From contig WGLX01000015.1 in assembly GCA_016125355.1 (NCBI GenBank), positions 83,044 to 147,043 on the forward strand: 64,000 nt of DNA, in the 5' to 3' direction. The notes beneath the pieces are model-generated. The model saw only the letters and a list, made by a program, of their open reading frames with translations, searched no databases and had not been told where the DNA came from. Position 1 is the stretch's first letter. Each line of letters starts with the position of its first letter. The position numbers and the translations under genes were made by a program. The DNA is from Actinomycetales bacterium (GTDB lineage: Bacteria > Actinomycetota > Actinomycetes > S36-B12). This document shows, in pieces, positions 1 through 64,000 of the stretch.

Positions 1-589
1 CTACGCGCACACCTTCGCCCTGATGCGGGAGGACCCGGCCACCTGGCACGCCCTGCTCGGCTGGGCGGCGGGCGTCACCGGGACCTTCCTGCGGGCCCAG
101 GCGCTGGCCGGGGCGAGCGCACTGCAGCTGTTCGACTCCTGGGCCGGTGCGCTCACGCCGGCCGACTACGTCGAATTCGCGGCGCCGCACTCGGCGGCCG
201 TGATGGCGGCCATCTCGGACCTGCCCCAGCCACGCGTGCACTTCGGCGTCCACACCGGGCCGCTGCTCTCCGCCATGCGGGACACGGGGGCGACCGTCAT
301 GGGCGTGGACCAGTACACCCCGCTCGACGAGGCGAACACGATCCTCGGCGGCCGCACCCCGCTCCAGGGCAACATCGACCCCGACCTGCTCTTCAGCGAC
401 TGGCCCGTGCTCACCGCACACGTCGACGACGTGCTGCGACGCGGCCAGGTGGCCCCCGGGCACGTGGTCAACCTCGGCCACGGGGTGCCGAAGGACGCGG
501 ACGCCGATGTGCTCACGCGGCTCGTGGAGTACGTACACGGGATTCCCGACGAGCCGGCCTCCGAGCCGGATGGGAGACTGGCCCCGTGA
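1..589 (+). CDS. hemE: Uroporphyrinogen decarboxylase, C-terminal part (5' end outside window)
   Basis: The frame is open from base 2 to a TGA at 587-589. It gives about 195 residues that match the C-terminal half of HemE, which decarboxylates the four acetate side chains of uroporphyrinogen III to coproporphyrinogen III in the cytosol. Recognisable stretches are LQLFDSWAG, the VDQYTPLDEA region, LQGNIDPDLL and the conserved NLGHGVPK near the end. The stop overlaps the GTG start of hemQ (GTGA, 586-589), so the two genes are probably translationally coupled. The N-terminal half lies upstream of the window. Confidence 0.95.
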   Translation, partial: YAHTFALMREDPATWHALLGWAAGVTGTFLRAQALAGASALQLFDSWAGALTPADYVEFAAPHSAAVMAAISDLPQPRVHFGVHTGPLLSAMRDTGATVMGVDQYTPLDEANTILGGRTPLQGNIDPDLLFSDWPVLTAHVDDVLRRGQVAPGHVVNLGHGVPKDADADVLTRLVEYVHGIPDEPASEPDGRLAP

Positions 590-1284
590 CCACAGACGAC
601 AGGACCCGGCCGACCGCGCGCGAGATCAACGACACCATCCGCTACACAAGCTGGACCGTCTTCCAGCGGACCGGGGCCGAGCCCCCGCACGGTGCCCAGG
701 CCGACCTCGAGAGCCTGGTCGCCGATCTGGCGGCCGAGGACGTGGTCGTCCGCGGGTGGTACGACGTGTCCGCCCTGCGCAGCAATTCCGACGTCATGGT
801 GTGGATGCACGCGGCGTCCGCGGACCAGCTTCAGGTGGCGCTGCGCCGCATCCGTCGCTCGGCGGTGGGCAGCGTCATGGAGCAGACCTTCTCCGCCGTG
901 GGCATGCATCGGCCTGCCGAGTTCAACAAGAGCCACGTACCGGCCTTCCTGCTCCAGAAGGAGCCGCGGGAGTGGGTCACCGTGTACCCGTTCGTCCGCT
1001 CCTACGAGTGGTACCTCCTGCCCGAGGAGGAGCGCCGCGCGATGCTCGTCGAGCACGGGATGATGGGCCGCGGCTACGAGGGCGTCCTCACGAACACGGT
1101 CGCCGCGTTCGCCCTCGGCGACTACGAGTGGATCCTCTGCCTCGAGTCCGACGTCCTCCACGACACCGTCGACCTGATGCGCCACCTGCGCGGATCCGAG
1201 GCGCGGCGACACGTGCGCGAGGAGATCCCCTTCTACACCGGACGACTGGTCGACGCCGCCGGTGTGGTCGACGTCCTCAGCTGA
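586..1284 (+). CDS. hemQ: Coproheme decarboxylase HemQ (chlorite dismutase-like)
   Basis: A 232-residue protein of the chlorite dismutase-like superfamily. In Gram-positive bacteria HemQ converts iron-coproporphyrin III (coproheme) to protoheme by two oxidative decarboxylations in the cytosol. The VYPFVRSYEWYLLP segment carries the expected tyrosine. The EHGMMG segment carries the histidine placed as proximal heme ligand, and ALGDYEWILCLESD is a typical core strand. The GTG start overlaps the hemE stop. It marks the coproporphyrin-dependent heme branch, consistent with the adjacent ferrochelatase. No coproporphyrinogen oxidase (CgoX/HemY) gene lies between hemE and hemQ, where many actinomycetes carry one. 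Confidence 0.95.
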   Translation: MTTDDRTRPTAREINDTIRYTSWTVFQRTGAEPPHGAQADLESLVADLAAEDVVVRGWYDVSALRSNSDVMVWMHAASADQLQVALRRIRRSAVGSVMEQTFSAVGMHRPAEFNKSHVPAFLLQKEPREWVTVYPFVRSYEWYLLPEEERRAMLVEHGMMGRGYEGVLTNTVAAFALGDYEWILCLESDVLHDTVDLMRHLRGSEARRHVREEIPFYTGRLVDAAGVVDVLS

Positions 1285-1285
1285 C

Positions 1286-2338
1286 GTGGCGCCCGACGCC
1301 CTGCTCCTGGTGTCGTTCGGCGGTCCCGAGGGCCCCGACGAGGTCATGCCGTTCCTCGAGCGGGTGACCGCCGGCCGTGGCGTACCGCGTGAGCGGCTCG
1401 AGTCCGTGGCCGAGCACTACCTGGCGATGGGTGGCGTGAGCCCGATCAACGGACAGAACCGCGACCTCCTCGCCGCCCTGCGATCCGAACTGGACGCTCG
1501 AGGCGTCGACCTTCCGCTGTACTGGGGCAACCGCAACTCCGCGCCGTTCCTCGCCGATGTCCTGGCGCAGATCCGTGCCGACGGGCACCGCAGCGTCCGA
1601 GCCATCACGACAAGCGCCTATCCCTCCTACTCGGGCTGCCGCCAGTACCGGGAGAACCTCGCCGGTGCCCTCTCGGAGGCCGGGCTGCAGGACGAGCTGG
1701 ACATCGAGGTGGTCGGGCCGTACTACGACAGGGACGGCTTCCGGCGGCCCTTCGCCGACGGGCTCGAGGAGGCCCTGGCGGCGGCGTCTCGGGAGGACGT
1801 GAGCGAGCAGGACATCACCGTGCTGTTCACCACGCACAGCATCCCGACGGGCATGGACGAGGCCTCCGGGCCCGACGGCCAGCGCGACGACGGTCCTCCG
1901 GGCCTCTACACCCGGGCGCATCTCGAGGTGGCCCGCGCGGTGATGGAGCGAACCGGATCAGCCGTCGAGTGGCGCCTGGTGTTCCAGTCGCGCAGCGGTC
2001 CGCCCCAGGTGCCGTGGCTGGAGCCGGATGTCAACGATGCCCTCGAGGAGGAGGCAGAAGCGGGCATCACGCACGCGATCCTCGTCCCCATCGGCTTCAT
2101 CAGCGACCACATGGAGGTCGTCTGGGACCTCGACAACGAGGCGGCGGCCACGGCGCAGCGGCTCGGCATCGGGCTGGCCCGTGTCCCGACGCCGGGCGTG
2201 CACGCGGCGTTCGTGGGCCTGCTGGCGGACGAACTACTCGCGGAGGATCGGCCGCCGTGCGGCTTCTGCGCGGACTCCTGCTGCCGGAACGCACGCGGGG
2301 ACCGCCCGGTGGTGCCCGGCATCTGCTCGCGGGCATAG
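1286..2338 (+). CDS. hemH: Coproporphyrin III ferrochelatase (CpfC/HemH)
   Basis: About 350 residues. It inserts ferrous iron into coproporphyrin III, supplying the HemQ substrate. It opens with DALLLVSFGGPEGPDEV and the YLAMGGVSPINGQNR segment typical of actinobacterial ferrochelatases. The GTG at 1286 is preferred because it follows the hemQ stop directly. A GTG at 1262 is in frame but would overlap hemQ. The C-terminus CGFCADSCCRN holds clustered cysteines, as in [2Fe-2S]-containing ferrochelatases of actinobacteria, so an iron-sulfur cluster is likely. Metal-site histidines are in TTHSIP and the conserved glutamate region. Confidence 0.94.
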   Translation: MAPDALLLVSFGGPEGPDEVMPFLERVTAGRGVPRERLESVAEHYLAMGGVSPINGQNRDLLAALRSELDARGVDLPLYWGNRNSAPFLADVLAQIRADGHRSVRAITTSAYPSYSGCRQYRENLAGALSEAGLQDELDIEVVGPYYDRDGFRRPFADGLEEALAAASREDVSEQDITVLFTTHSIPTGMDEASGPDGQRDDGPPGLYTRAHLEVARAVMERTGSAVEWRLVFQSRSGPPQVPWLEPDVNDALEEEAEAGITHAILVPIGFISDHMEVVWDLDNEAAATAQRLGIGLARVPTPGVHAAFVGLLADELLAEDRPPCGFCADSCCRNARGDRPVVPGICSRA

Positions 2339-2350
2339 GCTCCCCACGCC

Positions 2351-3322
2351 ATGGCCATCATCGAGCGACCCCGCCGACTCCGCCGCACGGAGGCGATGCG
2401 TCGGCTCGTGCGCGAGACCACGATCTCCGCAGCCGATCTCATCCTCCCGGTGTTCGTGAAAGAGAACGCGACCGAGCCGATCCCGATCGCGTCGATGCCA
2501 GGGGTCGTCCAGCACTCGCCGGACTCCCTGCGGGCGGCGGTGGAGGAGGCGGCCGAACTCGGCGTCGGCGCGGTGATGATCTTCGGCGTCCCCGAGGAGC
2601 GCGACGACAGTGGCGATGCGGCCTGCGCGGTCGACAGCGTGCTCGCTGAGGCGGTCCGCTGGACCAAGGAGACCACGGGCGATGCCCTTCCCGTCATCGC
2701 CGACCTCTGCCTCGACGAGTTCACCTCGCACGGCCACTGCGGGGTCCTCGCCCCAGATGGATCCGTCGACAACGACGCCACGCTCGGCGTGTACCGGCGC
2801 ATGGCCGTCGTGCTCGCGGAGGCAGGCTCGGACATGCTGGGCCTCAGCGGCATGATGGACGGGCAGGTCGGAGCCGTGCGCGAGATCCTCGACGAGTGGG
2901 GGCACACGGACACGGCGCTGCTCGCCTACGCCGCCAAGTACGCGTCGGCGATGTACGGGCCGTTCCGCGATGCCGTCGAGAGCCAGCTCACCGGCGACCG
3001 CAAGACCTACCAGCAGGACCCGGCGAACGCCGTCGAGGCACTGCGGGAGGTGCGCCTCGATGTCGCCGAGGGCGCCGACATCGTGATGGTGAAGCCGGCG
3101 CTGCCCTACCTCGACATCATCGCCAGGGTCGAGGACATGGTCGACGTGCCAGTGGCCGCGTACGTGGTCTCCGGGGAGTTCGCCATGATCGAGGCGGCCG
3201 CGCAGGCGGGGATGATCGACCGGGAGCGGGCGATCCTCGAGGTGCTCACCAGCGTCAAGCGGGCCGGAGCCGGGATCATCGCGACCTACTGGGCCAGCGA
3301 GGTCGCCCGGCTGCTCCGCTAG
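2351..3322 (+). CDS. hemB: Delta-aminolevulinic acid dehydratase (porphobilinogen synthase)
   Basis: 323 residues, normal family length. It condenses two 5-aminolevulinate molecules to porphobilinogen in the cytosol. Schiff-base lysines are in [17 protein letters not shown] and in [10 protein letters not shown]. The metal-site segment reads [14 protein letters not shown]. It has the first and last positions of the zinc-type cysteine triad, but an aspartate where the middle cysteine would sit, so it is intermediate between zinc and magnesium types. The gene lies 12 bases after hemH in the same operon, and a start at ATG 2351 gives the usual RPRRLR N-terminus. Confidence 0.96.
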
Positions 3323-3356
3323 GTCGGAATCGGATCGGGAAGGGCGTGGTCAGGCC

Positions 3357-4661
3357 ATGACATCGGCAGATTCGGCGGACTGGTTCGCGCGGGCGCAGGC
3401 GGTGATCCCGGGCGGCGTGAGCTCGCCGGTCCGGGCCTTCCGCTCGGTGGGCGGGACACCGCCCTATGTGGCCCGGGCCTGGGGATCGCGCATCTGGGAC
3501 GTCGATGGTCGGGAGTACGTCGACCTCGTGGGTGCCTGGGGACCGATGATCCTGGGCCACGCCCACCCGTCCGTGGTCTCCGCGGTCAGTGCCGCCATCG
3601 CGGACAGCCCGTCCTTCGGTGCGCCGTGCCCTCCCGAGGTCGAACTTGCCGAGGAGATCGTCCGCCGGATCGCCCCGGTCGAGCGCGTGCGCTTCACCAA
3701 CTCGGGCACGGAGGCCGTCATGACCGCGATCCGGGTGGCTCGGGCTGCCGCTGGTCGCGACCTGGTGGTCAAGTTCGCCGGCTGCTACCACGGGCACGCG
3801 GACGGCCTTCTGGTCGCGGCCGGGTCCGGGGTGGCCACCCTCGGCCTGCCCGACTCGCCCGGCGTCACCTCGGGGACCGCCCAGGACACCGTCGTCCTGC
3901 CGTACGGCGATGTCGAGGCCGTGACGGCGATCTTCGCCGAGCGAGGCGACGAGATCGCCTGCGTCATCACCGAGGCGATCCCTGCCAACATGGGCGTGCT
4001 GCCCCCGCCTCCCGGCTTCAACGCCTTCCTCGCCGAGATCACCCGACGGCATGGCGCCCTGCTCATCCTCGACGAGGTGATGACGGGCTTCCGCGTGGCC
4101 GCCGACGGCTGGTGGGGGATCGAGGGGCGAGCCGAGGGCTGGGCACCCGACCTGTTCACTTACGGGAAGGTCATCGGGGGCGGCCTTCCGCTCGCCGCCG
4201 TGGCCGGCCCGGCCGCCGTCATGGATCTCCTCGCGCCAGCGGGTCCGGTCTACCAAGCGGGCACGCTCAGCGGCAATCCGGCGGCGACGGCGGCCGGACT
4301 CGCCACCCTGCGCGGCTGCGACAGCGACCTCTACGGCCATCTGGACGCCACGGCGGTCCGGGTGCGCGAGGTGATCGACGCGGCCCTGACATCGCACGGC
4401 GTGGTCCACCAGACACACCATGCCGGCAACCTGTTCTCGTTCTTCTTCACCGAGCACGCCGTGCACACCTATGATGACGCCCGGCAGCAGGACACGGCAG
4501 CGTTCGCCGCGTTCTTCCACGCGATGCTCGACAACGGAGTCTGGCTGCCGCCGTCCGCGTTCGAGGCGTGGTTCGTATCGGGCGCGCACACCGATCGGGA
4601 CCTCGAGGTCATCGTGGCCGCGGCCGACGCAGCGGCCGCGGCGGCGGCCGCCGCCTCATGA
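3357..4661 (+). CDS. hemL: Glutamate-1-semialdehyde 2,1-aminomutase
   Basis: 434 residues. A PLP-dependent mutase that makes 5-aminolevulinate from glutamate-1-semialdehyde in the C5 pathway. The N-terminus [16 protein letters not shown] is diagnostic. The pyridoxal-phosphate lysine is K271 in [12 protein letters not shown], and [11 protein letters not shown] is the cofactor-binding aspartate segment. The protein ends in an alanine-rich tail of about 15 residues, longer than needed for the fold. It completes the heme operon with hemE-Q-H-B upstream. HemA (glutamyl-tRNA reductase), hemC and hemD are not in the window and probably lie upstream. Confidence 0.96.
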
Positions 4662-4677
4662 GCGACGGAACCCGCTG

Positions 4678-5523
4678 ATGGACGCACGACGAAGCGAGTT
4701 CGCCTGGGGCCTGTTCGTGCCGCTTGTCGTTGTCGCCCTCCTGGCGGTGGTGGCGCCCCGGACCGGGCAGCCCGAGGCCTGGCTGGCGTTCGCGGGTGCC
4801 ATGCCGATGTTCGCGGCGATGTTCACCCGCGCCCCGTTCACCGGGATCGTCGCGTTGGCCACCGTGCTGGCCTGCGGGTTCTCGGCCGCCGCGGCCTACG
4901 GCGCCCAGTTCACCGAGGCGCTTCCGGTCCTCGTCGGCGTGATCGTGCTGTCCGGGGCAGCGGTACTGGTTGCCCAGGCCAAGAGCCCCGTGGCACCGCG
5001 ACCCGCTCCGGCCACTGCCCCGACCCCGGCACCGGGGCTGTCGGGTGAGGATCCTGTTGTCGACGAACTCACCGGGCTGCCGACGCGTCGCGGCATCCGC
5101 GCGCGCCTCGGGGAGGAGCAGCCGTCGGGCCATCGTGTCGTGGCGCTGATCGACTGCGACCATCTCGCCGCTCTCAACGAGAAGCACGGTCGCGCAGTGG
5201 GGGACACCTTCGTGTTCGCCGTCGCGGGCCGGACGCGATACGCCCTGACCGAGCCCGACGTCGTCGCGCGATGGACGGACCAGCAGTTCCTCATCGTCCT
5301 GCATTCCGACCTCGAGCAGAGCCTTCCCACTTTGACCCTCATCGCCGACAAGGTGAACCAGAACCCCATCCGTACCGACTCGGGGCTCATCCCGGCGACG
5401 ATGTCCGTGGGCGCCACGGCGTGGGCGGCGGACGAGGCCCTCGAGACCGCAGTCGAGCGTGCCCGCCGTGCCCTCTACCGGGGCAAGGTCGAGGGCGGGG
5501 GCAGACTGGTCGTCGAGGCGTAG
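4678..5523 (+). CDS. Membrane protein with degenerate GGDEF domain
   Basis: 281 residues from ATG 4678, 16 bases after hemL. About four hydrophobic segments fill residues 8-100, followed by a Pro/Ala linker (PAPATAPTPAP). A GGDEF-like domain then begins at DELTGLPTRRGIRARL. The signature loop reads RWTDQQF instead of R(I/V)GGDEF, so both glycines and both acidic residues of the active site are gone. The metal-binding IDCDHLAALN stretch is partly kept. I infer that it has no diguanylate cyclase activity and may act as a nucleotide or protein-binding module. Its role next to heme genes is unknown. Confidence 0.8.
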   Translation: MDARRSEFAWGLFVPLVVVALLAVVAPRTGQPEAWLAFAGAMPMFAAMFTRAPFTGIVALATVLACGFSAAAAYGAQFTEALPVLVGVIVLSGAAVLVAQAKSPVAPRPAPATAPTPAPGLSGEDPVVDELTGLPTRRGIRARLGEEQPSGHRVVALIDCDHLAALNEKHGRAVGDTFVFAVAGRTRYALTEPDVVARWTDQQFLIVLHSDLEQSLPTLTLIADKVNQNPIRTDSGLIPATMSVGATAWAADEALETAVERARRALYRGKVEGGGRLVVEA

Positions 5524-5649
5524 CCGCGTTCGCGCCAGCTGCCATTCCGAGGTGCGATGCGGCCGCGGTTCACCTACCGTTTACCCAACGACGGGGGCAC
5601 CAGCCCCTGCACCCACTTCCGCTCTCGCGCGGGCAAGGAAAGGACACCC

Positions 5650-6438
5650 ATGTTCGGTAAGCGCACGCTGCGCATCGCGGCCGTAGCCGCCGCTGTCGCG
5701 CTCCCCATGACCGTGGCGGCGACATCGTCGGCCTCGGCGGCTCCAGCCTCCAAGCAGGCGACTGTGACCGTGTTCCACGCCATCCCGGGTGCTGTGCTCG
5801 AGGGCCTCGGCGTTCCCGGCGGCGTCGTGAACGTCTGTGCCAACGGCTCCGTGCAGCTCGTCACCGACTTCGCGCCCGGCCAGCTCAAGACCCTCAAGGT
5901 CGATCCGGGCAGCTACAGCCTGGGTGTCTTCGCCGGACCGTCCGGCTGCCAGGGCCCGGCCCTGCTCTCCGCCGGGGCCACCGTCGCCGCGGGCAAGAGC
6001 TACACCGTGACCGCCAACCTGTACCCGACCGGCAGCCCGGCGGCTCCGGCGGCACCGGCCCTCAACGTGTTCGCCAACAATCAGGCGCCCCTCGGCAAGA
6101 CCAAGAAGATTGCTCTCAAGAACGGCCTCGGCCGGGTCACGATCCGGCACATCGCGGTGGCGCCCGCGGTCGACGTGTTCCTCGACGGCAAGGTGGCGGT
6201 CCAGAGCCTCACCAACCCGAACCAGGCCCAGGCGACCCTGAAGAAGGGCACCTACCAGGCGGCTGCCGGTCTTGCCGGTGCCGGCACGGCGGGCATCGCC
6301 CTCGGCCCGGTTCCGCTGAAGGTGCGGCAGGGCTGGAACACCATCGTGTACGCCTGGGGCCTTCCGGCCGGCTCGCTGGGCAGCACGGGCTTCGGCGTGA
6401 CCGTGCAGTACGTCAAGCTGAACCTCCCGAAGAAGTAG
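5650..6438 (+). CDS. Secreted DUF4397 domain protein
   Basis: 262 residues from ATG 5650, with an AAGGAAAGG ribosome site about ten bases upstream. Residues 1-32 form a Sec signal peptide (FGKRTLRIAAVAAAVALP, then ATSSASA cleavage region). The mature part has two beta-rich repeats of the DUF4397 type: ATVTVFHAIPG with VNVCANG, then RVTIRHIAVAPAVDVFLDGK. Such proteins are exported or cell-surface associated and their biochemical function is not established. It appears monocistronic and is followed by a strong hairpin at 6461-6495. Confidence 0.85.
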   Translation: MFGKRTLRIAAVAAAVALPMTVAATSSASAAPASKQATVTVFHAIPGAVLEGLGVPGGVVNVCANGSVQLVTDFAPGQLKTLKVDPGSYSLGVFAGPSGCQGPALLSAGATVAAGKSYTVTANLYPTGSPAAPAAPALNVFANNQAPLGKTKKIALKNGLGRVTIRHIAVAPAVDVFLDGKVAVQSLTNPNQAQATLKKGTYQAAAGLAGAGTAGIALGPVPLKVRQGWNTIVYAWGLPAGSLGSTGFGVTVQYVKLNLPKK

Positions 6439-6460
6439 GAGCAGCACCCCGCTCGACCGC

Positions 6461-6495
6461 GACCGGCCGCGTCCCCCGAGGGGACGCGGCCGGTC
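6461..6495 (+). terminator. Strong GC-rich hairpin after DUF4397 gene
   Basis: A perfect 15-bp inverted repeat: GACCGGCCGCGTCCC at 6461-6475 pairs with its complement at 6481-6495 around the loop CCGAG. It starts about 22 bases after the stop codon and no gene overlaps it. There is no long T run after the stem, which is common for terminators in high-GC actinomycetes. Confidence 0.8.
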
Positions 6496-6596
6496 CGTTC
6501 TCCGGAGCGGCGTTTTGGTCCCGCTCACCGGCGTCACGTACCCTGCTGGAACCTTGAGCCGCGGTGGGCGGCTCTCGACGACTCAAGGGGCCGTGG

Positions 6597-7793
6597 ATGA
6601 GGCAGGCGCTTCGACGGGGAGCCGTTCCCGTCGCGGTCGCCGTGGCCCTCGTCCTTGGCACGGCGGTGCCCGGCTGGGCCGCGCCGGGCCGTGACATCGC
6701 CCAGGTCGAGGCGCAGGTGCGCGACCTCGAGATGCAGGCCTCCTCGGCGAACGAGAAGCTCAATGAGGCTCAGATCCGGCTGAACCAGACCGAGGGGGAG
6801 CTCGCCGCCGTCTCCAGCAAGATCCAGCGCCAGAAGAACGAGCTGGCGACCGCGCGTTCGTCGGTCAACGACCTCGCCCGGTCGGTGTACATGCAGGGCG
6901 GCATGGACACCACGCTGCAGGTGCTGCTGGCCGACAACCCGACGGACTTCCTCGCCCAGTCGGCCGCGCTCGGCCAGGTGGCCCAGGCGCAGGCCGCGAG
7001 CCTCCGGCGGACCCAGACCGCGCAGCTGCGGCTGGGACAGAGCCAGGCGGAACTGGCCGACAAGCAGCGCCTCGCGGCGGGCTACCGGGACGACATGAAG
7101 GCGGCTCAGCAGTCGGCGGACGACAGCCTGGCGAAGGCACAGGCGGTCTTGGCGAGCCTCAAGGAGGCGGAGCGCAAGCGGCTGGAGGAGCTGCGTCGGC
7201 AGCGCGAGCGGGAGGCCCGGGCTGCCGCTGCGGCGGCTGCCGCTGCGGCGCGCCGAGCCGCCCAGCAGGCGCAGCAGCAGGCCCAGCAACAGGCCCAGCA
7301 GTCCCGGCCGACCCCGCAGCGACCCGCTGGCTCGTCGTCATCCTCGTCGTCCTCGTCCGGCTCGAGCGGCTCGAGCGGGGGGTCGTCCGGGGGTTCAGCC
7401 GCCGCCGGTGGCGGCTTCACAGGCGGGAGCCGCACCGCCGTGGCCATCCAGTACGCGCTCGCGCAGGTGGGTGATCGCTACGTCGCGGCTGCGGCCGGGC
7501 CGAGCGCCTACGACTGCAGCGGGCTCACGCTGGCTGCCTGGCGCCAGGCCGGCATCTCCCTGCCGCACTACTCGGTGGCGCAGTACAGCAGCGTGCGGCG
7601 CATCCCGGACTCCCAGCTGCAGCCCGGCGACCTCGTCTTCTACTTCGGTGGCGGCGCCCACCACGTGGGGATGTACATCGGCAACGGGAAGATGGTGCAT
7701 GCCGCCAATCCCCGTGACGGGGTGGAGATCACCGACTACAAGGGCCCTTGGTACGGATCCCACTACACCGGCGCGGGGCGGGTGCTCGGCTAG
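6597..7793 (+). CDS. Secreted NlpC/P60 peptidoglycan endopeptidase with coiled coil
   Basis: 398 residues from ATG 6597; a GTG at 6564 is in frame, but AAGGGG supports the ATG. A signal peptide (residues 1-26) is followed by a long coiled coil (about 30-215). A low-complexity Ala/Gln and Ser/Gly linker (about 205-270) follows, then a C-terminal NlpC/P60 domain. The catalytic cysteine is C307 in YDCSGLTLAAW and the histidine lies in GAHHVGMYIGNGKMVHA. The architecture matches RipC/CwlO-type hydrolases that cut peptide stems of the wall, with the coiled coil holding the enzyme inactive or binding FtsEX. The stop abuts that of the convergent amidase. Confidence 0.9.
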   Translation: MRQALRRGAVPVAVAVALVLGTAVPGWAAPGRDIAQVEAQVRDLEMQASSANEKLNEAQIRLNQTEGELAAVSSKIQRQKNELATARSSVNDLARSVYMQGGMDTTLQVLLADNPTDFLAQSAALGQVAQAQAASLRRTQTAQLRLGQSQAELADKQRLAAGYRDDMKAAQQSADDSLAKAQAVLASLKEAERKRLEELRRQREREARAAAAAAAAAARRAAQQAQQQAQQQAQQSRPTPQRPAGSSSSSSSSSGSSGSSGGSSGGSAAAGGGFTGGSRTAVAIQYALAQVGDRYVAAAAGPSAYDCSGLTLAAWRQAGISLPHYSVAQYSSVRRIPDSQLQPGDLVFYFGGGAHHVGMYIGNGKMVHAANPRDGVEITDYKGPWYGSHYTGAGRVLG

Positions 7794-9287
7794 TCAGCCG
7801 CGCTCGGCGGGCCGCCACGCAGGTCGGCTAGCAGGGGTCCCTGCCCAGCCGACCACGGATTCGACCAGTCGGCCCACGGCAAGGAGGGCCGGCTCGGAGC
7901 GCGCAGGCCCCGTGATCGACAGGCCGACGGGAAGACCGTCGACCAGACCCAGGGGGACGGTGAGGATGGGCCACCCCAGGATCGCCGGCGGCGTGGCGAC
8001 CGCACCCCCGCCCGCGAGGAGGTCGCCGAGGACGAGGTCACTCTTCCAGGCCGGCTGGTACGCGGGTGCCACGAGCAGGTCGACGGTGTCATAGGCGGGA
8101 CCGAGGCATGCGTCGAGGGCGAAGGCGAGGTTGCGCTGCCGGGCTTCCCGGTACTCGTCGCCGTTGCGTCCGGGCGATCGGGCCGCCTGTTCGAGGAACT
8201 CCTGGCCGAAGAACGCCAGCTCCGTCTCGGCATGCTCGGCGTTGAAATCCACGAGCTCGGCGACGGTGCTCGCTCCCGGGCCGGGACGGCGCCGCAGGTA
8301 GGCGCCGAGGTCATCGGACATCTCGGCGACGAGGACGGCCACCTGGTCGGCCATCACCGCCCCATCGACGGAGGGCATGGCCACCTCCGTGATCGACGCC
8401 ACGGCGTCGCGCAGGCCGAAGACGATCGCGTGCGCGAGCGCGTCGGTTCGCTCATGGCCGGTGTCCCAGGCGCCCACGGTGCCGATGCGCAGGGACCGTG
8501 GGTCCGGCAGCCCGTCAGGCAGGCACTCCGGTCGCCCCGACAGGACGGCGTAGGCGAGCGCGGCGTCATCCACGCAACGTGTCAGCGGTCCCGGGACGTC
8601 CTGGCTGCCACTGATCGGGACGACCTGCTCGGCGGACAGGGTGCCCACCGTCGGCTTGAGCCCCACCAGGCCGTTGAGGGCCGCCGGGCAGGTGATGGAG
8701 CCGTTGGTCTCCGTGCCGAGCGCCAGGGGCGCCAGCCCGGCGGCGACGGCCGCCCCGGATCCGGAGGACGACCCGCCGGCGCTCCGGTCGAGGGCCCACG
8801 GGTTGCCGGTGAGGCCGCCCACGGCCGACCAGCCGCTGGTGGAGTGGGGGGAGCGGAAGTTGGCCCACTCCGACAGATTGGTGGCGCCGAGGACGACGGC
8901 GCCGGCCCGGCGCAAGGCCGTCACGACCGGGGCATCGCCGGTGACCGGCCGACCCGCGAGGGCCAGCGACCCGGCCGTGCCCGGCAGCCCGATGGCCTCG
9001 ATGTTGTCCTTGACGAGCACGGGAACCCCGTGGAGCGGGCCGACGAGCTCGCCTGCGCGCCGTTGCCGGTCGCGCTGGTCGGCCTCGTCGAGAGCGCCCG
9101 CGGTGCGGGCGAGGACGGCACGCAGCGCCGGGCCGGCCTCGTCGACGGCATCCATCCGCTCGAGCAGCCGGGTCGCGAGCTCGCGACTGGTCCAGTCGCC
9201 GGTCCGCAGTCGGTCTTGGCACTCCACGAGGTCGGCGTAGGCGTGGTCACTCGTCTGGGGATGCGGGTCGGTGTCGGCCACGCGCAC
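7794..9287 (-). CDS. Amidase signature family hydrolase
   Basis: 497 residues, full length for the family. The Ser-cisSer-Lys machinery is present: lysine in VLVKDNIEA, the glycine/serine loop AGGSSSGSGAAVA, and the nucleophile serine in GTETNGSITCPA, followed by GLVGLKPT. These enzymes hydrolyse amides such as aliphatic or aryl amides and glutamyl-tRNA. GatA is less likely because there are no gatB/gatC neighbours. The gene is monocistronic, divergent from the CDF exporter and convergent with the NlpC/P60 gene with no spacing. The substrate cannot be predicted. Confidence 0.88.
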   Translation of the reverse strand: MRVADTDPHPQTSDHAYADLVECQDRLRTGDWTSRELATRLLERMDAVDEAGPALRAVLARTAGALDEADQRDRQRRAGELVGPLHGVPVLVKDNIEAIGLPGTAGSLALAGRPVTGDAPVVTALRRAGAVVLGATNLSEWANFRSPHSTSGWSAVGGLTGNPWALDRSAGGSSSGSGAAVAAGLAPLALGTETNGSITCPAALNGLVGLKPTVGTLSAEQVVPISGSQDVPGPLTRCVDDAALAYAVLSGRPECLPDGLPDPRSLRIGTVGAWDTGHERTDALAHAIVFGLRDAVASITEVAMPSVDGAVMADQVAVLVAEMSDDLGAYLRRRPGPGASTVAELVDFNAEHAETELAFFGQEFLEQAARSPGRNGDEYREARQRNLAFALDACLGPAYDTVDLLVAPAYQPAWKSDLVLGDLLAGGGAVATPPAILGWPILTVPLGLVDGLPVGLSITGPARSEPALLAVGRLVESVVGWAGTPASRPAWRPAERG

Positions 9288-9340
9288 ACCCTCTCACGGC
9301 GGAGCAGCGTCGGCCGGTGGTCGGATGACATGCTTGCCGG

Positions 9341-10267
9341 GTGCACATGGAGGTCCGCGGGTCGTTGACGAAGTGGGCGTGGCTGTCGATCGCAGCGGCC
9401 GTCCTCACGATCGGGCTGAAGCTCGCCGCCTACCTGCTCACCGGATCGGTGGGCCTGCTCTCGGACGCCCTCGAGTCCGTGGTGAACCTCGTCGCGGCGA
9501 TCATCGCGCTCGTGGCGCTGCGCATCGCGTCACTGCCTCCGGACCGCAGCCATCCCTACGGCCACGGCAAGGTGGAGTACTTCTCGGCGGGGGCCGAGGG
9601 GGTCATGATCCTGGTGGCCGCGGCCATGATCATCTGGTCGGCGGTGGGGCGGCTGCTGAACCCGGAGCCGCTGGAGGACCTGGGCATCGGCCTGGCGATC
9701 ACCGCCGTGGCCACGGCGGTCAACTTGGCCGTGGGGCTCGCCGTGCTGCGGGCCGGGCGACACCACCGGTCGATGGCGCTCATCGCGGACGGCAAGCACC
9801 TCCTGACCGATGTCTGGACCTCGGTGGGGGTGATCATCGGCGTGGGCCTGGTCGCCCTGACCGGTTGGCTGCCGCTGGACGCCCTGGTGGCGATCGCCGT
9901 GGGCCTGAACATCCTGTGGACGGGGTCCGGACTGGTCCGCCGCTCCACGCAGGGCCTGATGGACCACGCCATGCCGCATGCCGAGGAGGTGCTCGTCTCG
10001 GAGATCCTGCGGCAGGTGACGGAGGAGTACCCGGACGGCCAGGTGCACTTCCACGCCATCCAGACGCGCGAGTCCGGTCGGGAGCGCTTCGTCTCCCTGC
10101 ACGTGCTCGTGCCCGGGGCGTGGACGGTGGCGCAGGGCCACGACGTGCTCGAGCTGGTCGAGGACCGGCTCCGTTCGGCGATCCCGGACCTGCTCGTGCA
10201 CACCCACCTGGAGCCGATCGACGACCCGCGCTCCTACGAGGAGGACACCGCCGGCTTCGACATCTGA
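9341..10267 (+). CDS. Cation diffusion facilitator (CDF) family metal exporter
   Basis: 308 residues. Six predicted membrane helices are followed by a C-terminal cytosolic domain (about 205-308). GSVGLLSDALESVVNLVAA is the signature segment, and HPYGHGKVEYFS is the conserved His-rich turn. ADGKHLLTDVWTSVG supplies the second His/Asp pair of the transport site. CDF proteins export zinc, iron(II), manganese or cobalt in exchange for protons. The start may be GTG 9341 or ATG 9347. Its 3' end overlaps the convergent TauE/SafE gene by 34 bases. Metal specificity is not evident. Confidence 0.9.
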   Translation: MHMEVRGSLTKWAWLSIAAAVLTIGLKLAAYLLTGSVGLLSDALESVVNLVAAIIALVALRIASLPPDRSHPYGHGKVEYFSAGAEGVMILVAAAMIIWSAVGRLLNPEPLEDLGIGLAITAVATAVNLAVGLAVLRAGRHHRSMALIADGKHLLTDVWTSVGVIIGVGLVALTGWLPLDALVAIAVGLNILWTGSGLVRRSTQGLMDHAMPHAEEVLVSEILRQVTEEYPDGQVHFHAIQTRESGRERFVSLHVLVPGAWTVAQGHDVLELVEDRLRSAIPDLLVHTHLEPIDDPRSYEEDTAGFDI

Positions 10268-11142
10268 TCCGCGTCCTCGACCTGCTTCGGCCGCGGTCGC
10301 TTGAGGGCCGTCACGAGGATCCCCGACACCACCGCTGCGAGTCCGGCCACCGTCAGAAGAGCGTCGAGCACGGATGTGGAGGCGAAGGCGAGCAGGGATC
10401 CGCCCACCTCCCGCGTGAGGATGAAGGCCGCCATCGCCAGCACGAACCAGCCGAATCCTGCGCGCAGTCGTGCCGGCGGAATGCGGCCCGCGAGGGCACT
10501 GCCGACGAACGCGCCAACGACTGCCCCGCTGGTCACCAGCAGCGTGATGCGCCAGTCGATGGACGTGGAGGTCGCGTGCCCGGCGAAGCCCGCGAAGGAG
10601 TTCATCGCGATCACGAGGAGCGATGTTCCGACGGCGGACGGCATCGCCAGTCCGCCGAGCAGGGCGAGCGCGGGCACGATGAGGAATCCACCACCGGCGC
10701 CCACGAGCCCGGTGACCAGGCCGACGCCGGTGCCGATGAGCAGAGTGCGGCCGACGGGGAGGTCGGCAGTGTGCCCCGGACCCGTGTCCCGCCGTCCGCG
10801 GATCATGGCGACGGCGGTGACGGCCATCATGGTCGCGAACGCGACGAGCAGGACGGCGTCGGGCAGGAGCGAGCCGATCCGCCCGCCGACGAAGGCGCCG
10901 GCCATGCCCGCGCCCCCGAAGACCAGGCCGGTGCGCCAGCGCACGCGTCCGGCCCGGGCGTGGGAGGCCATGCCGAACAGCGAGGTGACGCCCACGACGA
11001 ACAGGCTCGACGCGATGGCGGCCTTGGCGTCCAGGCCGCCGACGTACACGAGGAGCGGCACGGTGAGGATCGATCCGCCGCCGCCGAGCAGGCCCAAGGC
11101 GATGCCGACGAAGACGGACAGCGCCGTGACGAGGGCCAGCAC
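10234..11142 (-). CDS. TauE/SafE family sulfite/anion exporter
   Basis: About 302 residues with eight or so hydrophobic helices. The internal duplication is typical of the family: GIALGLLGGGGSILTVPLLVY in the first half and GVGLVTGLVGAGGGFLIVPAL in the second. Members export sulfite, sulfonates or other organic anions across the membrane. The GTG at 11142 lies two bases after the rhodanese stop. The open frame extends further upstream but would overlap that gene. Placement after a rhodanese, and near the persulfide dioxygenase, supports a role in removing sulfite made during sulfide detoxification. Confidence 0.85.
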   Translation of the reverse strand: MLALVTALSVFVGIALGLLGGGGSILTVPLLVYVGGLDAKAAIASSLFVVGVTSLFGMASHARAGRVRWRTGLVFGGAGMAGAFVGGRIGSLLPDAVLLVAFATMMAVTAVAMIRGRRDTGPGHTADLPVGRTLLIGTGVGLVTGLVGAGGGFLIVPALALLGGLAMPSAVGTSLLVIAMNSFAGFAGHATSTSIDWRITLLVTSGAVVGAFVGSALAGRIPPARLRAGFGWFVLAMAAFILTREVGGSLLAFASTSVLDALLTVAGLAAVVSGILVTALKRPRPKQVEDADQMSKPAVSSS

Positions 11143-11144
11143 GA

Positions 11145-11483
11145 CTACAGCACCATGCCCTGCGAGCCGTCGTCGGCGACGACCGGGAGGCCGTCGCGCT
11201 GCCACGCGGCCATGCCGCCCTGCACGTTGTAGGTGGTGAAGCCCATGTTGGCGAGGGCGTTGGCCGCCGCCATCGAGCGGGCTCCTGACCGGCAGATGAG
11301 AATCACCGGGGCATCCGTCGGGACCTTGCCGAGGTCGAAGGCCTGCAGGGGGTTCATCATGGCCCCGGGGGCGTGGCCCGCGGTGATCTCCTGGTGCTCG
11401 CGCACGTCGATGAGGACGGCTCCCGACTCGACCAGCGGCGGGACCTCGGCGGGCCGGATCTGGGTGAGGCTTCCAGTGCTCAT
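11145..11483 (-). CDS. Single-domain rhodanese (sulfurtransferase)
   Basis: 112 residues from ATG 11483, preceded by AGGAGATGAC. One rhodanese domain with the active-site loop CRSGARS, VLIDVREHQE near the start and YNVQGGMAAWQRDGLPV at the end. It carries persulfide sulfur on the loop cysteine and transfers it to thiol acceptors. It sits between the GntR regulator gene and the TauE/SafE exporter on the same strand and is probably co-transcribed with both, forming a sulfane-sulfur handling unit with the divergent dioxygenase. Confidence 0.92.
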   Translation of the reverse strand: MSTGSLTQIRPAEVPPLVESGAVLIDVREHQEITAGHAPGAMMNPLQAFDLGKVPTDAPVILICRSGARSMAAANALANMGFTTYNVQGGMAAWQRDGLPVVADDGSQGMVL

Positions 11484-11515
11484 GTCATCTCCTGGTGGGC
11501 GGTTCTTTGGTGAGG

Positions 11516-12295
11516 TCAGGGGGTGGGGGTGCCGGAGAGGCTGAGGGAGACGCCGGAGGTCGACCAGTCGGTCTCTACGGTGAACGCGTCGCCGCGCACC
11601 TGCGTCTGGCGCCACTCGACCGGACGTCCCATCGCGGTGGCCACGCGGTCCACGTGCAGGACTGCGGCGCCGACGGGCAGGTCGAGCAGGGCGGCAAGGC
11701 GCTCCTCGGCCACGTCCGCGGACATCCACTCGTGGCCGGATTCGATGGTGACCCCGATCCGGGCCAGCTCCTCGTAGAGCGCCGTTCGGCGGAAGTCGCG
11801 GGTGAGCAGCGGATGGGCAAGCGAGTGCGGCAGCCACGAGGTGTCATGCGCGAGCGCCTCGTCGTCGGCCCGGCGGACGCGCTCCAGCACGACCAGAAGG
11901 GCGTCGTCGGCGAGCCCGAGCCGCGCTGCCGCGTCGGCGTCCGTGGTGGTCTCCAGCCGCAGCACGTCGCTGGTCTGGGTCGCGCCCTGGGCCTCGATGG
12001 ACTGGAACAGGGAGTAGACCGAGCCGAGGGTCTGAGAGTAGCGGCCGCGCACGACCGAGGGGCGACCTCGGCCGCTGCTGATCAGTCCCTCCGCGCGGAG
12101 GGCCCGCAGGGCCTCGCGGACGGTATGCCTGCTGACGCCGTACTCCTCGCCCAGGGCGAACTCGCCGGGAACGCCCTCCTCGAAGTCGCCGGACTCGCAG
12201 CGTCGTCGCAGGTCGGCGCTCACCTGTGCCCACAGCGGGGTGGGGGAGGAGCGGTCCGGCCGGCGGGCGGACCGGAGGGTGACAGGCGCGGTCAT
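11516..12295 (-). CDS. GntR-family regulator with UTRA effector domain
   Basis: 259 residues from ATG 12295. The N-terminal winged helix-turn-helix (about 18-85) includes PLWAQVSADLRRR and the motif YGVSRHTVREALRALRAEG. The UTRA domain fills about 100-255, with LERVRRADDEALAHDTSWLP and VDRVATAMGRPVEWRQTQVRG. It probably represses itself and the divergent persulfide dioxygenase through the 18-bp palindrome ten bases upstream of its start. Only one cysteine (C33, within the DNA-binding domain) is present, so a two-cysteine persulfide sensing mechanism like CstR is not available within one chain. The effector is unknown. Confidence 0.9.
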   Translation of the reverse strand: MTAPVTLRSARRPDRSSPTPLWAQVSADLRRRCESGDFEEGVPGEFALGEEYGVSRHTVREALRALRAEGLISSGRGRPSVVRGRYSQTLGSVYSLFQSIEAQGATQTSDVLRLETTTDADAAARLGLADDALLVVLERVRRADDEALAHDTSWLPHSLAHPLLTRDFRRTALYEELARIGVTIESGHEWMSADVAEERLAALLDLPVGAAVLHVDRVATAMGRPVEWRQTQVRGDAFTVETDWSTSGVSLSLSGTPTP

Positions 12296-12304
12296 GTCTG
12301 TTAA

Positions 12305-12322
12305 TGTACGGACATCCGTACA
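12305..12322. promoter_or_regulatory. Perfect 18-bp operator, probably for the GntR regulator
   Basis: TGTACGGACATCCGTACA is a palindrome with 8-bp perfect arms and a 2-base centre. It lies between the divergent GntR gene (start 12295) and the dioxygenase-rhodanese gene (start 12397). The GT..AC half-sites are typical of GntR regulators. Binding by the adjacent regulator is inferred from position. Confidence 0.8.
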
Positions 12323-12396
12323 GTCGAGCAAGTCGACACGTCGGAGTGAGACGAACACCACGCGCGCCACCCGTCGCGCCTTCCGTAGGAGAGCCC

Positions 12397-13770
12397 GTGA
12401 TCATCAATCAGTACTACCTGGAGTGCCTTTCCCATGCCTCCTACCTCGTGGGCGACGAGGCCAGCGGCACCGCGGTGGTCATCGACCCGCGCCGCGACGT
12501 GGCCGAGTACCTCGCGGACGCCGACCGGCTGGGCCTGCGCATCACCCACGTCATCAACACCCACCTGCATGCGGACTTCCTGAGCGGCCACCTCGAGCTG
12601 GCCGCCGCGACCGGGGCGGAGATGGTCTTCGGCAAGGCGGCACCGGTGGAGTTCGCCGCCCTGCTCGTGGCCGACGGCACCTGGATCGACATGGGCCACG
12701 TGCGCCTGCAGGTCCTCGAGACGCCGGGTCACACGCCCGAGTCCATCTGCATCACCGCCTACGACGGTCCCGACGCCACCGAGCCGGAGTGCGTGTTCAC
12801 GGGCGACACCCTGTTCATCGGCGATGTGGGCCGACCCGACCTGCTCGCCTCGGTGGGCGTCACCGCTGACGAGCTGGGTCGGATGCTGTACCACTCGCTG
12901 CACGACAAGCTCATCCCGCTCGCCGACGACGTCAAGGTCTACCCGGCCCACGGGGCTGGATCGGCCTGCGGAAAGAACCTGTCGACCGAGACGATGTCGA
13001 CGATGCGCGAGCAGCGAGCGCTGAACTACGCCCTCCAGCCCATGAGCGAGGACGACTTCGTCGCGATCGTGACTGACGGCCAGCCGGCGGCGCCGCCCTA
13101 CTTCGTCTTCGACGCCATCACGAACCGCAAGGATCGGGCGCTCTTCGACGAGCAGGCGGACCTCCGCTCGATGACGCTGGCGGAGCTCGACGAGTCGATC
13201 GCCGCGGGTGCCGTGCTCATCGACACCCGGCAGGCCGCCGACTTCGCGGCCGGGCACCTGATCGGCTCGGTCAACGTGGGTCTCGACGGGCGCTTCGCCG
13301 AGTACGCGGGCTCGGTGGTGGAGCCGCATTCGCAGATCGTCCTCGTGTGCGAGGAGGGTGCCGAGCGCGAGGCCGTGACCCGGCTCGCCCGGATCGGCTT
13401 CGACAACGTGATCGGCCACCTCGAGCAGCCGCACCAGGTCATGGCCGAGAACCCGGAGCGCACCGAGCACGCCTCCCGCCTGACGGCCGACCAGCTGCGC
13501 GACATCCTGCGCTCCACCCCGGACATCCAGCTGGTGGACATCCGCAATCCCGGGGAGCTCTCGGTGGGCGTCATCGACCCCGCCAAGACCCTGCCCCTGG
13601 GCTCGCTCATGCGCCAGCTGGACGAGCTGGATCCCGCGCGTCCCACGGTCGTGTACTGCGCCGGGGGGTACCGGTCCAGCGCCGGTGCCTCGCTGCTGCG
13701 CACGCACGGCTTCGAGGACGTGTCGGACCTCCTGGGCGGCTATGCGGCCTGGGAGGCGCTCGCCGGGTAG
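12397..13770 (+). CDS. Persulfide dioxygenase-rhodanese fusion (CstB-like)
   Basis: 457 residues from GTG 12397, with TAGGAGA upstream. An N-terminal metallo-beta-lactamase domain (1-240) has THLHADFLSGH, TPGHTPES, FTGDTLFIGDVGRPD and PAHGAGSACGKNLS, as in ETHE1/CstB persulfide dioxygenases. Two rhodanese domains follow: the first (about 265-350) has the loop CEEGAER, the second (about 360-457) CAGGYRS. CstB-type enzymes oxidise low-molecular-weight persulfides and yield sulfite or thiosulfate. The fourth metal-motif position is Phe rather than His. The divergent GntR-rhodanese-TauE genes suggest one inducible sulfide detoxification unit. Confidence 0.9.
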   Translation: MIINQYYLECLSHASYLVGDEASGTAVVIDPRRDVAEYLADADRLGLRITHVINTHLHADFLSGHLELAAATGAEMVFGKAAPVEFAALLVADGTWIDMGHVRLQVLETPGHTPESICITAYDGPDATEPECVFTGDTLFIGDVGRPDLLASVGVTADELGRMLYHSLHDKLIPLADDVKVYPAHGAGSACGKNLSTETMSTMREQRALNYALQPMSEDDFVAIVTDGQPAAPPYFVFDAITNRKDRALFDEQADLRSMTLAELDESIAAGAVLIDTRQAADFAAGHLIGSVNVGLDGRFAEYAGSVVEPHSQIVLVCEEGAEREAVTRLARIGFDNVIGHLEQPHQVMAENPERTEHASRLTADQLRDILRSTPDIQLVDIRNPGELSVGVIDPAKTLPLGSLMRQLDELDPARPTVVYCAGGYRSSAGASLLRTHGFEDVSDLLGGYAAWEALAG

Positions 13771-13852
13771 CACCGGCGATATCCCCCGAAGAATGCGGTC
13801 GGCCCCGTACCCTAGGGACAATCCGTAGTCATCAGGGGCCGGGGAGTCGTAC

Positions 13853-16729
13853 GTGGTCGAGGGGCATCCTTCTGTCGACGCGCTGCTCGATCCCGTGCGC
13901 GTGCGGATGGAGTACCCGACCGAGGCGGCGTTCATCACGGACGTGGCAGGGCACCTGACATGGGTTGCGCCGTCCGTCGCCGACCTCCTGGGGCGATCGA
14001 CGGAGGACCTCATGGGCCTGCGGGTGCGGGACCTGGTCGATCCGGTCGATCGCGATCGGGCGAACGGCCTGCGGGCGGAGCTGATGTCCCTGGGCCCCCA
14101 GGATCCCGCGATCACGACGGAGCCGTTGCGCTTCCGCACCGGACTCGGGCGCATCGTGTGGTGTGCGGTCACCGCCCGGCTCGTGTTCGACAGGTCCGAT
14201 GTCATCGTCGGCATCACCGGGGCCCTCCGCGACGTCGACGAGATCGTGCAGTCGCGCGAGGAGGCGGCGCGCGCCAACCTGAACGTGCACGAGGCCCTGG
14301 ATGCGCAGCAGGACCCGTGGATCACCGCGGTGGCGATCCGTGACTCCACCGGTTCGGTCGTCGACTTCCGCTACGAGGACGTCAATCGGGCGGCAGCGGC
14401 CTTCCACGGGCGGTCCGTCGACGAGCTGGCGGGACACACGCTGCGCGATACGTACGGCGGCGACAGCGTGGACGCCGACATCTCGGCCGGCGCCACCGTC
14501 CTGGCCACCGGGGAGCCCCTGGTCCTCAACGACCAGTGGTCCGAGGTGTCGCAGCGGCACGGGCGGCCGCCGACGTGGCTGGACATCCGCATCAGCCCGG
14601 TCGGCCACGACCGCATCCTGTACACCTGGCGTGACGTCACCGAGCGGTACCGCGCCGTGGCCCGACAGGCGGAGGCGTTCCACCTGCTGCGCGCGGTCAT
14701 GGACGCCCAGATCGAGCCGCACGCCATCCTCCGTGCCGTGCGCGACGAGCGGGGCGTCGCCGTGGACTTCGTCTACGAGGACTGCAACGACGCGGCTGCC
14801 GCCTTCGAAGGGCGTCGGCGCGACGAGCTCGTAGGCGGGTCCCTCATCGAGGTGACACCGTCGAGGAGCGACGCCGAGGTCGACATCGCGGACTGCGCTC
14901 GGGTGCTCTCCACAGGTCGACCGCAGATCCAGAACGACGTCGTCACCGGCTACCTGCGGCCGGATGGGCGCCCCATCGTCATCGACGGCCGCATTGTCCC
15001 CATCGATGGTGAGCGCGTGTCCTACGCCTGGCGCGACGTCACCGATCGCTACGACGACCAGCGGCGTCTGCTGGAGTCGGAGGAGCGGTTCCGGCTGCTC
15101 GCGGGGGCCTCCTCGGACGTCGTGTACCTGGCCGGTCTGGACGGGCGGATCACGTGGGTGGCCGGCACCATCGCCCGCTCCCTCGGCTGGCTGCCCTCGG
15201 ACTGGATCGGCCACCTGCCCGGGGACTTCATCCACCCCGACGATCTCGAGCGTGCCGGTGAGCCCTCGGACAGTGATCCAGGAGCGGGAGCCACGGAAGC
15301 GGAGGCGGCGCGTCGGATCCGTGCGGCGGACGGGACCTACCGCTGGATGATCGTGCACCGCGAGGCGCTCTTCGACAGCGGCCACCGGCTCATCGGCGTC
15401 TCGGGGTCGCTCAAGGACGTGGACCAGATCGTGCGCGCTCGCAACGACATCGCCGTGGCCCACGACACGCTCCGGGCGGTCCTCGACAACGAGGTGGACC
15501 CCCACGTCCTGGCGGTCGCCGTTCGCGACACGTCCGGCAGCATCGTCGACTTCCGCTATGTCGACTGCAACGCCGCCGCAGCGTCGTTCGAGGGGCGCAC
15601 GCGGCAGTCCATGATCGGACGCACCTTCTCGGAGGTCTATGCCTCCTACGACGAGGCAGTCGAGGACATCGACAACTGCCGGCACGTGGTCGAGACGGGC
15701 GAGCCCCTGCTCCTCAACGACGACACCACGGACTCTGTCGACGCCCAGGGCCGCCGCATCATGGTCGACCTGCGGATTGTGTCGATCGGCGATGACCGGG
15801 TCTCGTACCAGTGGCGTGACGTGACCGACCGGTACCAGTCCCAGCAGCGGCTGGCCCAGTCCGAGGAGCGGTTCCGCCTCCTCGCCGAGAAGATGTCCGA
15901 CATCGTCGTGCTCATCACCAACCACATGGTCGAGTGGGTGTCCCCGTCGTCGAACCGCGTCCTGGGCTGGCCGGAGGGGAAGTTCGTGGGCCAGGATCCG
16001 CGGGCCTTCGTCCACCCCGATGACCTTCCGGCGATCGGCGCGTGGATGCAGGTCGACAGCGGCCCCCTGCCGCGGACCCGCTTCCGCATGCGCGACAACG
16101 AGGGGCAATGGCGGTGGATGGAGGTCTCCGGATCGGTCGTGACCACGCCCGAGGAGCGGCGGGTCGTGATCGGTGGGCGGATCGTGGATGCCGAGGTCGC
16201 CGCGTTGGGGGAACTCGAGCGCATGGCGCATCACGACCATCTCACCGGCCTGGTGAACCGGCACGCGGTGTTCGAGCAGCTGGGCCGGGTCATCGACGGG
16301 CAGTCCCGCAGCGGAACCGAGATGGGCGTCATGTTCTTCGACCTCGACGGGTTCAAGGAGGTCAACGATGACGCCGGGCATGCCGTCGGCGACCTCGTGC
16401 TGCGCACCGTCGCCGAACGGGTCCTGCAGGTCGTCCGCGGCGACGACGTGGTTGCGCGGATCGGCGGCGACGAGTTCCTCGTGGTGCTCAAGGGCCTTCG
16501 AGGAGTCGAGGATGCCTTGTCGGTGGCGCACAAGGTCCGCAAGGCCGTGCGTCAGCCCATCGGGATCCCGGGCGGCTTCGTCCGGGTCAGCGCCAGCATC
16601 GGGGTGGCGATGGCCGAGCCGGGCCAGAGCGTCGACGATCTCGTCGCGGAGGCGGACCGGGCCATGTACGAGGCGAAGCGCCAGGGCAAGGACGCCGTGG
16701 CGGTGGCCGGCGAGGGGTTCGTCGGGTAG
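13853..16729 (+). CDS. Multi-PAS diguanylate cyclase
   Basis: 958 residues from GTG 13853, with GGGGAG upstream. A PAS domain at about 20-130 is followed by three copies of a related sensory unit, near 149-270, 282-405 and 543-665. Each copy has the pattern RD..G..VDF.Y.D.N.AAA.F.GR and ends in (T/A/Q)WRDVT(E/D)RY. Two further PAS domains lie at about 410-530 and 670-790. The C-terminal GGDEF domain (791-958) has FFDLDGFKEVNDDAGH, an intact RIGGDEF and an RGDD product-inhibition site five residues before it. It should make cyclic di-GMP from GTP. No membrane segment is seen, so it is probably cytosolic. Ligands are unknown. Confidence 0.92.
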   Translation: MVEGHPSVDALLDPVRVRMEYPTEAAFITDVAGHLTWVAPSVADLLGRSTEDLMGLRVRDLVDPVDRDRANGLRAELMSLGPQDPAITTEPLRFRTGLGRIVWCAVTARLVFDRSDVIVGITGALRDVDEIVQSREEAARANLNVHEALDAQQDPWITAVAIRDSTGSVVDFRYEDVNRAAAAFHGRSVDELAGHTLRDTYGGDSVDADISAGATVLATGEPLVLNDQWSEVSQRHGRPPTWLDIRISPVGHDRILYTWRDVTERYRAVARQAEAFHLLRAVMDAQIEPHAILRAVRDERGVAVDFVYEDCNDAAAAFEGRRRDELVGGSLIEVTPSRSDAEVDIADCARVLSTGRPQIQNDVVTGYLRPDGRPIVIDGRIVPIDGERVSYAWRDVTDRYDDQRRLLESEERFRLLAGASSDVVYLAGLDGRITWVAGTIARSLGWLPSDWIGHLPGDFIHPDDLERAGEPSDSDPGAGATEAEAARRIRAADGTYRWMIVHREALFDSGHRLIGVSGSLKDVDQIVRARNDIAVAHDTLRAVLDNEVDPHVLAVAVRDTSGSIVDFRYVDCNAAAASFEGRTRQSMIGRTFSEVYASYDEAVEDIDNCRHVVETGEPLLLNDDTTDSVDAQGRRIMVDLRIVSIGDDRVSYQWRDVTDRYQSQQRLAQSEERFRLLAEKMSDIVVLITNHMVEWVSPSSNRVLGWPEGKFVGQDPRAFVHPDDLPAIGAWMQVDSGPLPRTRFRMRDNEGQWRWMEVSGSVVTTPEERRVVIGGRIVDAEVAALGELERMAHHDHLTGLVNRHAVFEQLGRVIDGQSRSGTEMGVMFFDLDGFKEVNDDAGHAVGDLVLRTVAERVLQVVRGDDVVARIGGDEFLVVLKGLRGVEDALSVAHKVRKAVRQPIGIPGGFVRVSASIGVAMAEPGQSVDDLVAEADRAMYEAKRQGKDAVAVAGEGFVG

Positions 16730-16735
16730 CGCCTG

Positions 16736-16752
16736 CTGCAAGAGCCTTGCAG
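16736..16752 (+). terminator. Small hairpin between PAS-GGDEF gene and cysK
   Basis: CTGCAAG (16736-16742) pairs perfectly with CTTGCAG (16746-16752) around a three-base loop, six bases after the stop codon. There is no T run, so the terminator call is tentative. Confidence 0.4.
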
Positions 16753-16805
16753 GTGCCTGACCGCCGAGGTGGTGGCCGTGCGGGGATAGTGGAAGGATCA
16801 ACCAC

Positions 16806-17738
16806 ATGCGCATCGCCAACGACATCACCGAACTGGTCGGCAACACCCCCCTCGTGCGGGTCCGGAAGGTCATGGACGGAGCGGAGGCGGACGTCGCCGC
16901 GAAGCTGGAGTTCTTCAATCCCGCGAGCTCCGTGAAGGATCGCATCGGCGTCGCCATGATCGATGCGGCGCAGGCTGCTGGACTCATCGGCCCCGACACC
17001 ATCGTCGTCGAGCCGACGAGCGGCAACACCGGCATCGCCCTCGCCATGGTGTGTGCAGCACGGGGGATCAAGATCGTGCTCACGATGCCGGAGACCATGT
17101 CCCTCGAACGGCGTGCCCTCCTGCGCGGCTACGGCGCCGATCTCATCCTCACTCCCGGAGCCGAGGGCATGGGCGGGGCCATCGCGAAGGCGACCGAGCT
17201 CGCGGCGAGCGACCCCCGCTACTTCATGCCGCAGCAGTTCATGAACGCCGCGAACCCCGAGATCCACCGCCGCACGACGGCCGAGGAGATCTGGAAGGAC
17301 ACCGACGGCGCGGTCGACATCGTGGTCGCCGGCGTCGGCACCGGCGGCACCATCACGGGCGTGGGCCAGGTGCTCAAGGAGCGCAAGCCCAGCGTTCAGG
17401 TCGTCGCCGTGGAGCCCGCCGCCTCACCCGTCCTCCAGGGCGGGCAGAAGGGCCCGCACCCCATCCAGGGCATCGGCGCCGGCTTCGTGCCGCCGATCCT
17501 CGACACCGAGGTGTTCGACGAGGTTGTCGGTGTCCAGGGCGAGGACGCGATCGCCATGGCGCGACGCGCGGCGACCGAGGAGGGGCTGCTCGTCGGCATC
17601 TCCTCCGGGGCGGCCCTCTGGGCGGCGCGCGAGGTCGCCTCCCGCCCCGAGAACGCGGGCAAGCTGATCGTCGTCATCATCCCGTCCTTCGGGGAGCGGT
17701 ACCTGTCGACGGCGCTGTTCGCCGGTCTGGCGGAATGA
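16806..17738 (+). CDS. cysK: Cysteine synthase A (O-acetylserine sulfhydrylase)
   Basis: 310 residues, usual length. A PLP enzyme that makes L-cysteine from O-acetylserine and sulfide. It has [14 protein letters not shown] at the start, the PLP lysine K44 in [11 protein letters not shown], the [10 protein letters not shown] substrate loop, and the phosphate-binding [18 protein letters not shown] ribosome site precedes ATG 16806. The stop overlaps the ATG of cysE (ATGA, 17735-17738), so both subunits of the cysteine synthase complex are made from one coupled transcript. Confidence 0.96.
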
Positions 17739-18505
17739 CCTCGGGCGGCGGGCTGGGCCGGCTGCGGCGACAGGCCGGTCGGGTGCTGGCGACGATGAAG
17801 GGCGATCTGGACTCCGTCGTCGAGCGGGATCCCGCGGCGCGCTCCAAGGTCGAGGTGGCCTTCTTGTACCCGGGCGTGCACGCCGTCTGGTCGCATCGGG
17901 TCGCGCACGCGCTCTGGCACCGCGGGGCCTACTTCCCGGCCCGGGCCCTGTCGCAGACCATGCGCTTCATCACGAACATCGAGATCCACCCGGCCGCCGA
18001 GCTCGGGCCGCGCCTGTTCATCGACCATGGCGCGGGCGTGGTCATCGGCGAGACGGCGGTGGTGGGTTCCGACGTGACCATCTACCACGGCGTGACCCTC
18101 GGCGGCACCAGCCTGAGCCACGGCAAGCGGCACCCCACGGTCGGCGACCGCGTGACGGTCGGGGCCGGCGCCAAGGTGCTCGGCAACCTGACCGTGGGCG
18201 ACGACTCGCGCATCGGTGCGAATGCCGTCCTCGTCCGGTCGGTGCAGGACCACTCCGTCGTCGTAGGGGTCCCCGGGCAGGTCATCGCGCACGGAACGTC
18301 ACCGGAGCCGGACACCAAGCCCAAGCAGGACACCCCGACCGCTCCGGACCCGCTCGGCCTGGCAGTGGCCACGCTGCTGACCCGCGTCCAGGAGCTCGAG
18401 GCGCATGTCCACGGTTCGGGGCACCACACGCATGAGCACGGACCGCACATGCGGGCGAGCGGCGAGTGGGAGTTGGACGCCGACGCCATTGACTACGTCA
18501 TCTGA
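17735..18505 (+). CDS. cysE: Serine O-acetyltransferase with His-rich C-terminal tail
   Basis: 256 residues from ATG 17735. It acetylates L-serine with acetyl-CoA to give the CysK substrate. The left-handed beta-helix hexapeptide region spans about 75-185 ([47 protein letters not shown]). After the catalytic domain comes an unusual tail of about 65 residues with seven histidines in [15 protein letters not shown]. The tail ends DAIDYVI. The terminal isoleucine fits the residue that docks in the CysK active site in cysteine synthase complexes. The stop codon lies inside an 8-bp hairpin (18499-18518). Confidence 0.93.
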
Positions 18506-18570
18506 CGTCAGTCAGATGAGCAGGGAGTACGTCATCTGACGTCAGTCAGGCCTCATCCGATGTCAGTCAG
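18494..18570. repeat. Duplicated 22-bp element and hairpin at cysE 3' end
   Basis: A 22-base segment covering the last codons and stop of cysE (18494-18515) is repeated exactly at 18528-18549. A third, 17-base copy with two differences lies at 18554-18570 and overlaps the stop of the convergent transporter gene. The core contains TGACGTCA. CATCTGAC (18499-18506) and GTCAGATG (18511-18518) form a hairpin with a four-base loop. It sits between convergent genes, so it may serve as a bidirectional terminator. Confidence 0.75.
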
Positions 18571-20198
18571 AAACGTCCGAGCAGGGGGGCCACGATGACC
18601 TTGACGATCATGGCGGCCGGGTACACGAGGGCGTAGCCGAGGTTGACCCGCGGGTCGTCCTTGGTCGACTCATTGGCGTAGGCGAGCACAGCGGGCTGGG
18701 TCTGCAGACCCGCGAGCATCCCGGCCAGGCGCGGCCCGTGGCAGCCGGCGAGGAGCCGGGCGCCGAGGATCACGGTGGCGGCCGTGATGGACGTGACGAG
18801 GGCGCCGACGAGCAGCAGGCGTGGGCCGGTCGGGCTGCCGAGCGCCTCGGCGAGCGCCGACCCGGAGTTGGAGCCCGCGTACGCCAGGAACAGCATCATC
18901 CCCAGCTGGGACAGCGTGGCGGCGACGGAGTGCGGCAGCGTCCACAGGATCGGGCCGGTACGGCCCACGCGCCCGAGCAGGAGGCCGACGAGAAGTGGCC
19001 CGCCCGCGAGGCCGAGGGCGAACGCCCCGCCGCCCGGCAACGGGAAGTCGAGCTCTCCCAGGAGGACGCCCAGCGCCAGGCCGAGGGCGAGGCTGGTGAT
19101 GGAGTACGCGGAGGCACCGCGCTCGGAGTCCCCGAGGAACTCGGTCACGTCCTGCATCCGCGATCGGGGTGCCACGACACGGACGCGGTCACCCACTTGC
19201 AGGACGAGGTCGTCGGTGGCCAGCAGGTCGACGTCGCCGCGACGCACCCGGGTCGCGACCGCTCCGAAGCGTCGGCGCAGCCGCAGCTCGTCGAGTGATC
19301 GGCCAGCGACCCGCGGATCGGACACCGCGATGCGCCGGTAGTCCACGAGGGAGCGGTCCAGCGTGAGGGCAACCGTGGAGGGGTGGCCCGCATGCTCGAC
19401 GAAGGCGGCGATGGCGTCGGGCTCGCCGATGACGGTGAGGATGTCACCCGGCTGGGGGATCGCATCGTCGGTGGCGATGTCCACGGTGCCGGGGTGGCCG
19501 GGTGCGTCCCCGCGCATGATGCGACTGAAGACCAGTCGATGGTCGTACTGCTCGACGAGCGTGCCGAGGTCCGGCAGCGATCCGACCTCGATGCGCACGG
19601 TCATCGTGTCGAGGGCGGGTGGGGGCGCGTCCTCGGTCACCGGAGCCAGGGCCTTCCGGGGTGCCGGCAGGCGAAGGCTCACGAGCGCGGCCAGGAGCAT
19701 GCCCAGTACGCCGAACAGGTAGGTCACCGAATAGCCGACCGTCGGCAGGTCCGATGACCAGGCCTCGGTCGCCGCGGCCAGTGCCGGCGTGTTGGTGAGG
19801 GCGCCGGCATAGATGCCGGACAGCAGCGGCCCGTCGAGGCCGACCGCGTGCGCGCCCAGCACGGTGGCGACGGCACCCACGAGGAGGGCCCCCACGACGA
19901 CGGCCAGTGCGCGGCCTCCGGTCCGCAGGGCGGCGAAGAAGGACGGGCCAGCACCGACGCCGACGACGTAGGCGAAGACGGCCAGTCCGAAGACCCCCAG
20001 GATCGCCGGCAGCCGGAGGCGCTCGTCATAGGCGGAGAACGCGAGCGCGGTGAACAGGACCGCCGCCGGGCCGAGGGAGAAGCTGCCGATCCGGAGGGAC
20101 CCGAGTGCGCCGCCGACGGCGAGGATGACGGTGAGGAGCAGGAGCGGCTGCTCGGCCGCGATGTCGGCCCAGCCCTGCAGGATCTCGCCGACGTCCAC
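18567..20198 (-). CDS. AspT/YidE/YbjL-type transporter with TrkA-C domains
   Basis: About 543 residues from GTG 20198; an in-frame GTG at 20258 would add 20. Two blocks of hydrophobic helices (about 10-170 and 370-540) carry the duplicated family motif. They flank two cytosolic RCK_C/TrkA-C domains (about 190-350) with QPGDILTVIGEPDAI and LQVGDRVRVVAPRSRM. This is the layout of the aspartate:alanine antiporter family. The substrate is not predictable; related proteins exchange amino or dicarboxylic acids. It is divergent from the nitroreductase gene across an 18-bp palindrome at 20272-20289. Confidence 0.85.
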   Translation of the reverse strand: MDVGEILQGWADIAAEQPLLLLTVILAVGGALGSLRIGSFSLGPAAVLFTALAFSAYDERLRLPAILGVFGLAVFAYVVGVGAGPSFFAALRTGGRALAVVVGALLVGAVATVLGAHAVGLDGPLLSGIYAGALTNTPALAAATEAWSSDLPTVGYSVTYLFGVLGMLLAALVSLRLPAPRKALAPVTEDAPPPALDTMTVRIEVGSLPDLGTLVEQYDHRLVFSRIMRGDAPGHPGTVDIATDDAIPQPGDILTVIGEPDAIAAFVEHAGHPSTVALTLDRSLVDYRRIAVSDPRVAGRSLDELRLRRRFGAVATRVRRGDVDLLATDDLVLQVGDRVRVVAPRSRMQDVTEFLGDSERGASAYSITSLALGLALGVLLGELDFPLPGGGAFALGLAGGPLLVGLLLGRVGRTGPILWTLPHSVAATLSQLGMMLFLAYAGSNSGSALAEALGSPTGPRLLLVGALVTSITAATVILGARLLAGCHGPRLAGMLAGLQTQPAVLAYANESTKDDPRVNLGYALVYPAAMIVKVIVAPLLGRF

Positions 20199-20271
20199 GG
20201 CACCAGTATCCGCGGCCGTGCCCTGCAAGCGCTTGCGCAGCGAGGTGAGCCGTATCACGTGTCGCGCGGAA

Positions 20272-20289
20272 TAATTGAACGCTCAATTA
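20272..20289. promoter_or_regulatory. 18-bp palindrome, TetR-like operator
   Basis: TAATTGA (20272-20278) and TCAATTA (20283-20289) form perfect arms around ACGC. This AT-rich dyad stands out in GC-rich surroundings and lies between the divergent transporter and nitroreductase genes. Its shape suits a TetR-family dimer, but no TetR gene is nearby. Confidence 0.65.
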
Positions 20290-20321
20290 CCTTGCAAGGG
20301 GAAACGACCCAGGGAGCGATC

Positions 20322-20933
20322 ATGACCGCCTTGATGGACACCGTGACCCGCGGCATCGACGACCGCGCCGCCGACCTGCTGTTCCGCGACGCCCAGACCG
20401 CGTACCGATTCACCGACCAGCCCGTGACTCCGGCCGAGCTCGACCGTCTGCACGACCTCCTGCAGTTCCCTCCGACGGCAATGAACATCCAGCCGCTGCG
20501 CGTGGTGCTGCTGACTGACGAGTCGGCGAAGGCGCGTCTGGTGCCGTACCTCGCCGAGGGCAACCGGTCGAAGTCGGCCTCGGCGCCGGTGGTGGCCATC
20601 CTGGCGGCGGACACGGACTTCCACGAGCACCTGCCGCGGCTGGCCCCGCACGCCCCGGGGGCGAAGGACCGGTTCGCGGACGACGGCCTGCGCGAGCAGG
20701 CCGCCCGCTTCAACGCGACCCTTCAGGCGGGCTACTTCATCCTCGCGGTGCGCGCCGTGGGGCTCGATGCCGGACCCATGGGCGGCTTCGACATGCTGGG
20801 AGTCGACCGGGACCTGCTCGGCGACGGCGCCCTCAGGTCGTTCCTCATCGTGAACATCGGGCACGCTGCCGAGGACGGCACGCGTCCCCGGAGTCCGCGC
20901 CTGGAGAAGGACGAGGTGTTCCTCACCCTCTGA
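20322..20933 (+). CDS. Nitroreductase family protein (RutE/HadB-like)
   Basis: 203 residues from ATG 20322, with AGGGAGCG upstream. It belongs to the flavin nitroreductase superfamily in the branch annotated as malonic semialdehyde reductase: YRFTDQPVTPAELDRLHDL, FPPTAMNIQPLRVVLL and VGLDAGPMGGFDMLGVD are recognisable. Family members use FMN and NAD(P)H. There is no rut pyrimidine operon here, so the substrate is open. It appears monocistronic under the palindrome upstream. Confidence 0.85.
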   Translation: MTALMDTVTRGIDDRAADLLFRDAQTAYRFTDQPVTPAELDRLHDLLQFPPTAMNIQPLRVVLLTDESAKARLVPYLAEGNRSKSASAPVVAILAADTDFHEHLPRLAPHAPGAKDRFADDGLREQAARFNATLQAGYFILAVRAVGLDAGPMGGFDMLGVDRDLLGDGALRSFLIVNIGHAAEDGTRPRSPRLEKDEVFLTL

Positions 20934-20941
20934 GCGCGCAC

Positions 20942-22108
20942 CTAGGCGTTCGGGGTCATGACCACCTTCAGGCTCTCGGGCGACATGCTCATGTGCATGG
21001 CCTCGTCGACCCGATCGAGCGGGTACTCGTGGCTGACCATCTCCTCCAGCGGGTACCGGTCGGCATAGCGCTCCATGAGCGTCAGCGCCGGCCCGTATCC
21101 CGTGGAGGGGTGGTTCGTGATGCCGATCAGCCGGATGTTCTTGCTCGTGATGTGCCGGTGCACGTTGATGCTGGCCTCGCCGGTGTCCGCGAAGACCCCC
21201 ATCTCCAGCATCATCCCGCCGCGCTTGAGCATCTCGATGCCCTCGACGAAGGAGGACTGGCGGTTCGCCATGTGCAGCACGACATCGGCGCCACGCCCTC
21301 GCGTCAGCTGACGCACCAGGTCGACGCGCTCCTCGGACGACGTGGTGGACACATTGACGGTGATGTCGGCGCCCATCTTCTTGGCGAAGGCGAGCCGGGT
21401 CTCGCTGAGATCCGTGGCGATGATCTGCCCCGCGCCCATCATGTCCGCCTTGGCGATGTGCAGCAGGCCGAGCGGCCCGGAGCCGATGACCACGACCGTG
21501 TCCCCTGAGTTGAAGCCCTCATAGGACATGGACGAGAACTCCTTGAGCTTGTCGAGCGAGGCCGTGCACGCCATGAGCTCCGCCAGGACGGCCACCCGCG
21601 GGCTCAAGCCGCTCGGCACCTTGTAGACGAACGTGTCCGGCCGGATGTACATCTCCTCCGCCCATCCGCCCATGAGGTGCGGCCAGGTCGCCGAGGTGTA
21701 CGAGTTGCCGTAGCAGTCGCTGTTCTCGCACCAGACATAGCCCATGACGTGCTTGCACTCGTAGCAGTGGCCGCACACGATGTCGGGGCACATGGTGATG
21801 CGGTCGCCGACCTTCAGTGGCCGGCCGTAGAACTCCAGCCCCGTGGCTGCGGCCGGGGTGATCTCGGAGACGATGCCGACGTTCTCGTGGCCCTGGATGA
21901 TGGGGAAGGGCGTGTCCGTCTCTGCGGGCGTCCCGGCGTACTGCTTGGTCTCCCCCTGGTAGGTGTGCTTGTCGGTGCCGCAGATGCCCGACATCTCCAC
22001 CTCCATGAGCAGGGCTCCGTCCGGGAGAGTCGGACGGTCGAACTGCTGGATCTCGTAGTGACCCGGGCCGCTGAGGACGGCGGCGCGGATCGGGTTCCTG
22101 GGGGACAC
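20942..22108 (-). CDS. Zinc-dependent medium-chain dehydrogenase
   Basis: 388 residues from GTG 22108, with AGGAGG five bases upstream. The catalytic zinc cysteine is in GICGTDKHTYQG, with the paired GHEN. The structural zinc cysteines cluster in CPDIVCGHCYECK. The Rossmann fold motif is VVVIGSGPLGLLHIAKA. It resembles the threonine/sorbitol dehydrogenase branch, but has an insertion after the structural zinc lobe (VMGYVWCENSDCYGN). It oxidises an unidentified alcohol with NAD(P). It is divergent from the pyruvate:ferredoxin oxidoreductase gene. Confidence 0.88.
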   Translation of the reverse strand: MSPRNPIRAAVLSGPGHYEIQQFDRPTLPDGALLMEVEMSGICGTDKHTYQGETKQYAGTPAETDTPFPIIQGHENVGIVSEITPAAATGLEFYGRPLKVGDRITMCPDIVCGHCYECKHVMGYVWCENSDCYGNSYTSATWPHLMGGWAEEMYIRPDTFVYKVPSGLSPRVAVLAELMACTASLDKLKEFSSMSYEGFNSGDTVVVIGSGPLGLLHIAKADMMGAGQIIATDLSETRLAFAKKMGADITVNVSTTSSEERVDLVRQLTRGRGADVVLHMANRQSSFVEGIEMLKRGGMMLEMGVFADTGEASINVHRHITSKNIRLIGITNHPSTGYGPALTLMERYADRYPLEEMVSHEYPLDRVDEAMHMSMSPESLKVVMTPNA

Positions 22109-22183
22109 ATGGACCTCCTGTGAGCCTGATCACCTCGTGTGCGGTTGGCCCGTCCAGTATCGCGGCTTTGGACACCTCCCGGT

Positions 22184-22200
22184 GGGACGAAATGCCCTAA
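22184..22200 (+). promoter_or_regulatory. DosR/DevR-like box upstream of pyruvate:ferredoxin oxidoreductase
   Basis: GGGACGAAATGCCCTAA has half-sites GGGAC and GCCCT five bases apart, the spacing seen in hypoxia-responsive DosR boxes of mycobacteria. It is 51 bases before the nifJ-type start. A GTCGC-N5-GCGAC dyad follows at 22201-22215. Assignment is by pattern only. Confidence 0.45.
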
Positions 22201-22251
22201 GTCGCTGCTCGCGACCGGGGATAGCGTCAAGTACCGAGCAAGGGAGGCTTC

Positions 22252-25200
22252 ATGGTGTCGTCGTGGCGTTGCGTGGACGGGAACGAGGCGGTGGCACTGG
22301 TGGCACACCGCCTCAGTGATGTCTGCGCGATCTATCCGATCACTCCGGCGTCCCCGATGGGGGAGTTCGCCGATGCCTGGAGTGCTGCCGGACGGACGAA
22401 TCTGTGGGGCTCGGTGCCGCACATCGTCGAGATGCAGTCGGAGGCCGGGGCCGCCGGCGCGCTGCACGGCGCGCTGCAGAAGGGATCGCTTGCCACGACG
22501 TTCACCGCGTCCCAGGGCCTGCTGCTCATGCTCCCGAACATGTACAAGATCGCCGGCGAGCTCACGCCCGCGGTCATCCATGTGGCCGCGCGGGCACTGG
22601 CCACGCATGCGCTGTCCATCTTCGGAGACCACTCGGACGTCATGGCGGCCCGCGGCACCGGCTGGGCCCTGCTCGCGTCGTCGAGCGTCCAGGAGGCGCA
22701 CGACCTCGCCCTCGTGGCACACGCGGCCACCCTCCGTACCCGCCTGCCCTTCCTCCACTTCTTCGACGGCTTCCGGACCTCGCACGAGGTCAACCGCATC
22801 AGCGTGCTCGACGACGACGTGCTGCGCGCCCTGGTGCGCCCCGCCGACGTCCTGGACCACCGTGCCCGGGGGATGAGCCCCGAGCGGCCGGACCTGCGCG
22901 GTACGGCCCAGAACCCCGACGTCTTCTTCCAGGCGCGCGAGGCGGCCAATCCGTTCTATGACGCGGCACCCGCCACCGTGCAGGACGTGATGGACGAGTT
23001 CGCCCAGCACACCGGGCGGCAGTACCACCTCGTGGACTACCACGGCGCGGCGGACGCCGAGCGGGTCATCGTCGTCATGGGATCCGGCGCGGGCGCCATC
23101 CGGGAGGCCGTCGATGCCCTGGTCGCCTCGGGTGAGCGGGTCGGGATGGTCACCGTGCGCCTGTACCGACCGTTCCCGGCCGAAGAGTTGCGCGCCGCGC
23201 TGCCGGACACCGTGTCGGCGGTCGCGGTGCTGGACCGGGCGAAGGAGCCGGGTGCCATCGGGGAGCCCCTCCACCTGGACGTCCGCCATGCGCTGAACGG
23301 GCGGGGCGTGCGGACCATCGGCGGCCGGTACGGACTCGGCTCGAAGGAGTTCACTCCTCGCGATGCCGCGGGCGTCTTCGCCGAGCTGGCCCTGCCGGCC
23401 CCGCGCGAGTCCTTCACCGTCGGCATCGTCGACGACGTCACGCACCTGTCGGTCGCTCCGGTGGGCCTCCCAGGACCGGTGTCCACCGCACGCACGGCGG
23501 TGTTCTTCGGCCTGGGTAGCGACGGCACCGTGGGTGCCAACAAGTCCAGCATCAAGATCATCGGCGAGAACGCCGACCTGTGGGCCCAGGGCTACTTCGT
23601 GTACGACTCGAAGAAGTCGGGATCGGTCACGGTCTCTCACCTGCGGTTCGGGACCGAGCCGATCACGTCCACCTACCTCATCGACGAGGCCGACTTCGTC
23701 GCCTGCCACCAGTTCTCCCTGCTCGCCCGCATGGACGTGCTCGGGTCGGCCAAGCACGGAGCGACCGTGCTGCTCAACTCGCCGTACCCCGCGGACCAGA
23801 CCTGGGACAGGCTGCCCGCCGAGGTGCAGCAGGAAGTCATCGACAAGGAGCTGCAGGTCTGGGTGGTCGATGCGCATCGCGTCGCCCGCGAGGTGGGACT
23901 GGGCACCCGCATCAACACGGTCATGCAGCCCTGCTTCTTCGCCCTCTCCGGGGTCCTGGACCAGGCGGCAGCGATCGACCTGATCAAGCAGTCGATCGAG
24001 AAGACCTACGGCCGCCGGGGCCGCACCGTCGTCGAGCGCAATCACGCTGCCGTCGACCGTGCGCTCGCCGAGCTGCATCGCATCGACGTTCCCGAGCAGG
24101 TCACGGCCACGGAGCATCGCTTGCCGCCGGTCTCCGCCGAGGCGCCCGACTTCGTGCAGCGGGTCACCGCGGTCATGCTGGCCGGTGAGGGTGACCGGCT
24201 TCCGGTCAGTGCGCTGCCGGTTGATGGCGCCTTCCCCACGGGGACCGCGCGCTGGGAGAAGCGCGGCCTCGCCCAGTCCATCCCGATCTGGGACCCGGAC
24301 CTGTGCATCGACTGCGGCAAGTGCGCCATCGTCTGCCCGCATGCGGCGATCCGCATGAAGGCCTACCCGGAGAGCGAGCTCGCGAGCGCGCCCGAGGACT
24401 TCCTCCACAAGACCTACGGCGGCCGCGACCTGCCCCAGGGAACGCAGCTGACGGTCCAGGTCGCACCCGATGACTGCACGGGCTGCGGGATCTGCGTCGA
24501 CGTGTGCCCGGCGCGCAGCAAGAGCGAGGCGAAGCACAAGGCCATCGACCTGCTGCCGACGATCGAGCATCGTGACGTCGAACGCGAGCGCTACGCCTAC
24601 TTCGAGGCGCTCCCCGAGATCGACCGCAGCGCCGTCCGGCACGACACCGTCAAGGGCTCCCAGCTGCTCCAGCCGCTGTTCGAGTTCTCGGGTGCGTGCT
24701 CCGGGTGCGGCGAGACGCCGTACGTCAAGCTGGTCACGCAGCTGTTCGGCGATCGCATGATCGTCGCGAACGCGACAGGCTGCTCCTCCATCTACGGAGG
24801 CAACCTGCCCACCACGCCCTGGTCGCAGAACGCGGCGGGTAGGGGCCCGGCGTGGAACAACTCCCTCTTCGAGGACAACGCCGAGTTCGGACTCGGCATG
24901 CGGCTCGCTGCCGACCAGCAGCGGGAGGATGCCCGACGCCTGCTGGCAGAGATGGCGCACCTCGTGGGCGAGGACCTCGCTCGGGACCTGCTCGAGGACG
25001 AGCCGGGACCTGCGGACGAGGATGGCATCGCCCGGCAGCGCGAACGGGTCGCGACCCTCAAGGAGCGGCTGGCGGGCCTGGACTCGCCCCTGGCGGCCGA
25101 GCTCGCCAGCCTCGCGGACGCCCTGGTGCCGGTGGCCGTGTGGATCATGGGCGGCGACGGGTGGGCCTACGACATCGGGTTCGGGGGACTCGACCACGTG

Positions 25201-25860
25201 CTGTCCAGTGGACGCAACGTGAACATCCTCGTCCTCGACACCGAGGTGTACTCCAACACCGGTGGGCAGGCCTCCAAGGCGACTCCGCGGGCCGCCACGG
25301 CGAAGTTCGCGAGCGACGGCAAGAGCACCCGCAAGAAGGACCTCGGCCTGCTGGCGGAGGCCTACGGCGATGTGTACGTCGCCCAGGTGGCTCTGGGCGC
25401 CAATGAGACCCAGCTGGTCCGGGCGCTGCGTGAGGCGGTCGCCTACGAGGGCCCGAGCCTGGTGATCGCGTACTCGACGTGCATTGCCCACGGCATCGAC
25501 ATGGCGACCTCGATGGCCCACCAGAAGCTGGCCGTCACGTCGGGCTACTGGCCGCTCTACCGCTACCACCCTGCGCCGGAGGCGGGCACGCACCCGTTCA
25601 GTCTCGACTCCAAGGCGCCGACGGTCCCGGTGCGCGACTTCCTGCAGAAGGAGACGCGTTTCGCCGTGCTGGAGCGCACCGACCCGCCGCGGGCGGAGCA
25701 CCTGCAGGCGCTCGCCCAGGCGGATGTCGATGAGCGGTGGCACTACTACGAGCAGCTGGCCGGCGTGGAACGCACCATCCCGGTGGACGCGCACGAGGAA
25801 GCCGACCTCGAGCCGGCCGCTGAGGAGTCCGACATCTCGTCCGTCAAGGGGGCGTCATGA
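22252..25860 (+). CDS. nifJ: Pyruvate:ferredoxin (flavodoxin) oxidoreductase, fused single chain
   Basis: 1202 residues, complete NifJ/PFOR length, with AAGGGAGG before ATG 22252. In order it has the pyrimidine-binding domain (IYPITPASPMGEFAD), the domain II region, the gamma domain (FFGLGSDGTVGANKSSIKI) and the EKR linker. Two 4Fe-4S motifs follow (CIDCGKCAIVCPH and CTGCGICVDVCPA), then the thiamine diphosphate domain (GDGWAYDIGFGGLDHVLSSG, SNTGGQASKATP). CSGCGETPY adds the proximal cluster cysteines. It converts pyruvate and CoA to acetyl-CoA, CO2 and reduced ferredoxin or flavodoxin. The overlapping DHOD-like gene is a typical partner. Confidence 0.95.
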   Translation: MVSSWRCVDGNEAVALVAHRLSDVCAIYPITPASPMGEFADAWSAAGRTNLWGSVPHIVEMQSEAGAAGALHGALQKGSLATTFTASQGLLLMLPNMYKIAGELTPAVIHVAARALATHALSIFGDHSDVMAARGTGWALLASSSVQEAHDLALVAHAATLRTRLPFLHFFDGFRTSHEVNRISVLDDDVLRALVRPADVLDHRARGMSPERPDLRGTAQNPDVFFQAREAANPFYDAAPATVQDVMDEFAQHTGRQYHLVDYHGAADAERVIVVMGSGAGAIREAVDALVASGERVGMVTVRLYRPFPAEELRAALPDTVSAVAVLDRAKEPGAIGEPLHLDVRHALNGRGVRTIGGRYGLGSKEFTPRDAAGVFAELALPAPRESFTVGIVDDVTHLSVAPVGLPGPVSTARTAVFFGLGSDGTVGANKSSIKIIGENADLWAQGYFVYDSKKSGSVTVSHLRFGTEPITSTYLIDEADFVACHQFSLLARMDVLGSAKHGATVLLNSPYPADQTWDRLPAEVQQEVIDKELQVWVVDAHRVAREVGLGTRINTVMQPCFFALSGVLDQAAAIDLIKQSIEKTYGRRGRTVVERNHAAVDRALAELHRIDVPEQVTATEHRLPPVSAEAPDFVQRVTAVMLAGEGDRLPVSALPVDGAFPTGTARWEKRGLAQSIPIWDPDLCIDCGKCAIVCPHAAIRMKAYPESELASAPEDFLHKTYGGRDLPQGTQLTVQVAPDDCTGCGICVDVCPARSKSEAKHKAIDLLPTIEHRDVERERYAYFEALPEIDRSAVRHDTVKGSQLLQPLFEFSGACSGCGETPYVKLVTQLFGDRMIVANATGCSSIYGGNLPTTPWSQNAAGRGPAWNNSLFEDNAEFGLGMRLAADQQREDARRLLAEMAHLVGEDLARDLLEDEPGPADEDGIARQRERVATLKERLAGLDSPLAAELASLADALVPVAVWIMGGDGWAYDIGFGGLDHVLSSGRNVNILVLDTEVYSNTGGQASKATPRAATAKFASDGKSTRKKDLGLLAEAYGDVYVAQVALGANETQLVRALREAVAYEGPSLVIAYSTCIAHGIDMATSMAHQKLAVTSGYWPLYRYHPAPEAGTHPFSLDSKAPTVPVRDFLQKETRFAVLERTDPPRAEHLQALAQADVDERWHYYEQLAGVERTIPVDAHEEADLEPAAEESDISSVKGAS

Positions 25861-26855
25861 CCATCATGAAGAGCCGGTACCTCGGTCTCGATCTCGCCAC
25901 GCCGCTCGTGGCCTCGCCCTCGCCGCTCACCGGGAAGCTCGATGTCCTCCTGGAGCTCGAGGATGCGGGCGTGGGTGCCGTGGTGCTGCCCAGCCTGTTC
26001 GAGGAGGAGGTGGAGTCCGAGGCACTGGTTCTGAACGAGCGGCTCGAGACCGGTGCGGGCGCGTTCAGCGAGGCGACCGACTTCTTCCCGGACGTCGAGC
26101 TCGACCACCTCGGCCTCGAGCGCCACATCCTCCTGGTGGAGGAGGCGTGCACCCGCCTGACCATCCCGGTCATCGCGAGTGTCAACGGGCGGTCGGCGGG
26201 CGGGTGGGTGCGCTATGCGCAGGACCTCGTCTCCGCCGGTGCGCAGGCCATCGAGCTCAACATGTACGACGTGGCGGCCGACCCGATGTCGACCGGCGCG
26301 GCCGTGGAGCGCGCCTACCTGGAGCTGGTCGCGCATGTGCGGGCGTCCGTCGACGTGCCCGTCTCGGTGAAGCTCTCGCCCTTTTTCTCGTCCATGGCGA
26401 ACTTCGCAGGTCAGGTCGTGGACTCCGGCGCCGACGGCCTCGTGCTGTTCAACCGCTTCTACCAGCCTGATCTCGACCTTGAGACCCTCGATGTCACCCC
26501 GCGGCTGGAGCTCTCCCGGCCCGGCGAGATCCGCCTGCCCCTGCGCTGGATCGCAATCCTGCGCCCCCTGCTGCCGCACACCTCGCTGGCCCTGACCAGC
26601 GGTGTGGCGTCGGGTGCCGACATCGCCAAGGGCCTGCTGGCGGGAGCGGACGTGGTCATGTCCACCTCCGAGCTGCTCCGGCACGGCCCGCGCCGGGCGG
26701 AGGAGCTGCTCGACGAGCTGGAGACGTGGATGGCGGCGAACGACTACGAGTCCGTCGGCCAGCTGCGCGGGAGTGTCGCCCAGCACACGAGTCCGGACCC
26801 GGGAGCGTTCGAGCGCGCGCAGTACCAGAAGGTGCTCTCCTCGTGGCGCGGGTGA
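25857..26855 (+). CDS. Dihydroorotate dehydrogenase-like flavoprotein
   Basis: 332 residues, overlapping the preceding stop by ATGA. A TIM-barrel of the DHOD family: YLGLDLATPLVASPSPLTG at the start, VIASVNGRSAGGWVRYAQ, AIELNMYDV and VSVKLSPFFSSMANFA for FMN binding, then GVASGADIAKGLLAGADVVM. The catalytic base region differs from true pyrimidine-pathway enzymes, and no pyrimidine genes are near. Such genes frequently follow nifJ-type genes in bacteria. A redox partner role is inferred from the coupling and is not demonstrated. Confidence 0.85.
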   Translation: MTIMKSRYLGLDLATPLVASPSPLTGKLDVLLELEDAGVGAVVLPSLFEEEVESEALVLNERLETGAGAFSEATDFFPDVELDHLGLERHILLVEEACTRLTIPVIASVNGRSAGGWVRYAQDLVSAGAQAIELNMYDVAADPMSTGAAVERAYLELVAHVRASVDVPVSVKLSPFFSSMANFAGQVVDSGADGLVLFNRFYQPDLDLETLDVTPRLELSRPGEIRLPLRWIAILRPLLPHTSLALTSGVASGADIAKGLLAGADVVMSTSELLRHGPRRAEELLDELETWMAANDYESVGQLRGSVAQHTSPDPGAFERAQYQKVLSSWRG

Positions 26856-26869
26856 CCAGGCCCGGATGA

Positions 26870-26875
26870 CAGAAT
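26870..26875 (+). promoter_or_regulatory. Possible leaderless -10 element before aldo/keto reductase
   Basis: CAGAAT ends six bases before the ATG at 26882, which would place transcription start at the first codon. No clear -35 is visible. Confidence 0.4.
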
Positions 26876-26881
26876 CGGGGC

Positions 26882-27925
26882 ATGGCGATCCTCGATCAGT
26901 ACGTGCCCGATCCCGCCCGCTACGACGGCCGGATGCCCTACCGACGCTGCGGCACTCGCGGCCTGCAGCTGCCGGCGGTGTCACTCGGCTTCTGGCACAA
27001 CTTCGGCGATGACAAGCCGCTGCAGACGATGCGCGGGATCATGCGCACGGCGTTCGACCTGGGCATCACGCACTTCGACCTGGCCAACAACTACGGCCCG
27101 CCCTACGGTTCCGCGGAGATCAACGCCGGGCGCATCCTGCGCGAGGACTTCGCCCCGTTCCGCGACGAGCTGGTCATCTCCACCAAGGCCGGCTGGGACA
27201 TGTGGCCGGGCCCGTACGGTGACCTGGGTACCCGCAAGTACCTGCTGAACAGCCTCGACCAGAGCCTCTCGCGGCTCGGCCTGGACTACGTCGACATCTT
27301 CTACCACCATCGCCCCGACCCGGACACCCCACTCGAGGAGTCCATGAGCGCTTTGCACACGGCGGTGCAGCAGGGCAAGGCCCTGTACGTCGGGATCTCC
27401 TCGTACTCCCCGCACCGCACCCTGGAGGCGGCTCGCATCCTCGCGGAGATGGGCACACCGCTGCTCATCCACCAGCCCTCCTACTCGATGCTGAACCGCT
27501 GGATCGAGCAGGGCCTGCTCGACGCCCTCCAGGAGGTCGGGGCGGGCGCCATCACCTTCAGCCCGCTGGCGCAGGGCTTGCTGACCGACCGCTACGTCCG
27601 AGGCGTGCCGGCCGGGTCCCGGGCCACCGAGGACAAGTCGCTCTTCTCCAGCCACCTCTCCGACGAGAACCTCGACCGTGTGCGCGGCCTCGCCCGCATC
27701 GCCGCGGAACGTGGCCAGTCGCTGGCCCAGATGGCTGTGGCCTGGACGCTGCGGGATCCGCGCGTCACGTCGACACTGCTCGGCGCGAGCAGCCCCGAGC
27801 AGCTCCGGGAGACGGCGGCCGCCGTGTCCAACCTCGCGTTCTCGGATGACGAGCTCGCGGCCATCGACGAGTTCGCCATCGACGGCGACATCAACCTGTG
27901 GGCCGCACAGTCGGAACTACCATGA
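26882..27925 (+). CDS. Aldo/keto reductase (YghZ-like)
   Basis: 347 residues. It has the family barrel and the catalytic tetrad: Asp in FDLANNYG, Tyr in the same segment, Lys in ISTKAGWDMWPG and His in FYHHRPDPDTPLEES. The sequence YRRCGTRGLQLPAVSLGFWHNFGD resembles L-glyceraldehyde 3-phosphate reductase (YghZ/GprA), which reduces aldehydes with NADPH and can detoxify methylglyoxal. It is followed after 16 bases by a small membrane-anchored protein, perhaps on the same transcript. Confidence 0.88.
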   Translation: MAILDQYVPDPARYDGRMPYRRCGTRGLQLPAVSLGFWHNFGDDKPLQTMRGIMRTAFDLGITHFDLANNYGPPYGSAEINAGRILREDFAPFRDELVISTKAGWDMWPGPYGDLGTRKYLLNSLDQSLSRLGLDYVDIFYHHRPDPDTPLEESMSALHTAVQQGKALYVGISSYSPHRTLEAARILAEMGTPLLIHQPSYSMLNRWIEQGLLDALQEVGAGAITFSPLAQGLLTDRYVRGVPAGSRATEDKSLFSSHLSDENLDRVRGLARIAAERGQSLAQMAVAWTLRDPRVTSTLLGASSPEQLRETAAAVSNLAFSDDELAAIDEFAIDGDINLWAAQSELP

Positions 27926-27941
27926 CCGGGCGGGCCGCGCG

Positions 27942-28586
27942 ATGAGCCGTTGGGTCCGGGCGGCGCTGGTCGTGCTGCTCGTGGCCGGCGTCGTGCTGGC
28001 GGTCGTGCTCATCGTGCGCGGCCTGAGCGGCGGAGACGAGTCGCCGTCCGCGGACCGGACCTCGGCACCGGCAGCGCCCGTCCCGACGGTCAGTGCCACA
28101 CCGGCCGCCGTGGTGTGGGCGGGACAGGTGTGCACGGCCCGAGACGACCTCGGCGCCGCCGTCTCCTCCCTCGGCCGGAACCTCAACTACGACGTGACGT
28201 CCGACCGTTCGGCCCTCGAGCAGATCGACCGGCAGCTGAGGCTCCAGGTGCTGGCCGTGGGCGACGCGGTGAACGGGCTGGGGACCGCCCTGACCGGCGT
28301 GCCGGCCGACCTGCAGGAGGCCAACGACTTCGTCGTCCGGGCCGCCAAGGCCAAGCAGGACGCGCAGGAGGCCGTCGACGCCGTCACGACGAACTTGGAC
28401 GAGATGGTCCACTCGGACAGCATCCTGGGCGGTGTCGCGTCCGCGGGGAAGGCGCTCATCGCGGCGAAGGCGGCGTTCGAGGCCGGGCAGGCGCTGCTCG
28501 GGATTGTATCCGACACCGTCTCCGCCAAGGGTGGGCAGTTGTCGGAGGCGTTCGCCGCTGCGCCCGAGTGCCAGGCGGCGTCCTAG
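27942..28586 (+). CDS. Membrane-anchored protein of unknown function
   Basis: 214 residues from ATG 27942. One N-terminal transmembrane helix (about 5-27, LVVLLVAGVVLAVVLIV) is followed by a Ser/Pro/Ala-rich linker (30-60) and a mostly helical extracytoplasmic part. That part has two cysteines, one near the linker (QVCTARDDL) and one near the C-terminus (PECQAAS), which may form a disulfide. I do not recognise a family. Its neighbours give no functional hint. Confidence 0.75.
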   Translation: MSRWVRAALVVLLVAGVVLAVVLIVRGLSGGDESPSADRTSAPAAPVPTVSATPAAVVWAGQVCTARDDLGAAVSSLGRNLNYDVTSDRSALEQIDRQLRLQVLAVGDAVNGLGTALTGVPADLQEANDFVVRAAKAKQDAQEAVDAVTTNLDEMVHSDSILGGVASAGKALIAAKAAFEAGQALLGIVSDTVSAKGGQLSEAFAAAPECQAAS

Positions 28587-28591
28587 CGAGC

Positions 28592-28622
28592 TTGACCCTC
28601 ACGCCACGTGAGGGCCTAGCGT
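28592..28622 (+). promoter_or_regulatory. MerR-type promoter with 19-bp spacer and operator
   Basis: TTGACC (28592-28597) and TAGCGT (28617-28622) are 19 bases apart, the long spacer typical of MerR-controlled promoters. CCCTCAC (28596-28602) and GTGAGGG (28608-28614) form a perfect dyad inside the spacer. The expected start of transcription falls at the ATG 28630, so the mRNA would be leaderless. Confidence 0.8.
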
Positions 28623-28629
28623 GCCCGTC

Positions 28630-29397
28630 ATGGAGGAGCACTACACGGTGGGGGAGCTGGCCGAGCGGGCCGGCATCTCCGTCCGCACACTGCACCACTA
28701 CGACGAGATCGGGCTCGTCGTGCCCTCGGAGCGCACGCCGGGGGGATACCGGTCCTACCGGCCGGCGGACGTCGAGCGGCTCGCGCACGTGCTGGCCTAT
28801 CGCGCCTGCGGGATGCCGCTCGAGGACATCCGGATCGCCCTCGACGAGAGCGGCGACGGGCTCATCGATCACCTGACCCGGCAGCTGGACCTGATCAATG
28901 CACGACTGGATGCGCTCGGCCGCCAGCGAGCGGCGTTGAAGAAGGGACTGGAGGCAGCGACCATGGGGATCAACCTGGGACCGGAGGATCGGCTGGAGGT
29001 GTTCGGCGAGCACGACCCCGGTCAGTACGCGGACGAGGCGCGGGAGCGTTGGGGGCAGACCGACGCCTATCGGGAGTCGCACCGCCGCACCTCCGGCTAC
29101 ACCAAGGAGGACTGGCAGCGACTCGGCGCCGAGTCGGAGGCCATCGAGCAGGAACTGGCCGAGTGCCTGGCGCTGGGGCTGCCTGCGGATGCACCTCGGG
29201 CACGGGCTGCCGCGGAGCGCCACCGGCTGCACATCGACACGTGGTTCTATCCCTGCTCGTCGGAGATGCACGTCGGGCTCGCGGACATGTACGTGGCCGA
29301 CCCGAGGTTCACCGCGCACTACGACGACCGGGCACCCGGCCTCGCTGAGTACGTGCGCGACGCCGTGTACGCCAACGCCCTCGCAGACGGCTCGTGA
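28630..29397 (+). CDS. MerR-family regulator with TipAS effector domain
   Basis: 255 residues from ATG 28630; a GTG at 28621 is in frame but lies within the promoter. The N-terminal MerR helix-turn-helix and wing are clear (YTVGELAERAGISVRTLHHYDEIG, TPGGYRSY). A dimerisation coiled coil (about 80-115) follows, then a TipAS-like domain (about 130-255) with GYTKEDWQRLGAESEAIEQEL and FYPCSSEMHVGLADMYVADPRF. TipA-type proteins sense antibiotics or other multidrug ligands and activate their own promoter. The 19-bp spacer promoter in front supports autoregulation. The stop overlaps the start region of tag. Confidence 0.9.
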   Translation: MEEHYTVGELAERAGISVRTLHHYDEIGLVVPSERTPGGYRSYRPADVERLAHVLAYRACGMPLEDIRIALDESGDGLIDHLTRQLDLINARLDALGRQRAALKKGLEAATMGINLGPEDRLEVFGEHDPGQYADEARERWGQTDAYRESHRRTSGYTKEDWQRLGAESEAIEQELAECLALGLPADAPRARAAAERHRLHIDTWFYPCSSEMHVGLADMYVADPRFTAHYDDRAPGLAEYVRDAVYANALADGS

Positions 29398-29972
29398 TGG
29401 CGGACCTCGTGACGGGGCCGGACGGCCTGCCTCGCTGCTCGTGGGCGGACTCGGCGCCGGAATATCGGGACTACCACGACACCGAGTGGGGGCGGCAGGT
29501 GCGCGGCGACACGGCGCTTTTCGAGCGCATCAGCCTGGAGGCATTCCAGTCCGGGCTCTCGTGGCTGACCATCCTGCGGAAGCGGGAGGGGTTCCGCACC
29601 GCCTTCAAGGGGTTCGAGCCGCGCGCCGTCGCCGCCTACGGCGAGGACGATGTCGAGCGGCTCATGGGCGATGCGGCCGTCGTCCGCAACCGCCGCAAGA
29701 TCGCGGCCACGATCGAGAACGCACGGGCGCTGGTGCGCCTGCAGGACGCCGGGGGGTCCCTGGACGGGATGATCTGGTCCTTCGCCCCCGCTCGGGCGAC
29801 GCGTCCGATGACGATGTCCGACGTCCCCAGCGCCACCCCAGAGTCGACGGCGCTGAGCAAGGCGCTGAAGGCCGAGGGGTTCACCTTCGTGGGGCCCACC
29901 ACGATGTACGCGGCGATGCAGGCGTGCGGCCTGGTCGACGACCACCTGCAGGGGTGTCACGTCACGCGGTGA
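29397..29972 (+). CDS. tag: DNA-3-methyladenine glycosylase I
   Basis: 191 residues from ATG 29397 (a GTG at 29394 is also possible). It excises N3-methyladenine from alkylated DNA in base excision repair. It has CSWADSAPEYRDYHDTEWG at the start, SLEAFQSGLSWLTILRKREGF in the helix-hairpin-helix region, and HLQGCHVTR at the end. The cysteine and histidines at both termini match the zinc-binding site of Tag. It is coupled to the MerR/TipAS gene (TGATG), so its expression may follow that regulator. It overlaps the convergent AI-2E family gene by 11 bases. Confidence 0.94.
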   Translation: MADLVTGPDGLPRCSWADSAPEYRDYHDTEWGRQVRGDTALFERISLEAFQSGLSWLTILRKREGFRTAFKGFEPRAVAAYGEDDVERLMGDAAVVRNRRKIAATIENARALVRLQDAGGSLDGMIWSFAPARATRPMTMSDVPSATPESTALSKALKAEGFTFVGPTTMYAAMQACGLVDDHLQGCHVTR

Positions 29973-31083
29973 CGGCCGCCTCCGCGGGTGGGGGAGCCGG
30001 CGGCGGGAACGGATGGTCCGGGTCCCGGCCGGTCAGGTACTTCGCCACCTTGTACACGGCGCCGGCGATCGGCACCGCGATGAGGGCACCGACGATGCCC
30101 ATGGCGATGCCGCCGGCGGCGATGGCGAAGACGATGGCCAGCGGATGGAGGCTGACCGCCTTGCCCATGACCAGGGGCTGGAGCACGTCGCCGTCGAACG
30201 ATCCCACGACGACCGTGAGGGCGACGACGAGCAGGGCGATGATCGGGCCGCGCTCGGCGAGCGCGACGATGGCGGCGAAGAAGGTGGCGATCGGCGCGCC
30301 GATCACCGGGATGAACGCGCCGAGGAACACCAATGCGGCCAGCGCCGGCGCCAAGGGCACCTGCAGCAGGGTCAGGCCGATGAAGACGAGGACCGCGTCA
30401 GCGAAGGCGACGACGACGATGCCCCGCGTGTACCCGGCGATCGCGTCCCAGGCCATGCGACCCGACACGTCCACGGGGGTCTGCAGCCGACCCGGCATCC
30501 AGCCGACGATCCAGGACCAGATGCTGTTGGGGGTGAGCAGGAAGAACACGACCCCGTAGAAGAACACCGACGCGGCGATGACGAGCGTGCCGATGGAGCC
30601 GAGCGCCCCGAAGGCGTCGCCCAGCAGCCCGCTCGCGATCGTCTTGACCCAGTCCTGGACCTGCGAGAGCAGCGCGTTGATGTTGGCGTCCGTGAGCTGG
30701 AGCGGACCGGTCTTGAGCCAGTCCTCGATCTGCGTGATGCCGCCCTCGACCGCGGTCACCAGTTTCGGACCCTCCGCGACGGAGGACCGCACGACGGAGC
30801 CGACGATGACGACCACGGCGGCACCGATCACCAGCAGCGCCAGGATCATCGACACCACCTTGGGCAGCACCCGGTGGAAGACGTTCATGAGGGGCTGGGT
30901 CCAGGCCGTCATCAGAAGCGCGAAGAACAGTGCGAAGACCACCGGGAAGATGATGTTGAGCAGGTAGCCGGCTACCGCCACGCCCGCCAGGACGATCAGA
31001 AGTCGCCAGGTGATGCCGGCGGTGAGCCGGAGGGTGCCGGGAACCGCGGAGTCCCCCTCGGAGGGGGCTGCGGGATCGCTCAT
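29962..31083 (-). CDS. AI-2E family (TqsA/PerM-like) membrane transporter
   Basis: 373 residues with about eight transmembrane helices and a hydrophilic N-terminus. The family hallmarks are an N-terminal helix pair, the large loop with ITQIEDWLKTG, and the C-terminal block LGAFIPVIGAPIATFFAAIVAL and DGDVLQPLVMGKAVSLHPLAI. Members are exporters or ion antiporters; the substrate cannot be told. The gene is monocistronic and convergent with tag. Confidence 0.88.
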   Translation of the reverse strand: MSDPAAPSEGDSAVPGTLRLTAGITWRLLIVLAGVAVAGYLLNIIFPVVFALFFALLMTAWTQPLMNVFHRVLPKVVSMILALLVIGAAVVVIVGSVVRSSVAEGPKLVTAVEGGITQIEDWLKTGPLQLTDANINALLSQVQDWVKTIASGLLGDAFGALGSIGTLVIAASVFFYGVVFFLLTPNSIWSWIVGWMPGRLQTPVDVSGRMAWDAIAGYTRGIVVVAFADAVLVFIGLTLLQVPLAPALAALVFLGAFIPVIGAPIATFFAAIVALAERGPIIALLVVALTVVVGSFDGDVLQPLVMGKAVSLHPLAIVFAIAAGGIAMGIVGALIAVPIAGAVYKVAKYLTGRDPDHPFPPPAPPPAEAAVTA

Positions 31084-31101
31084 GCCCCGCAGGCTAGCCA
31101 G

Positions 31102-31461
31102 TCAGGCGTCGAGGTTGTGGGCGGCGCGCTCGCCGATGTCCGGCACGGTGATCTCATCGTCGGCCGATCGGGCCACGACATAGGTGGAGTCCTCGAGGAA
31201 CTTCACGCTGAAGTAGCCGCCCGGGGCGGTGTACGTTCCGGCGTCCCCGGGGCCGAGGATCGCGCCACCGACCTGGATGCGCCCGGACACCACGAAGGTG
31301 ACGCAGCCCTTGCTGTAGCCGTGGTCGGGAACGACATCGCCGGCCCGCCCGTGGACGACCGTGAGCATCGCGCCGTCGGTGCGCAGGCGCGTCACCTCAG
31401 AGCCGAGGACATTGCGCTCCCAGCGCATTCCGGAGGCGGGGACGGCGGTGAACGCGGACAT
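31102..31461 (-). CDS. Small cupin-domain protein
   Basis: 119 residues. The core has a cupin beta-barrel pattern: DHGYSKGCVTFVVSGRIQVGG then LGPGDAGTYTAPGGYFSVKFLEDSTYV. Of the usual metal histidines only the first (DHGYSKG) is clear, so metal binding is uncertain. It lies 24 bases after the VOC protein gene on the same strand, probably as a two-gene operon. The function is unknown. Confidence 0.75.
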   Translation of the reverse strand: MSAFTAVPASGMRWERNVLGSEVTRLRTDGAMLTVVHGRAGDVVPDHGYSKGCVTFVVSGRIQVGGAILGPGDAGTYTAPGGYFSVKFLEDSTYVVARSADDEITVPDIGERAAHNLDA

Positions 31462-31485
31462 GGCGCTCCCTCTCTCTACGACCGA

Positions 31486-32121
31486 CTAGTCGATACGGAC
31501 GTCGCCGTGCGGCGTCGTGAACCAGACTGCCACAAGTCCGGGCTCCTCGGCCTCGACCCAGGACACCTCGATGCCCTCGAGCGCCCGCTCCGGATCCGTG
31601 CCGAGATAGGCGGTCACCGCGCCCGGATCCCCGGCGAGCTCGAGGCCCTTGATCGCCACGCTGCCGCCGCCGGAGGACGGATGCTCGATGTCCGAGCACG
31701 ACCACTCGACGAAGAACGGCAGCTGGGGATCCTCCATCACGTCGAGGATGCCGATCTGCTTCCAGCACAGCTCGACGCCGTCCGGGCGGACCCGGTGTCC
31801 GGCGCGTGCCTGTCGGCCGAGGCGACCCTCGACCGGCGCGATGTCATCGACCGCGACCACCCAGCTCATCCAGCCGCCGCCATCCTCCGCCGCGCGGCGG
31901 ACCGCCTGGCCGAAGGGGGCCTTCTCAGCCGCGGGGTGATCGAGCGCGGACACCACCTCGACGTAGCAGCCGTGTGCCAAGGGGAGGATGAAGTTCCTGG
32001 TGCCGAAGGATGGGTGCCGACCCCCGTCGACGAAGGTGGCGCCGAGGTCGCCGCCGATGCGCTGGATCACGTCCGCGATCTCAGCGGTCGTGCTGGCGTA
32101 CGAGATGTGGTCGAGCCGCAT
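31486..32121 (-). CDS. VOC-superfamily (glyoxalase-like) protein
   Basis: 211 residues. It opens with MRLDHISYASTT, the beta-strand with a metal-position histidine typical of the glyoxalase-like domain. FILPLAHGCYVEVVSALDHPAA follows, and a second half has ELCWKQIGILDVMEDPQLPFFVEW. This long single-chain form matches the Glyoxalase_3-like family of unknown substrate. It is transcribed with the small cupin gene and is divergent from the flippase-like membrane protein. Confidence 0.8.
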   Translation of the reverse strand: MRLDHISYASTTAEIADVIQRIGGDLGATFVDGGRHPSFGTRNFILPLAHGCYVEVVSALDHPAAEKAPFGQAVRRAAEDGGGWMSWVVAVDDIAPVEGRLGRQARAGHRVRPDGVELCWKQIGILDVMEDPQLPFFVEWSCSDIEHPSSGGGSVAIKGLELAGDPGAVTAYLGTDPERALEGIEVSWVEAEEPGLVAVWFTTPHGDVRID

Positions 32122-32198
32122 GAATGCATCCTGCCCAATGCCGTTCGTGGCCGTGCAGGTGCCCCCCTGTTGGGTGCAGTTTGTGGCAGGCTTCGCGC

Positions 32199-33296
32199 AT
32201 GACCGAGCCAGCGCCCGCGGGCACCGATGCCGTCACCTCGAAGCTCGACAAGAAGAAGTCGATCATCCTCGGCGTCATCGGCCTGGCGATCATCATCATC
32301 ATCTTCTGGAAGGTGATTCCCCAGATCGGCAGCTACTCCGATGCGCTGGACGCGCTGAAGGAGATGAGCGTGGGCGCGATGATCGCCGTCGGGGTCGCTG
32401 TCGTGATCTACCTCGTCGCCTACGGCTTCCCCTTCATGGCGGCCACTCCGAAGCTGAAGTACTGGCCCTCGCAGCAGATCAACCAGGCTGCCTTCGCGAT
32501 CAGCAATGGCGTGCCCGCCGGTGGCGCCTTCGGCCTCGCGGTCCAGTACGCGATGCTGGCGACCTACAAGGTGCCCGGCACGGTGGCCACCTCGGCCATC
32601 ACCGCCGTGGGCCTGTGGTCGATGTTCGTGAGCCTGGGGCTTCCGGTCCTCGGGGTGGCGGCGCTGAGCGCGTCCGGGGGAGACCTCAACTACAGCTGGG
32701 TGGCCCCGGTCGGCTTCGCCATCCTTCTGGCTATCGTCGTCGTGCTCATCCTCGTCGTCCGCTCGGAGCCGCTCGCCGTCCGCATCGGCCGGCTGGGCAA
32801 TGCGGCGATCAAGCCGCTCCGGGCGCGCATCAAGGCCCTGCGCGACCTCGATCTCGTGGCGCCGATCACGAAGTTCCGGTCCGACATGCACGACCTGCTG
32901 GTGCGTCGGTGGCACGTGATCACCGTGGCGCAGCTGTCCGTGATCATGACCCAGTTCCTGATCTTCTACGTGGCGCTGCGCGGGATCCAGGGCTGGGACC
33001 AGCCCGGCACCTCGGCGATCGCCGCGTTCGGGGCCTTCGCGACGGCGCAGATCATGCTCATGGTGCCGATCACCCCGGGCGGCCTCGGCACGGTGGACGC
33101 GCTGATCATCGCCCTGCTCCAGAGCGCGGGGGTCTCTGCCGGTGATGCCACGGCCGCCGACCTCGTGTGGCGGGCGGCGTCCTACGTCCCGCAGATCATC
33201 ATCGGCATCATCGCGCTGATCACCTGGTTCAAGAAGGCCAACGCGGCCTTCGCCACCGTGGGCCCCGAGCACGAGGGCGGGGCCACCACGACCTGA
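32199..33296 (+). CDS. LPG synthase transmembrane/flippase-like (UPF0104) protein
   Basis: 365 residues from ATG 32199 with seven or eight hydrophobic helices. The family features are NGVPAGGAFGLAVQYAMLATY, and QIMLMVPITPGGLGTVDALIIALLQ near the C-terminus. These resemble the membrane half of lysylphosphatidylglycerol synthase and related lipid flippases. There is no catalytic aminoacyl-transferase domain. It is followed by a clear hairpin terminator. Confidence 0.82.
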   Translation: MTEPAPAGTDAVTSKLDKKKSIILGVIGLAIIIIIFWKVIPQIGSYSDALDALKEMSVGAMIAVGVAVVIYLVAYGFPFMAATPKLKYWPSQQINQAAFAISNGVPAGGAFGLAVQYAMLATYKVPGTVATSAITAVGLWSMFVSLGLPVLGVAALSASGGDLNYSWVAPVGFAILLAIVVVLILVVRSEPLAVRIGRLGNAAIKPLRARIKALRDLDLVAPITKFRSDMHDLLVRRWHVITVAQLSVIMTQFLIFYVALRGIQGWDQPGTSAIAAFGAFATAQIMLMVPITPGGLGTVDALIIALLQSAGVSAGDATAADLVWRAASYVPQIIIGIIALITWFKKANAAFATVGPEHEGGATTT

Positions 33297-33297
33297 C

Positions 33298-33322
33298 CGC
33301 GCGACACGCGGCGTGTCGCGCG
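33298..33322 (+). terminator. Hairpin after the flippase-like gene
   Basis: CGCGCGACAC (33298-33307) pairs with GTGTCGCGCG (33313-33322) around GCGGC. It begins two bases after the stop codon, with no strong T run following. Confidence 0.75.
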
Positions 33323-33469
33323 CGTGCCGGCCCATCGTGGCATCTAGGTTGTAGCCGACCTGGTCGTCGCGGGAGGGGAAGCCTTCGACGACCAGGTCTT
33401 TGCTGTTATCGCCTGGCGTCACTGTGGTCGGGCGAACTGCCCCGGGCGGTGTCCCGGAGAACGGAGGAA

Positions 33470-34270
33470 ATGGTGCCGGCCTGGAGCCGATTCGTCGCCC
33501 TCGGGGACAGCTTCACCGAGGGGCTCGAGGACGACATGCGGCCCGACGGCAGGCACCGCGGGTGGAGCGACCGGGTCGCCGACGCCCTGGCCGCCCACGC
33601 GCACGCCCGGGGAATCGCGGACTTCCGGTACGCGAACCTTGCGGTTCGCGGCCGCCTTGCCCCTGAGGTCATCGAGGAGCAGGTTCCCCTCGCCGTCGAG
33701 CTGGGTCCCGACCTGGTCACCCTCGGGGCGGGCGTGAACGACACGCTCCGTCCGCACTTCGACCTCAACCGGATCGCCACCTCCATGGAGAGGGGCGTGC
33801 GCACCCTGCGCGCCACGGGCGCCGACGTCCTGCTGTTCGAGTTCGGGGATCCGGCGCGCCGCAGTCGGGTGATGAGGCCGGTGGCGGATCGGATCCGCGC
33901 CTACAACACCTCACTGCAGGACATCGGCCGTCGATACGGCTGCTACCGGGTGTCGTTCTGGCAGGTGGCCGTGTTCGACGACCCGCAGGTGTGGGCGTCC
34001 GACTGGCTGCACCTGGCGCCGGCGGGTCACGAGATCACGGCCCGCATGGTGCTGTCGGAGCTGGGCGTGGAGGCGCCCACGTCGGGACTGGACCAGGACT
34101 GGCGGACACCCCTCGTGCCCCGTCCGGTCCCCTCGCGCAGCCGGCGCCTCGCGGCGAATGCGCGCTGGACGCGCGACCACCTTGCCCCCTGGATGCTCCG
34201 CCGCCTGCGGGGGGAGTCCTCGGGCGATGCCGTCACCGCCAAGCAGCCCGAATGGCTGGCCTGGGGCTAG
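33470..34270 (+). CDS. SGNH/GDSL-family hydrolase
   Basis: 266 residues. Block I with the nucleophile serine is FVALGDSFTEG, block III is LGAGVNDTL, and block V with the Asp/His pair is SDWLHLAPAGHEI. The SGNH catalytic set is therefore complete. Such enzymes are esterases, lipases or carbohydrate deacetylases. No signal peptide is visible, so it is probably cytosolic. GGAGG lies just before ATG 33470, and the spacing suits GTG 33473 better, so either may be the start. Confidence 0.88.
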   Translation: MVPAWSRFVALGDSFTEGLEDDMRPDGRHRGWSDRVADALAAHAHARGIADFRYANLAVRGRLAPEVIEEQVPLAVELGPDLVTLGAGVNDTLRPHFDLNRIATSMERGVRTLRATGADVLLFEFGDPARRSRVMRPVADRIRAYNTSLQDIGRRYGCYRVSFWQVAVFDDPQVWASDWLHLAPAGHEITARMVLSELGVEAPTSGLDQDWRTPLVPRPVPSRSRRLAANARWTRDHLAPWMLRRLRGESSGDAVTAKQPEWLAWG

Positions 34271-34374
34271 CCGGCCCCGCCCGCCCAGGCCATCCCCATG
34301 CAGGGGGGCATGTGGTCGGCTGTCCACAGCCAACGCAGCCAGCCCGAGCCGGGACGCGGTCACGCAGCAGGGTG

Positions 34375-35370
34375 ATGCGCATGACGACGTCCCCGGTGCT
34401 GTCCGACCCCAAGACGCTCATCGCGTCCCTGCCCTACCTGCTCGGGTTCGAGCCCCGGGAGAGCGCGGTGGTCGTGTGGCTGCGTGACCGCCGCATCCTG
34501 CTGACGCAGCGCCTCGACCTGCCGCGGGATCCGCATGACCGGGCGTGGCATCAGGTGCTGTGGTCGCATGACGCGGCCGCGGTGGCCGACCAGATCGTTA
34601 TCGTGCTCGTCACTGAGGGGCCGCGCCCCCACGAGATCGCCGACCCGATCCTCGACCGGGCTGCGAGCCGCGGCGTCGAGGTGCTCGATCTGCTGCTCTC
34701 CCGCGAGGGCCGGTGGCGCAGCCTGCTGTGCACGGATGCGGGCTGCTGCCCGGAGGCGGGCCGGCTGATCGACGCGGAGACGCGCACACGGGTCGCCGCC
34801 GAGTTCGCGTGGGCGGGGATCGCGCCGGAGGCCGCCCGCGAGGAGGTGGTCCGCCTCCTGGCGAGGGATGAGGATCTCGCGACGGCGGTCGCGGCGGTCG
34901 TGGCGCAGCGGACGGGTCCGGGGCCACGGGATCGCGAGGAGTGGCGGGACGCCTCCATCGACCGCCTGCTGGCACTGCTATCGGCGCCGACCGCGACGAT
35001 CGACCCGGTGGCCATGGCGGACGCGATGACGGCGCTCGGCGATGTGCGCATCCGCGACAGCGTGCTGTGGACTGCCAGCCACTGGCGCGGAGAGCGGCTG
35101 CTCGCTGCCCTCGAGACCCTGTCGCAGCTGGTCCGGTGCGCGCCGTGCGGCTGCCTCCCACCGGTCGGGACCCTCTATGCCGCGCTGGCGTGGCTCGCCG
35201 GGGACGGGGCCCGAGCCGGGATCGTGCTGGAGCGGGTGCTCGCGGAGGACTCCTCCTACTCCCTCGCGCGGATCATCGGCACGGCCGTGGGAGGAGGCCT
35301 CGACCCGGCGGGATGGCGGGCGGCGCTGCATGACCTGAGCTACGCGGAGTGCCGCTACGGGGCGGCGTGA
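34375..35370 (+). CDS. DUF4192 domain protein
   Basis: 331 residues from ATG 34375 (ATG 34381 also possible). It opens with LIASLPYLLGFEPRESAVVVWL, the hallmark of this actinobacterial family, and continues with VIVLVTEGPRPHEIADPIL. The C-terminal helical half contains AALAWLAGDGARAGIVLERVLAEDSSYSLA, a characteristic stretch. The function is unknown. A short GGCTGT-CC-ACAGCC dyad (34318-34331) lies in the 104-base gap upstream. It ends just before the metY promoter. Confidence 0.88.
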   Translation: MRMTTSPVLSDPKTLIASLPYLLGFEPRESAVVVWLRDRRILLTQRLDLPRDPHDRAWHQVLWSHDAAAVADQIVIVLVTEGPRPHEIADPILDRAASRGVEVLDLLLSREGRWRSLLCTDAGCCPEAGRLIDAETRTRVAAEFAWAGIAPEAAREEVVRLLARDEDLATAVAAVVAQRTGPGPRDREEWRDASIDRLLALLSAPTATIDPVAMADAMTALGDVRIRDSVLWTASHWRGERLLAALETLSQLVRCAPCGCLPPVGTLYAALAWLAGDGARAGIVLERVLAEDSSYSLARIIGTAVGGGLDPAGWRAALHDLSYAECRYGAA

Positions 35371-35371
35371 C

Positions 35372-35399
35372 TTGACGAGGACGTGGACGCGGCTATAGT
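35372..35399 (+). promoter_or_regulatory. Housekeeping-type promoter for metY-metX
   Basis: TTGACG (35372-35377) and TATAGT (35394-35399) are 16 bases apart. The predicted start lies about eight bases before the riboswitch aptamer. This is one of the best consensus promoters in the window. Confidence 0.8.
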
Positions 35400-35407
35400 T
35401 CCGCGCA

Positions 35408-35511
35408 GGTCAAGAGTTCCAGTGGAAAGCTCCGGCTTGCTGGACGGCAACCCTCCCCCGCGGTGGGGTGCTCCGGATGAAGACCAGGCCCCTATGGGGC
35501 AAGCGCGGGTC
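35408..35511 (+). promoter_or_regulatory. SAM-IV riboswitch
   Basis: The leader follows the SAM-IV aptamer closely. GGTC (35408-35411) pairs with GACC (35482-35485), CTCCGGCTTGCTGGACGGCA and ACCCTCCC form the core, and GCGGTGGGGTGCTCCGG is the second half. The 3' segment GGCAAGCGCGGGTC provides the long-range pairing. It lies directly upstream of metY and should lower metY-metX expression when S-adenosylmethionine is high. The ribosome site AAGGAG and ATG 35576 lie about 55 bases beyond it. Confidence 0.93.
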
Positions 35512-35575
35512 TTGCACAGGGCAAGGCCCTCATATGAGTTGGCCTGCCGTGTGCGGCCAGAAGGAGTGCACCACC

Positions 35576-36892
35576 ATGAGCAACGCCTGGTCCTTCGAGA
35601 CGAAGCAGATCCACGCCGGCCAGTCGCCCGACGGCGCCACCAATGCGCGGGCCCTGCCGATCTACCAGACCACGTCCTACACGTTCAACGACACCACGCA
35701 CGCCGCGAACCTGTTCGGGCTCAAGGAGCTCGGCAACATCTACACGCGGATCATGAACCCGACCCAGGCCGTCGTGGAGGACCGCATCGCGGCCCTCGAG
35801 GGAGGCGTGGCCGGCCTCCTCGTCGCCAGTGGGCAGGCGGCGGAGACGCTCGCCGTGCTCAACATCGCGGAGGCGGGGGACCACATCGTCTCCAGCCCGA
35901 GCCTGTACGGCGGCACCTACAACCTCTTCCACTACACGCTGCCGAAGCTCGGCATCGAGTGCACGTTCGTCGACGACCCGGGTGACCCGGAGTCATGGCG
36001 GGCTGCGGTGCGTCCCAACACCAAGCTGTTCTTCGGGGAGTCCATCGCCAACCCGAGGAATGACGTGCTCGACATCGAGGCTGTCGCGGCTGTGGCGCAC
36101 GAGGTGGGCGTCCCGCTCATCGTGGACAACACCGTGGCCACGCCGTACCTGGTCAACCCGCTGCAGTGGGGAGCGGATGTCGTCATCCACTCGGCCACCA
36201 AGTACCTCGGTGGCCATGGCACGTCGGTGGCGGGTGTCATCGTCGACGGCGGCACCTTCGACTACGCGCAGTATCCCGAGCGCTTCCCGAACTACAACCA
36301 GCCCGATCCGAGCTACCACGGGCTGGTCTACGCACGCGACCTCGGCGTGGGCTCGGCCTTCGGGGCCAACCTGTCCTTCATCCTCAAGGCGCGGGTGCAG
36401 CTTCTCCGTGACCTCGGCTGCGCGGTGTCCCCGTTCAACGCCTTCCTGATCGCGCAGGGTCTCGAGACGCTGTCGCTCCGGGTGGAGCGGCATGTCCAGA
36501 ATGCGCAGGCGGTGGCCGCGTTCCTGGCGGGACGAGACGAGGTGCTCAAGGTCAACTACTCGGGGCTGCCCGGAAGTCCGTGGTACGCCCTCGGCCAGAA
36601 GTACGCGCCTGGTGGCACCGGCGCGGTCCTGAGCTTCGAGATCGACGGCGGCCTCGAGGCCGGCAAGGCGTTCGTCGAGGCGCTGGACCTGCACAGCCAC
36701 GTGGCGAACATCGGCGATGTGCGCAGCCTGGTCATCCACCCGGCGTCCACGACGCACTCCCAGCTGACCGAGGAGGAGCAGCTGGCCTCCGGCGTCACGC
36801 CGGGCCTGGTGCGCCTTGCCGTGGGCATCGAGCACATCGACGACATCCTGGCCGACCTCGACGCCGGGTTCCGGGCCGCGAAGCAGTCCTGA
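35576..36892 (+). CDS. metY: O-acetylhomoserine sulfhydrylase
   Basis: 438 residues from ATG 35576, preceded by AAGGAG. A PLP enzyme that makes homocysteine from O-acetylhomoserine and sulfide. It has TKQIHAGQSPD and the Y.RIMNPTQAVVEDRIAALEGG stretch, and the cofactor lysine K209 in VIHSATKYLGGHGT. The roughly 430-residue length and the insertion with FPNYNQPDPSYHGL separate MetY from the shorter cystathionine synthases. It lies under a SAM-IV riboswitch and one base before metX, which supplies its substrate. Confidence 0.95.
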   Translation: MSNAWSFETKQIHAGQSPDGATNARALPIYQTTSYTFNDTTHAANLFGLKELGNIYTRIMNPTQAVVEDRIAALEGGVAGLLVASGQAAETLAVLNIAEAGDHIVSSPSLYGGTYNLFHYTLPKLGIECTFVDDPGDPESWRAAVRPNTKLFFGESIANPRNDVLDIEAVAAVAHEVGVPLIVDNTVATPYLVNPLQWGADVVIHSATKYLGGHGTSVAGVIVDGGTFDYAQYPERFPNYNQPDPSYHGLVYARDLGVGSAFGANLSFILKARVQLLRDLGCAVSPFNAFLIAQGLETLSLRVERHVQNAQAVAAFLAGRDEVLKVNYSGLPGSPWYALGQKYAPGGTGAVLSFEIDGGLEAGKAFVEALDLHSHVANIGDVRSLVIHPASTTHSQLTEEEQLASGVTPGLVRLAVGIEHIDDILADLDAGFRAAKQS

Positions 36893-36893
36893 C

Positions 36894-38069
36894 GTGTCCG
36901 AGTACGGCGCCCTGTCCTACGAGGGTCCTCCTCCCGCCACCGCCGCGTGGCGGGAGGAGGACCACCCGGGCGACCGTCACTTCCTGGACATCGGCGAGCT
37001 GAAGACCGAGCTCGGCGACGTCATCCCCGACGTCACGGTGGCCTACGAGACGTGGGGCACCCTCAACGAGGACCGGTCCAACGCCGTCTACATCTGCCAC
37101 GCGCTGACGGGGGACTCGCACGTGGCCGGCGAGCCCGGTCCCGGCCACAAGACCGGGGGCTGGTGGCACTCCCTCGTGGGACCTGGCTGCCCGGTCGACA
37201 CCGACGAGTGGTACGTCGTGTGCGCCAACGTCCTCGGCGGGTGCCAGGGCACAACGGGCCCGGCTTCGCTGGCCCCGGACGGGCGCCCGTGGGGGAGCCG
37301 TTTCCCCGTCATCACGGTGGCGGACATGGTCGAGGTGGAGCGCCGCCTCACCGATGCCCTCGGCATCGAGTCCTGGGCCCTCCTGCTCGGACCATCCCTC
37401 GGCGGGATGCGCGTCCTCGAATGGATGGTGCGGTACCCCGAGCGCGTTCGCGGGGGTCTCACGCTCGGGTCCACCGCGGCGGTCACGGCGGACCAGATCG
37501 GCACGCACGCCACGCAGATCGCGGCCATCGAGGCTGACCCGGCCTTCCGCGGGGGCGACTACTACGACGCCGGGCCGGGGGAGGGGCCGCACGTCGGCAT
37601 GGGCATAGCCCGACGCATCGCCCACCTGACGTACCGATCCGAGACCGAGCTGGACGGCCGCTTCGGCCGCAGCGCCCAGGCCGACGAGGATCCGTACGAC
37701 GGCGGCCGCTTCGCTGTGGAGTCCTACCTCGATCATCATGCGGACAAGCTGGCCCGACGGTTCGACGCGAACACCTACATCGCACTGACGCGCGCCATGA
37801 GCCTGTTCGACGTCGGAGCGGGCCGGGGTGGCGTGGCTGCGGCGCTCGGGGGCATCCACGCCCCGCTCACGGTGGTGGGCATCGATTCCGATCGCCTGTT
37901 CCCCGTCCGGCTGCAGCAGCAGATGGTGGACCTGACGCCCGGGGCCGACCGGCTGCACCTGATCCTGTCCGAGTTCGGTCACGACGGCTTCCTCGTCGAG
38001 GATGAGCAGGTGGGGGTCTTCGTGGCGCACGCCCTCCACCGGGTCCGCCGCAGCGACCACCGCGCCTAG
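36894..38069 (+). CDS. metX: Homoserine O-acetyltransferase
   Basis: 391 residues from GTG 36894, one base after the metY stop. An alpha/beta hydrolase that acetylates L-homoserine with acetyl-CoA, the committed step to methionine. It has VAYETWGTLN, CHALTGDSHVAG, and the nucleophile elbow GPSLGGMRVLEWM with S168. The triad is completed by Asp in VVGIDSDRLFP and His in FGHDGFL. It is controlled with metY by the upstream SAM-IV riboswitch. Confidence 0.95.
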   Translation: MSEYGALSYEGPPPATAAWREEDHPGDRHFLDIGELKTELGDVIPDVTVAYETWGTLNEDRSNAVYICHALTGDSHVAGEPGPGHKTGGWWHSLVGPGCPVDTDEWYVVCANVLGGCQGTTGPASLAPDGRPWGSRFPVITVADMVEVERRLTDALGIESWALLLGPSLGGMRVLEWMVRYPERVRGGLTLGSTAAVTADQIGTHATQIAAIEADPAFRGGDYYDAGPGEGPHVGMGIARRIAHLTYRSETELDGRFGRSAQADEDPYDGGRFAVESYLDHHADKLARRFDANTYIALTRAMSLFDVGAGRGGVAAALGGIHAPLTVVGIDSDRLFPVRLQQQMVDLTPGADRLHLILSEFGHDGFLVEDEQVGVFVAHALHRVRRSDHRA

Positions 38070-38145
38070 CCAACGGGTCGGGTCCCGCGGCTGAGGTTGT
38101 CCACAGGCGCGCCTTCGCCCCTCGCCGACTCCACGCTCGGCGACC

Positions 38146-38151
38146 TACTGT
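38146..38151 (+). promoter_or_regulatory. Leaderless -10 element before secreted PKD-like gene
   Basis: TACTGT ends six bases before GTG 38158. A CGCCGA/TCGGCG dyad (38123-38128, 38137-38142) lies upstream in the -35 area. Confidence 0.45.
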
Positions 38152-38157
38152 CCCAGC

Positions 38158-39066
38158 GTGGCCACCGTGTCTGCCCACGTCCGCTTCCTCGTCGTCGCCA
38201 TCGTCGCCACGATGATGGTGCTGGGCGGCGCCGACGCGGCGACGGCGGCCGGAGGCCATCCGATCGGCGGCCCGGTGCACGGGGACGACCTCGCGGACGA
38301 GTACGTCGGCACGGGTGGACTGATCCTGCCGGGGAGCGTCGACGCGTCCGTTCGCCGTGAGGTGTCCTCGTGCCTCGGCTGTGAGTGGCGCGTGACGTCA
38401 CCGTGCGCACGGTCCGACCTCGGCGCACCCCTCGATAGGGCGTGTGCGGGAGTCGTGCGCGGCTGTCCCGGGGGCTCCCTGCGGCGCACCTGGTTCCGGG
38501 CCGCGGACGGGCCCTGGCGGGAGACGGGGCTGGTCTGCCTGCGCCAGGGAGGGCTGCTGACGGTGCGGGACGCCCGCGCGGCGGTCCTGGAGCGCCTGTC
38601 CCGAGCCGTGCCCGCCCTTCGACCGGCGGCCGCGCCGCCGCGCGGGGTGCTGCCCCAGCTCCCGACCTACTTCGACACGGGAATGCCGCGCGGGGAGCAG
38701 GTGTTCACGTTCATGGTCGCCGGTCACGCGCTGGCCGTGCATGCCCAGCCCCGCTGGTCGTGGACGTTCGGGGATGGCGCGTCGATGCGTACCGACGACC
38801 CGGGTGGCAGCTTCCCGTGGGGCACCGTCACGCACGTGTACCGCGTGGCGGGGACCTTCGAGGTCGTGTGCGCCACGATGTGGACCGCTGAGTTCTGGAG
38901 CGATGGATTGGGCCCGTTCCCGGTGCCGGAGGGCATCCGGCAGGAGGCTGCCTTCCCGGTGGTCGTGGGGGAGGGACGCGCCGCTCTGGTGCCCGGCGAC
39001 CGCCCGCCGGACATCCGGCCGGATGTCCGTGGCACAATGGCCCACAGACCGGCCCGTCCAAGCTGA
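38158..39066 (+). CDS. Secreted protein with PKD-like domain
   Basis: 302 residues from GTG 38158. A signal peptide spans about 1-31 ([20 protein letters not shown]). A cysteine-bearing segment follows ([28 protein letters not shown]), then a PKD-like fold near 200-240 with [11 protein letters not shown] and [15 protein letters not shown] domains mediate extracellular protein or sugar contacts. The remaining parts resemble no family I recognise. It is exported, and its relation to the neighbouring sigma factor is unknown. Confidence 0.75.
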
Positions 39067-39121
39067 AGGCTTGACACGGGCCCTTGTCGTGGGTCAACGC
39101 GAGGAAGGCATACCCCACTCG

Positions 39122-40600
39122 ATGGCAACTGGCAGCAGCAAGTCCCCTGCAAAGAAGTCCGCTCCGGCCAAGAAGGCACCTGCAGCGAAGAAGGCCGCTC
39201 CCGCTCCGTCGGCCTCCGCGAAGAAGGCGCCGGCGGCGAAGAAGGCGGCCACCACGCCGGTGAAGAAGGCGTCTGCCGCCAAGAAGGCGGCCACCACGCC
39301 GGTGAAGAAGGCGTCTGCCGCGAAGAAGGCGGCTCCGGCCAAGAAGGCGCCGGCGGCGAAGAAGGCGGCGGCCGGGAAGAAGGCGGCTCCGGCCAAGAAG
39401 GCGGCCGGCAAGGCGACGGGTGAGGACGAGCTCGTCGAGGTCGTCGAGACCGAGGACGGCCTTGTCGAGGTCGAGGACATCGACGAGGTCGAGGAGGTCG
39501 AGGACGAGGATCTCGAGGAGGCGGCCGAGCTCGAGGCGGACCTCGAGGCTGATCTGGCCGAGGACCTCAAGGGAGTCGAGGAGGAGGAGAAGTCCGAGGG
39601 CGAGGCGAAGTCCGCGGAGACCGACGAGGGCTTCACGATCTCCGACATCGACGACACGGATGAGCCCGTCCAGACCGTCACCGTGGCCGGCGCGACGGCC
39701 GACCCCGTCAAGGACTACCTCAAGCAGATCGGCAAGGTGGCCCTGCTCAATGCCGAGCAGGAGGTCGAGCTCGCCAAGCGGATCGAGGCGGGACTGTTCG
39801 CCGAGGAGATGCTGGCCGAGGGACCCAAGCTCGACAAGAAGACCCGGCTTGACCTGGAGTGGATCGCGACGGACGGCCGGCGGGCGAAGAACCACCTGCT
39901 GGAGGCGAACCTTCGCCTGGTCGTCTCGCTCGCCAAGCGCTACACCGGGCGCGGCATGCTCTTCCTGGACCTCATCCAGGAGGGCAACCTGGGCCTGATC
40001 CGCGCCGTCGAGAAGTTCGACTACACCAAGGGCTACAAGTTCTCGACCTATGCGACGTGGTGGATCCGCCAGGCGATCACCCGGGCCATGGCCGACCAGG
40101 CGCGGACCATCCGCATTCCGGTGCACATGGTCGAGGTCATCAACAAGCTCGCTCGGGTGCAGCGCCAGATGCTGCAGGACCTCGGACGCGAGCCCACTCC
40201 CGAGGAGCTGGCCAAGGAGCTGGACATGACGCCCGAGAAGGTCGTCGAGGTCCAGAAGTACGGGCGCGAGCCCATCTCGCTGCACACCCCCCTCGGCGAG
40301 GAGGGGGACAGCGAGTTCGGGGATCTCATCGAGGACTCCGAGGCGATCGTCCCCTCGGATGCGGTGTCCTTCACCCTGCTGCAGGAGCAGCTGGAGTCGG
40401 TCCTCGACACCCTGTCGGATCGGGAGGCGGGCGTCGTCCGCATGCGCTTCGGCCTCACGGACGGCCAGCCGAAGACCCTCGACGAGATCGGCAAGGTCTA
40501 CGGCGTGACCCGCGAGCGGATCCGCCAGATCGAGTCCAAGACGATGTCGAAGCTTCGCCACCCGTCGCGGTCCCAGGTCCTCCGCGACTACCTCGACTGA
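39122..40600 (+). CDS. sigA: Principal RNA polymerase sigma factor (HrdB/SigA)
   Basis: 492 residues. Residues 1-100 are a Lys/Ala/Pro-rich histone-H1-like tail and residues 100-160 are strongly acidic. The sigma-70 core follows: region 1.2 ([21 protein letters not shown]), region 2 ([40 protein letters not shown]), region 3, and region 4 ([34 protein letters not shown]). It directs transcription of housekeeping genes. The N-terminal tail contains a 42-bp tandem repeat. A TTGACA lies at 39071, but I see no convincing -10 partner. parE follows four genes downstream, a common actinomycete arrangement. Confidence 0.95.
39239..39322 (+). repeat. 42-bp tandem repeat inside the sigma factor gene
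   Basis: Two copies, 39239-39280 and 39281-39322, differ only at the last base. Each encodes [14 protein letters not shown] in the basic N-terminal tail. The period is a multiple of three, so copy-number change would keep the frame. Confidence 0.9.
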
Positions 40601-40612
40601 GGGGCGCGGCTA

Positions 40613-40642
40613 TTCGACCTCCACGGGAATCTCCCGTATGGT
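40613..40642 (+). promoter_or_regulatory. Promoter with palindromic spacer before the sortase-like gene
   Basis: TTCGAC (40613-40618) and TATGGT (40637-40642) are 18 bases apart. ACGGGA (40623-40628) and TCCCGT (40632-40637) form a dyad in the spacer. The dyad could also act as a weak terminator for the sigma factor gene. Confidence 0.5.
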
Positions 40643-40685
40643 CGATCGCACTGTCCACTTGCATGCGCACATCCCCGAGGAAGTC

Positions 40686-41273
40686 ATGAAGCGACTCGTC
40701 ATCATCGTGGCCCTGGCCCTGATGGGCAGCCTGGTGACGGCCCTGCCCGCCGAGGCGGCCTCCTGCCCGCCGGCCACCGTCGGGGGCAAGGCCATCGGCT
40801 GGATCAAGGTCGGCGACCGTTCCGTGCCCCTCAAGCCTGTCACCTACCGCAAGGGCGGCCCGCTGGATCCGCCGGCCACCAATCAGGCGGCCGGCCTGTC
40901 CATCCGCAACGCCAAGCTGACGGCGAAGCGCGGCAAGTCGGTGATCACCTGGCACGTGCGGTACGGCGTGGGGTGCTACGGGTCGCTGAACACCGTCCTC
41001 AAGGCGCCCATCGGGAGCACCTTCATGGTGAAGGAGCGGGGCAAGGATCCCGTGTACTTCCAGATCATGAAGCGCGACAGCGTCCCGAAGAACCGTCTGC
41101 GCGCCTCGTGGTTCGCCCGGACCGGCGCGCACCGGCTCGTGCTGCTCACCTGCGATGACCTCCAGGGCGGCGTCTTCCTCAAGACCCAGGCCGTGATCGC
41201 CAAGCGCGTCCCGGCTCCATCGCCGGCCACCACAGGCGCCACGCCTGCGGCGGCCCCCACCTCGAGCACGTAG
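40686..41273 (+). CDS. Secreted sortase-like protein, probably degenerate
   Basis: 195 residues from ATG 40686, with GAGGAAG upstream. A signal peptide (1-23) is followed by a fold reminiscent of class F sortases. VPLKPVTYRKGGPLDPP and the AAGLS turn stand where sortases have their N-terminal strand and AGW segment. ITWHVRYG carries a histidine in the catalytic-His position, and RLVLLTCDD a cysteine in the catalytic-Cys position. The arginine expected after the cysteine is not evident (GGVFLKTQ). A Pro/Ala/Thr tail ends the protein. The family call is inference from motif order. Confidence 0.55.
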   Translation: MKRLVIIVALALMGSLVTALPAEAASCPPATVGGKAIGWIKVGDRSVPLKPVTYRKGGPLDPPATNQAAGLSIRNAKLTAKRGKSVITWHVRYGVGCYGSLNTVLKAPIGSTFMVKERGKDPVYFQIMKRDSVPKNRLRASWFARTGAHRLVLLTCDDLQGGVFLKTQAVIAKRVPAPSPATTGATPAAAPTSST

Positions 41274-41291
41274 GGCCTGCCGGAGCGTTGG

Positions 41292-41297
41292 TAGGGT
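41292..41297 (+). promoter_or_regulatory. Leaderless -10 element before ScpB-like gene
   Basis: TAGGGT ends eight bases before ATG 41306, leaving no room for a ribosome site. Confidence 0.45.
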
Positions 41298-41305
41298 CCC
41301 GGCCC

Positions 41306-42115
41306 ATGGCCGGTGATCCGCTCGTCAGCATCGCTCATCTCGGGCCGGAGGGCTCCCGGAGCGCCGTCGTCGAGGTGACGATGGCCAACCAGGCCCGCCG
41401 GAATGCGCTCAGCCAGGGCATGCTCGACGCCCTGACGACGGCCATCGAGGAGGCGGCGGCCGTGTCCTGCCGGGCGCTTGTCCTGCGGGCCGAGGCCGGG
41501 GTGAGCACGTGGTCGGCCGGATACGACATCGAGGCCCTGCCCCTGGATGGGGCGGACCCACTGACCTGGGCGAATCCCCTCGAGACGCTGCTGCACGCCG
41601 TCCGGCTCGCCCCGTTCCCCGTCATCGCGGCGGTGGAGGGAGGGGCCTGGGGCGGGGCCTGCGAACTGGCGCTCACCTGCGATCTGGTGGTCGCGGTCCG
41701 CACGGCGACCTTCGCGATCACACCAACCCGACTCGGGGTGCCCTACAACACCTCCGGGGTGGCCCATTTCGTGGCGGCCCTGCCGCTGAATGTCGCTCGT
41801 GAGATGTTCTACACGGCGGATCCGCTCGGCGCGGAGGCCCTGGCCGGATACGGCGTCGTCAACCGCCTGGTCGCCGATGGCGATGAGCTGGGGGTGGTCA
41901 GCCGGGAGCTGGCGAACCGGATCGCGGTCCGTGCCCCCCTGTCCGTGCGTGCGATCAAGGCTGAGATCACGGCGCTCACCGATGCCCGGTCACTCACCAG
42001 CGACGACTTCGAGCGCCTGACGGAACTGCGACGACTCGCATGGACGAGCACCGACTACCAGGAGGGGGTTGCCGCGTTCCGCGAGAAGCGGTCCGCGCGA
42101 TTCAGCGGGACCTGA
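41306..42115 (+). CDS. scpB: Methylmalonyl-CoA decarboxylase-like crotonase
   Basis: 269 residues from ATG 41306. A crotonase-fold enzyme. The order of motifs follows E. coli ScpB: SAGYDIEALPLDGADPL, VEGGAWGGACELALTCDL, FAITPTRLGVPYN, then the C-terminal DFERLTELRR and DYQEGVAAFREKR. ScpB decarboxylates methylmalonyl-CoA to propionyl-CoA. No methylmalonyl-CoA mutase or CoA-transferase is nearby, so the physiological role is open. A general enoyl-CoA hydratase is less likely given the YDIEALP and GVPYN segments. Confidence 0.85.
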   Translation: MAGDPLVSIAHLGPEGSRSAVVEVTMANQARRNALSQGMLDALTTAIEEAAAVSCRALVLRAEAGVSTWSAGYDIEALPLDGADPLTWANPLETLLHAVRLAPFPVIAAVEGGAWGGACELALTCDLVVAVRTATFAITPTRLGVPYNTSGVAHFVAALPLNVAREMFYTADPLGAEALAGYGVVNRLVADGDELGVVSRELANRIAVRAPLSVRAIKAEITALTDARSLTSDDFERLTELRRLAWTSTDYQEGVAAFREKRSARFSGT

Positions 42116-42148
42116 CGATCTGGGCACGGGGTTCAGCGGTGCAGGCGC

Positions 42149-42364
42149 CTAGTCCTCGGCGGCCGGCTTCTCGGTGAGGCGGTGGGTCTCGTCGACGATC
42201 TCGATCGCCTGGGGACGCAGGGCGTCCTCGTGACGGCTCCAATGGTGACCGCAGAACAGCAGGTCGGTGCCACCCGGAAGCACGACGCGGACGTATGCCT
42301 GTGCGTTGCATCGATCGCAGCGATCGGTGGCGCTGAGCGCGGGCGCGGACAGTGTGGTGGCCAT
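42149..42364 (-). CDS. Small DUF7455 zinc-ribbon-like protein
   Basis: 71 residues from ATG 42364. It has CDRCNAQAYVRVVLPGG and LLFCGHHWSRHEDAL, giving two CxxC/CxHH-type metal ligands in a short chain. This small protein is commonly found beside the sigma factor and parE genes in actinobacteria. Its function is unknown; the ligand pattern suggests one bound zinc. Confidence 0.85.
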   Translation of the reverse strand: MATTLSAPALSATDRCDRCNAQAYVRVVLPGGTDLLFCGHHWSRHEDALRPQAIEIVDETHRLTEKPAAED

Positions 42365-42573
42365 GTGTCCCGTCCTTTCGTCGTGGTCTCGGCCGCGGGC
42401 CGATCCCGTGGTGCCGTCCTTTCCGGATAACAGTCTTACACGGCCCGTCTGTTCCCGACTCGCCACGCCGGGGCCGTTCGCGGTGAGCGAAGCCGGTAAA
42501 CGGACATTACGGTCGCAGGTGGACACGCCTCACCCTGCGCGGTCCGAACCGCGACGCTGGGTAGGTTGTCGGC
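42365..42573. promoter_or_regulatory. Divergent promoter region, DUF7455 and parE
   Basis: This is the longest intergenic stretch (209 bases). TAGGTT (42562-42567) ends six bases before GTG 42574, giving a leaderless parE promoter. On the other side, a good AAAGGA ribosome site serves the DUF7455 gene. No clear operator was seen. Confidence 0.5.
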
Positions 42574-44667
42574 GTGGCAGCGAAATCGACCAGGTCCAAA
42601 GCACCGTCCGCCGGCGGCTACTCCGCCCGGGATCTCGCGGTGCTGGAGGGCCTCGAGGCGGTCCGGAAGCGCCCGGGCATGTACATCGGCTCCAACGACG
42701 GCCGCGGCCTCATGCACTGCCTGTGGGAGATCGTCGACAACGCGGTCGATGAGGCGTTGGCCGGGTTCTGTACCTCGGTCACCGTGACGCTGCACGCGGA
42801 CGGGTCGGCCGAGGTGGCCGACAACGGGCGAGGCATCCCCGTCGACGTCGAGCCCAAGACGAAGCTCACCGGAGTCGAGGTCGTGCTGACCAAGCTCCAT
42901 GCGGGCGGCAAGTTCGGCGGTGGCTCCTACACCGCCAGCGGCGGGCTGCACGGCGTCGGCGCCTCCGTCGTGAACGCCCTCTCGTCGCGTCTCGATGTCG
43001 AGGTCGACCGGAGCGGCAAGGTCCACACCATGTCGTTCCGCCGTGGCGTCCCGGGCGTGTTCGACGGCGAGGGCCCGGAGGCGGCCTTCAGCCGCAAAGG
43101 CGGCCTGCAGATCATCGGCAAGTGCTCGCGCACCAAGACCGGTACCCGGGTGAGGTGGTGGGCAGACCGGCAGGTGTTCACCAAGGACGCCGACTACGAC
43201 CGGGCCGCCCTGCGCGAGCGGGCCATGCAGAGCACCTTCCTCGTGCCGGGGCTGACGATGGTCCTCCGCGACCATCGGGATCCCGGTGACCTGTGGGAGG
43301 AGACCTTCCAGCACAAGGGCGGGATCGCCGAGTACATCGAGTACCTGTCGCACGGCGATCCGGTCACCTCGGTGATCCGGCTCAGCGGCCAGGGCCACTT
43401 CCACGAGACCGTTCCCGTGCTCGACGACAAGGGCCACATGACTCCCCAGGAGGTGGAGCGGGACCTCGGTGTCGAGATCGCCCTGCGCTGGGACACCGGG
43501 TACGACACCACAATGCGCTCGTTCGTCAACGTGATCGCCACGCCCAAGGGCGGGACCCACGTGGCCGGGTTCGAGCGCGCGCTCGTGAAGGTGATCAATG
43601 ACCAGCTCCGTGCCGCCAAGGTGCTGAAGGCCAGCGAGGACAACATCGCCAAAGACGATGCGATGGAGGGGCTGACCGCGGTCGTGACCGTGCGGCTCGC
43701 CGAGCCCCAGTTCGAGGGTCAGACCAAGGAGGTCCTCGGGACGCCCGCCGCGTCGCGCATCGTGGCGAACGTGGTCACCAAGGAGCTGTCCTCGTGGATC
43801 TCCTCGCCTCCGCGTGGCGAGAAGGCGGCGGCCAAGGCGCTGCTCGACAAGGCCGCCAACGCGATGCGCGCCCGGGTGGCGGCGCGGACGCACCGCGACC
43901 TGCAGCGGCGGAAGACCGCGCTCGAGTCGTCGGCCCTCCCGGCGAAGCTCGTCGACTGCCGGAGCGAGGACGTCGAGCGCACGGAGCTCTTCATCGTCGA
44001 GGGCGACAGTGCGCTCGGAACGGCCAAGACGGCCCGCAACGCGGACTTCCAGGCGCTGCTCCCGATCCGCGGCAAGATCCTGAACGTCCAGAAGTCATCG
44101 CTGGCGGACATGCTGAAGAACGCGGAGTGCGCCGCCATCATCCAGGTCATCGGAGCCGGTTCGGGGCGCACGTTCGACCTCGATCAGGCGCGCTACGGCA
44201 AGGTGATCCTCATGTCGGATGCTGACGTCGACGGTGCGCACATCCGGTGCCTGCTGCTCACGCTCATCCACCGGTACATGCGCCCACTCCTCGACGCCGG
44301 GCGTGTGTTCGCTGCTGTCCCTCCTCTGCACCGGATCGAGATCATCAATCCGGGGAGCAAGGCGAACGACGTGATCTACACGTACAGCGACGCCGAGATG
44401 CGCTCGGTGCTGGCCGACGCCGAGAAGCGCGGGCGGCGCGTGAAGGACCCGGTCCAGCGCTACAAGGGCCTGGGGGAGATGGACGCCTCTCAGCTGCGGG
44501 AGACGACCATGGATCCCGCCCACCGCACGTTGCGCCGGATCACCATGTCCGACGTGGAGGACGCGGCGTGCGTGTTCGACCTGCTGATGGGCAGTGATGT
44601 GGCGCCGCGCAAGGATTTCATCGTCGAGGGCGCCGCGTCGCTGGACCGGGAGCGCATCGACGCCTGA
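42574..44667 (+). CDS. parE: DNA topoisomerase IV subunit B (type IIA, GyrB/ParE)
   Basis: 697 residues from GTG 42574. The GHKL ATPase has EIVDNAVDEALAGF, ADNGRGIPVDV and SGGLHGVGASVVNALS. The transducer has QTKEVLGTP and the TOPRIM domain ELFIVEGDSALGTAK with LMSDADVDGAHIRCLLLT. The C-terminus YKGLGEMDASQLRETTMDP is standard. It decatenates or relaxes DNA with a ParC/GyrA partner. The matching A-subunit C-terminus lies at the right edge of the window. Assignment as ParE rather than GyrB rests on the sigma factor/DUF7455 context and the apparently leaderless GTG start. Confidence 0.9.
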   Translation: MAAKSTRSKAPSAGGYSARDLAVLEGLEAVRKRPGMYIGSNDGRGLMHCLWEIVDNAVDEALAGFCTSVTVTLHADGSAEVADNGRGIPVDVEPKTKLTGVEVVLTKLHAGGKFGGGSYTASGGLHGVGASVVNALSSRLDVEVDRSGKVHTMSFRRGVPGVFDGEGPEAAFSRKGGLQIIGKCSRTKTGTRVRWWADRQVFTKDADYDRAALRERAMQSTFLVPGLTMVLRDHRDPGDLWEETFQHKGGIAEYIEYLSHGDPVTSVIRLSGQGHFHETVPVLDDKGHMTPQEVERDLGVEIALRWDTGYDTTMRSFVNVIATPKGGTHVAGFERALVKVINDQLRAAKVLKASEDNIAKDDAMEGLTAVVTVRLAEPQFEGQTKEVLGTPAASRIVANVVTKELSSWISSPPRGEKAAAKALLDKAANAMRARVAARTHRDLQRRKTALESSALPAKLVDCRSEDVERTELFIVEGDSALGTAKTARNADFQALLPIRGKILNVQKSSLADMLKNAECAAIIQVIGAGSGRTFDLDQARYGKVILMSDADVDGAHIRCLLLTLIHRYMRPLLDAGRVFAAVPPLHRIEIINPGSKANDVIYTYSDAEMRSVLADAEKRGRRVKDPVQRYKGLGEMDASQLRETTMDPAHRTLRRITMSDVEDAACVFDLLMGSDVAPRKDFIVEGAASLDRERIDA

Positions 44668-44679
44668 CGCCCGCAGCCG

Positions 44680-45510
44680 CTACCGCTCCAGCGGGTTCTC
44701 GCGGATCGAGGGGTCCTGCTGGTAGGCACGGAGGAGGCAGAAGATGAAGCCCATCCGCTCCTGGAGGTCCTGCCAGTCGGTGGCGTTGGACGCCCGGGTC
44801 GAGTCGTCGTCCTGGCCGTACGCGGAAGCCAGGCGCGCGAGGTGCTCGTCCTCGAGCGTGACGAGGTCGTCGGGCCATTGACGACCTCGGAGGTAGGCGG
44901 GGCGCGGGACGTCCCGGCTCACGCGGAGTGTGGCGTCGGGCAGGTGGAACTGGATCGCCTGTGACGTCAGGGCGCCGAGCAGCGCACCCCCGGGAACTGC
45001 GTCGTCGATGATCGGGTCCGCGCAGCGCTGCTCGTGGAAGGCGATCTGGACGTTGGCCCGAAGCATCAGCTGCGCACGCTGACGGGCGGTCGTGGTGGCC
45101 CCGTCCGGCGCGGCAAGGCGTGCGTAGCATGCAAAAGCGTCGGCCAGTTCCGCGGTCTCGGCGAGCAGGGGATCCTCTGCCACGTACTGGTCGAGCTCCC
45201 GACCCGCCTGTCCGCCGTCGACCAGGTCGAGGAAGCGGACAAACCGGGGTCCGATGTCCGCGATGATGGCGGAGTTGCCCACCAGCACGGTGTCCATCAC
45301 TGCTCGCGGGGCGTGGCCCTCGCCGCGGATGACGACTCCGGCACTCGCGCTGGCCCACGCGCCGAAGTGCAGCCAGTTGGCATCCCGCGATCCCAGGATG
45401 CCCGCGAGCGCCCGGCTCAAGGAGACGTAGGTCTCGGTGATCGCGCGATTGCGGGCAGCCGCGTCGGGGATCCTCACACTGGTGGCGATCTGCGTGTGGA
45501 GCATCCCCAT
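44680..45510 (-). CDS. Conserved protein of unknown function
   Basis: 276 residues from ATG 45510 (an upstream start at 45549 is possible). It is soluble and mostly helical, with NWLHFGAWASASAGVVIRGE near residue 50 and NSAIIADIGPRFVRFLD following. The C-terminal part has WPDDLVTLEDEHLARLA and WQDLQERMGFIFCLLRAYQQD. I do not recognise the family with confidence. It is convergent with parE and separated from the aldo/keto reductase gene by about 150 bases of open frame or spacer. Confidence 0.7.
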   Translation of the reverse strand: MGMLHTQIATSVRIPDAAARNRAITETYVSLSRALAGILGSRDANWLHFGAWASASAGVVIRGEGHAPRAVMDTVLVGNSAIIADIGPRFVRFLDLVDGGQAGRELDQYVAEDPLLAETAELADAFACYARLAAPDGATTTARQRAQLMLRANVQIAFHEQRCADPIIDDAVPGGALLGALTSQAIQFHLPDATLRVSRDVPRPAYLRGRQWPDDLVTLEDEHLARLASAYGQDDDSTRASNATDWQDLQERMGFIFCLLRAYQQDPSIRENPLER

Positions 45511-45559
45511 CGGTGCAGCATGCCAGCGGTCGGCTCGGGCCGCCCGCATTCAGCGTGAC

Positions 45560-46414
45560 TCAGTCGAAGCGGTGCGTGCCGAGGAAGTGCGTCATCCCGG
45601 GATCCCGGTGGTCGAAGAAGGCTGACTTGCCGGTGTCGAGCTCCGCGATGCGTTCCATGTCGTGATCGGTGAGCGAGAAGGAGAACACGTCCAGGTTCTC
45701 CGCCATCCGCTCGCGGTGCACGGACTTGGGGATGACCACGACCCCGCGCTGCAGCAGCCAGCGGAGGACCACCTGGGCGACGCTGCGGTGGTGCTCCTCG
45801 GCGATGGCCGCCAGCACCGGGTGCGTGAACAGGCCACCGCGGCCCTCGGCGAACGGTCCCCAGGACTCGATCTGGACGCCGAGCTCGGTCATCTGGTCCT
45901 GGTACTCGGCGCGCTGGTAGAAGGGGTGCGTCTCGATCTGGTTGACCGCCGGCACCACCTCGTTGTGGTCGATGAGGTCCACGAGCCGGTCGGGATGGAA
46001 GTTCGACACCCCGATGGCGCGGGTCTTGCCAGCTTCCAGGGAGCGCTGCATGGAGCGCCAGGAGCCGTAGTAGTCGCCGTAGGGCTGGTGGATGAGGTAC
46101 AGGTCGACGTAGTCGAGGCCCAGGCGACGAAGGGAGGCGTCCAGAGCAGCGCCCGCGGCCGCGTCACCGGCGTCCTGCGGCCAGATCTTGGTGGTGACGA
46201 ACAGGTCCTCGCGGGCGATGCCGGCACTGCGGATCGCCCGGCCCACCTCCTCCTCGTTGCAGTAGGCGGCCGCCGTGTCGATGTGGCGGTACCCGACCTC
46301 GAGGGCGTCGGTGACGCAGCGCTCGGTGTCGGCGGGCTCGATCTGGTAGACGCCGAAGCCGAGGATGGGCACCTCGACACCGTTGTTCAGTGTGACGTCG
46401 GGAACAGTGACCAC
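45560..46414 (-). CDS. Aldo/keto reductase (2,5-diketo-D-gluconate reductase type)
   Basis: 284 residues from GTG 46414, with AAGGAG seven bases upstream. The AKR5-like features are [33 protein letters not shown] with catalytic Asp and Tyr, [10 protein letters not shown] with Lys, and [15 protein letters not shown] with His. [13 protein letters not shown] and [14 protein letters not shown] form the NADPH site. It reduces small aldehydes or ketones. It is divergent from the carbonic anhydrase gene and not clearly part of the catabolic island. Confidence 0.88.
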
Positions 46415-46449
46415 GGGTTCTCCTTGCCGGAGGGGCTGTGCTGACAGGC

Positions 46450-46455
46450 TAACCT
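46450..46455 (+). promoter_or_regulatory. Leaderless -10 element before carbonic anhydrase
   Basis: TAACCT ends six bases before ATG 46462, so the transcript probably begins at the start codon. Confidence 0.5.
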
Positions 46456-46461
46456 CGTCGC

Positions 46462-46998
46462 ATGCCCCTGTCGCGCACGGCCACCTTGGAGCCCTTCCCC
46501 GAGGACGCATTCGCCGACGTCCTCGCCGCCAACGGCGAGTATGCACGTGACCACGCGGCCTCCGACCTGACCGGCTGGGCGGCCAAGGGCCTGGCCGTGA
46601 TCACCTGCATGGACTCCCGGATCGACCCCCTGGGCGTGCTCGGCATGCAGGCCGGCGACGCGAAGATCCTGCGCAACGCCGGCGCCCGGGTCACGGAGGA
46701 CGTGCTGCGCACCCTCGTGCTGGCCACCTACCTGCTGGGGGTGCGGCGGGTGCTGATCATGCCGCACACGGACTGCAAGATGGCCAGCGGCGAGGAGGCC
46801 GACGTGCATCAGGCCATCAAGGACGGCTTCGGGGTCGACACCCGCAGTATGGAGTTCCGGACGGTGACCGATCAGCGGTCTGCCCTGATCACCGACGTGG
46901 TGCGGGTGCGGTCGTTCCCCCTGCTGCCGCAGGACCTTGTCGTGGCCGGGGCGATCCTGGACATCCGCAGCGGGCGGCTGCAGCCGCTGGACGTCTAG
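46462..46998 (+). CDS. Beta-class carbonic anhydrase
   Basis: 178 residues. It interconverts CO2 and bicarbonate. The zinc ligands are in [10 protein letters not shown] (Cys and the Asp-Arg pair) and MPHTDCKM (His and Cys), with [17 protein letters not shown] between. The short length matches the compact actinobacterial class. The stop codon is shared, as CTAG at 46995-46998, with that of the convergent Rieske ferredoxin gene. Confidence 0.92.
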
Positions 46999-47369
46999 CC
47001 GAGGACCTCTCCTCGGGCGTGGGCCAGCAGCACCTCGCGCAGCGACCGCTCGGGCGCGCGCTCGGGCACCTCCACCTCCACCCACTGCTCGGCCGTCAGG
47101 CGGGTTCCGTAGACCTGCACGCGCACGTCGTGACTGCCCTGCTTCTCGCCGTCGTGGAAGCTGAATCGCCACAGGTGGGACGGGCAGATGACGCACCCGT
47201 CCCGGATCACTCCCTCACTCAGGGAGGCGCCGTTGTGCGGGCACACGTCGGAGATCGCGTGCGGCTCGCCGTCGATCTTCGTCAGGCAGATGGCCTGGCC
47301 GTCGAGCACGACCCGCAGGGGTACGGAGTCGTGCAGGTCGTCCAGGTGGACGACCCTGTGGACCTGCAC
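46995..47369 (-). CDS. Rieske [2Fe-2S] ferredoxin
   Basis: 124 residues from GTG 47369, directly after the tautomerase stop (TGACGTG). The Rieske motif is complete: CPHNGASLSEG and CPSHLWRFSF give the two cysteine and two histidine ligands. It is a small soluble carrier like the ferredoxin of ring-hydroxylating dioxygenases. It is the last gene of the minus arm of the catabolic island. I infer it passes electrons to the Rieske oxygenase at 58746-60005. A role as a nitrite reductase small subunit is less likely because no such genes are near. Confidence 0.85.
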   Translation of the reverse strand: MQVHRVVHLDDLHDSVPLRVVLDGQAICLTKIDGEPHAISDVCPHNGASLSEGVIRDGCVICPSHLWRFSFHDGEKQGSHDVRVQVYGTRLTAEQWVEVEVPERAPERSLREVLLAHARGEVLG

Positions 47370-47370
47370 G

Positions 47371-47568
47371 TCAGCCGTTCGGCCGCAGCACCGACACTGG
47401 CACCCCGCCGATGCCCCAGTCATCGGTGCTCACCTCGTAGATGGCCACGCGGATCCGCTCAGGGTCGCCGCCGAGTGCCTCGGCGGTGGCATCCGTCAGG
47501 CCCTTGATGAGGGCGTGCTTCTGCTCGACGGTGCGGCCTTCCATCATCGTGATCTGGATGAACGGCAT
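47371..47568 (-). CDS. 4-Oxalocrotonate tautomerase
   Basis: 65 residues including Met; after removal Pro-1 is the catalytic base. It has PFIQITMMEGRTVEQKHALIKGLTDATAEALG with the active-site arginine downstream in DPERIRVAIYEV. It isomerises 2-hydroxymuconate to 2-oxo-3-hexenedioate in the dehydrogenative branch of the catechol meta pathway. It lies 12 bases after the decarboxylase gene in the same operon. Confidence 0.92.
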   Translation of the reverse strand: MPFIQITMMEGRTVEQKHALIKGLTDATAEALGGDPERIRVAIYEVSTDDWGIGGVPVSVLRPNG

Positions 47569-47580
47569 GCCTGATCCTCT

Positions 47581-48360
47581 CTAGCGGCAGGGGAGTTCGA
47601 CGGAGCCCAGACGATCGAAGCGCGCGACGACGGTGTCGCCGGGAGCCACCGCGACGGCCTCGGTGAGCGCTCCGGCCATGACGATCTGCCCCGCCTTCAT
47701 CCCCTGGCCACGCTCTGCCATTCGGCGGATCATCCAGGCGACGCTGGCTGCGGGATGCCCCAGCACGGCGGCGCCGGCGGCGGTGGCCACCAGCTCGCCG
47801 TTCTTCTCGAAGGCGCAGCCCACGAGCCGGAGGTCGATGCCGCGCGGATCCGTGCCCTGCCCGCCGAACACGAAGCCTGCACAGGAGGAGTTGTCGGCGA
47901 TGACGTCGCTGCCCGTGAATTTGTACCCGGCGAACCGCGAGTCGAGAACGTCGATGGCCGGGAAGACCAGCTCGGTGGCGGCCAGCACGTGGGCGGCCAG
48001 CACCTGCGGACCGGCGAGGTCCTCGCCGAGGAGGAAGGCGATCTCCGGTTCGCAGCGTGGCTGGATGTAGTCGCTGCAGACCAGCGTCTGTCCGGTGTCG
48101 AGCTGCATGTCGTCGGTCAGCCAGCCGTAGAGCGGCTCGGAGACGTTCATCTGCTTCTGCTTAGCGACGCTGGTGAGCCCCAGCTTGGCGCCGATGATCC
48201 GTGCGCCGCCCTCGACCCGGGCGTTGACGACGGCATCCTGCACCTCGTAGGCGGTCGCGGGATCGAGGTCGGGGTAGTCGTCGGTGAGCGGGTGGACGGC
48301 GGTTCGCGTGCGCGCCGCCTCGATCAGGGTGCGGGCGATCTGGTCCTTCGGCAATGACAC
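47581..48360 (-). CDS. 4-Oxalocrotonate decarboxylase / oxopentenoate hydratase family (DmpH-like)
   Basis: 259 residues of the FAH-related hydratase/decarboxylase family: IGAKLGLTSVAKQKQMNVSEPLYGW, RCEPEIAFLLGEDLAGP and the acidic metal site with EIAFLL. SDVIADNSSCAGFVFG and VMAGALTEAVAVAPGDTV are typical. Its pairing with a tautomerase and a second homologue (50344-51147) suggests this one is the decarboxylase, which makes 2-oxopent-4-enoate. It lies two bases after the aldolase gene on the same transcript. Confidence 0.85.
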   Translation of the reverse strand: MSLPKDQIARTLIEAARTRTAVHPLTDDYPDLDPATAYEVQDAVVNARVEGGARIIGAKLGLTSVAKQKQMNVSEPLYGWLTDDMQLDTGQTLVCSDYIQPRCEPEIAFLLGEDLAGPQVLAAHVLAATELVFPAIDVLDSRFAGYKFTGSDVIADNSSCAGFVFGGQGTDPRGIDLRLVGCAFEKNGELVATAAGAAVLGHPAASVAWMIRRMAERGQGMKAGQIVMAGALTEAVAVAPGDTVVARFDRLGSVELPCR

Positions 48361-48362
48361 GG

Positions 48363-49412
48363 TCAGGCCTCCCCGCCGGTCGCCTCGGCCTCGGCATGCT
48401 TGCGGGCGAGTTCGAGGGCGACGTCGATGATCATGTCCTCCTGGCCGCCGACCATCTGGCGTCGGCCGAGTTCGAAGAGGATGTCGGCCTGGGAGACGCC
48501 GTACCGCTCAGCGGCGCGCTCGGCGTGCAGGAGGAAGGATCCGTAGACGCCGGCGTAGCCCAGGATCAGGCCGGCGCGGTCGATGACCTGCGCGCGGGGC
48601 ATGATCGGCCGGACGACCTCCTCGGCGAGGTCCATCAGGGCGAGGGGGTCGACGCCGGTCTCGATGCCGTACTTGCTGGACACGGCAGCGAGGATCTCGG
48701 TGGGGCAGTTGCCCGCTCCTGCGCCGAGGCCGGCGCTGGTGCCGTCGAGGTTCTTGGCGCCGTTCTCGTAGGCGGCGATCGAGTTGGCGACCGCCATGGC
48801 GAGGTTGTTGTGGGCGTGCACGCCGAGGGGCACCTCGAGGGCCTGCACGAGCGCGTCGACCCGGACCTTCATGTCCTCCGTCGTCATGGCGCCGGCGGAG
48901 TCCGCGATGTAGATCGTGTCGGCGCCGTAGGACTGCATCTTCAGGGCCTCCTCGACCAGGCCCTCGGGGGAGTTCATGTGGGCCATCATGAGGAAGCCGA
49001 TGGCCTCCAGGCCGAGGGACTTCGCGACCTTGATGTGCTGCTCGGAGATGTCCGCCTCGGTGCAGTGCGTCGCGATGCGGGCGACCTTGACGCCCATCTC
49101 GTTGATCTCGCGGAGGTCGTCCGCCAGCCCGATGCCGGGCAGCAGCAGGCAGGCGATCTTCGCGTTGGTGGTGACCTCGCAGGCCTTCGCGATCAGCTCC
49201 TTCTCGGGCACGGCGGAGAAGCCGTAGTTGAAGCTGGAGCCGCCGATGCCGTCGCCGTGGGCGATCTCGATGACGGGCACGCCGGCCCGGTCGAGTCCGG
49301 TGACGATCTGGATCACGTCGTCCATCCGGTACTGGTGGCTGATCGCGTGCGAGCCGTCGCGCAGGGTCGAGTCGATCAGGCGGTAGTCGGCTTTCACGGC
49401 TGTGGTGGTCAC
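48363..49412 (-). CDS. dmpG: 4-Hydroxy-2-oxovalerate aldolase
   Basis: 349 residues. A divalent-metal TIM-barrel aldolase that splits 4-hydroxy-2-oxovalerate into pyruvate and acetaldehyde. It has [17 protein letters not shown] at the start, [31 protein letters not shown] and the [13 protein letters not shown] metal motif. The C-terminal region binds the dehydrogenase for acetaldehyde channelling. Its start overlaps the dehydrogenase stop by four bases, fitting the obligate complex. Confidence 0.95.
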
Positions 49413-50338
49413 TTGCTCGCTCCCTCGTTCTGGGCGGCCTTGTGGCCGGCGATCGCCTCGCCGACGCGCTGGGCGGCGGCCGTCATGATGTCCAGGTTCC
49501 CGGCGTACGGCGGGAGGTAGTCGCCGGCGCCCTCGACCTCGAGCAGCACCACGGCGCGGTGCGGCACGAGGCCGCCCGGGGTCAGGTAGGGACCCTCCTC
49601 GATCACCGGCTGGTTCTTCAGCCGGTAGCCCGGCACGTACTCCTGCACCGACTTCTCCATCGCGTAGATGGACTCGATCACCGCATCGTGGTCCGTGCCC
49701 TCCGGCAGCCCGCCGAAGACCGTGTTGCGCATCATGATCGGCGGCTCGGCCGGATTGAGGATGATGATCGCCTTGCTGTTCTCCGCGCCCCCGATCTCCC
49801 GCAGCGCGGTCGAGGTGGTCTTGGTGAACTCATCGATGTTCTGCCGCGTGCCCGGCCCGGCCGACTTCGACGCCACCGTCGAGACCATCTCCGCATACGG
49901 CAGGTTCTCCACGGCACGGCGGATCGCATAGACCATCGGCGTCGTCGCCTGCCCGCCGCAGGTGACCATGTTGATGTTGGGCGCATCGAGATGCTCGGTG
50001 AGGTTCACCGCCGCGATCACCTTCGGGCCGATAGCCGCGGGCGTGAGGTCCACCGCGATGATGCCGGCATCCTGATAGGCCTGCGCCTGCGCCTTGTGGA
50101 CGTAGGCGCTCGTCGCGTCGAAGATCATGTCCAGCTCGTCGGCATGGCTCAGGATCCAGTCCGGACCCTCATGCGTGCCCTCGATGCCCATCCGGCGCGC
50201 CCGCGCCAGCCCGTCCGAGGCCGGGTCGATGCCCACCAGCGCCACCAGGTCGAGCGGGCCGTCGAGCTCGCGTGCCTTCAGCAGCTTGATCATCAGGTCG
50301 GTCCCGATGTTCCCGGAACCCAGAATCGCGCAGCGCAT
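49409..50338 (-). CDS. dmpF: Acetaldehyde dehydrogenase (acylating)
   Basis: 309 residues from ATG 50338. It oxidises acetaldehyde with NAD and CoA to acetyl-CoA. [19 protein letters not shown] is the nucleotide fold, [17 protein letters not shown] holds the catalytic cysteine, and [20 protein letters not shown] is conserved. It forms a channelling complex with the adjacent aldolase. Its stop overlaps the aldolase start (ATGA). Confidence 0.95.
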
Positions 50339-50343
50339 CGCCC

Positions 50344-51147
50344 CTACTCTCCCTCGCGTGCCATACGGATCGTGATCGGGCCCAGCCGGTCGAACTCGGC
50401 CCGGAAGACATCGCCCGGAGCGACCGGGACCATCGCGTGCAGCGCACCTGTCATGATCACGCTGCCCGCCGGCAGGGTCACGCCCATGGGTGCGAGGGTG
50501 TTGGCGAGCCAGGCGACGGCGGCGATCGGATCGCCCAGGGCAGCGGCACCGGCACCCGTCGCGACGACCTCGCCGTTCTTCGTGAACACCATGCCCAGCA
50601 AGCGCGGGTCGAACCCGTCGACCGGCACGACCAGCGAGCTCAGCGCGATCGCCCCGTTGCTCGCCAGGTCGGCGACCGTGTCGGCGAGCTTGATCCGCCA
50701 GTCCGCGATCCGCGAGTCCACGATCTCCAGGGCGGCGACCAGGCCCGCCGTGGCGTCGAGCGCCTGCGCCGGCGTGCAGTCCGGGCCGCTCAGGTCCTTG
50801 CCCAGGATCACGCCGATCTCGCCCTCCATCCTCGGGGCGATGAAGCGGTCGACCGGCAGCTCGGCGCCGTCGCGGTAGACCGTGGACGCGAACACCGGCC
50901 CGAAGTCGGGGGAGTCCACCCCCAGCAGCCTCTGCATCGGCGTCGAGGTCAGCCCCAGCTTGTAGCCGATGATCGACTCCCCGTCGTCGAGGAGGTGCTG
51001 GACCAGGTGCTGCTGGATCGCATACCCATCCGGCATGCCGAGATCCGGCAGCGCATCCGTGAACGGCGCGATCGGGGCACGACTCCGCCGCGCCTCGTAC
51101 AGCGCAGCCGCGAACTCGCGTGCCTGCTCGTCGGTGACGATCGTCAT
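50344..51147 (-). CDS. 2-Oxopent-4-enoate hydratase
   Basis: 267 residues from ATG 51147, preceded by GGAGG. It adds water to 2-oxopent-4-enoate to give 4-hydroxy-2-oxovalerate. It has [42 protein letters not shown] with the metal-binding glutamates, and [17 protein letters not shown]. It is paralogous to the 47581-48360 product. Its position just before the dehydrogenase and aldolase genes, and the order hydratase-dehydrogenase-aldolase, support the hydratase assignment. Its start overlaps the IclR stop. Confidence 0.88.
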
Positions 51148-51956
51148 GCCCCGGTCCTCCCACTGGTCGTGTCTCGGTACCCGAGCCGGCGGCTGACCGC
51201 CAGCCCCGCCTCGATGGTCGGTCGTGCGAGTCTCCGGAGCGACTCCGGCGTCAGGCGCTGGAGGGGCCCGGCGACGGAGATGGCCGCGATGACCTCGCCG
51301 TAGCCGTTGCGAATCGGGGCCGCCACCGATGCCACTCCGATCTCCACCTCGTTCAGGTTCTCGGCCCATCCGCGGGCACGGACGACCTCGAGCTCACGGC
51401 GCAATCTGGGAATGGACGTGATCGTGAACTCGGTCTTCGCAGTCAACACCCAACCATCGAACAGGGGCTCAAGCTGTTCCGGTGGCTGGAACGCGAGCAG
51501 CACCTTGCCCGTGCTGGTGCAGTACGCGTCGTTCCGGTGGCCGATGCGACCGAAGATGCGCAAGGCCTGGGGGCTGTCCCGGCGCTCGACATAGACGACC
51601 TCGCGGCTGTCGAGGACGGCGACCTGGACGGTCTCGCGGGTGGCGGCTGCGAGCTGGTCGATCACCGGGACGCAGGCATGGTGGAGATCGGTGTGCATCG
51701 CCACGGAGGCCCCGAGCTCGTACATGGCCAGGCCCAGCCGGTAGGCGCCGGTGTGCGGATCCTGCTCGAGGAGCCGCTCCTCGGCCAACGTGGCCAGCAG
51801 TCGATGCGCGGTGCTCTTGCCGATGCCGAGGCGTCGCGACAGCTCGGTGACCCCGAGCTCGCGATTGCCCCGGGAGAACTCCTTCAGCAGGCGCGCGGCA
51901 TTGCGCACGCTGCTGAGTGTCGAATGCGCGCGGGGCGCCGACTCCGCGTCCGACAT
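51144..51956 (-). CDS. IclR-family transcriptional regulator
   Basis: 270 residues from ATG 51956 (GTG 51959 also possible). The N-terminal winged helix has [24 protein letters not shown] and the C-terminal IclR effector domain has [37 protein letters not shown] and [25 protein letters not shown]. IclR proteins often control aromatic catabolic operons. Lying inside the minus-arm operon, it would regulate itself and the divergent dioxygenase genes. Two 19-bp boxes in the intergenic region are its likely sites. Confidence 0.93.
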
Positions 51957-52636
51957 CACGAGCCCTCCCGCAGGCGGTCGAGGACGGCGCGGCGCACCTG
52001 GTCCGAGCCCGCATCAGCGTCGTCGCGGAAGGCGCCGGAATCGCCGAGGAGCTCGCGGGCGAGCGCGGTCACCGCACGCGGCAGGCCCGCCACCTCAGCC
52101 CCCTGCATCTGGTCCACGAGGTCACGGTCGTCCGCAAGTGCGCGGATCGATGCGTAGTCACGGCTGGCCGCCGCATGGGAATGGGCCAGTCCCGTCCCCG
52201 CGTGCTGGGCGTGGTGCGGCGTCAGGCCGCCACCCGGTGGGACGCTCATGTGGTAGACGACCGTGCGCACCCCCAGGACGCCGCGGACGTCCTCGGGGCG
52301 GGGCCCGGCCGTCTCGTCGACCCGGTCCAGTGCGGGTACGAGCAGGGGGTCGAAGAAGCGCAGCCGCCAGTGGAGGGGCCCCATCTCGTCGACGATCTCG
52401 ACCTCGTGGCCGGTCGGTGCCGCGAACGGGTCCGCGGTCGCGAGCACGTGCAGGTACCGGGTGCCGATCGCGGCGACCGTGAGGCGGTCGGTCGTCAGCA
52501 GGGGCAGTCGGCCTCGGTCACCGGGGGGCAGCGCATCGGCGACCTCGAGGTACGCCTGGTGGACCGCGCGGACGTAACCGGTCAGCGCCGCGCGCATCGC
52601 CTCGGGGCCGCGGCCCGGGTTCGGTATCTCCGTCAT
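51956..52636 (-). CDS. Unknown protein, first gene of the minus catabolic arm
   Basis: 226 residues. Soluble, no signal peptide or membrane helix. Conspicuous parts are MGPLHWRLRFFDPLLVPALDRVDETAG and VVYHMSVPPGGGLTPHHAQHAGTGLAHSH, a histidine-rich segment near 140-165 that could bind metal. I do not recognise a family. Its stop overlaps the IclR start (TGATG), so it is translationally coupled to the regulator. This suggests a role in sensing or in an early step of the pathway. Confidence 0.75.
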   Translation of the reverse strand: MTEIPNPGRGPEAMRAALTGYVRAVHQAYLEVADALPPGDRGRLPLLTTDRLTVAAIGTRYLHVLATADPFAAPTGHEVEIVDEMGPLHWRLRFFDPLLVPALDRVDETAGPRPEDVRGVLGVRTVVYHMSVPPGGGLTPHHAQHAGTGLAHSHAAASRDYASIRALADDRDLVDQMQGAEVAGLPRAVTALARELLGDSGAFRDDADAGSDQVRRAVLDRLREGS

Positions 52637-52663
52637 CGCTCGGGCATCTCGCTCATCGACGGA

Positions 52664-52692
52664 AAAGTAGCAGTCTGTCCCGCATAGGGGAA
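52664..52692 (-). promoter_or_regulatory. Candidate promoter of the minus catabolic arm
   Basis: On the minus strand TTCCCC (52692-52687) and TACTTT (52669-52664) are 17 bases apart. Box A (52676-52694) overlaps this -35 and the spacer. Confidence 0.5.
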
Positions 52693-52714
52693 CAGTGTCC
52701 TTCCATACGGAACA
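52676..52714. promoter_or_regulatory. Two IclR-like operator boxes, 20 bp apart
   Basis: Box A is TGTCCCGCATAGGGGAACA (52676-52694) and box B is TGTCCTTCCATACGGAACA (52696-52714). Both are 19 bases long, share TGTCC at one end and GGAACA at the other, and start 20 bases apart, about two helical turns. The imperfect dyad resembles sites of IclR-type regulators of aromatic catabolism. Confidence 0.65.
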
Positions 52715-52729
52715 GCCTGGGCCTAACGT
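52701..52729 (+). promoter_or_regulatory. Candidate promoter of the plus catabolic arm
   Basis: TTCCAT (52701-52706) and TAACGT (52724-52729) are 17 bases apart. Box B covers this -35 element, so bound regulator would compete with polymerase or contact it. Confidence 0.5.
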
Positions 52730-52738
52730 CCCGGCATC

Positions 52739-52800
52739 GCGTGACGAAGGTCACGCACCGGCAATCCGATCAACCGGCAATCCGATCACCGGGCAACCCG
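52739..52800 (+). repeat. Dyad and 16-bp tandem repeats in dioxygenase leader
   Basis: GCGTGAC (52739-52745) and GTCACGC (52750-52756) form a 7-bp dyad. It is followed by ACCGGCAATCCGATCA repeated exactly at 52757-52772 and 52773-52788. A third, degenerate copy runs from about 52788 into the ribosome site region. Confidence 0.8.
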
Positions 52801-52812
52801 ATGAGGAGCGGC

Positions 52813-53721
52813 ATGGGCATTCTCCGTCTCGGCCATGTGGACATCACGGTCACCGATCTGGACCTGGCGACGGCCTACTACACCGAGGTCATCGGCCTCA
52901 TGGAGACGGAGCGCGACGAGGACTCGGTCTACCTCAAGTGCTGGGACGAGCCGAACCACCACTCGCTACGGCTGCGCTACGCGCCTCGGGTGGGGTTCGA
53001 CCAGATGTCGTTCAAGGTCGAGCACGAGTCCGACCTGGGCGACTTCGAGAACGCCATCCAGCGGTGGGGCTACCCGGTGCAGCGCGTCTCGAAGGGCGAG
53101 TCCGTCGGACAGGGCGAGTCGATCAGGTTCGAGACGCCGTCCGGCCAGACGATGGAGCTGGTCCACGACATGGAGATGGTCGGCCGTGCCACCGCGCCGA
53201 TCAACCCGTCGCCGTACGTGGAGGGGCTCAAGGGCATCGCGCCGCCCCGGCTGGACCACCTGCTGATCACCGCCGAGGAGGTGGGTGACTCGGCGCAGTT
53301 CTACATGGACGTGTTCGGCTTCCGACTCACCGAGCAGCTGCTCGACGGCGCAGGCCACCAGGCCGCGGTGTGGCTGGAGACCTCGGGCCGCGTGCACGAC
53401 ATCGCGATCGTGACCGGGCAGAACGGCGGCCTGCACCACTTCGCGTGGTGGCTCGACGACTGGGACCACGTGCGCCGGTCGGCGGACATCCTCGCCTACA
53501 ACGGCATCCAGCTCGACGTCGGTCCCACGCGCCACGGCATCACCCGTGGCAACACGATCTACTTCTTCGATCCGCTCGGCACCCGGAACGAGGTCTTCAC
53601 CGGCGGCTACCGACCGGACCCGGACTTCCCGACCATCACCTGGACCGAGGACCACATCGGCCGGGCCGTCTTCTACTACGAGGGTGAGTTGAACACGCGA
53701 TTCATGACGGTGCACACATGA
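52813..53721 (+). CDS. Catechol 2,3-dioxygenase, copy 1
   Basis: 302 residues from ATG 52813, preceded by GAGGAG. An extradiol dioxygenase of the two-domain VOC type that opens catechol to 2-hydroxymuconate semialdehyde with Fe(II) and O2. The Fe ligands are His in PRLDHLLI, His in GLHHFAWWLDDW and Glu in TRNEVFTGGY. The second-sphere residues of XylE are also present: His in VHDIAIVTG, His in TRHGITRG and Tyr in TIYFFDP. The stop overlaps the start of a second, similar dioxygenase gene. Confidence 0.92.
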   Translation: MGILRLGHVDITVTDLDLATAYYTEVIGLMETERDEDSVYLKCWDEPNHHSLRLRYAPRVGFDQMSFKVEHESDLGDFENAIQRWGYPVQRVSKGESVGQGESIRFETPSGQTMELVHDMEMVGRATAPINPSPYVEGLKGIAPPRLDHLLITAEEVGDSAQFYMDVFGFRLTEQLLDGAGHQAAVWLETSGRVHDIAIVTGQNGGLHHFAWWLDDWDHVRRSADILAYNGIQLDVGPTRHGITRGNTIYFFDPLGTRNEVFTGGYRPDPDFPTITWTEDHIGRAVFYYEGELNTRFMTVHT

Positions 53722-54629
53722 GCATCCTGAGGCTGTCGCATGTCGAGGTCCGCGTACCCGATCTCGAGCTCGCCACCGCGTACTACACCGAGGTCGTCGG
53801 GATGTACGAGACCGCGCGCGAGCCCGATCGGGTCTACCTGAAGTGCTGGGACGAGCAGCAGCACCATTCCCTCATCCTGACCTTCTCGCCCACCTACGGC
53901 TTGAACCACATGGGCTGGAAGGTCTCGGAGCGGGATGACCTCGATCGCTATGCGAGCCGGCTGGCGGACGCCGGGGTCGAGGTGCACCGGTTCGGGCCGG
54001 GCGAGATCGGCCCCGGCCACGGGGAGGCCATCCGCTTCGCCATCCCGAGCGGGCACGTGATGGAGCTCGTCTACGGGATGGAGCAGGTCGGCAACCTGCT
54101 GCCCAAGGTCAACCCGCCGCCGAAGCCGCTCGGTCTCGTGGGCTTCGCTCCGCCCCGGCTCGACCACGTGTTCCTCACCTGCGAGGACGTCGGCGCGAAC
54201 ACCGCGTTCCTCATCGACCTCCTCGACTTCCACCTGACGGAGCAGGTCGTCGGCGACGACGGATTCCAGCTGGCGACGTGGCTGGAGCGGTCGCATCACA
54301 GCCACGACATCGCCCTCGTCACCGGGCAGGATCGCGGCCTGCACCACTTCGCCTGGTGGGTGGATGACTGGAATGCCATCCGCGATGCCGCCGACGTGCT
54401 CGCCTACCACGGCGTCCCCATCGAGACGAACCCCACGCGCCATGGGGCCACCCGTGGCCAGTGCGTCTACTTCTTCGACCCGGCCGGCAACCGCAATGAG
54501 GCCTTCTCCGGGGGCTACTGGGTGGATCCGGACGAGCCCGCGGTCACCTGGACCGAGGCCGAGATGGGCCGGGCGATCTTCTACTACGACGGCGTCGTGA
54601 ACCAGCGGTTCCTGACGGTGCACAGCTGA
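53718..54629 (+). CDS. Catechol 2,3-dioxygenase, copy 2
   Basis: 303 residues, ATGA-coupled to copy 1 and similar along its whole length. The Fe ligands are present (PRLDHVFL, GLHHFAWWVDDW, NRNEAFSGGY), as are the active-site His in SHDIALVTG and TRHGATRG and Tyr in CVYFFDP. Both copies therefore look active. The N-terminal domains differ more than the catalytic ones, so the copies may prefer different catechols, such as plain and alkyl-substituted, or could form a mixed oligomer. They arose by tandem duplication that is not recent. Confidence 0.9.
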   Translation: MSILRLSHVEVRVPDLELATAYYTEVVGMYETAREPDRVYLKCWDEQQHHSLILTFSPTYGLNHMGWKVSERDDLDRYASRLADAGVEVHRFGPGEIGPGHGEAIRFAIPSGHVMELVYGMEQVGNLLPKVNPPPKPLGLVGFAPPRLDHVFLTCEDVGANTAFLIDLLDFHLTEQVVGDDGFQLATWLERSHHSHDIALVTGQDRGLHHFAWWVDDWNAIRDAADVLAYHGVPIETNPTRHGATRGQCVYFFDPAGNRNEAFSGGYWVDPDEPAVTWTEAEMGRAIFYYDGVVNQRFLTVHS

Positions 54630-54639
54630 GGGGCGGACA

Positions 54640-55764
54640 GTGACGGCATCGGACATCAAGGAGACCGGCCCGGCCTCGTTGCCGCGCACGGAGCGCAATG
54701 ACGCGCCCGCGTACCTGCAGCGCTACCTCGCACGCGAGAACCGCGGCGGCAAACCGCATGAGGTGGAGGAGCGCGAGGGGGAGGGGCCGCTGTACCTGCG
54801 GCGCTTCCGCGACCGTCGCAGCGGCGCCAACCCGCTCGAGGCCCCCGTGCCCGAGTGGGAGGGTCAGGACCTCGGCGTCACCCAGGCCCGCGCGCGCATC
54901 ACCAAGACCAAGGAGATCGTCCCCGAGTCGGCCGAGGCCGCCGGTCCCCGGACGGTCACGCAGGTCCACATCATCCGTCACGGTGAGACACAGGGGTACT
55001 CCACCGAGAGCGGGCTGACTCCTCTCGGGTCCTGGCAGGGGCATCGTCGTGGCTTCGACATCAGCAAGGGCATCCGGGAGGGCGAGCGTGTGCGGATCGT
55101 CTGCGCGGACACGAATCGGGCCCGCCAGACCGCCGAGCAGATCCGGAAGGGCCTGCTGGACGGACTGACGATGTGGGGTCGCACCGCGGAGATCTCCGAG
55201 GTCGACGGGATGGCGGAGTTCCGCAACTTCCAGGTCTGGACTCCCGAGGGCCTGCGCGACGTCACGCAGGCCTTCCGCCTGTACCAGAAGGAGATGGAGA
55301 AGTACGAGCGCGTCGCTCTCGGCGACCGCCCCCTCTGGCTGGTGGAGGTGGACCGCTTCTGGCGCACGCAGCAGGGCGGGGGAGACCCGATCACCTACTG
55401 GACGCAGATCCCGATGCTCTGCTTCGAGCCGCCGTCCGCGACGGTCCGGCGCTTCTGGGCCGGGATCCAGCGCGTCAAGGCGGAGACGCCCGGGGATCGC
55501 ATCATCGTCGCCACCCACTCCGGGCCGATCCGCGTCTTCGCGATGGCCGCCCACGGGTATGACCCCGGCGAGCCCTACAACACGGAGGAGGTCATCGTGA
55601 AGCTCCTCGAGGGGGACAACGGGGCCTTCCTCGCCTACCGCAACCGGGTCTCCGAGGTGCAGGTGCCCCACCTGGAGGAGATGCCGGACTGGTGGGAGGG
55701 CCTCTCCGGCCGGGCCCTGCCGACCTCGCTTCGCACCGATCTCGACGAAGGAGCTCGAGCGTGA
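54640..55764 (+). CDS. Histidine phosphatase with N-terminal extension
   Basis: 374 residues from GTG 54640. The phosphatase fold starts near residue 107 with VHIIRHGETQGYSTESGLTPLG, where R113-H114-G115 is the catalytic loop. The second arginine is in ADTNRARQTAEQI, an acidic residue in VDGMAEFRNF, and the second histidine in IIVATHSGPIRVF. All catalytic positions are kept. Residues 1-105 are an unusual basic/acidic segment with YLQRYLARENRGGK. Between dioxygenase and dikinase genes it is a good candidate for an aryl-phosphate phosphatase, as the phosphohydrolase of the corynebacterial cresol pathway. Its stop overlaps the next start (GTGA). Confidence 0.82.
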   Translation: MTASDIKETGPASLPRTERNDAPAYLQRYLARENRGGKPHEVEEREGEGPLYLRRFRDRRSGANPLEAPVPEWEGQDLGVTQARARITKTKEIVPESAEAAGPRTVTQVHIIRHGETQGYSTESGLTPLGSWQGHRRGFDISKGIREGERVRIVCADTNRARQTAEQIRKGLLDGLTMWGRTAEISEVDGMAEFRNFQVWTPEGLRDVTQAFRLYQKEMEKYERVALGDRPLWLVEVDRFWRTQQGGGDPITYWTQIPMLCFEPPSATVRRFWAGIQRVKAETPGDRIIVATHSGPIRVFAMAAHGYDPGEPYNTEEVIVKLLEGDNGAFLAYRNRVSEVQVPHLEEMPDWWEGLSGRALPTSLRTDLDEGARA

Positions 55765-56846
55765 ACATCGTCATGTGGTTCGAGAGCTACTGGGAGGGCA
55801 TGAAGGCCGAGGTCGGCGGCAAGGCCGCGAGCCTCGGTGAGATGACGGGCGCCGGCCTGCCCGTGCCACCGGGGTTCGCCCTCACCACGGGCGCGTACCG
55901 CAAGTCGCGCGACGCGGCCGATCTCGACGCCACTCTCGCGCGCCTGCTGCACGGGCTCGACACCGACGACACCGCGATGGTGACCGATCGATGCGGTCGC
56001 ATCCGGGCGCACATCGAGCAGATGCCGATGGACCCGGAGGTGGAGTCACGACTGCGGCATGCCTATCAGGAGCTGTGCCGTCGCTGCGATACGCCCGATG
56101 TCCCCGTCGCGGTCCGGTCGTCGGCGACGAGCGAGGACTCGCCGGACGCGTCCTTCGCAGGCGAGCACGACACCTACCTGTGGGTCCGCGGGGCGGATGC
56201 CGTCGTCGATGCCGTCCGCCGCTGCTGGGCGTCACTCTTCACCGATCGCGCCACCTGCTACCGCGTGGAGATGGGCTACGACCACCGCACTGTCGAGATG
56301 AGCGTCGTCGTCCAGAAGATGGTCCGCCCCATCGCGGCCGGTGTGGCGTTCACCTTGAACCCGTCCGACGGCGACCGGTCCACCGTGGCCATCGACTCCG
56401 CCTGGGGCTTCGGGGAGGGCGTGGTCTCGGGCGAGGTCACCCCGGACAACTTCCTCGTCGACAAGGTCCTCTACGAGATCACCAAGCGGCGCGTCGCCAC
56501 CAAGGAGGTCGAGTTCCGGCTGACCGACCACGACACCGTCGAGAAGGTGGCCCTCGAGGGGGAGCGGGCGACCGCGCCCAGCCTCACGGACGCGCAGCTG
56601 AAGGCCGTGGCCCGGCTCGCGCGCACCGCCGAGCGGCACTACAGGTGCCCGCAGGACATCGAGTGGGCGGTGGACGCCGACCTGCCCGAGACGGAGAACA
56701 TCGTGCTCCTGCAGTCACGTCCGGAGACGGTCTGGAGCAGGAAGGCGGCCGAGGCAGCAGCAGCTCGGGCGGCCACCGGCAACGTCGACCTCATGCAGAG
56801 CATCGTGTCGACTCTCATGAACCCGCTGCACAGCCGCAACAAGTAG
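55761..56846 (+). CDS. Dikinase subunit, ATP-grasp domain (phenylphosphate synthase PpsB-like)
   Basis: 361 residues from GTG 55761, with AAGGAG upstream. It corresponds to the N-terminal ATP-binding part of PEP synthase/PPDK enzymes only: GGKAASLGEMTGAGLPVPPGFALTT, VAVRSSATSEDSPDASFAGEHDT, VVVQKMVRPIAAGVAFTLNP and DIEWAVDADL with LLQSRPETVW. The phosphohistidine domain is encoded by the next gene. The size (about 40 kDa) matches the small subunit of phenylphosphate synthase and the CreH type of the C. glutamicum cresol pathway. It should transfer phosphate from ATP to the partner histidine. Confidence 0.87.
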   Translation: MNIVMWFESYWEGMKAEVGGKAASLGEMTGAGLPVPPGFALTTGAYRKSRDAADLDATLARLLHGLDTDDTAMVTDRCGRIRAHIEQMPMDPEVESRLRHAYQELCRRCDTPDVPVAVRSSATSEDSPDASFAGEHDTYLWVRGADAVVDAVRRCWASLFTDRATCYRVEMGYDHRTVEMSVVVQKMVRPIAAGVAFTLNPSDGDRSTVAIDSAWGFGEGVVSGEVTPDNFLVDKVLYEITKRRVATKEVEFRLTDHDTVEKVALEGERATAPSLTDAQLKAVARLARTAERHYRCPQDIEWAVDADLPETENIVLLQSRPETVWSRKAAEAAAARAATGNVDLMQSIVSTLMNPLHSRNK

Positions 56847-56891
56847 TCGATCATCCACCGCAGTCAGAGCAGTCAACCAGAGGGAGTTCGC

Positions 56892-58700
56892 ATGGCCGAT
56901 CGGTTCCCCAGCCCCTTCGAGATCGAGACGCCCGAGGGCGCTGAAGGCTGGCAGGAGATGTACGTGTACTCGTCGCTCTTCAGTGAGGGGCGACGGGAGT
57001 TCGACGACAACACCTTCTGGTTCCAGGACGGGGTCCACTGGCCCAAGGTCCTGACGCCGTGGGACGCGACCTTCTTCGAGTTCGGCATCGCCTCGCTGTC
57101 GCAGTACAACACCCGTCACCTGCAGGTGCCGCCCGCGAACGGCATCGCCTTCCGGATCCTCAACGGCTACGGCTACCTGACCCCCATGCCTGCTGACCCG
57201 GCGACGATTGAGGAGCGGGTCGCCAACTTCCTGGACCGCGCCGGCTTCTACTTCATGAACTGGAACGACCTGTACGACAAGTGGATGCTCAAGATGCGGG
57301 ACCTCGTCGCGGAACTGGAGGCGGTCTCCTTCGACCCCCTGCCCGACATCGAGGACGCCGACGAGGTCGTGAAGTCCGGGGCGGGCCTCGGCTCGGGCTA
57401 CCGGATCCAGGAGAGCTACCGGAACCTGGTCAACCTGGGCCTGAAGCTGTGGAACTACCACTTCGAGTTCCTCAACCTCGGCTACGCCGCGTACCTCGAC
57501 TTCTTCGGCTTCTGCAAGGAGGCGTGGCCGAACATCCCGGACCTCGCGATCGCCAAGATGGTCGCGGGGGTCGAGGTCGACCTGTTCCGCCCGGACGAGG
57601 AGCTCAAGCGCCTCGCCCGGATGGCCGTCGAAACCGGCATCGCGGACGCCTTCTCGGCCGGTGACGTCGAGGCGACGTGCCAGGTGCTCAAGAGCTCGGA
57701 CGCCGGTAACGCATGGATCTCGTCCTTCCAGGAGTCGGCGGAGCCGTGGTTCAACTTCTCCACGGGTTCGGGCTTCTACCACTCCGACAAGATCTGGATC
57801 GAGAACGTCGAGGTCCCCTTCGAGTTCATCGGCAACTACATCGGGATGCTCCAGAAGGGCGAGGACCTTGCCCGGCCGATGGAGGCCATCCGCGCCGAGC
57901 GCGACCGGATCGTGAACGAGTACGCCGACCTGCTTCCGTCGGATGCCGACCGGGAGGCCTTCCAGGGCAAGCTCGGCCTGGCGCGCGTGGTCTTCCCGTA
58001 CGTGGAGAACCACAACTTCTACGTCGAGCACTGGAGCCACTCGGTCATCTGGCGCAAGATGCGCCAGCTGGGGGAGCTGTTCGTGAAGGAGGGGTTCTTC
58101 ACGGAGGCCAACGACATCTTCTACCTCAAGCGCACCGAGGTCGAGGATGCGCTGTGGGACTACTACGTGTCGTGGGCAACGCCGGAGCAGGCTGCAGGCC
58201 CGGGCTACTGGCCGCCGATCGTGAAGCGGCGTCGCGAGATCTGCGCCGCGCTGTCGGCCTGGAAGCCGACGCCTGCACTCGGCGTGCCGCCGGAGGTCAT
58301 CACCGAGCCGTTCACCGTGATGCTGTGGGGCATCACGTCCGAGAGCACCAAGGCATGGCTCGGTGGCGGTGCCGGAGATGAGGGCCAGTTGAAGGGCATG
58401 GCGGCGTCTCCGGGCGTCGTCGAGGGCGTGGCCCGCGTGATCTTCAACCCGGACCAGATCAGCGAGGTCCAGGAGGGCGAGATCCTCGTCGCCCCGCTGA
58501 CCGCACCCTCCTGGGCGCCGATCTTCGGCAAGATCCAGGCGACGGTCACCGACACGGGCGGCATGATGAGCCACGCGGCCATCGTGTGTCGCGAGTACGG
58601 ACTGCCGGCCGTGACCGGCACCGGTTTCGCGACCGCCACCATCCAGACCGGCGACCGGATCCGCGTCGACGGCACCAACGGCGTCGTGACCAAGCTCTAG
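56892..58700 (+). CDS. Dikinase subunit, phosphohistidine domain (phenylphosphate synthase PpsA-like)
   Basis: 602 residues, with GAGGGAG upstream. The last 120 residues are a swivelling phosphohistidine domain: GMAASPGVVEGVARVI, then GGMMSHAAIVCREYGLPAV, with H561 as the phospho-carrier. Residues 1-450 are a helical acceptor-binding region rich in aromatic residues (FYFMNWNDLYDKW, NYHFEFLNLGYAAYLDFFGF). The C-terminal pyruvate-binding barrel of PEP synthase is absent. The length near 600 and split layout match the large subunit of phenylphosphate synthase and CreI. I infer it phosphorylates a phenol hydroxyl, and the acceptor is unknown. Confidence 0.85.
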   Translation: MADRFPSPFEIETPEGAEGWQEMYVYSSLFSEGRREFDDNTFWFQDGVHWPKVLTPWDATFFEFGIASLSQYNTRHLQVPPANGIAFRILNGYGYLTPMPADPATIEERVANFLDRAGFYFMNWNDLYDKWMLKMRDLVAELEAVSFDPLPDIEDADEVVKSGAGLGSGYRIQESYRNLVNLGLKLWNYHFEFLNLGYAAYLDFFGFCKEAWPNIPDLAIAKMVAGVEVDLFRPDEELKRLARMAVETGIADAFSAGDVEATCQVLKSSDAGNAWISSFQESAEPWFNFSTGSGFYHSDKIWIENVEVPFEFIGNYIGMLQKGEDLARPMEAIRAERDRIVNEYADLLPSDADREAFQGKLGLARVVFPYVENHNFYVEHWSHSVIWRKMRQLGELFVKEGFFTEANDIFYLKRTEVEDALWDYYVSWATPEQAAGPGYWPPIVKRRREICAALSAWKPTPALGVPPEVITEPFTVMLWGITSESTKAWLGGGAGDEGQLKGMAASPGVVEGVARVIFNPDQISEVQEGEILVAPLTAPSWAPIFGKIQATVTDTGGMMSHAAIVCREYGLPAVTGTGFATATIQTGDRIRVDGTNGVVTKL

Positions 58701-58745
58701 GAACGGAACTACCATGAACGACGAGGACCCCCGGAAGGACGCACC

Positions 58746-60005
58746 ATGCTGACGGTCGAGCAGAACGAGGAACTCACCCAGGTCGGGCCCGGAAAGCCCA
58801 TGGGCGAGCTGCTGCGCCGGTACTGGTACCCCATCGCCTTCGAGCAGGACTTCGACGAGGTGCCCAGCAAGACCGTGCGGCTGCTCGGCGAGAACTGGAC
58901 GCTGTTCAAGACCCCGAAGAGCGGTCGCTACGGCATCGTCGCCGAGGCGTGCCCCCACCGCAGCGCCTCGCTCACCTACGGTGTCGTCCACGAGGACGGC
59001 ATCCGCTGCGGCTACCACGGCTGGAAGTGGGACTTCGACGGCACCTGCGTGGAGCAGCCCGCCGAGGCCGACAACCAGAACTTCCGGGACCGCGTGAAGC
59101 AGAAGGCCGGCAAGGCCAAGACGATGGGCGGGATGGTCTGGGTCTACGTGGGCCCAGACCCCGCTCCCGAGCTGCCGCGGTTCGACGTCTTCGTCATGGA
59201 CGGCATCAAGGACGTCGGCTACACCACTCTTCCGTGCAACTGGCTGCAGATCATGGAGAACTCGGTCGACCCGCACCACGTCGAGTGGCTGCACGGCTAC
59301 TACTTCGAGTTCCTCGGTCAGATGCAGGGCTTCGATGCTCCCAAGTCCTTCCAGAAGAAGCACCTGAAGACGGGCTTCGAGGAGATGGAGTGGGGCATCC
59401 TCAAGCGTCGAGTCCAAGAGGGCGGCACGGAGGAGAACGACGACTGGAAGATCGGTCACCCACTGGTCTTCCCCTTCTACATGCGCGTGGGCGGCGCCGG
59501 CATCGACCAGATGCAGATCCGGGTGCCCATCGATGACACCACCACCTGGAAGCTCTTCTACTCCAACCACGCACCCGAGGGTGGGCAGTGGGAGCCCCAG
59601 GAGCGCCCCGTGGTCTACGAGTACCAGTGGCGCGACGAGGAGGGCCGCTTCATCACCGACTACATCGAGGGCCAGGACATCATGGCGTGGGTGTCGCAGG
59701 GTCCGATCACCGATCGCACCCAGGAGCACCTCGGCCGGTCCGATGCCGGCGTCGCCATGCTGCGGAAGATGTTCAAGGAGAACATGAAGAAGGTGCAGGA
59801 CGGCGAGGATCCGATCGGCACGATCCGCGAGCCGCACGAGATCATCCCGCTGCCCTGCGAGCGCGACAAGTTCGGGGCGGAGCGCGAATTCGCGGAGGCC
59901 TTCATCACGATGGGGTCGATGCGCTACAGCCCCAACAAGCAGGGTCTCCTGGACCTGCACGCCGATGCGTGGGCGCGTCGGGAAGGTGCGGCGGCGAACG
60001 CCTGA
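58746..60005 (+). CDS. Rieske non-heme iron oxygenase (LigX/phthalate-type)
   Basis: 419 residues, with GGAAGGA upstream of ATG 58746. The Rieske cluster ligands are C69, H71, C88 and H91 (CPHRSASLTYG, CGYHGWKWDF). The mononuclear iron site is ENSVDPHHVEWLHG plus Asp in EGQDIMAWVSQGPITDR. The N-terminus LLRRYWYPIA and the C-terminal GPITDRTQEHLGRSD match the one-component-type alpha subunits that include phthalate 4,5-dioxygenase and LigXa O-demethylase. It should hydroxylate or O-demethylate an aromatic substrate. Being downstream of the dikinase, an aryl phosphate is a plausible substrate. Confidence 0.9.
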   Translation: MLTVEQNEELTQVGPGKPMGELLRRYWYPIAFEQDFDEVPSKTVRLLGENWTLFKTPKSGRYGIVAEACPHRSASLTYGVVHEDGIRCGYHGWKWDFDGTCVEQPAEADNQNFRDRVKQKAGKAKTMGGMVWVYVGPDPAPELPRFDVFVMDGIKDVGYTTLPCNWLQIMENSVDPHHVEWLHGYYFEFLGQMQGFDAPKSFQKKHLKTGFEEMEWGILKRRVQEGGTEENDDWKIGHPLVFPFYMRVGGAGIDQMQIRVPIDDTTTWKLFYSNHAPEGGQWEPQERPVVYEYQWRDEEGRFITDYIEGQDIMAWVSQGPITDRTQEHLGRSDAGVAMLRKMFKENMKKVQDGEDPIGTIREPHEIIPLPCERDKFGAEREFAEAFITMGSMRYSPNKQGLLDLHADAWARREGAAANA

Positions 60006-60007
60006 TC

Positions 60008-60259
60008 ATGATGCTGCCCCCTGATCCGCACCGGCTGCCTCCCCGCGAGGCCTGGTTCGCGCGAGACGCCGAACGCCACCTCCTCGACCGGCCGCGGTTC
60101 TGCCCGATGTGCGGCGAGGGTCTCGATGCGGATGGCGGCATCAGCACCGAGTACTGGGCCGCGGATGCGCGGTACTTCATGACCTGGTGCGGAGCATGCG
60201 GCTGGTTCGGCGAGGGCGTGCGCTTCGACATGGTCACGATCACCGAGGTGGAGCACTAG
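60008..60259 (+). CDS. Small zinc-ribbon-like protein
   Basis: 83 residues from ATG 60008 (ATG 60011 possible), two bases after the Rieske oxygenase stop. RFCPMCGEGLD and WCGACGWFGEG give two CxxC pairs about 35 residues apart, a zinc-ribbon or rubredoxin-like metal site. No family is recognised. Its tight linkage suggests it helps assembly, electron delivery or stability of the oxygenase. It is the last gene of the plus catabolic arm. Confidence 0.75.
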   Translation: MMLPPDPHRLPPREAWFARDAERHLLDRPRFCPMCGEGLDADGGISTEYWAADARYFMTWCGACGWFGEGVRFDMVTITEVEH

Positions 60260-60262
60260 CGG

Positions 60263-60925
60263 ATGGTGGCAGCCCCCAAGACCGCCCTGATCTTCGACTT
60301 CGGCGGTCCGGTCCTCCTCACGCCCTTCGAGCTGCGGCATGTCGGCGAGCGCGACCTCGGCCTGCCGGCCGGCACCTTCGCGTGGACCGGTCCGTTCGCT
60401 CCCGAGCTCGATGCGGACTGGCAGGTCTTCCAGTCCGGGGGCATGAACGAGCGGGAGTACTGGGCCTATCGCGCCCGCGAGTTCGCCGACCTGACCGGCG
60501 AGGAACCGACGATGAAGGCGTTGTGCGGCCACCTCTACTCCGGCGCGGAGGAGGAGCTCGTGCGCCCTGGGGCGCTGGCCCTGCTGCGTGACGCGAAGGC
60601 TGCGGGGATCGCCGTGGGGGCGCTCACCAACGATCTGACCTCGTTCCACGATCAGGCCTGGCTCGACCGGATGAGCGTCCTGACCGAGTTCGACGTGCTG
60701 GTGGACGGGCGCACGGAAGGCGTCTACAAGCCCGATCCGCGGATGTACGAGATCATCCTCGAGCGCATGGGCATCGAGGCCGAGGACGCCGTCTTCCTGG
60801 ACGACCAGCCGGTCAACCTGGCCGGCGCGGACGTGGTGGGGCTCACACCTGTGCACCTGGACCCCGTTGACCCGGCGCCAGGGTTTAGGTTGTGTCGCGA
60901 ACTGTTAGGACTTCCACAGGAGTAG
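60263..60925 (+). CDS. HAD-superfamily hydrolase
   Basis: 220 residues. Motif I is LIFDFGGPVLL with the nucleophile Asp, but Gly where the general acid Asp often stands, as in the DFGG subgroup. Motif II is ALTNDL, motif III VYKPDPRMY and motif IV VFLDDQPVNL. The cap is the small alpha-helical type. It resembles the phosphatase domain of epoxide hydrolase-type HADs. It may act on small phosphate esters. A part in aryl-phosphate hydrolysis is possible but the histidine phosphatase is better placed. Confidence 0.85.
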   Translation: MVAAPKTALIFDFGGPVLLTPFELRHVGERDLGLPAGTFAWTGPFAPELDADWQVFQSGGMNEREYWAYRAREFADLTGEEPTMKALCGHLYSGAEEELVRPGALALLRDAKAAGIAVGALTNDLTSFHDQAWLDRMSVLTEFDVLVDGRTEGVYKPDPRMYEIILERMGIEAEDAVFLDDQPVNLAGADVVGLTPVHLDPVDPAPGFRLCRELLGLPQE

Positions 60926-60929
60926 CCAC

Positions 60930-62288
60930 ATGCGCGTCGCGGTCGTCGGTTCCGGTCCCTCAGGCGTCTACGCAGCCGACGCCCTCGTCTCCCAGGATGC
61001 GGTGCCGGTGGAGGTCGACATCATCGACCGCCTTCCGGTGCCGTTCGGCCTCGTGCGCTACGGCGTGGCACCCGATCACGTGAGCATCCGATCGGTCCGT
61101 GACACCCTCGATAAGGTCCTCGACAAGCCGGGCGTGCGCTTCCTCGGCAACGTGACGGTGGGCCAGCCCGAGGACGGCGGCGTCGTGTCCATGGCCGACC
61201 TGCACGCCTGCTACGACGCGGTCGTCCTGACCTACGGGGCCTCGCGCGACCGTCGGCTGGGCATTCCCGGCGAGGACCTCGACGGCAGCGTCGCGGCAAC
61301 CGACTTCGTGGCGTGGTACTGCGGGCACCCGGACGCGGACCGGGAGCTCTTCGAGCGCCTCGTCCCGACCGCCACCAGCGCCGTGGTTGTCGGCGTGGGC
61401 AACGTGGCGGTGGACGTGACCCGCGTCCTCGCCAAGACCGTCGGGGAGCTGGACCACACCGACATGCCGCAGCACGTCTTCGACACGCTCGCCCAGTCGC
61501 ACATCACCGATGTGTACCTCCTCGGGCGTCGTGGTCCGGCCCAGGCAGCCTGGACCACCAAGGAGCTGAAGGAGCTCGGGGAGCTCCTGGACGCCGAGGT
61601 CATCGTGCGGCCCGAGGACGTCGTCCTCGACGAGGGCAGCGCGGAGGTGGCCGCGTCGGACCGGGCCGTCGGCCGCAATGTCGCCGTCGTGCAGGAGTGG
61701 GCCGAGCGGGAGCCGCAGGGCAAGCCGCGCCGCATCCACGTGCGGTTCCTGTCGCGGCCCATCGAGATGCGCGGTGACGACCGCGTGCGGACCGTGGTCG
61801 TCGAGCGGACCCGCCTTACCTCGGACGGCAAGGCGGAGGGGACCGGCGAGACCGAGGAGATCGCGGCGGACCTTGTGGTGCGCTCCGTCGGCTACCGCGG
61901 CACGGCGCTGGACGGGGTGCCCTTCGACAGCGGGCGCAACGTGATCCCGCACACCGATGGCCGCGTGGAGCGGGACGGCGTGCAGGTTCCGGGGGAGTAC
62001 GTGGCCGGCTGGATCAAGCGTGGACCCACGGGCATCATCGGCACGAACAAGAAGGACGCCGTGCAGACCGTCACCTCGCTGCTTGCGGACGCGGAGGCGG
62101 GCCTGCTGCGAGCGCCGACGCAGCCGGGTGGGATCGACGCCTTGCTGGCGGAGCGCGGGGTGGCCGTCGTCAGCACGGCGGGGTGGCGGTCGATCAACGC
62201 CGCCGAGCAGGCCCTCGGCGCGACCCGGGGCCGGGACCGCACGACGATCCACGATCGGGTGGCCCTCCTCGACGCCGCGAACGGCTAG
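60930..62288 (+). CDS. fprA: Ferredoxin-NADP reductase (FprA-type)
   Basis: 452 residues, with AGGAG upstream of ATG 60930. An adrenodoxin-reductase-like flavoprotein that passes electrons between NADPH and ferredoxin. FAD motif VAVVGSGPSGVYAADAL, IDRLPVPFGLVRYGVAPDH, NADP motif VVVGVGNVAVDVTRVLA, and VAGWIKRGPTGIIGTNKKDA near the end. It may reduce the Rieske ferredoxin of the catabolic island or serve the general ferredoxin pool, including the pyruvate oxidoreductase. It starts four bases after the HAD gene and ends before a complex palindrome. Confidence 0.94.
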   Translation: MRVAVVGSGPSGVYAADALVSQDAVPVEVDIIDRLPVPFGLVRYGVAPDHVSIRSVRDTLDKVLDKPGVRFLGNVTVGQPEDGGVVSMADLHACYDAVVLTYGASRDRRLGIPGEDLDGSVAATDFVAWYCGHPDADRELFERLVPTATSAVVVGVGNVAVDVTRVLAKTVGELDHTDMPQHVFDTLAQSHITDVYLLGRRGPAQAAWTTKELKELGELLDAEVIVRPEDVVLDEGSAEVAASDRAVGRNVAVVQEWAEREPQGKPRRIHVRFLSRPIEMRGDDRVRTVVVERTRLTSDGKAEGTGETEEIAADLVVRSVGYRGTALDGVPFDSGRNVIPHTDGRVERDGVQVPGEYVAGWIKRGPTGIIGTNKKDAVQTVTSLLADAEAGLLRAPTQPGGIDALLAERGVAVVSTAGWRSINAAEQALGATRGRDRTTIHDRVALLDAANG

Positions 62289-62295
62289 CCCCCCG

Positions 62296-62387
62296 ACGAG
62301 TTGAACCGCTTCCCGGTGCAATTCTGCAGAACTGCACCGGGATCGCGGTTTTTCTGACGATTTGAACCGGGAAGCGGTTCAACTCGT
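62296..62387. terminator. Nested palindromes, bidirectional terminator
   Basis: Outer arms of 22 bases at 62296-62317 and 62366-62387 are perfect complements. Inside, CCCGGTGCA and TGCACCGGG flank a loop with the palindrome TTCTGCAGAA. The inner stem extends imperfectly through AACCGC/GCGGTT and ends in TTTTT at 62349-62353. A further hairpin, TTGAACC/GGTTCAA, sits at 62362-62382. It lies between convergent genes, and the stop codon of the minus gene is in the right arm. Confidence 0.88.
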
Positions 62388-63299
62388 GGGGTGGAGGTCG
62401 GTGACCTGCCAGTACTCCAGGGGCAGGGCCTCCTTGCCGCACGACTCCGCCCGCAGCACGTCGTCGACGACCCGCCGCAGCGTGCACCGCCAGGCGCGCC
62501 CGTCCCGGTGCCGGACCTCCGCCACGACGTGCGACCCCTCGGCCTCGGCGCCGACGACGTCCAGGGAGTGCGCGTCATCGTCGGCCGTCTCCCGGCGGAC
62601 GGCGACCTCGGCCGCCTGCAGGGCCGGCGCGAGCCTCGTGCGGCCGCGCATGCGGTCGGGCAGGACCCGGCCGTGGTCGAGAAGTTCCGCGAGGGTGATC
62701 GCCTCGTCGATCGAACACCGCCCGTGCACGACCCCCATCGGCAGCGACAGCGTGACGGGCGCGAACCGGTGGCCACCGACGTGGCTGCACTCCCAGATGC
62801 GGTCCGCGAGGTCGACCGGCGCGCGCTCGCGCAGCCCCGCCACCAGCGCCCGTCCGTGGACCGCACAGCACTGATCGCGCCGGCTGTGCGTGCACACCAG
62901 CAGCACGGGTCGATCGGTTCTCTGAAACGGCATTGACGGCCGACCGTCGAGGACGTCGCCCACGGTGAGCGTGCTCAGGGGCAGCAGGTCGTCCAGCTCC
63001 GCCTCCCACAGCGACGCCCCCTCCGGGCCGTCGACGGCGAGGAAGACCCGGTGCGGTCCCGCGTCGCCGCCACGCTCTCCCCGCTCGAGCCGACGGACCA
63101 GCAGTACGCCGAGCCCGTTCGCCTTCAGCTGCCGCAGCGCGACCTTGACCTCGTCGGGCAGGAGGCTGTCGACGAGGACGTCGCGTCCCCACGGCCCGCC
63201 CTGCTCGACGATGACCCAGCCGCGGGCCTCCGGGGCGGTGCCGGCGAGGGGCTCACCGACGGCGGCGGACTGCAGCGAGCAGGGCGTGCCCAGCGTCAC
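62379..63299 (-). CDS. Sucrase/ferredoxin-like (thioredoxin-fold) protein
   Basis: 306 residues from GTG 63299. It belongs to the Suc_Fer-like family with a thioredoxin-like [2Fe-2S] fold: LLVCTHSRRDQCCAVHGRALV and IWECSHVGGHRFAPVTLSLP carry the cysteine and histidine ligands. MGVVHGR and DHGRVLPD follow. The role in bacteria is not established and is not sucrose cleavage. The start overlaps the parC/gyrA stop (GTGA), so the two are coupled. Its stop lies inside the large palindrome. Confidence 0.88.
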   Translation of the reverse strand: MTLGTPCSLQSAAVGEPLAGTAPEARGWVIVEQGGPWGRDVLVDSLLPDEVKVALRQLKANGLGVLLVRRLERGERGGDAGPHRVFLAVDGPEGASLWEAELDDLLPLSTLTVGDVLDGRPSMPFQRTDRPVLLVCTHSRRDQCCAVHGRALVAGLRERAPVDLADRIWECSHVGGHRFAPVTLSLPMGVVHGRCSIDEAITLAELLDHGRVLPDRMRGRTRLAPALQAAEVAVRRETADDDAHSLDVVGAEAEGSHVVAEVRHRDGRAWRCTLRRVVDDVLRAESCGKEALPLEYWQVTDLHPTS

Positions 63300-64000
63300 A
63301 GGTTGCCGCCCAGTCCGGCGATCGGCGCTGGCGGCGGCGTGCCCGTGCCGTCGCGGCGCTCATCCACGTCGGGCAGTGCCACCGCGACCCCAGACGCGGT
63401 CGACGCGCGCGCCGGGCCGCGTCCGACCCACGCCAGCTGCAGTCGGTCCTCGCCCGCGCGGAACCGGTGGCAGCGGACGCCACCGGTTCCCCGGCCCTTG
63501 CCCGGGTACTCAGCGAACGGCGTGACCTTCGCGGTGCCCGGTTCCGTACCGGGCAGGGCCGCCGCGGACCCGGCCACGGTGACGACCACGCAGTCCTCGT
63601 CCGGACGCACAGCGGTCGCGAAGACCACGTCGGCGCCCTTGCCCAGCTTGATCCCGGCCATCCCGGCGGCCGCCCGACCCTGGGGGCGGACGGCACTCGC
63701 CGGGAAGCGCAGGAGCTGGGCGTCGCTGGAGACCAGCACGATCTCCGCGCCTTCGGCGTCGGCCTCAGGCAGCCGGACGGCACCCACCACACGGTCGCCC
63801 TCGTCGAGCCGGATGACCTCCCAGGCGTCCTTGTTCTGCAGGGCATCGGGCACCACCCGCTTGACGATGCCCCTGGCCGTCGCGAGCACGAGGGCACCGT
63901 CGTCATCGAGCGTGGTGAGGCACAGGGGGGTCTCGGTCGCCGGGAGGTCGACGAACGCCCCGAGCGGCGCTCCGGCCGACAGCGAGGGCACGCCGGCCAC
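63296..64000 (-). CDS. parC: DNA topoisomerase IV subunit A, C-terminal part (5' end outside window)
   Basis: The frame is open to the right edge and gives the last 235 or so residues. It is the beta-pinwheel C-terminal domain of GyrA/ParC, with repeated blades such as LVLATARGIVKRVVPDALQ, IVLVSSDAQLLRFPASAVRPQGRAAAGMAGIKLG and VVTVAGSAAALPG. This domain binds and wraps DNA. The partner parE is at 42574-44667. GyrA is an alternative, but the context with parE and the sigma factor favours ParC. Confidence 0.88.
   Translation of the reverse strand: MAGVPSLSAGAPLGAFVDLPATETPLCLTTLDDDGALVLATARGIVKRVVPDALQNKDAWEVIRLDEGDRVVGAVRLPEADAEGAEIVLVSSDAQLLRFPASAVRPQGRAAAGMAGIKLGKGADVVFATAVRPDEDCVVVTVAGSAAALPGTEPGTAKVTPFAEYPGKGRGTGGVRCHRFRAGEDRLQLAWVGRGPARASTASGVAVALPDVDERRDGTGTPPPAPIAGLGGNL

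Follow-up and report, generated by a model that had tools for sequence, protein, structure and literature searches.

Why does an actinobacterium keep the genes of a two-subunit dikinase between those of catechol dioxygenases and a Rieske oxygenase? The usual aerobic attack on phenol is direct oxidation by a flavin or diiron monooxygenase. Could this locus encode a route in which the phenol is phosphorylated first? Judging from gene content and order, we consider it fairly probable that the locus serves the aerobic conversion of a simple phenol to catechol by a phosphorylation-initiated route: the substrate would first receive phosphate, then be oxidised by the Rieske enzyme and finally be set free as catechol.

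The window, that is the whole stretch of 64,000 nucleotides that was analysed, contains a co-directional array on the plus strand (52813-62288), divergent from an IclR gene and the lower-pathway genes of catechol meta cleavage on the minus strand. For comparison, the Rieske gene was scanned for in one genome per species. Of the 364 relatives obtained, the comparison took in the top 80 (59-91% identity) and left out 284 more distant ones; loci among these 80 with a long enough flank are called readable. The genes of the cluster are as follows.

47371..47568, minus: 4-oxalocrotonate (2-hydroxymuconate) tautomerase family (TIGR00013, 73 bits, over the cut-off of 56.9).
47581..48360, minus: DmpH-like 2-oxo-3-hexenedioate decarboxylase/MhpD family (best NCBIfam match TIGR03218, 277 bits, below the cut-off of 350).
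48363..49412, minus: 4-hydroxy-2-oxovalerate aldolase (TIGR03217, 499 bits, over cut-off).
49409..50338, minus: acylating acetaldehyde dehydrogenase (TIGR03215, 415 bits, over cut-off).
50344..51147, minus: DmpE-like 2-oxopent-4-enoate hydratase (best NCBIfam match TIGR03220, 268 bits, below the cut-off of 409).
51144..51959 (start may be 51908), minus: IclR-family regulator (BhcR and PcaR/PcaU-type matches below cut-offs; 50/51 readable loci).
51956..52636, minus: conserved unknown protein, 226 aa and rich in His, pointing away from the operon (46/51 readable loci).
52813..53721, plus: catechol 2,3-dioxygenase 1 (TIGR03211, 372 bits, over cut-off; RLDHL, HHFA and RNEVF motifs).
53718..54629, plus: catechol 2,3-dioxygenase 2 (TIGR03211, 365 bits, over cut-off; motifs kept).
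54640..55764, plus: branch-1 histidine phosphatase, extended N-terminally by about 100 aa (PF00300, His_Phos_1; 60/62 readable loci).
55761..56846, plus: kinI, HpeI/CreI-like ATP-grasp subunit of the dikinase (PF01326, PPDK_N, 376 bits; PDB 9goj, E 7e-78).
56892..58700, plus: kinH, HpeH/CreH-like substrate-binding and swivel subunit of the dikinase (PF00391, PEP-utilizers; NF006150, NF006151 and NF006153 over cut-off).
58746..60005, plus: Rieske oxygenase, phthalate 4,5-dioxygenase-like (PF00355 and PF19301, LigXa_C).
60002..60259 (start may be 60008), plus: small CxxC...CxxC protein (four Cys invariant, 14/14; 70/77 readable loci).
60263..60925, plus: HAD-family hydrolase (PF00702; 45/69 readable loci).
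60930..62288, plus: ferredoxin-NADP reductase-like flavoprotein (PF07992; 19/62 readable loci).

Pfam and NCBIfam matches recovered, on the one plus strand, every enzyme family that an earlier sequence-only reading had named. The catechol dioxygenases are present, two in number, but they lie just before position 54640, where it had let the array begin, and its description of the array as mostly overlapping was too strong: 4-base overlaps occur at two junctions (between the two dioxygenases, and between the phosphatase and the ATP-grasp subunit), and the remaining three junctions before the Rieske gene are gaps of 10, 45 and 45 bases. Past the Rieske gene the array runs on through the small four-Cys protein, the HAD hydrolase and the flavoprotein. 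Since its gene order is found again in relatives and in tens of further genomes, the array represents more than chance.

Do the dikinase and the oxygenase belong together? A search for co-occurrence in gene neighbourhoods, which the sequence-only reading had proposed, places the swivel subunit upstream of the Rieske gene at 72/73 readable loci, within 400 bases in 71, and the ATP-grasp subunit upstream at 63/64. Approached from the dikinase, an even sample of the phylum with 396 genomes contains 23, the window's own among them, that encode a swivel subunit at E<=1e-100, and all 10 other genomes with a swivel match at E<1e-280 have this Rieske gene directly downstream, two being cut by a contig end. 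Carriers of the gene set include MAGs of Nanopelagicales, Acidimicrobiia and Nitriliruptoraceae, Nocardioides strains and named Nostocoides strains. The divergence of the swivel and Rieske proteins is correlated (r 0.83), but says little because all operon gene pairs fall between 0.65 and 0.87. Together with a lower pathway that is catechol-specific, this linkage lends good comparative support to the earlier proposal that dikinase, Rieske enzyme and phosphatase are one functional unit feeding catechol meta cleavage.

Two loci point the other way. At L120 and L124 the phosphatase adjoins the Rieske gene and the lower-pathway genes are kept, with no dikinase between; homologous clusters lacking the dikinase, which the earlier reading had named as a refuting case, thus exist but are rare. 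In these two genomes, which may be incomplete, the best genome-wide swivel scores are 133 and 126 bits, versus 778-1050 in the seven other genomes searched; they have 17 swivel matches, and in the five that were turned into loci identity is 28-32%, save for 46% over a 110-residue swivel stretch. Might two separate substrates then meet at catechol, the Rieske enzyme acting on an unphosphorylated acid like its phthalate-type relatives and the dikinase and phosphatase serving storage, detoxification or another route? Besides L120 and L124, this would accord with related dikinases that adjoin other oxidising enzymes and with dikinase-free Rieske relatives; the three best of these on plasmids (47-49% identity) have a Gfo/Idh dehydrogenase nearby. 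We regard it as quite unlikely, given that linkage is near-complete in both directions and that dikinase-Rieske pairings recur elsewhere. In the Acidimicrobiia MAG L104 the same cluster contains a dikinase of another tree group (91/94) with its subunit genes in the other order, so that the other subunit stands between the swivel and Rieske genes. Four haloarchaeal plasmids (4/4, among 10 plasmids with a full-length dikinase match) have an alpha/beta Rieske oxygenase, a metallophosphoesterase and an aldehyde dehydrogenase within about 7 kb (L204 by similarity). Also against separate substrates, a Gfo/Idh-type dihydrodiol dehydrogenase, sought by similarity to a Peribacillus protein in flanks of varying length, was found at 0/80 loci, and a short-chain dehydrogenase near only one of 80, the dikinase-free L120. 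The 0/80 result also counts in favour of the phosphorylation-initiated route, which would have no dihydrodiol step. Against that route speak, besides L120 and L124, the loci L099 and L109, at which no phosphatase adjoins the dikinase and Rieske genes, and a further genome, G384, in which the catechol dioxygenases, phosphatase and ATP-grasp gene are present, the swivel gene is broken and no Rieske gene lies behind it.

What would the dikinase phosphorylate? The ATP-grasp subunit is a separate protein (PF01326 covers residues 16-336 of 360), 49% identical to a CreI-type protein and 49% to its Azoarcus KH32C counterpart. In kinH, of about 600 aa, the NF006150 and NF006153 matches run nearly the full length; behind an N-terminal substrate part, a C-terminal swivel domain occupies 527-597, and identity is 53% to a CreH-type protein and 46% to the Azoarcus swivel subunit. 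Both Azoarcus proteins are encoded beside ppcBDAG. The His of the swivel motif TGGMMSHAA (H561), expected to be the phospho-His, is invariant (12/12). In a tree of 39 hand-picked rows, a single clade (98/94) unites the Rieske-linked dikinases, 16 rows in all, and its sister group is the CreH type (96/92). This sister grouping and the dikinase-Rieske pairings elsewhere bear out well the suggested Cre-like layout with a Rieske enzyme in place of the P450. According to the HpeHI paper PMC12167813, in which PDB 9goj is mentioned once, PpsAB phosphorylates phenol and CreHI 4-cresol, while HpeHI requires both components and the swivel His, has submicromolar KM values for preferred phenols and turns phenol over slowly (0.038 versus 0.74 U/mg for acetovanillone; cresol is better than phenol). 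From homology to CreHI, HpeHI and PpsAB we infer that the window dikinase makes an aryl phosphate; given the poor activity of HpeHI on phenol, a phenolic kinase need not mean phenol as substrate.

Nor need the substrate be a phenol. For Desulfatiglans anilini, a homologous two-component enzyme is reported to accept both aniline and phenol (PMC7500099), and the dikinase could N-phosphorylate aniline or aminophenol for the Rieske enzyme to turn the phosphoamidate into catechol, by the logic of aniline dioxygenase on gamma-glutamylanilide (PMC11335346). We hold this to be highly improbable: PMC7500099 describes phenylphosphoamidate as decomposing too fast to observe in the enzyme assays, the tree puts the window dikinase with CreH, an O-kinase, and the identified cluster genes include no amine-handling gene.

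The Rieske oxygenase has its best PDB matches in 7fhr, 7fjl and 9ina. C69/H71/C88/H91 and D175/H178/H183/D333, which we take to be its Fe-S and iron ligands, are invariant (13/13). It resembles the phthalate 4,5-dioxygenase family (7fjl, 7fhr) in domain layout and in having a single oxygenase subunit, and Nocardioides/Nostocoides-type clusters add a reductase that has an NAD-binding domain and a C-terminal 2Fe-2S domain, as in that family; it differs in being at most 49% identical to the dikinase-free plasmid relatives and in lacking their dehydrogenase. The small four-Cys protein is a probable Rieske partner, a 38% homolog also standing behind the dikinase-free Peribacillus Rieske gene, and the flavoprotein may possibly supply electrons.

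Could the Rieske enzyme instead attack a substituent? The C-terminal domain LigXa_C is named after an O-demethylase, and the substrate might be a methoxy- or alkylphenol (guaiacol, cresol) that is phosphorylated, O-demethylated or hydroxylated on its side chain, and freed by the phosphatase as catechol or methylcatechol. The sister relationship to cresol-type CreH, the preference of HpeHI for cresol over phenol (PMC12167813) and the retention of two different catechol 2,3-dioxygenases upstream of the Rieske gene (52/53 readable loci; the second about 52-57% identical to the first type) would agree with this. We nevertheless find it unlikely. The genes identified in the window cluster include none for a C1-handling enzyme, alcohol dehydrogenase or P450, and a P450 lies near only 1/80 loci. 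Clusters of the haloarchaeal and Cre types have the look of side-chain oxidation, and in them alcohol and/or aldehyde dehydrogenases are encoded. The best solved matches of the enzyme are phthalate dioxygenases, and these oxygenate the ring.

In the phosphorylation-initiated route, the dikinase (55761-58700) would use ATP, through phospho-H561, to form an aryl phosphate; phenylphosphate itself or a derivative substituted on the ring is probable. From context we infer that the Rieske enzyme acts on this ester and that the product is catechol; its phthalate-type relatives work on anionic aromatics, and it would take the phosphate as an anionic handle and put oxygen next to it. If the carbon that bears the phosphate and the adjacent one are attacked, phosphate might be lost spontaneously; alternatively, it might be removed from catechol monophosphate by the histidine phosphatase (RHGE at 113, THSGP at 292), which would be either the final step or a check on the phosphate-ester level. 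The HAD hydrolase is a possible second phosphatase. We are doubtful of, yet entertain, a stricter version in which the phosphate serves as handle and also departs as leaving group: acting as a phenylphosphate 1,2-dioxygenase on that same pair of carbons, the Rieske enzyme would form a diol that sheds phosphate unaided, giving catechol in one step, and the phosphatase would merely limit phenylphosphate. No dihydrodiol dehydrogenase would then be needed, which would explain why none was found at the 80 loci, and so would be explained L099 and L109, where dikinase and Rieske enzyme are present and the adjoining phosphatase absent. Aniline dioxygenase would then have its oxygen counterpart in this enzyme.

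Ring cleavage of catechol would then fall to the two extradiol dioxygenases, and the further steps to pyruvate and acetyl-CoA to the tautomerase, decarboxylase, hydratase, aldolase and acylating aldehyde dehydrogenase. These enzymes of the 4-oxalocrotonate branch all have genes in the window, the decarboxylase and hydratase with best matches below cut-off. No 2-hydroxymuconic semialdehyde dehydrogenase was identified in the window cluster; aldehyde dehydrogenases elsewhere in its genome score below the TIGR03216 cut-off, and none exceeds it in 15 cluster genomes. In Nostocoides sp. Soil756 the whole route, reductase and an aldehyde dehydrogenase form one array, the last matching the semialdehyde dehydrogenase family at 489 bits, below cut-off. 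The His-rich 226-aa protein has no Pfam or NCBIfam match, and its model (pLDDT 92) no PDB match, at E<=0.001.

How does the locus compare with known systems? The Cre pathway (4-cresol; CreHI, P450 and phosphohydrolase; Corynebacterium, Rhodococcus) is likewise aerobic, and its cluster likewise unites a two-subunit dikinase, an IclR regulator, an oxygenase and a putative phosphohydrolase; by our reading of the annotation, two clusters on Rhodococcus plasmids are of the Cre kind. Cre employs a P450, an HD-domain protein, a short-chain dehydrogenase and an aldehyde dehydrogenase, in contrast to the Rieske enzyme, histidine phosphatase and catechol meta cleavage found here. In Cre the P450 acts on the aryl phosphate with a ferredoxin and a reductase; no P450 is among the genes of the window cluster, one occurs within 6.5 kb at the one locus mentioned, and the Cre-type HD protein was found at 0/80 loci. 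The Hpe pathway (HpeHI, biotin carboxylase, HAD phosphatase) shares the two-subunit dikinase and a phosphate-ester step followed by dephosphorylation (PMC9618137), but its dikinase is in another clade and it carboxylates where oxygenation is proposed here; a biotin carboxylase homolog is present at 0/80 loci and among none of the window-cluster genes. Anaerobic phenol degradation by PpsAB/Ppc also starts with ATP-dependent phenol phosphorylation, here predicted from homology, but proceeds by anaerobic carboxylation; ppcA homologs occur at 0/80 loci, and no phenylphosphate carboxylase gene (ppcABDG) is among the window-cluster genes. Aniline dioxygenase combines ATP-driven conjugation of a monosubstituted benzene, Rieske oxidation to catechol and an amidotransferase-like hydrolase holding the conjugate low (PMC11335346), and so offers a precedent for the proposed logic. 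It does so through a glutamine-synthetase-like ligase and a glutamyl amide, not a dikinase and a phosphate, and belongs to another family; no such ligase is among the window-cluster genes. Among the matches listed in our searches of open-licence papers, no pathway of such make-up was found.

If correct, the phosphorylation-initiated route would add a further use of phenolic dikinases to ring carboxylation (Pps), side-chain carboxylation (Hpe), P450 oxidation (Cre) and anaerobic aniline activation, and would give a function to a PEP-synthase-like, Rieske and phosphatase gene set whose single genes look unrelated. From the submicromolar KM of HpeHI, such a kinase could trap scarce phenols. With the gene set in named Nocardioides and Nostocoides strains, the route is testable now. 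Against the route, the window's genome also has a Dmp-like multicomponent hydroxylase cluster with its own catechol 2,3-dioxygenase and aldehyde dehydrogenase, so the two routes would be redundant there if phenol is the substrate; among 15 cluster genomes, PF02332 occurs in three and PF07976 in one. Related dikinases are also found next to the ARO microcompartment and bear on the published question of its upper pathway.

Does this gene cluster encode a route in which a two-subunit dikinase phosphorylates a phenol, a Rieske oxygenase oxidises it and catechol 2,3-dioxygenases (C23Os) cleave the resulting catechol? We consider this the best explanation of the gene content. The window corresponds to G000:C2:83044-147043 of the organism's own genome (G000; 3.34 Mb, 45 contigs), and profile matches give the following layout:

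47371-52636, divergent block: unknown protein, IclR regulator, DmpE-like hydratase, acylating acetaldehyde dehydrogenase, aldolase, DmpH-like decarboxylase and 4-oxalocrotonate tautomerase
51956-52636, divergent from the operon: conserved His-rich 226-aa protein (model pLDDT 92)
52813-62288, +: array in the order C23O1, C23O2, histidine phosphatase, ATP-grasp subunit, swivel/substrate subunit, Rieske oxygenase, small 4-Cys protein, HAD hydrolase, flavoprotein
52813-54629, +: two tandem extradiol dioxygenases (C23O1 and C23O2), different from each other, motifs intact in both
55761-56846 and 56892-58700, +: dikinase inside the array, ATP-grasp subunit followed by swivel/substrate subunit
3' part of the array up to 62288, +: small 4-Cys protein, HAD hydrolase and ferredoxin-reductase-like flavoprotein

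The cluster encodes catechol meta cleavage by way of 4-oxalocrotonate, with one exception: no 2-hydroxymuconic semialdehyde dehydrogenase was identified within the window cluster, and the aldehyde dehydrogenases (ALDHs) found in a profile search for this enzyme (TIGR03216) all score below the cut-off. The same holds for the ALDH of Nostocoides Soil756 (489 bits), where lower pathway, tautomerase and ALDH run on in the same direction as the operon. Both window C23Os contain the RLDH, HHFA and RNE motifs, and the histidine phosphatase carries RHGE and THSGP.

By every feature tested in sequence, the putative kinase belongs to the group of two-component phenolic dikinases. The ATP-grasp subunit matches PDB 9goj, which we take to be HpeI. 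The Cre-type proteins of Rhodococcus oxybenzonivorans share 53% (swivel) and 49% (ATP-grasp) identity with the two subunits; for the Azoarcus proteins adjoining ppcBDAG the values are 46% and 49%. All 12 aligned orthologs keep H561 of the swivel domain. A central-metabolism PEP synthase or PPDK was rejected: PEP synthase models match the swivel subunit only in its C-terminal swivel part, while PRK08296-type models cover nearly its full length. A rifampicin-type phosphotransferase was likewise discarded, the corresponding model hitting the ATP-grasp and C-terminal swivel parts far below its cut-off. The HpeHI paper, which names PDB 9goj once, states that PpsAB, CreHI and HpeHI phosphorylate phenols and require both components, that replacement of the swivel histidine abolishes HpeHI activity, and that HpeHI turns over phenol slowly and cresol faster (PMC12167813).

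How well is the array conserved? Counted from the Rieske gene, an ortholog with 77-100% identity is present in 14 of 59 genomes searched (our own, which is among the 14, and 58 relatives). From C23O1 through HAD, the gene order is unchanged in the 13 relatives examined, as far as each contig reaches; two of them (G040 and G056) have an extra MhpD-like gene ahead of HAD, and a third (G017) shows neither the flavoprotein reductase after HAD nor lower-pathway genes after IclR. A wider scan with one genome per species returned 364 relatives, of which the best 80, 59-91% identical, were analysed. Within these 80, the closest come from Candidatus Nanopelagicales and other Actinomycetota MAGs; Nocardioides zhouii, litoris, speluncae, allogilvus, baculatus and psychrotolerans, Nostocoides sp. 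Soil756, and Acidimicrobiia and Nitriliruptoraceae MAGs are also included. Per-gene counts take in only those of the 80 loci with long enough flanks. The swivel subunit is present at 72 of 73 readable loci (seven were left out for short flanks, among them L124, which still shows no dikinase), and at 71 of the 73 its stop lies at most 400 bases from the Rieske start. The ATP-grasp subunit (63/64), histidine phosphatase (60/62), IclR (50/51), 226-aa protein (46/51) and small 4-Cys protein (70/77) are nearly as constant; HAD is found at 45 of 69 readable loci and the flavoprotein reductase at 19 of 62, with another reductase type nearby instead at 11 of the 80, including Nocardioides and Nostocoides (for the Nostocoides operon at L081:12203-13171). 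The C23O pair is kept as two separate genes at 52 of 53 readable loci, a figure that counts them separately even though searches with C23O1 and C23O2 find each other.

The converse linkage was read from the dikinase. In an even sample of 396 genomes across the phylum, 23 contain a swivel-subunit homolog (E<=1e-100), our own included. For all ten homologs outside our own genome with E<1e-280 (L184-L193) this Rieske gene adjoins, two of these loci being cut by contig ends. The neighbourhoods of weaker homologs (about 46-50% identical, or nearer to the HpeH/PpsA references), where readable, are Hpe-like, contain molybdenum-hydroxylase or microcompartment genes, or are unassigned; this context count leaves out G108, G176, G194 and L203 (G196). 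One further weak match, in G384, is a fragment from a copy of the cluster in which the swivel gene is broken and is not followed by a Rieske gene. In a swivel tree of 39 rows, which left out L126, where the stretch used held a stop, the Rieske-linked dikinases form one clade of 16 rows (support 98/94), sister to the CreH type (96/92). A chance neighbourhood was rejected, as the array recurs in relatives, in the best 80 of 364 Rieske loci and from the dikinase side. Correlated divergence was rejected as proof of partnership, because every gene pair within the operon correlates, at 0.65-0.87 (47 of the 80 loci used). As a side observation, phenolic-type dikinases also have subunits of a molybdenum hydroxylase (FAD, 2Fe-2S and Mo proteins) close by in an actinobacterium (L194:6661-17284) and on a Thermomicrobium roseum plasmid (L179:7944-16462).

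Some loci depart from the pattern. In an Ilumatobacteraceae and an Acidimicrobiia MAG (L120:8955-11272 and L124:2-1506) no dikinase separates the phosphatase gene from the Rieske gene. Only remote dikinase homologs turn up in these two genomes: the best swivel scores are 133 and 126 bits, versus 778-1050 in seven other genomes, and of 17 matches the five taken into alignments are 28-32% identical, except for a 110-residue swivel stretch at 46%. Two loci (L099 and L109) have dikinase and Rieske genes and no adjoining phosphatase; at L099 a HAD protein lies nearby and a piece of a C23O stands at the edge on the other strand. Our own genome carries a second catechol cluster (L237:4988-13737, on G000:C20) with subunits of a Dmp-like multicomponent hydroxylase, a C23O, an IclR-like regulator and an ALDH, so that in this genome the special substrate may be something other than phenol itself. 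Of the 15 cluster genomes, three have PF02332 and one has PF07976.

Dikinase and Rieske oxygenase are also paired outside this clade. In L104, from the Acidimicrobiia MAG KatS3mg011, the dikinase is enclosed by C23O, phosphatase and Rieske genes; its swivel subunit is 50% identical and is placed in another group of the tree (support 91/94), it is the sole case among 65 loci with the order swivel then ATP-grasp, and its ATP-grasp gene lies in pieces in several frames. Among plasmids, 36 records have a swivel match, and the ten examined cover at least 80% of the subunit. Four of these ten full-length matches are haloarchaeal (Haladaptatus, two Natribaculum and Natrinema):

L183:1416-10948, L205:4033-11976, L206:4572-11960 and L204:3922-11976: haloarchaeal dikinase loci

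In all four, a metallophosphoesterase, an aldehyde dehydrogenase and a Rieske oxygenase of the alpha/beta type occur within about 7 kb; the unannotated genes of L204 were assigned by similarity, and the Natrinema alpha gene carries the annotation SRPBCC-family protein. The dikinases of these plasmids are outermost in the midpoint-rooted swivel tree. Finding the three roles taken by different families speaks for kinase, Rieske oxygenase and phosphatase as a set. The dehydrogenases suggest that side chains are oxidised in these clusters, which may be an archaeal route through aryl phosphates for compounds resembling cresol.

What does the oxygenase do? Among solved structures it best matches enzymes of the phthalate 4,5-dioxygenase type, and the motifs that we take to bind the Rieske cluster and the mononuclear iron are invariant in 13 of 13 aligned sequences. 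Phthalate pathways carry a Gfo/Idh-type dehydrogenase, and one is present at the best three plasmid-borne relatives with no dikinase within 10 kb (Peribacillus, 49%; two Caballeronia, 47%). A similarity search found no Gfo/Idh homolog at any of the 80 Rieske loci, whose flank lengths vary, and an SDR near just one, the dikinase-free L120, on the opposite strand. The Rieske product is therefore probably not a stable cis-dihydrodiol. The enzyme might attack the phosphate-bearing carbon, upon which phosphate would leave; or it might make catechol phosphate, or O-demethylate guaiacyl phosphate, and the phosphatase would finish. A precedent for such conjugate-then-Rieske logic is aniline dioxygenase, where an ATP-dependent synthetase conjugates aniline and a Rieske enzyme yields catechol (PMC11335346; PMC7500099), a hydrolase holding the conjugate low (PMC11335346).

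The 85-aa 4-Cys protein was dropped as a defined electron carrier, its predicted model being poor (pLDDT 64). Since a homolog also stands behind a dikinase-free Rieske gene, the protein is probably a partner of the Rieske enzyme. The 226-aa model has no PDB match at E<=0.001; a second structural comparison gave a best Z of 4.2 over 72 residues.

The proposed route is distinct from the Cre, Hpe and Pps pathways, each of which is defined by a second enzyme that is absent here. Cre details beyond those of PMC12167813 and PMC9618137 are general background or follow the Rhodococcus annotation. Among the matches listed (titles and abstract starts of open-licence PubMed Central papers), none describes phenol catabolism by dikinase and Rieske oxygenase. 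We rate the oxidising step as the new element within known phosphorylation-initiated aromatic catabolism.

One neighbouring dikinase group adjoins BMC shell genes and LigB-type dioxygenase subunits, loci that we take to be the ARO microcompartment locus:

L196:4123-10677, L186:11187-16676, L226:5022-11374, L230, L175, L228 and L197: ARO-like dikinase loci

These encode LigB alpha/beta, two BMC shell proteins, EutN/CcmL and a phenolic-type swivel subunit, with an ATP-grasp subunit in some and, wherever the contig extends far enough, a HAD hydrolase. Homologs of the L196 shell protein (E<=1e-25) occur in 4 of 396 genomes. All four have a swivel subunit of that type, adjoining the shell genes in three and separated from them by a contig break in the fourth, and all four also carry the Rieske-type cluster, degraded in G384. 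The ATP-grasp subunit lies beside the ARO-type swivel gene in G314, G384 and G061, and was not found beside it in G095 and G080. The words kinase, dikinase and Rieske do not occur in the main text of the ARO microcompartment paper. The ARO-linked dikinases bear on the upper pathway of the microcompartment, for which they offer a candidate. At L186 the Rieske cluster ends about 0.5 kb from where the ARO-like locus begins.
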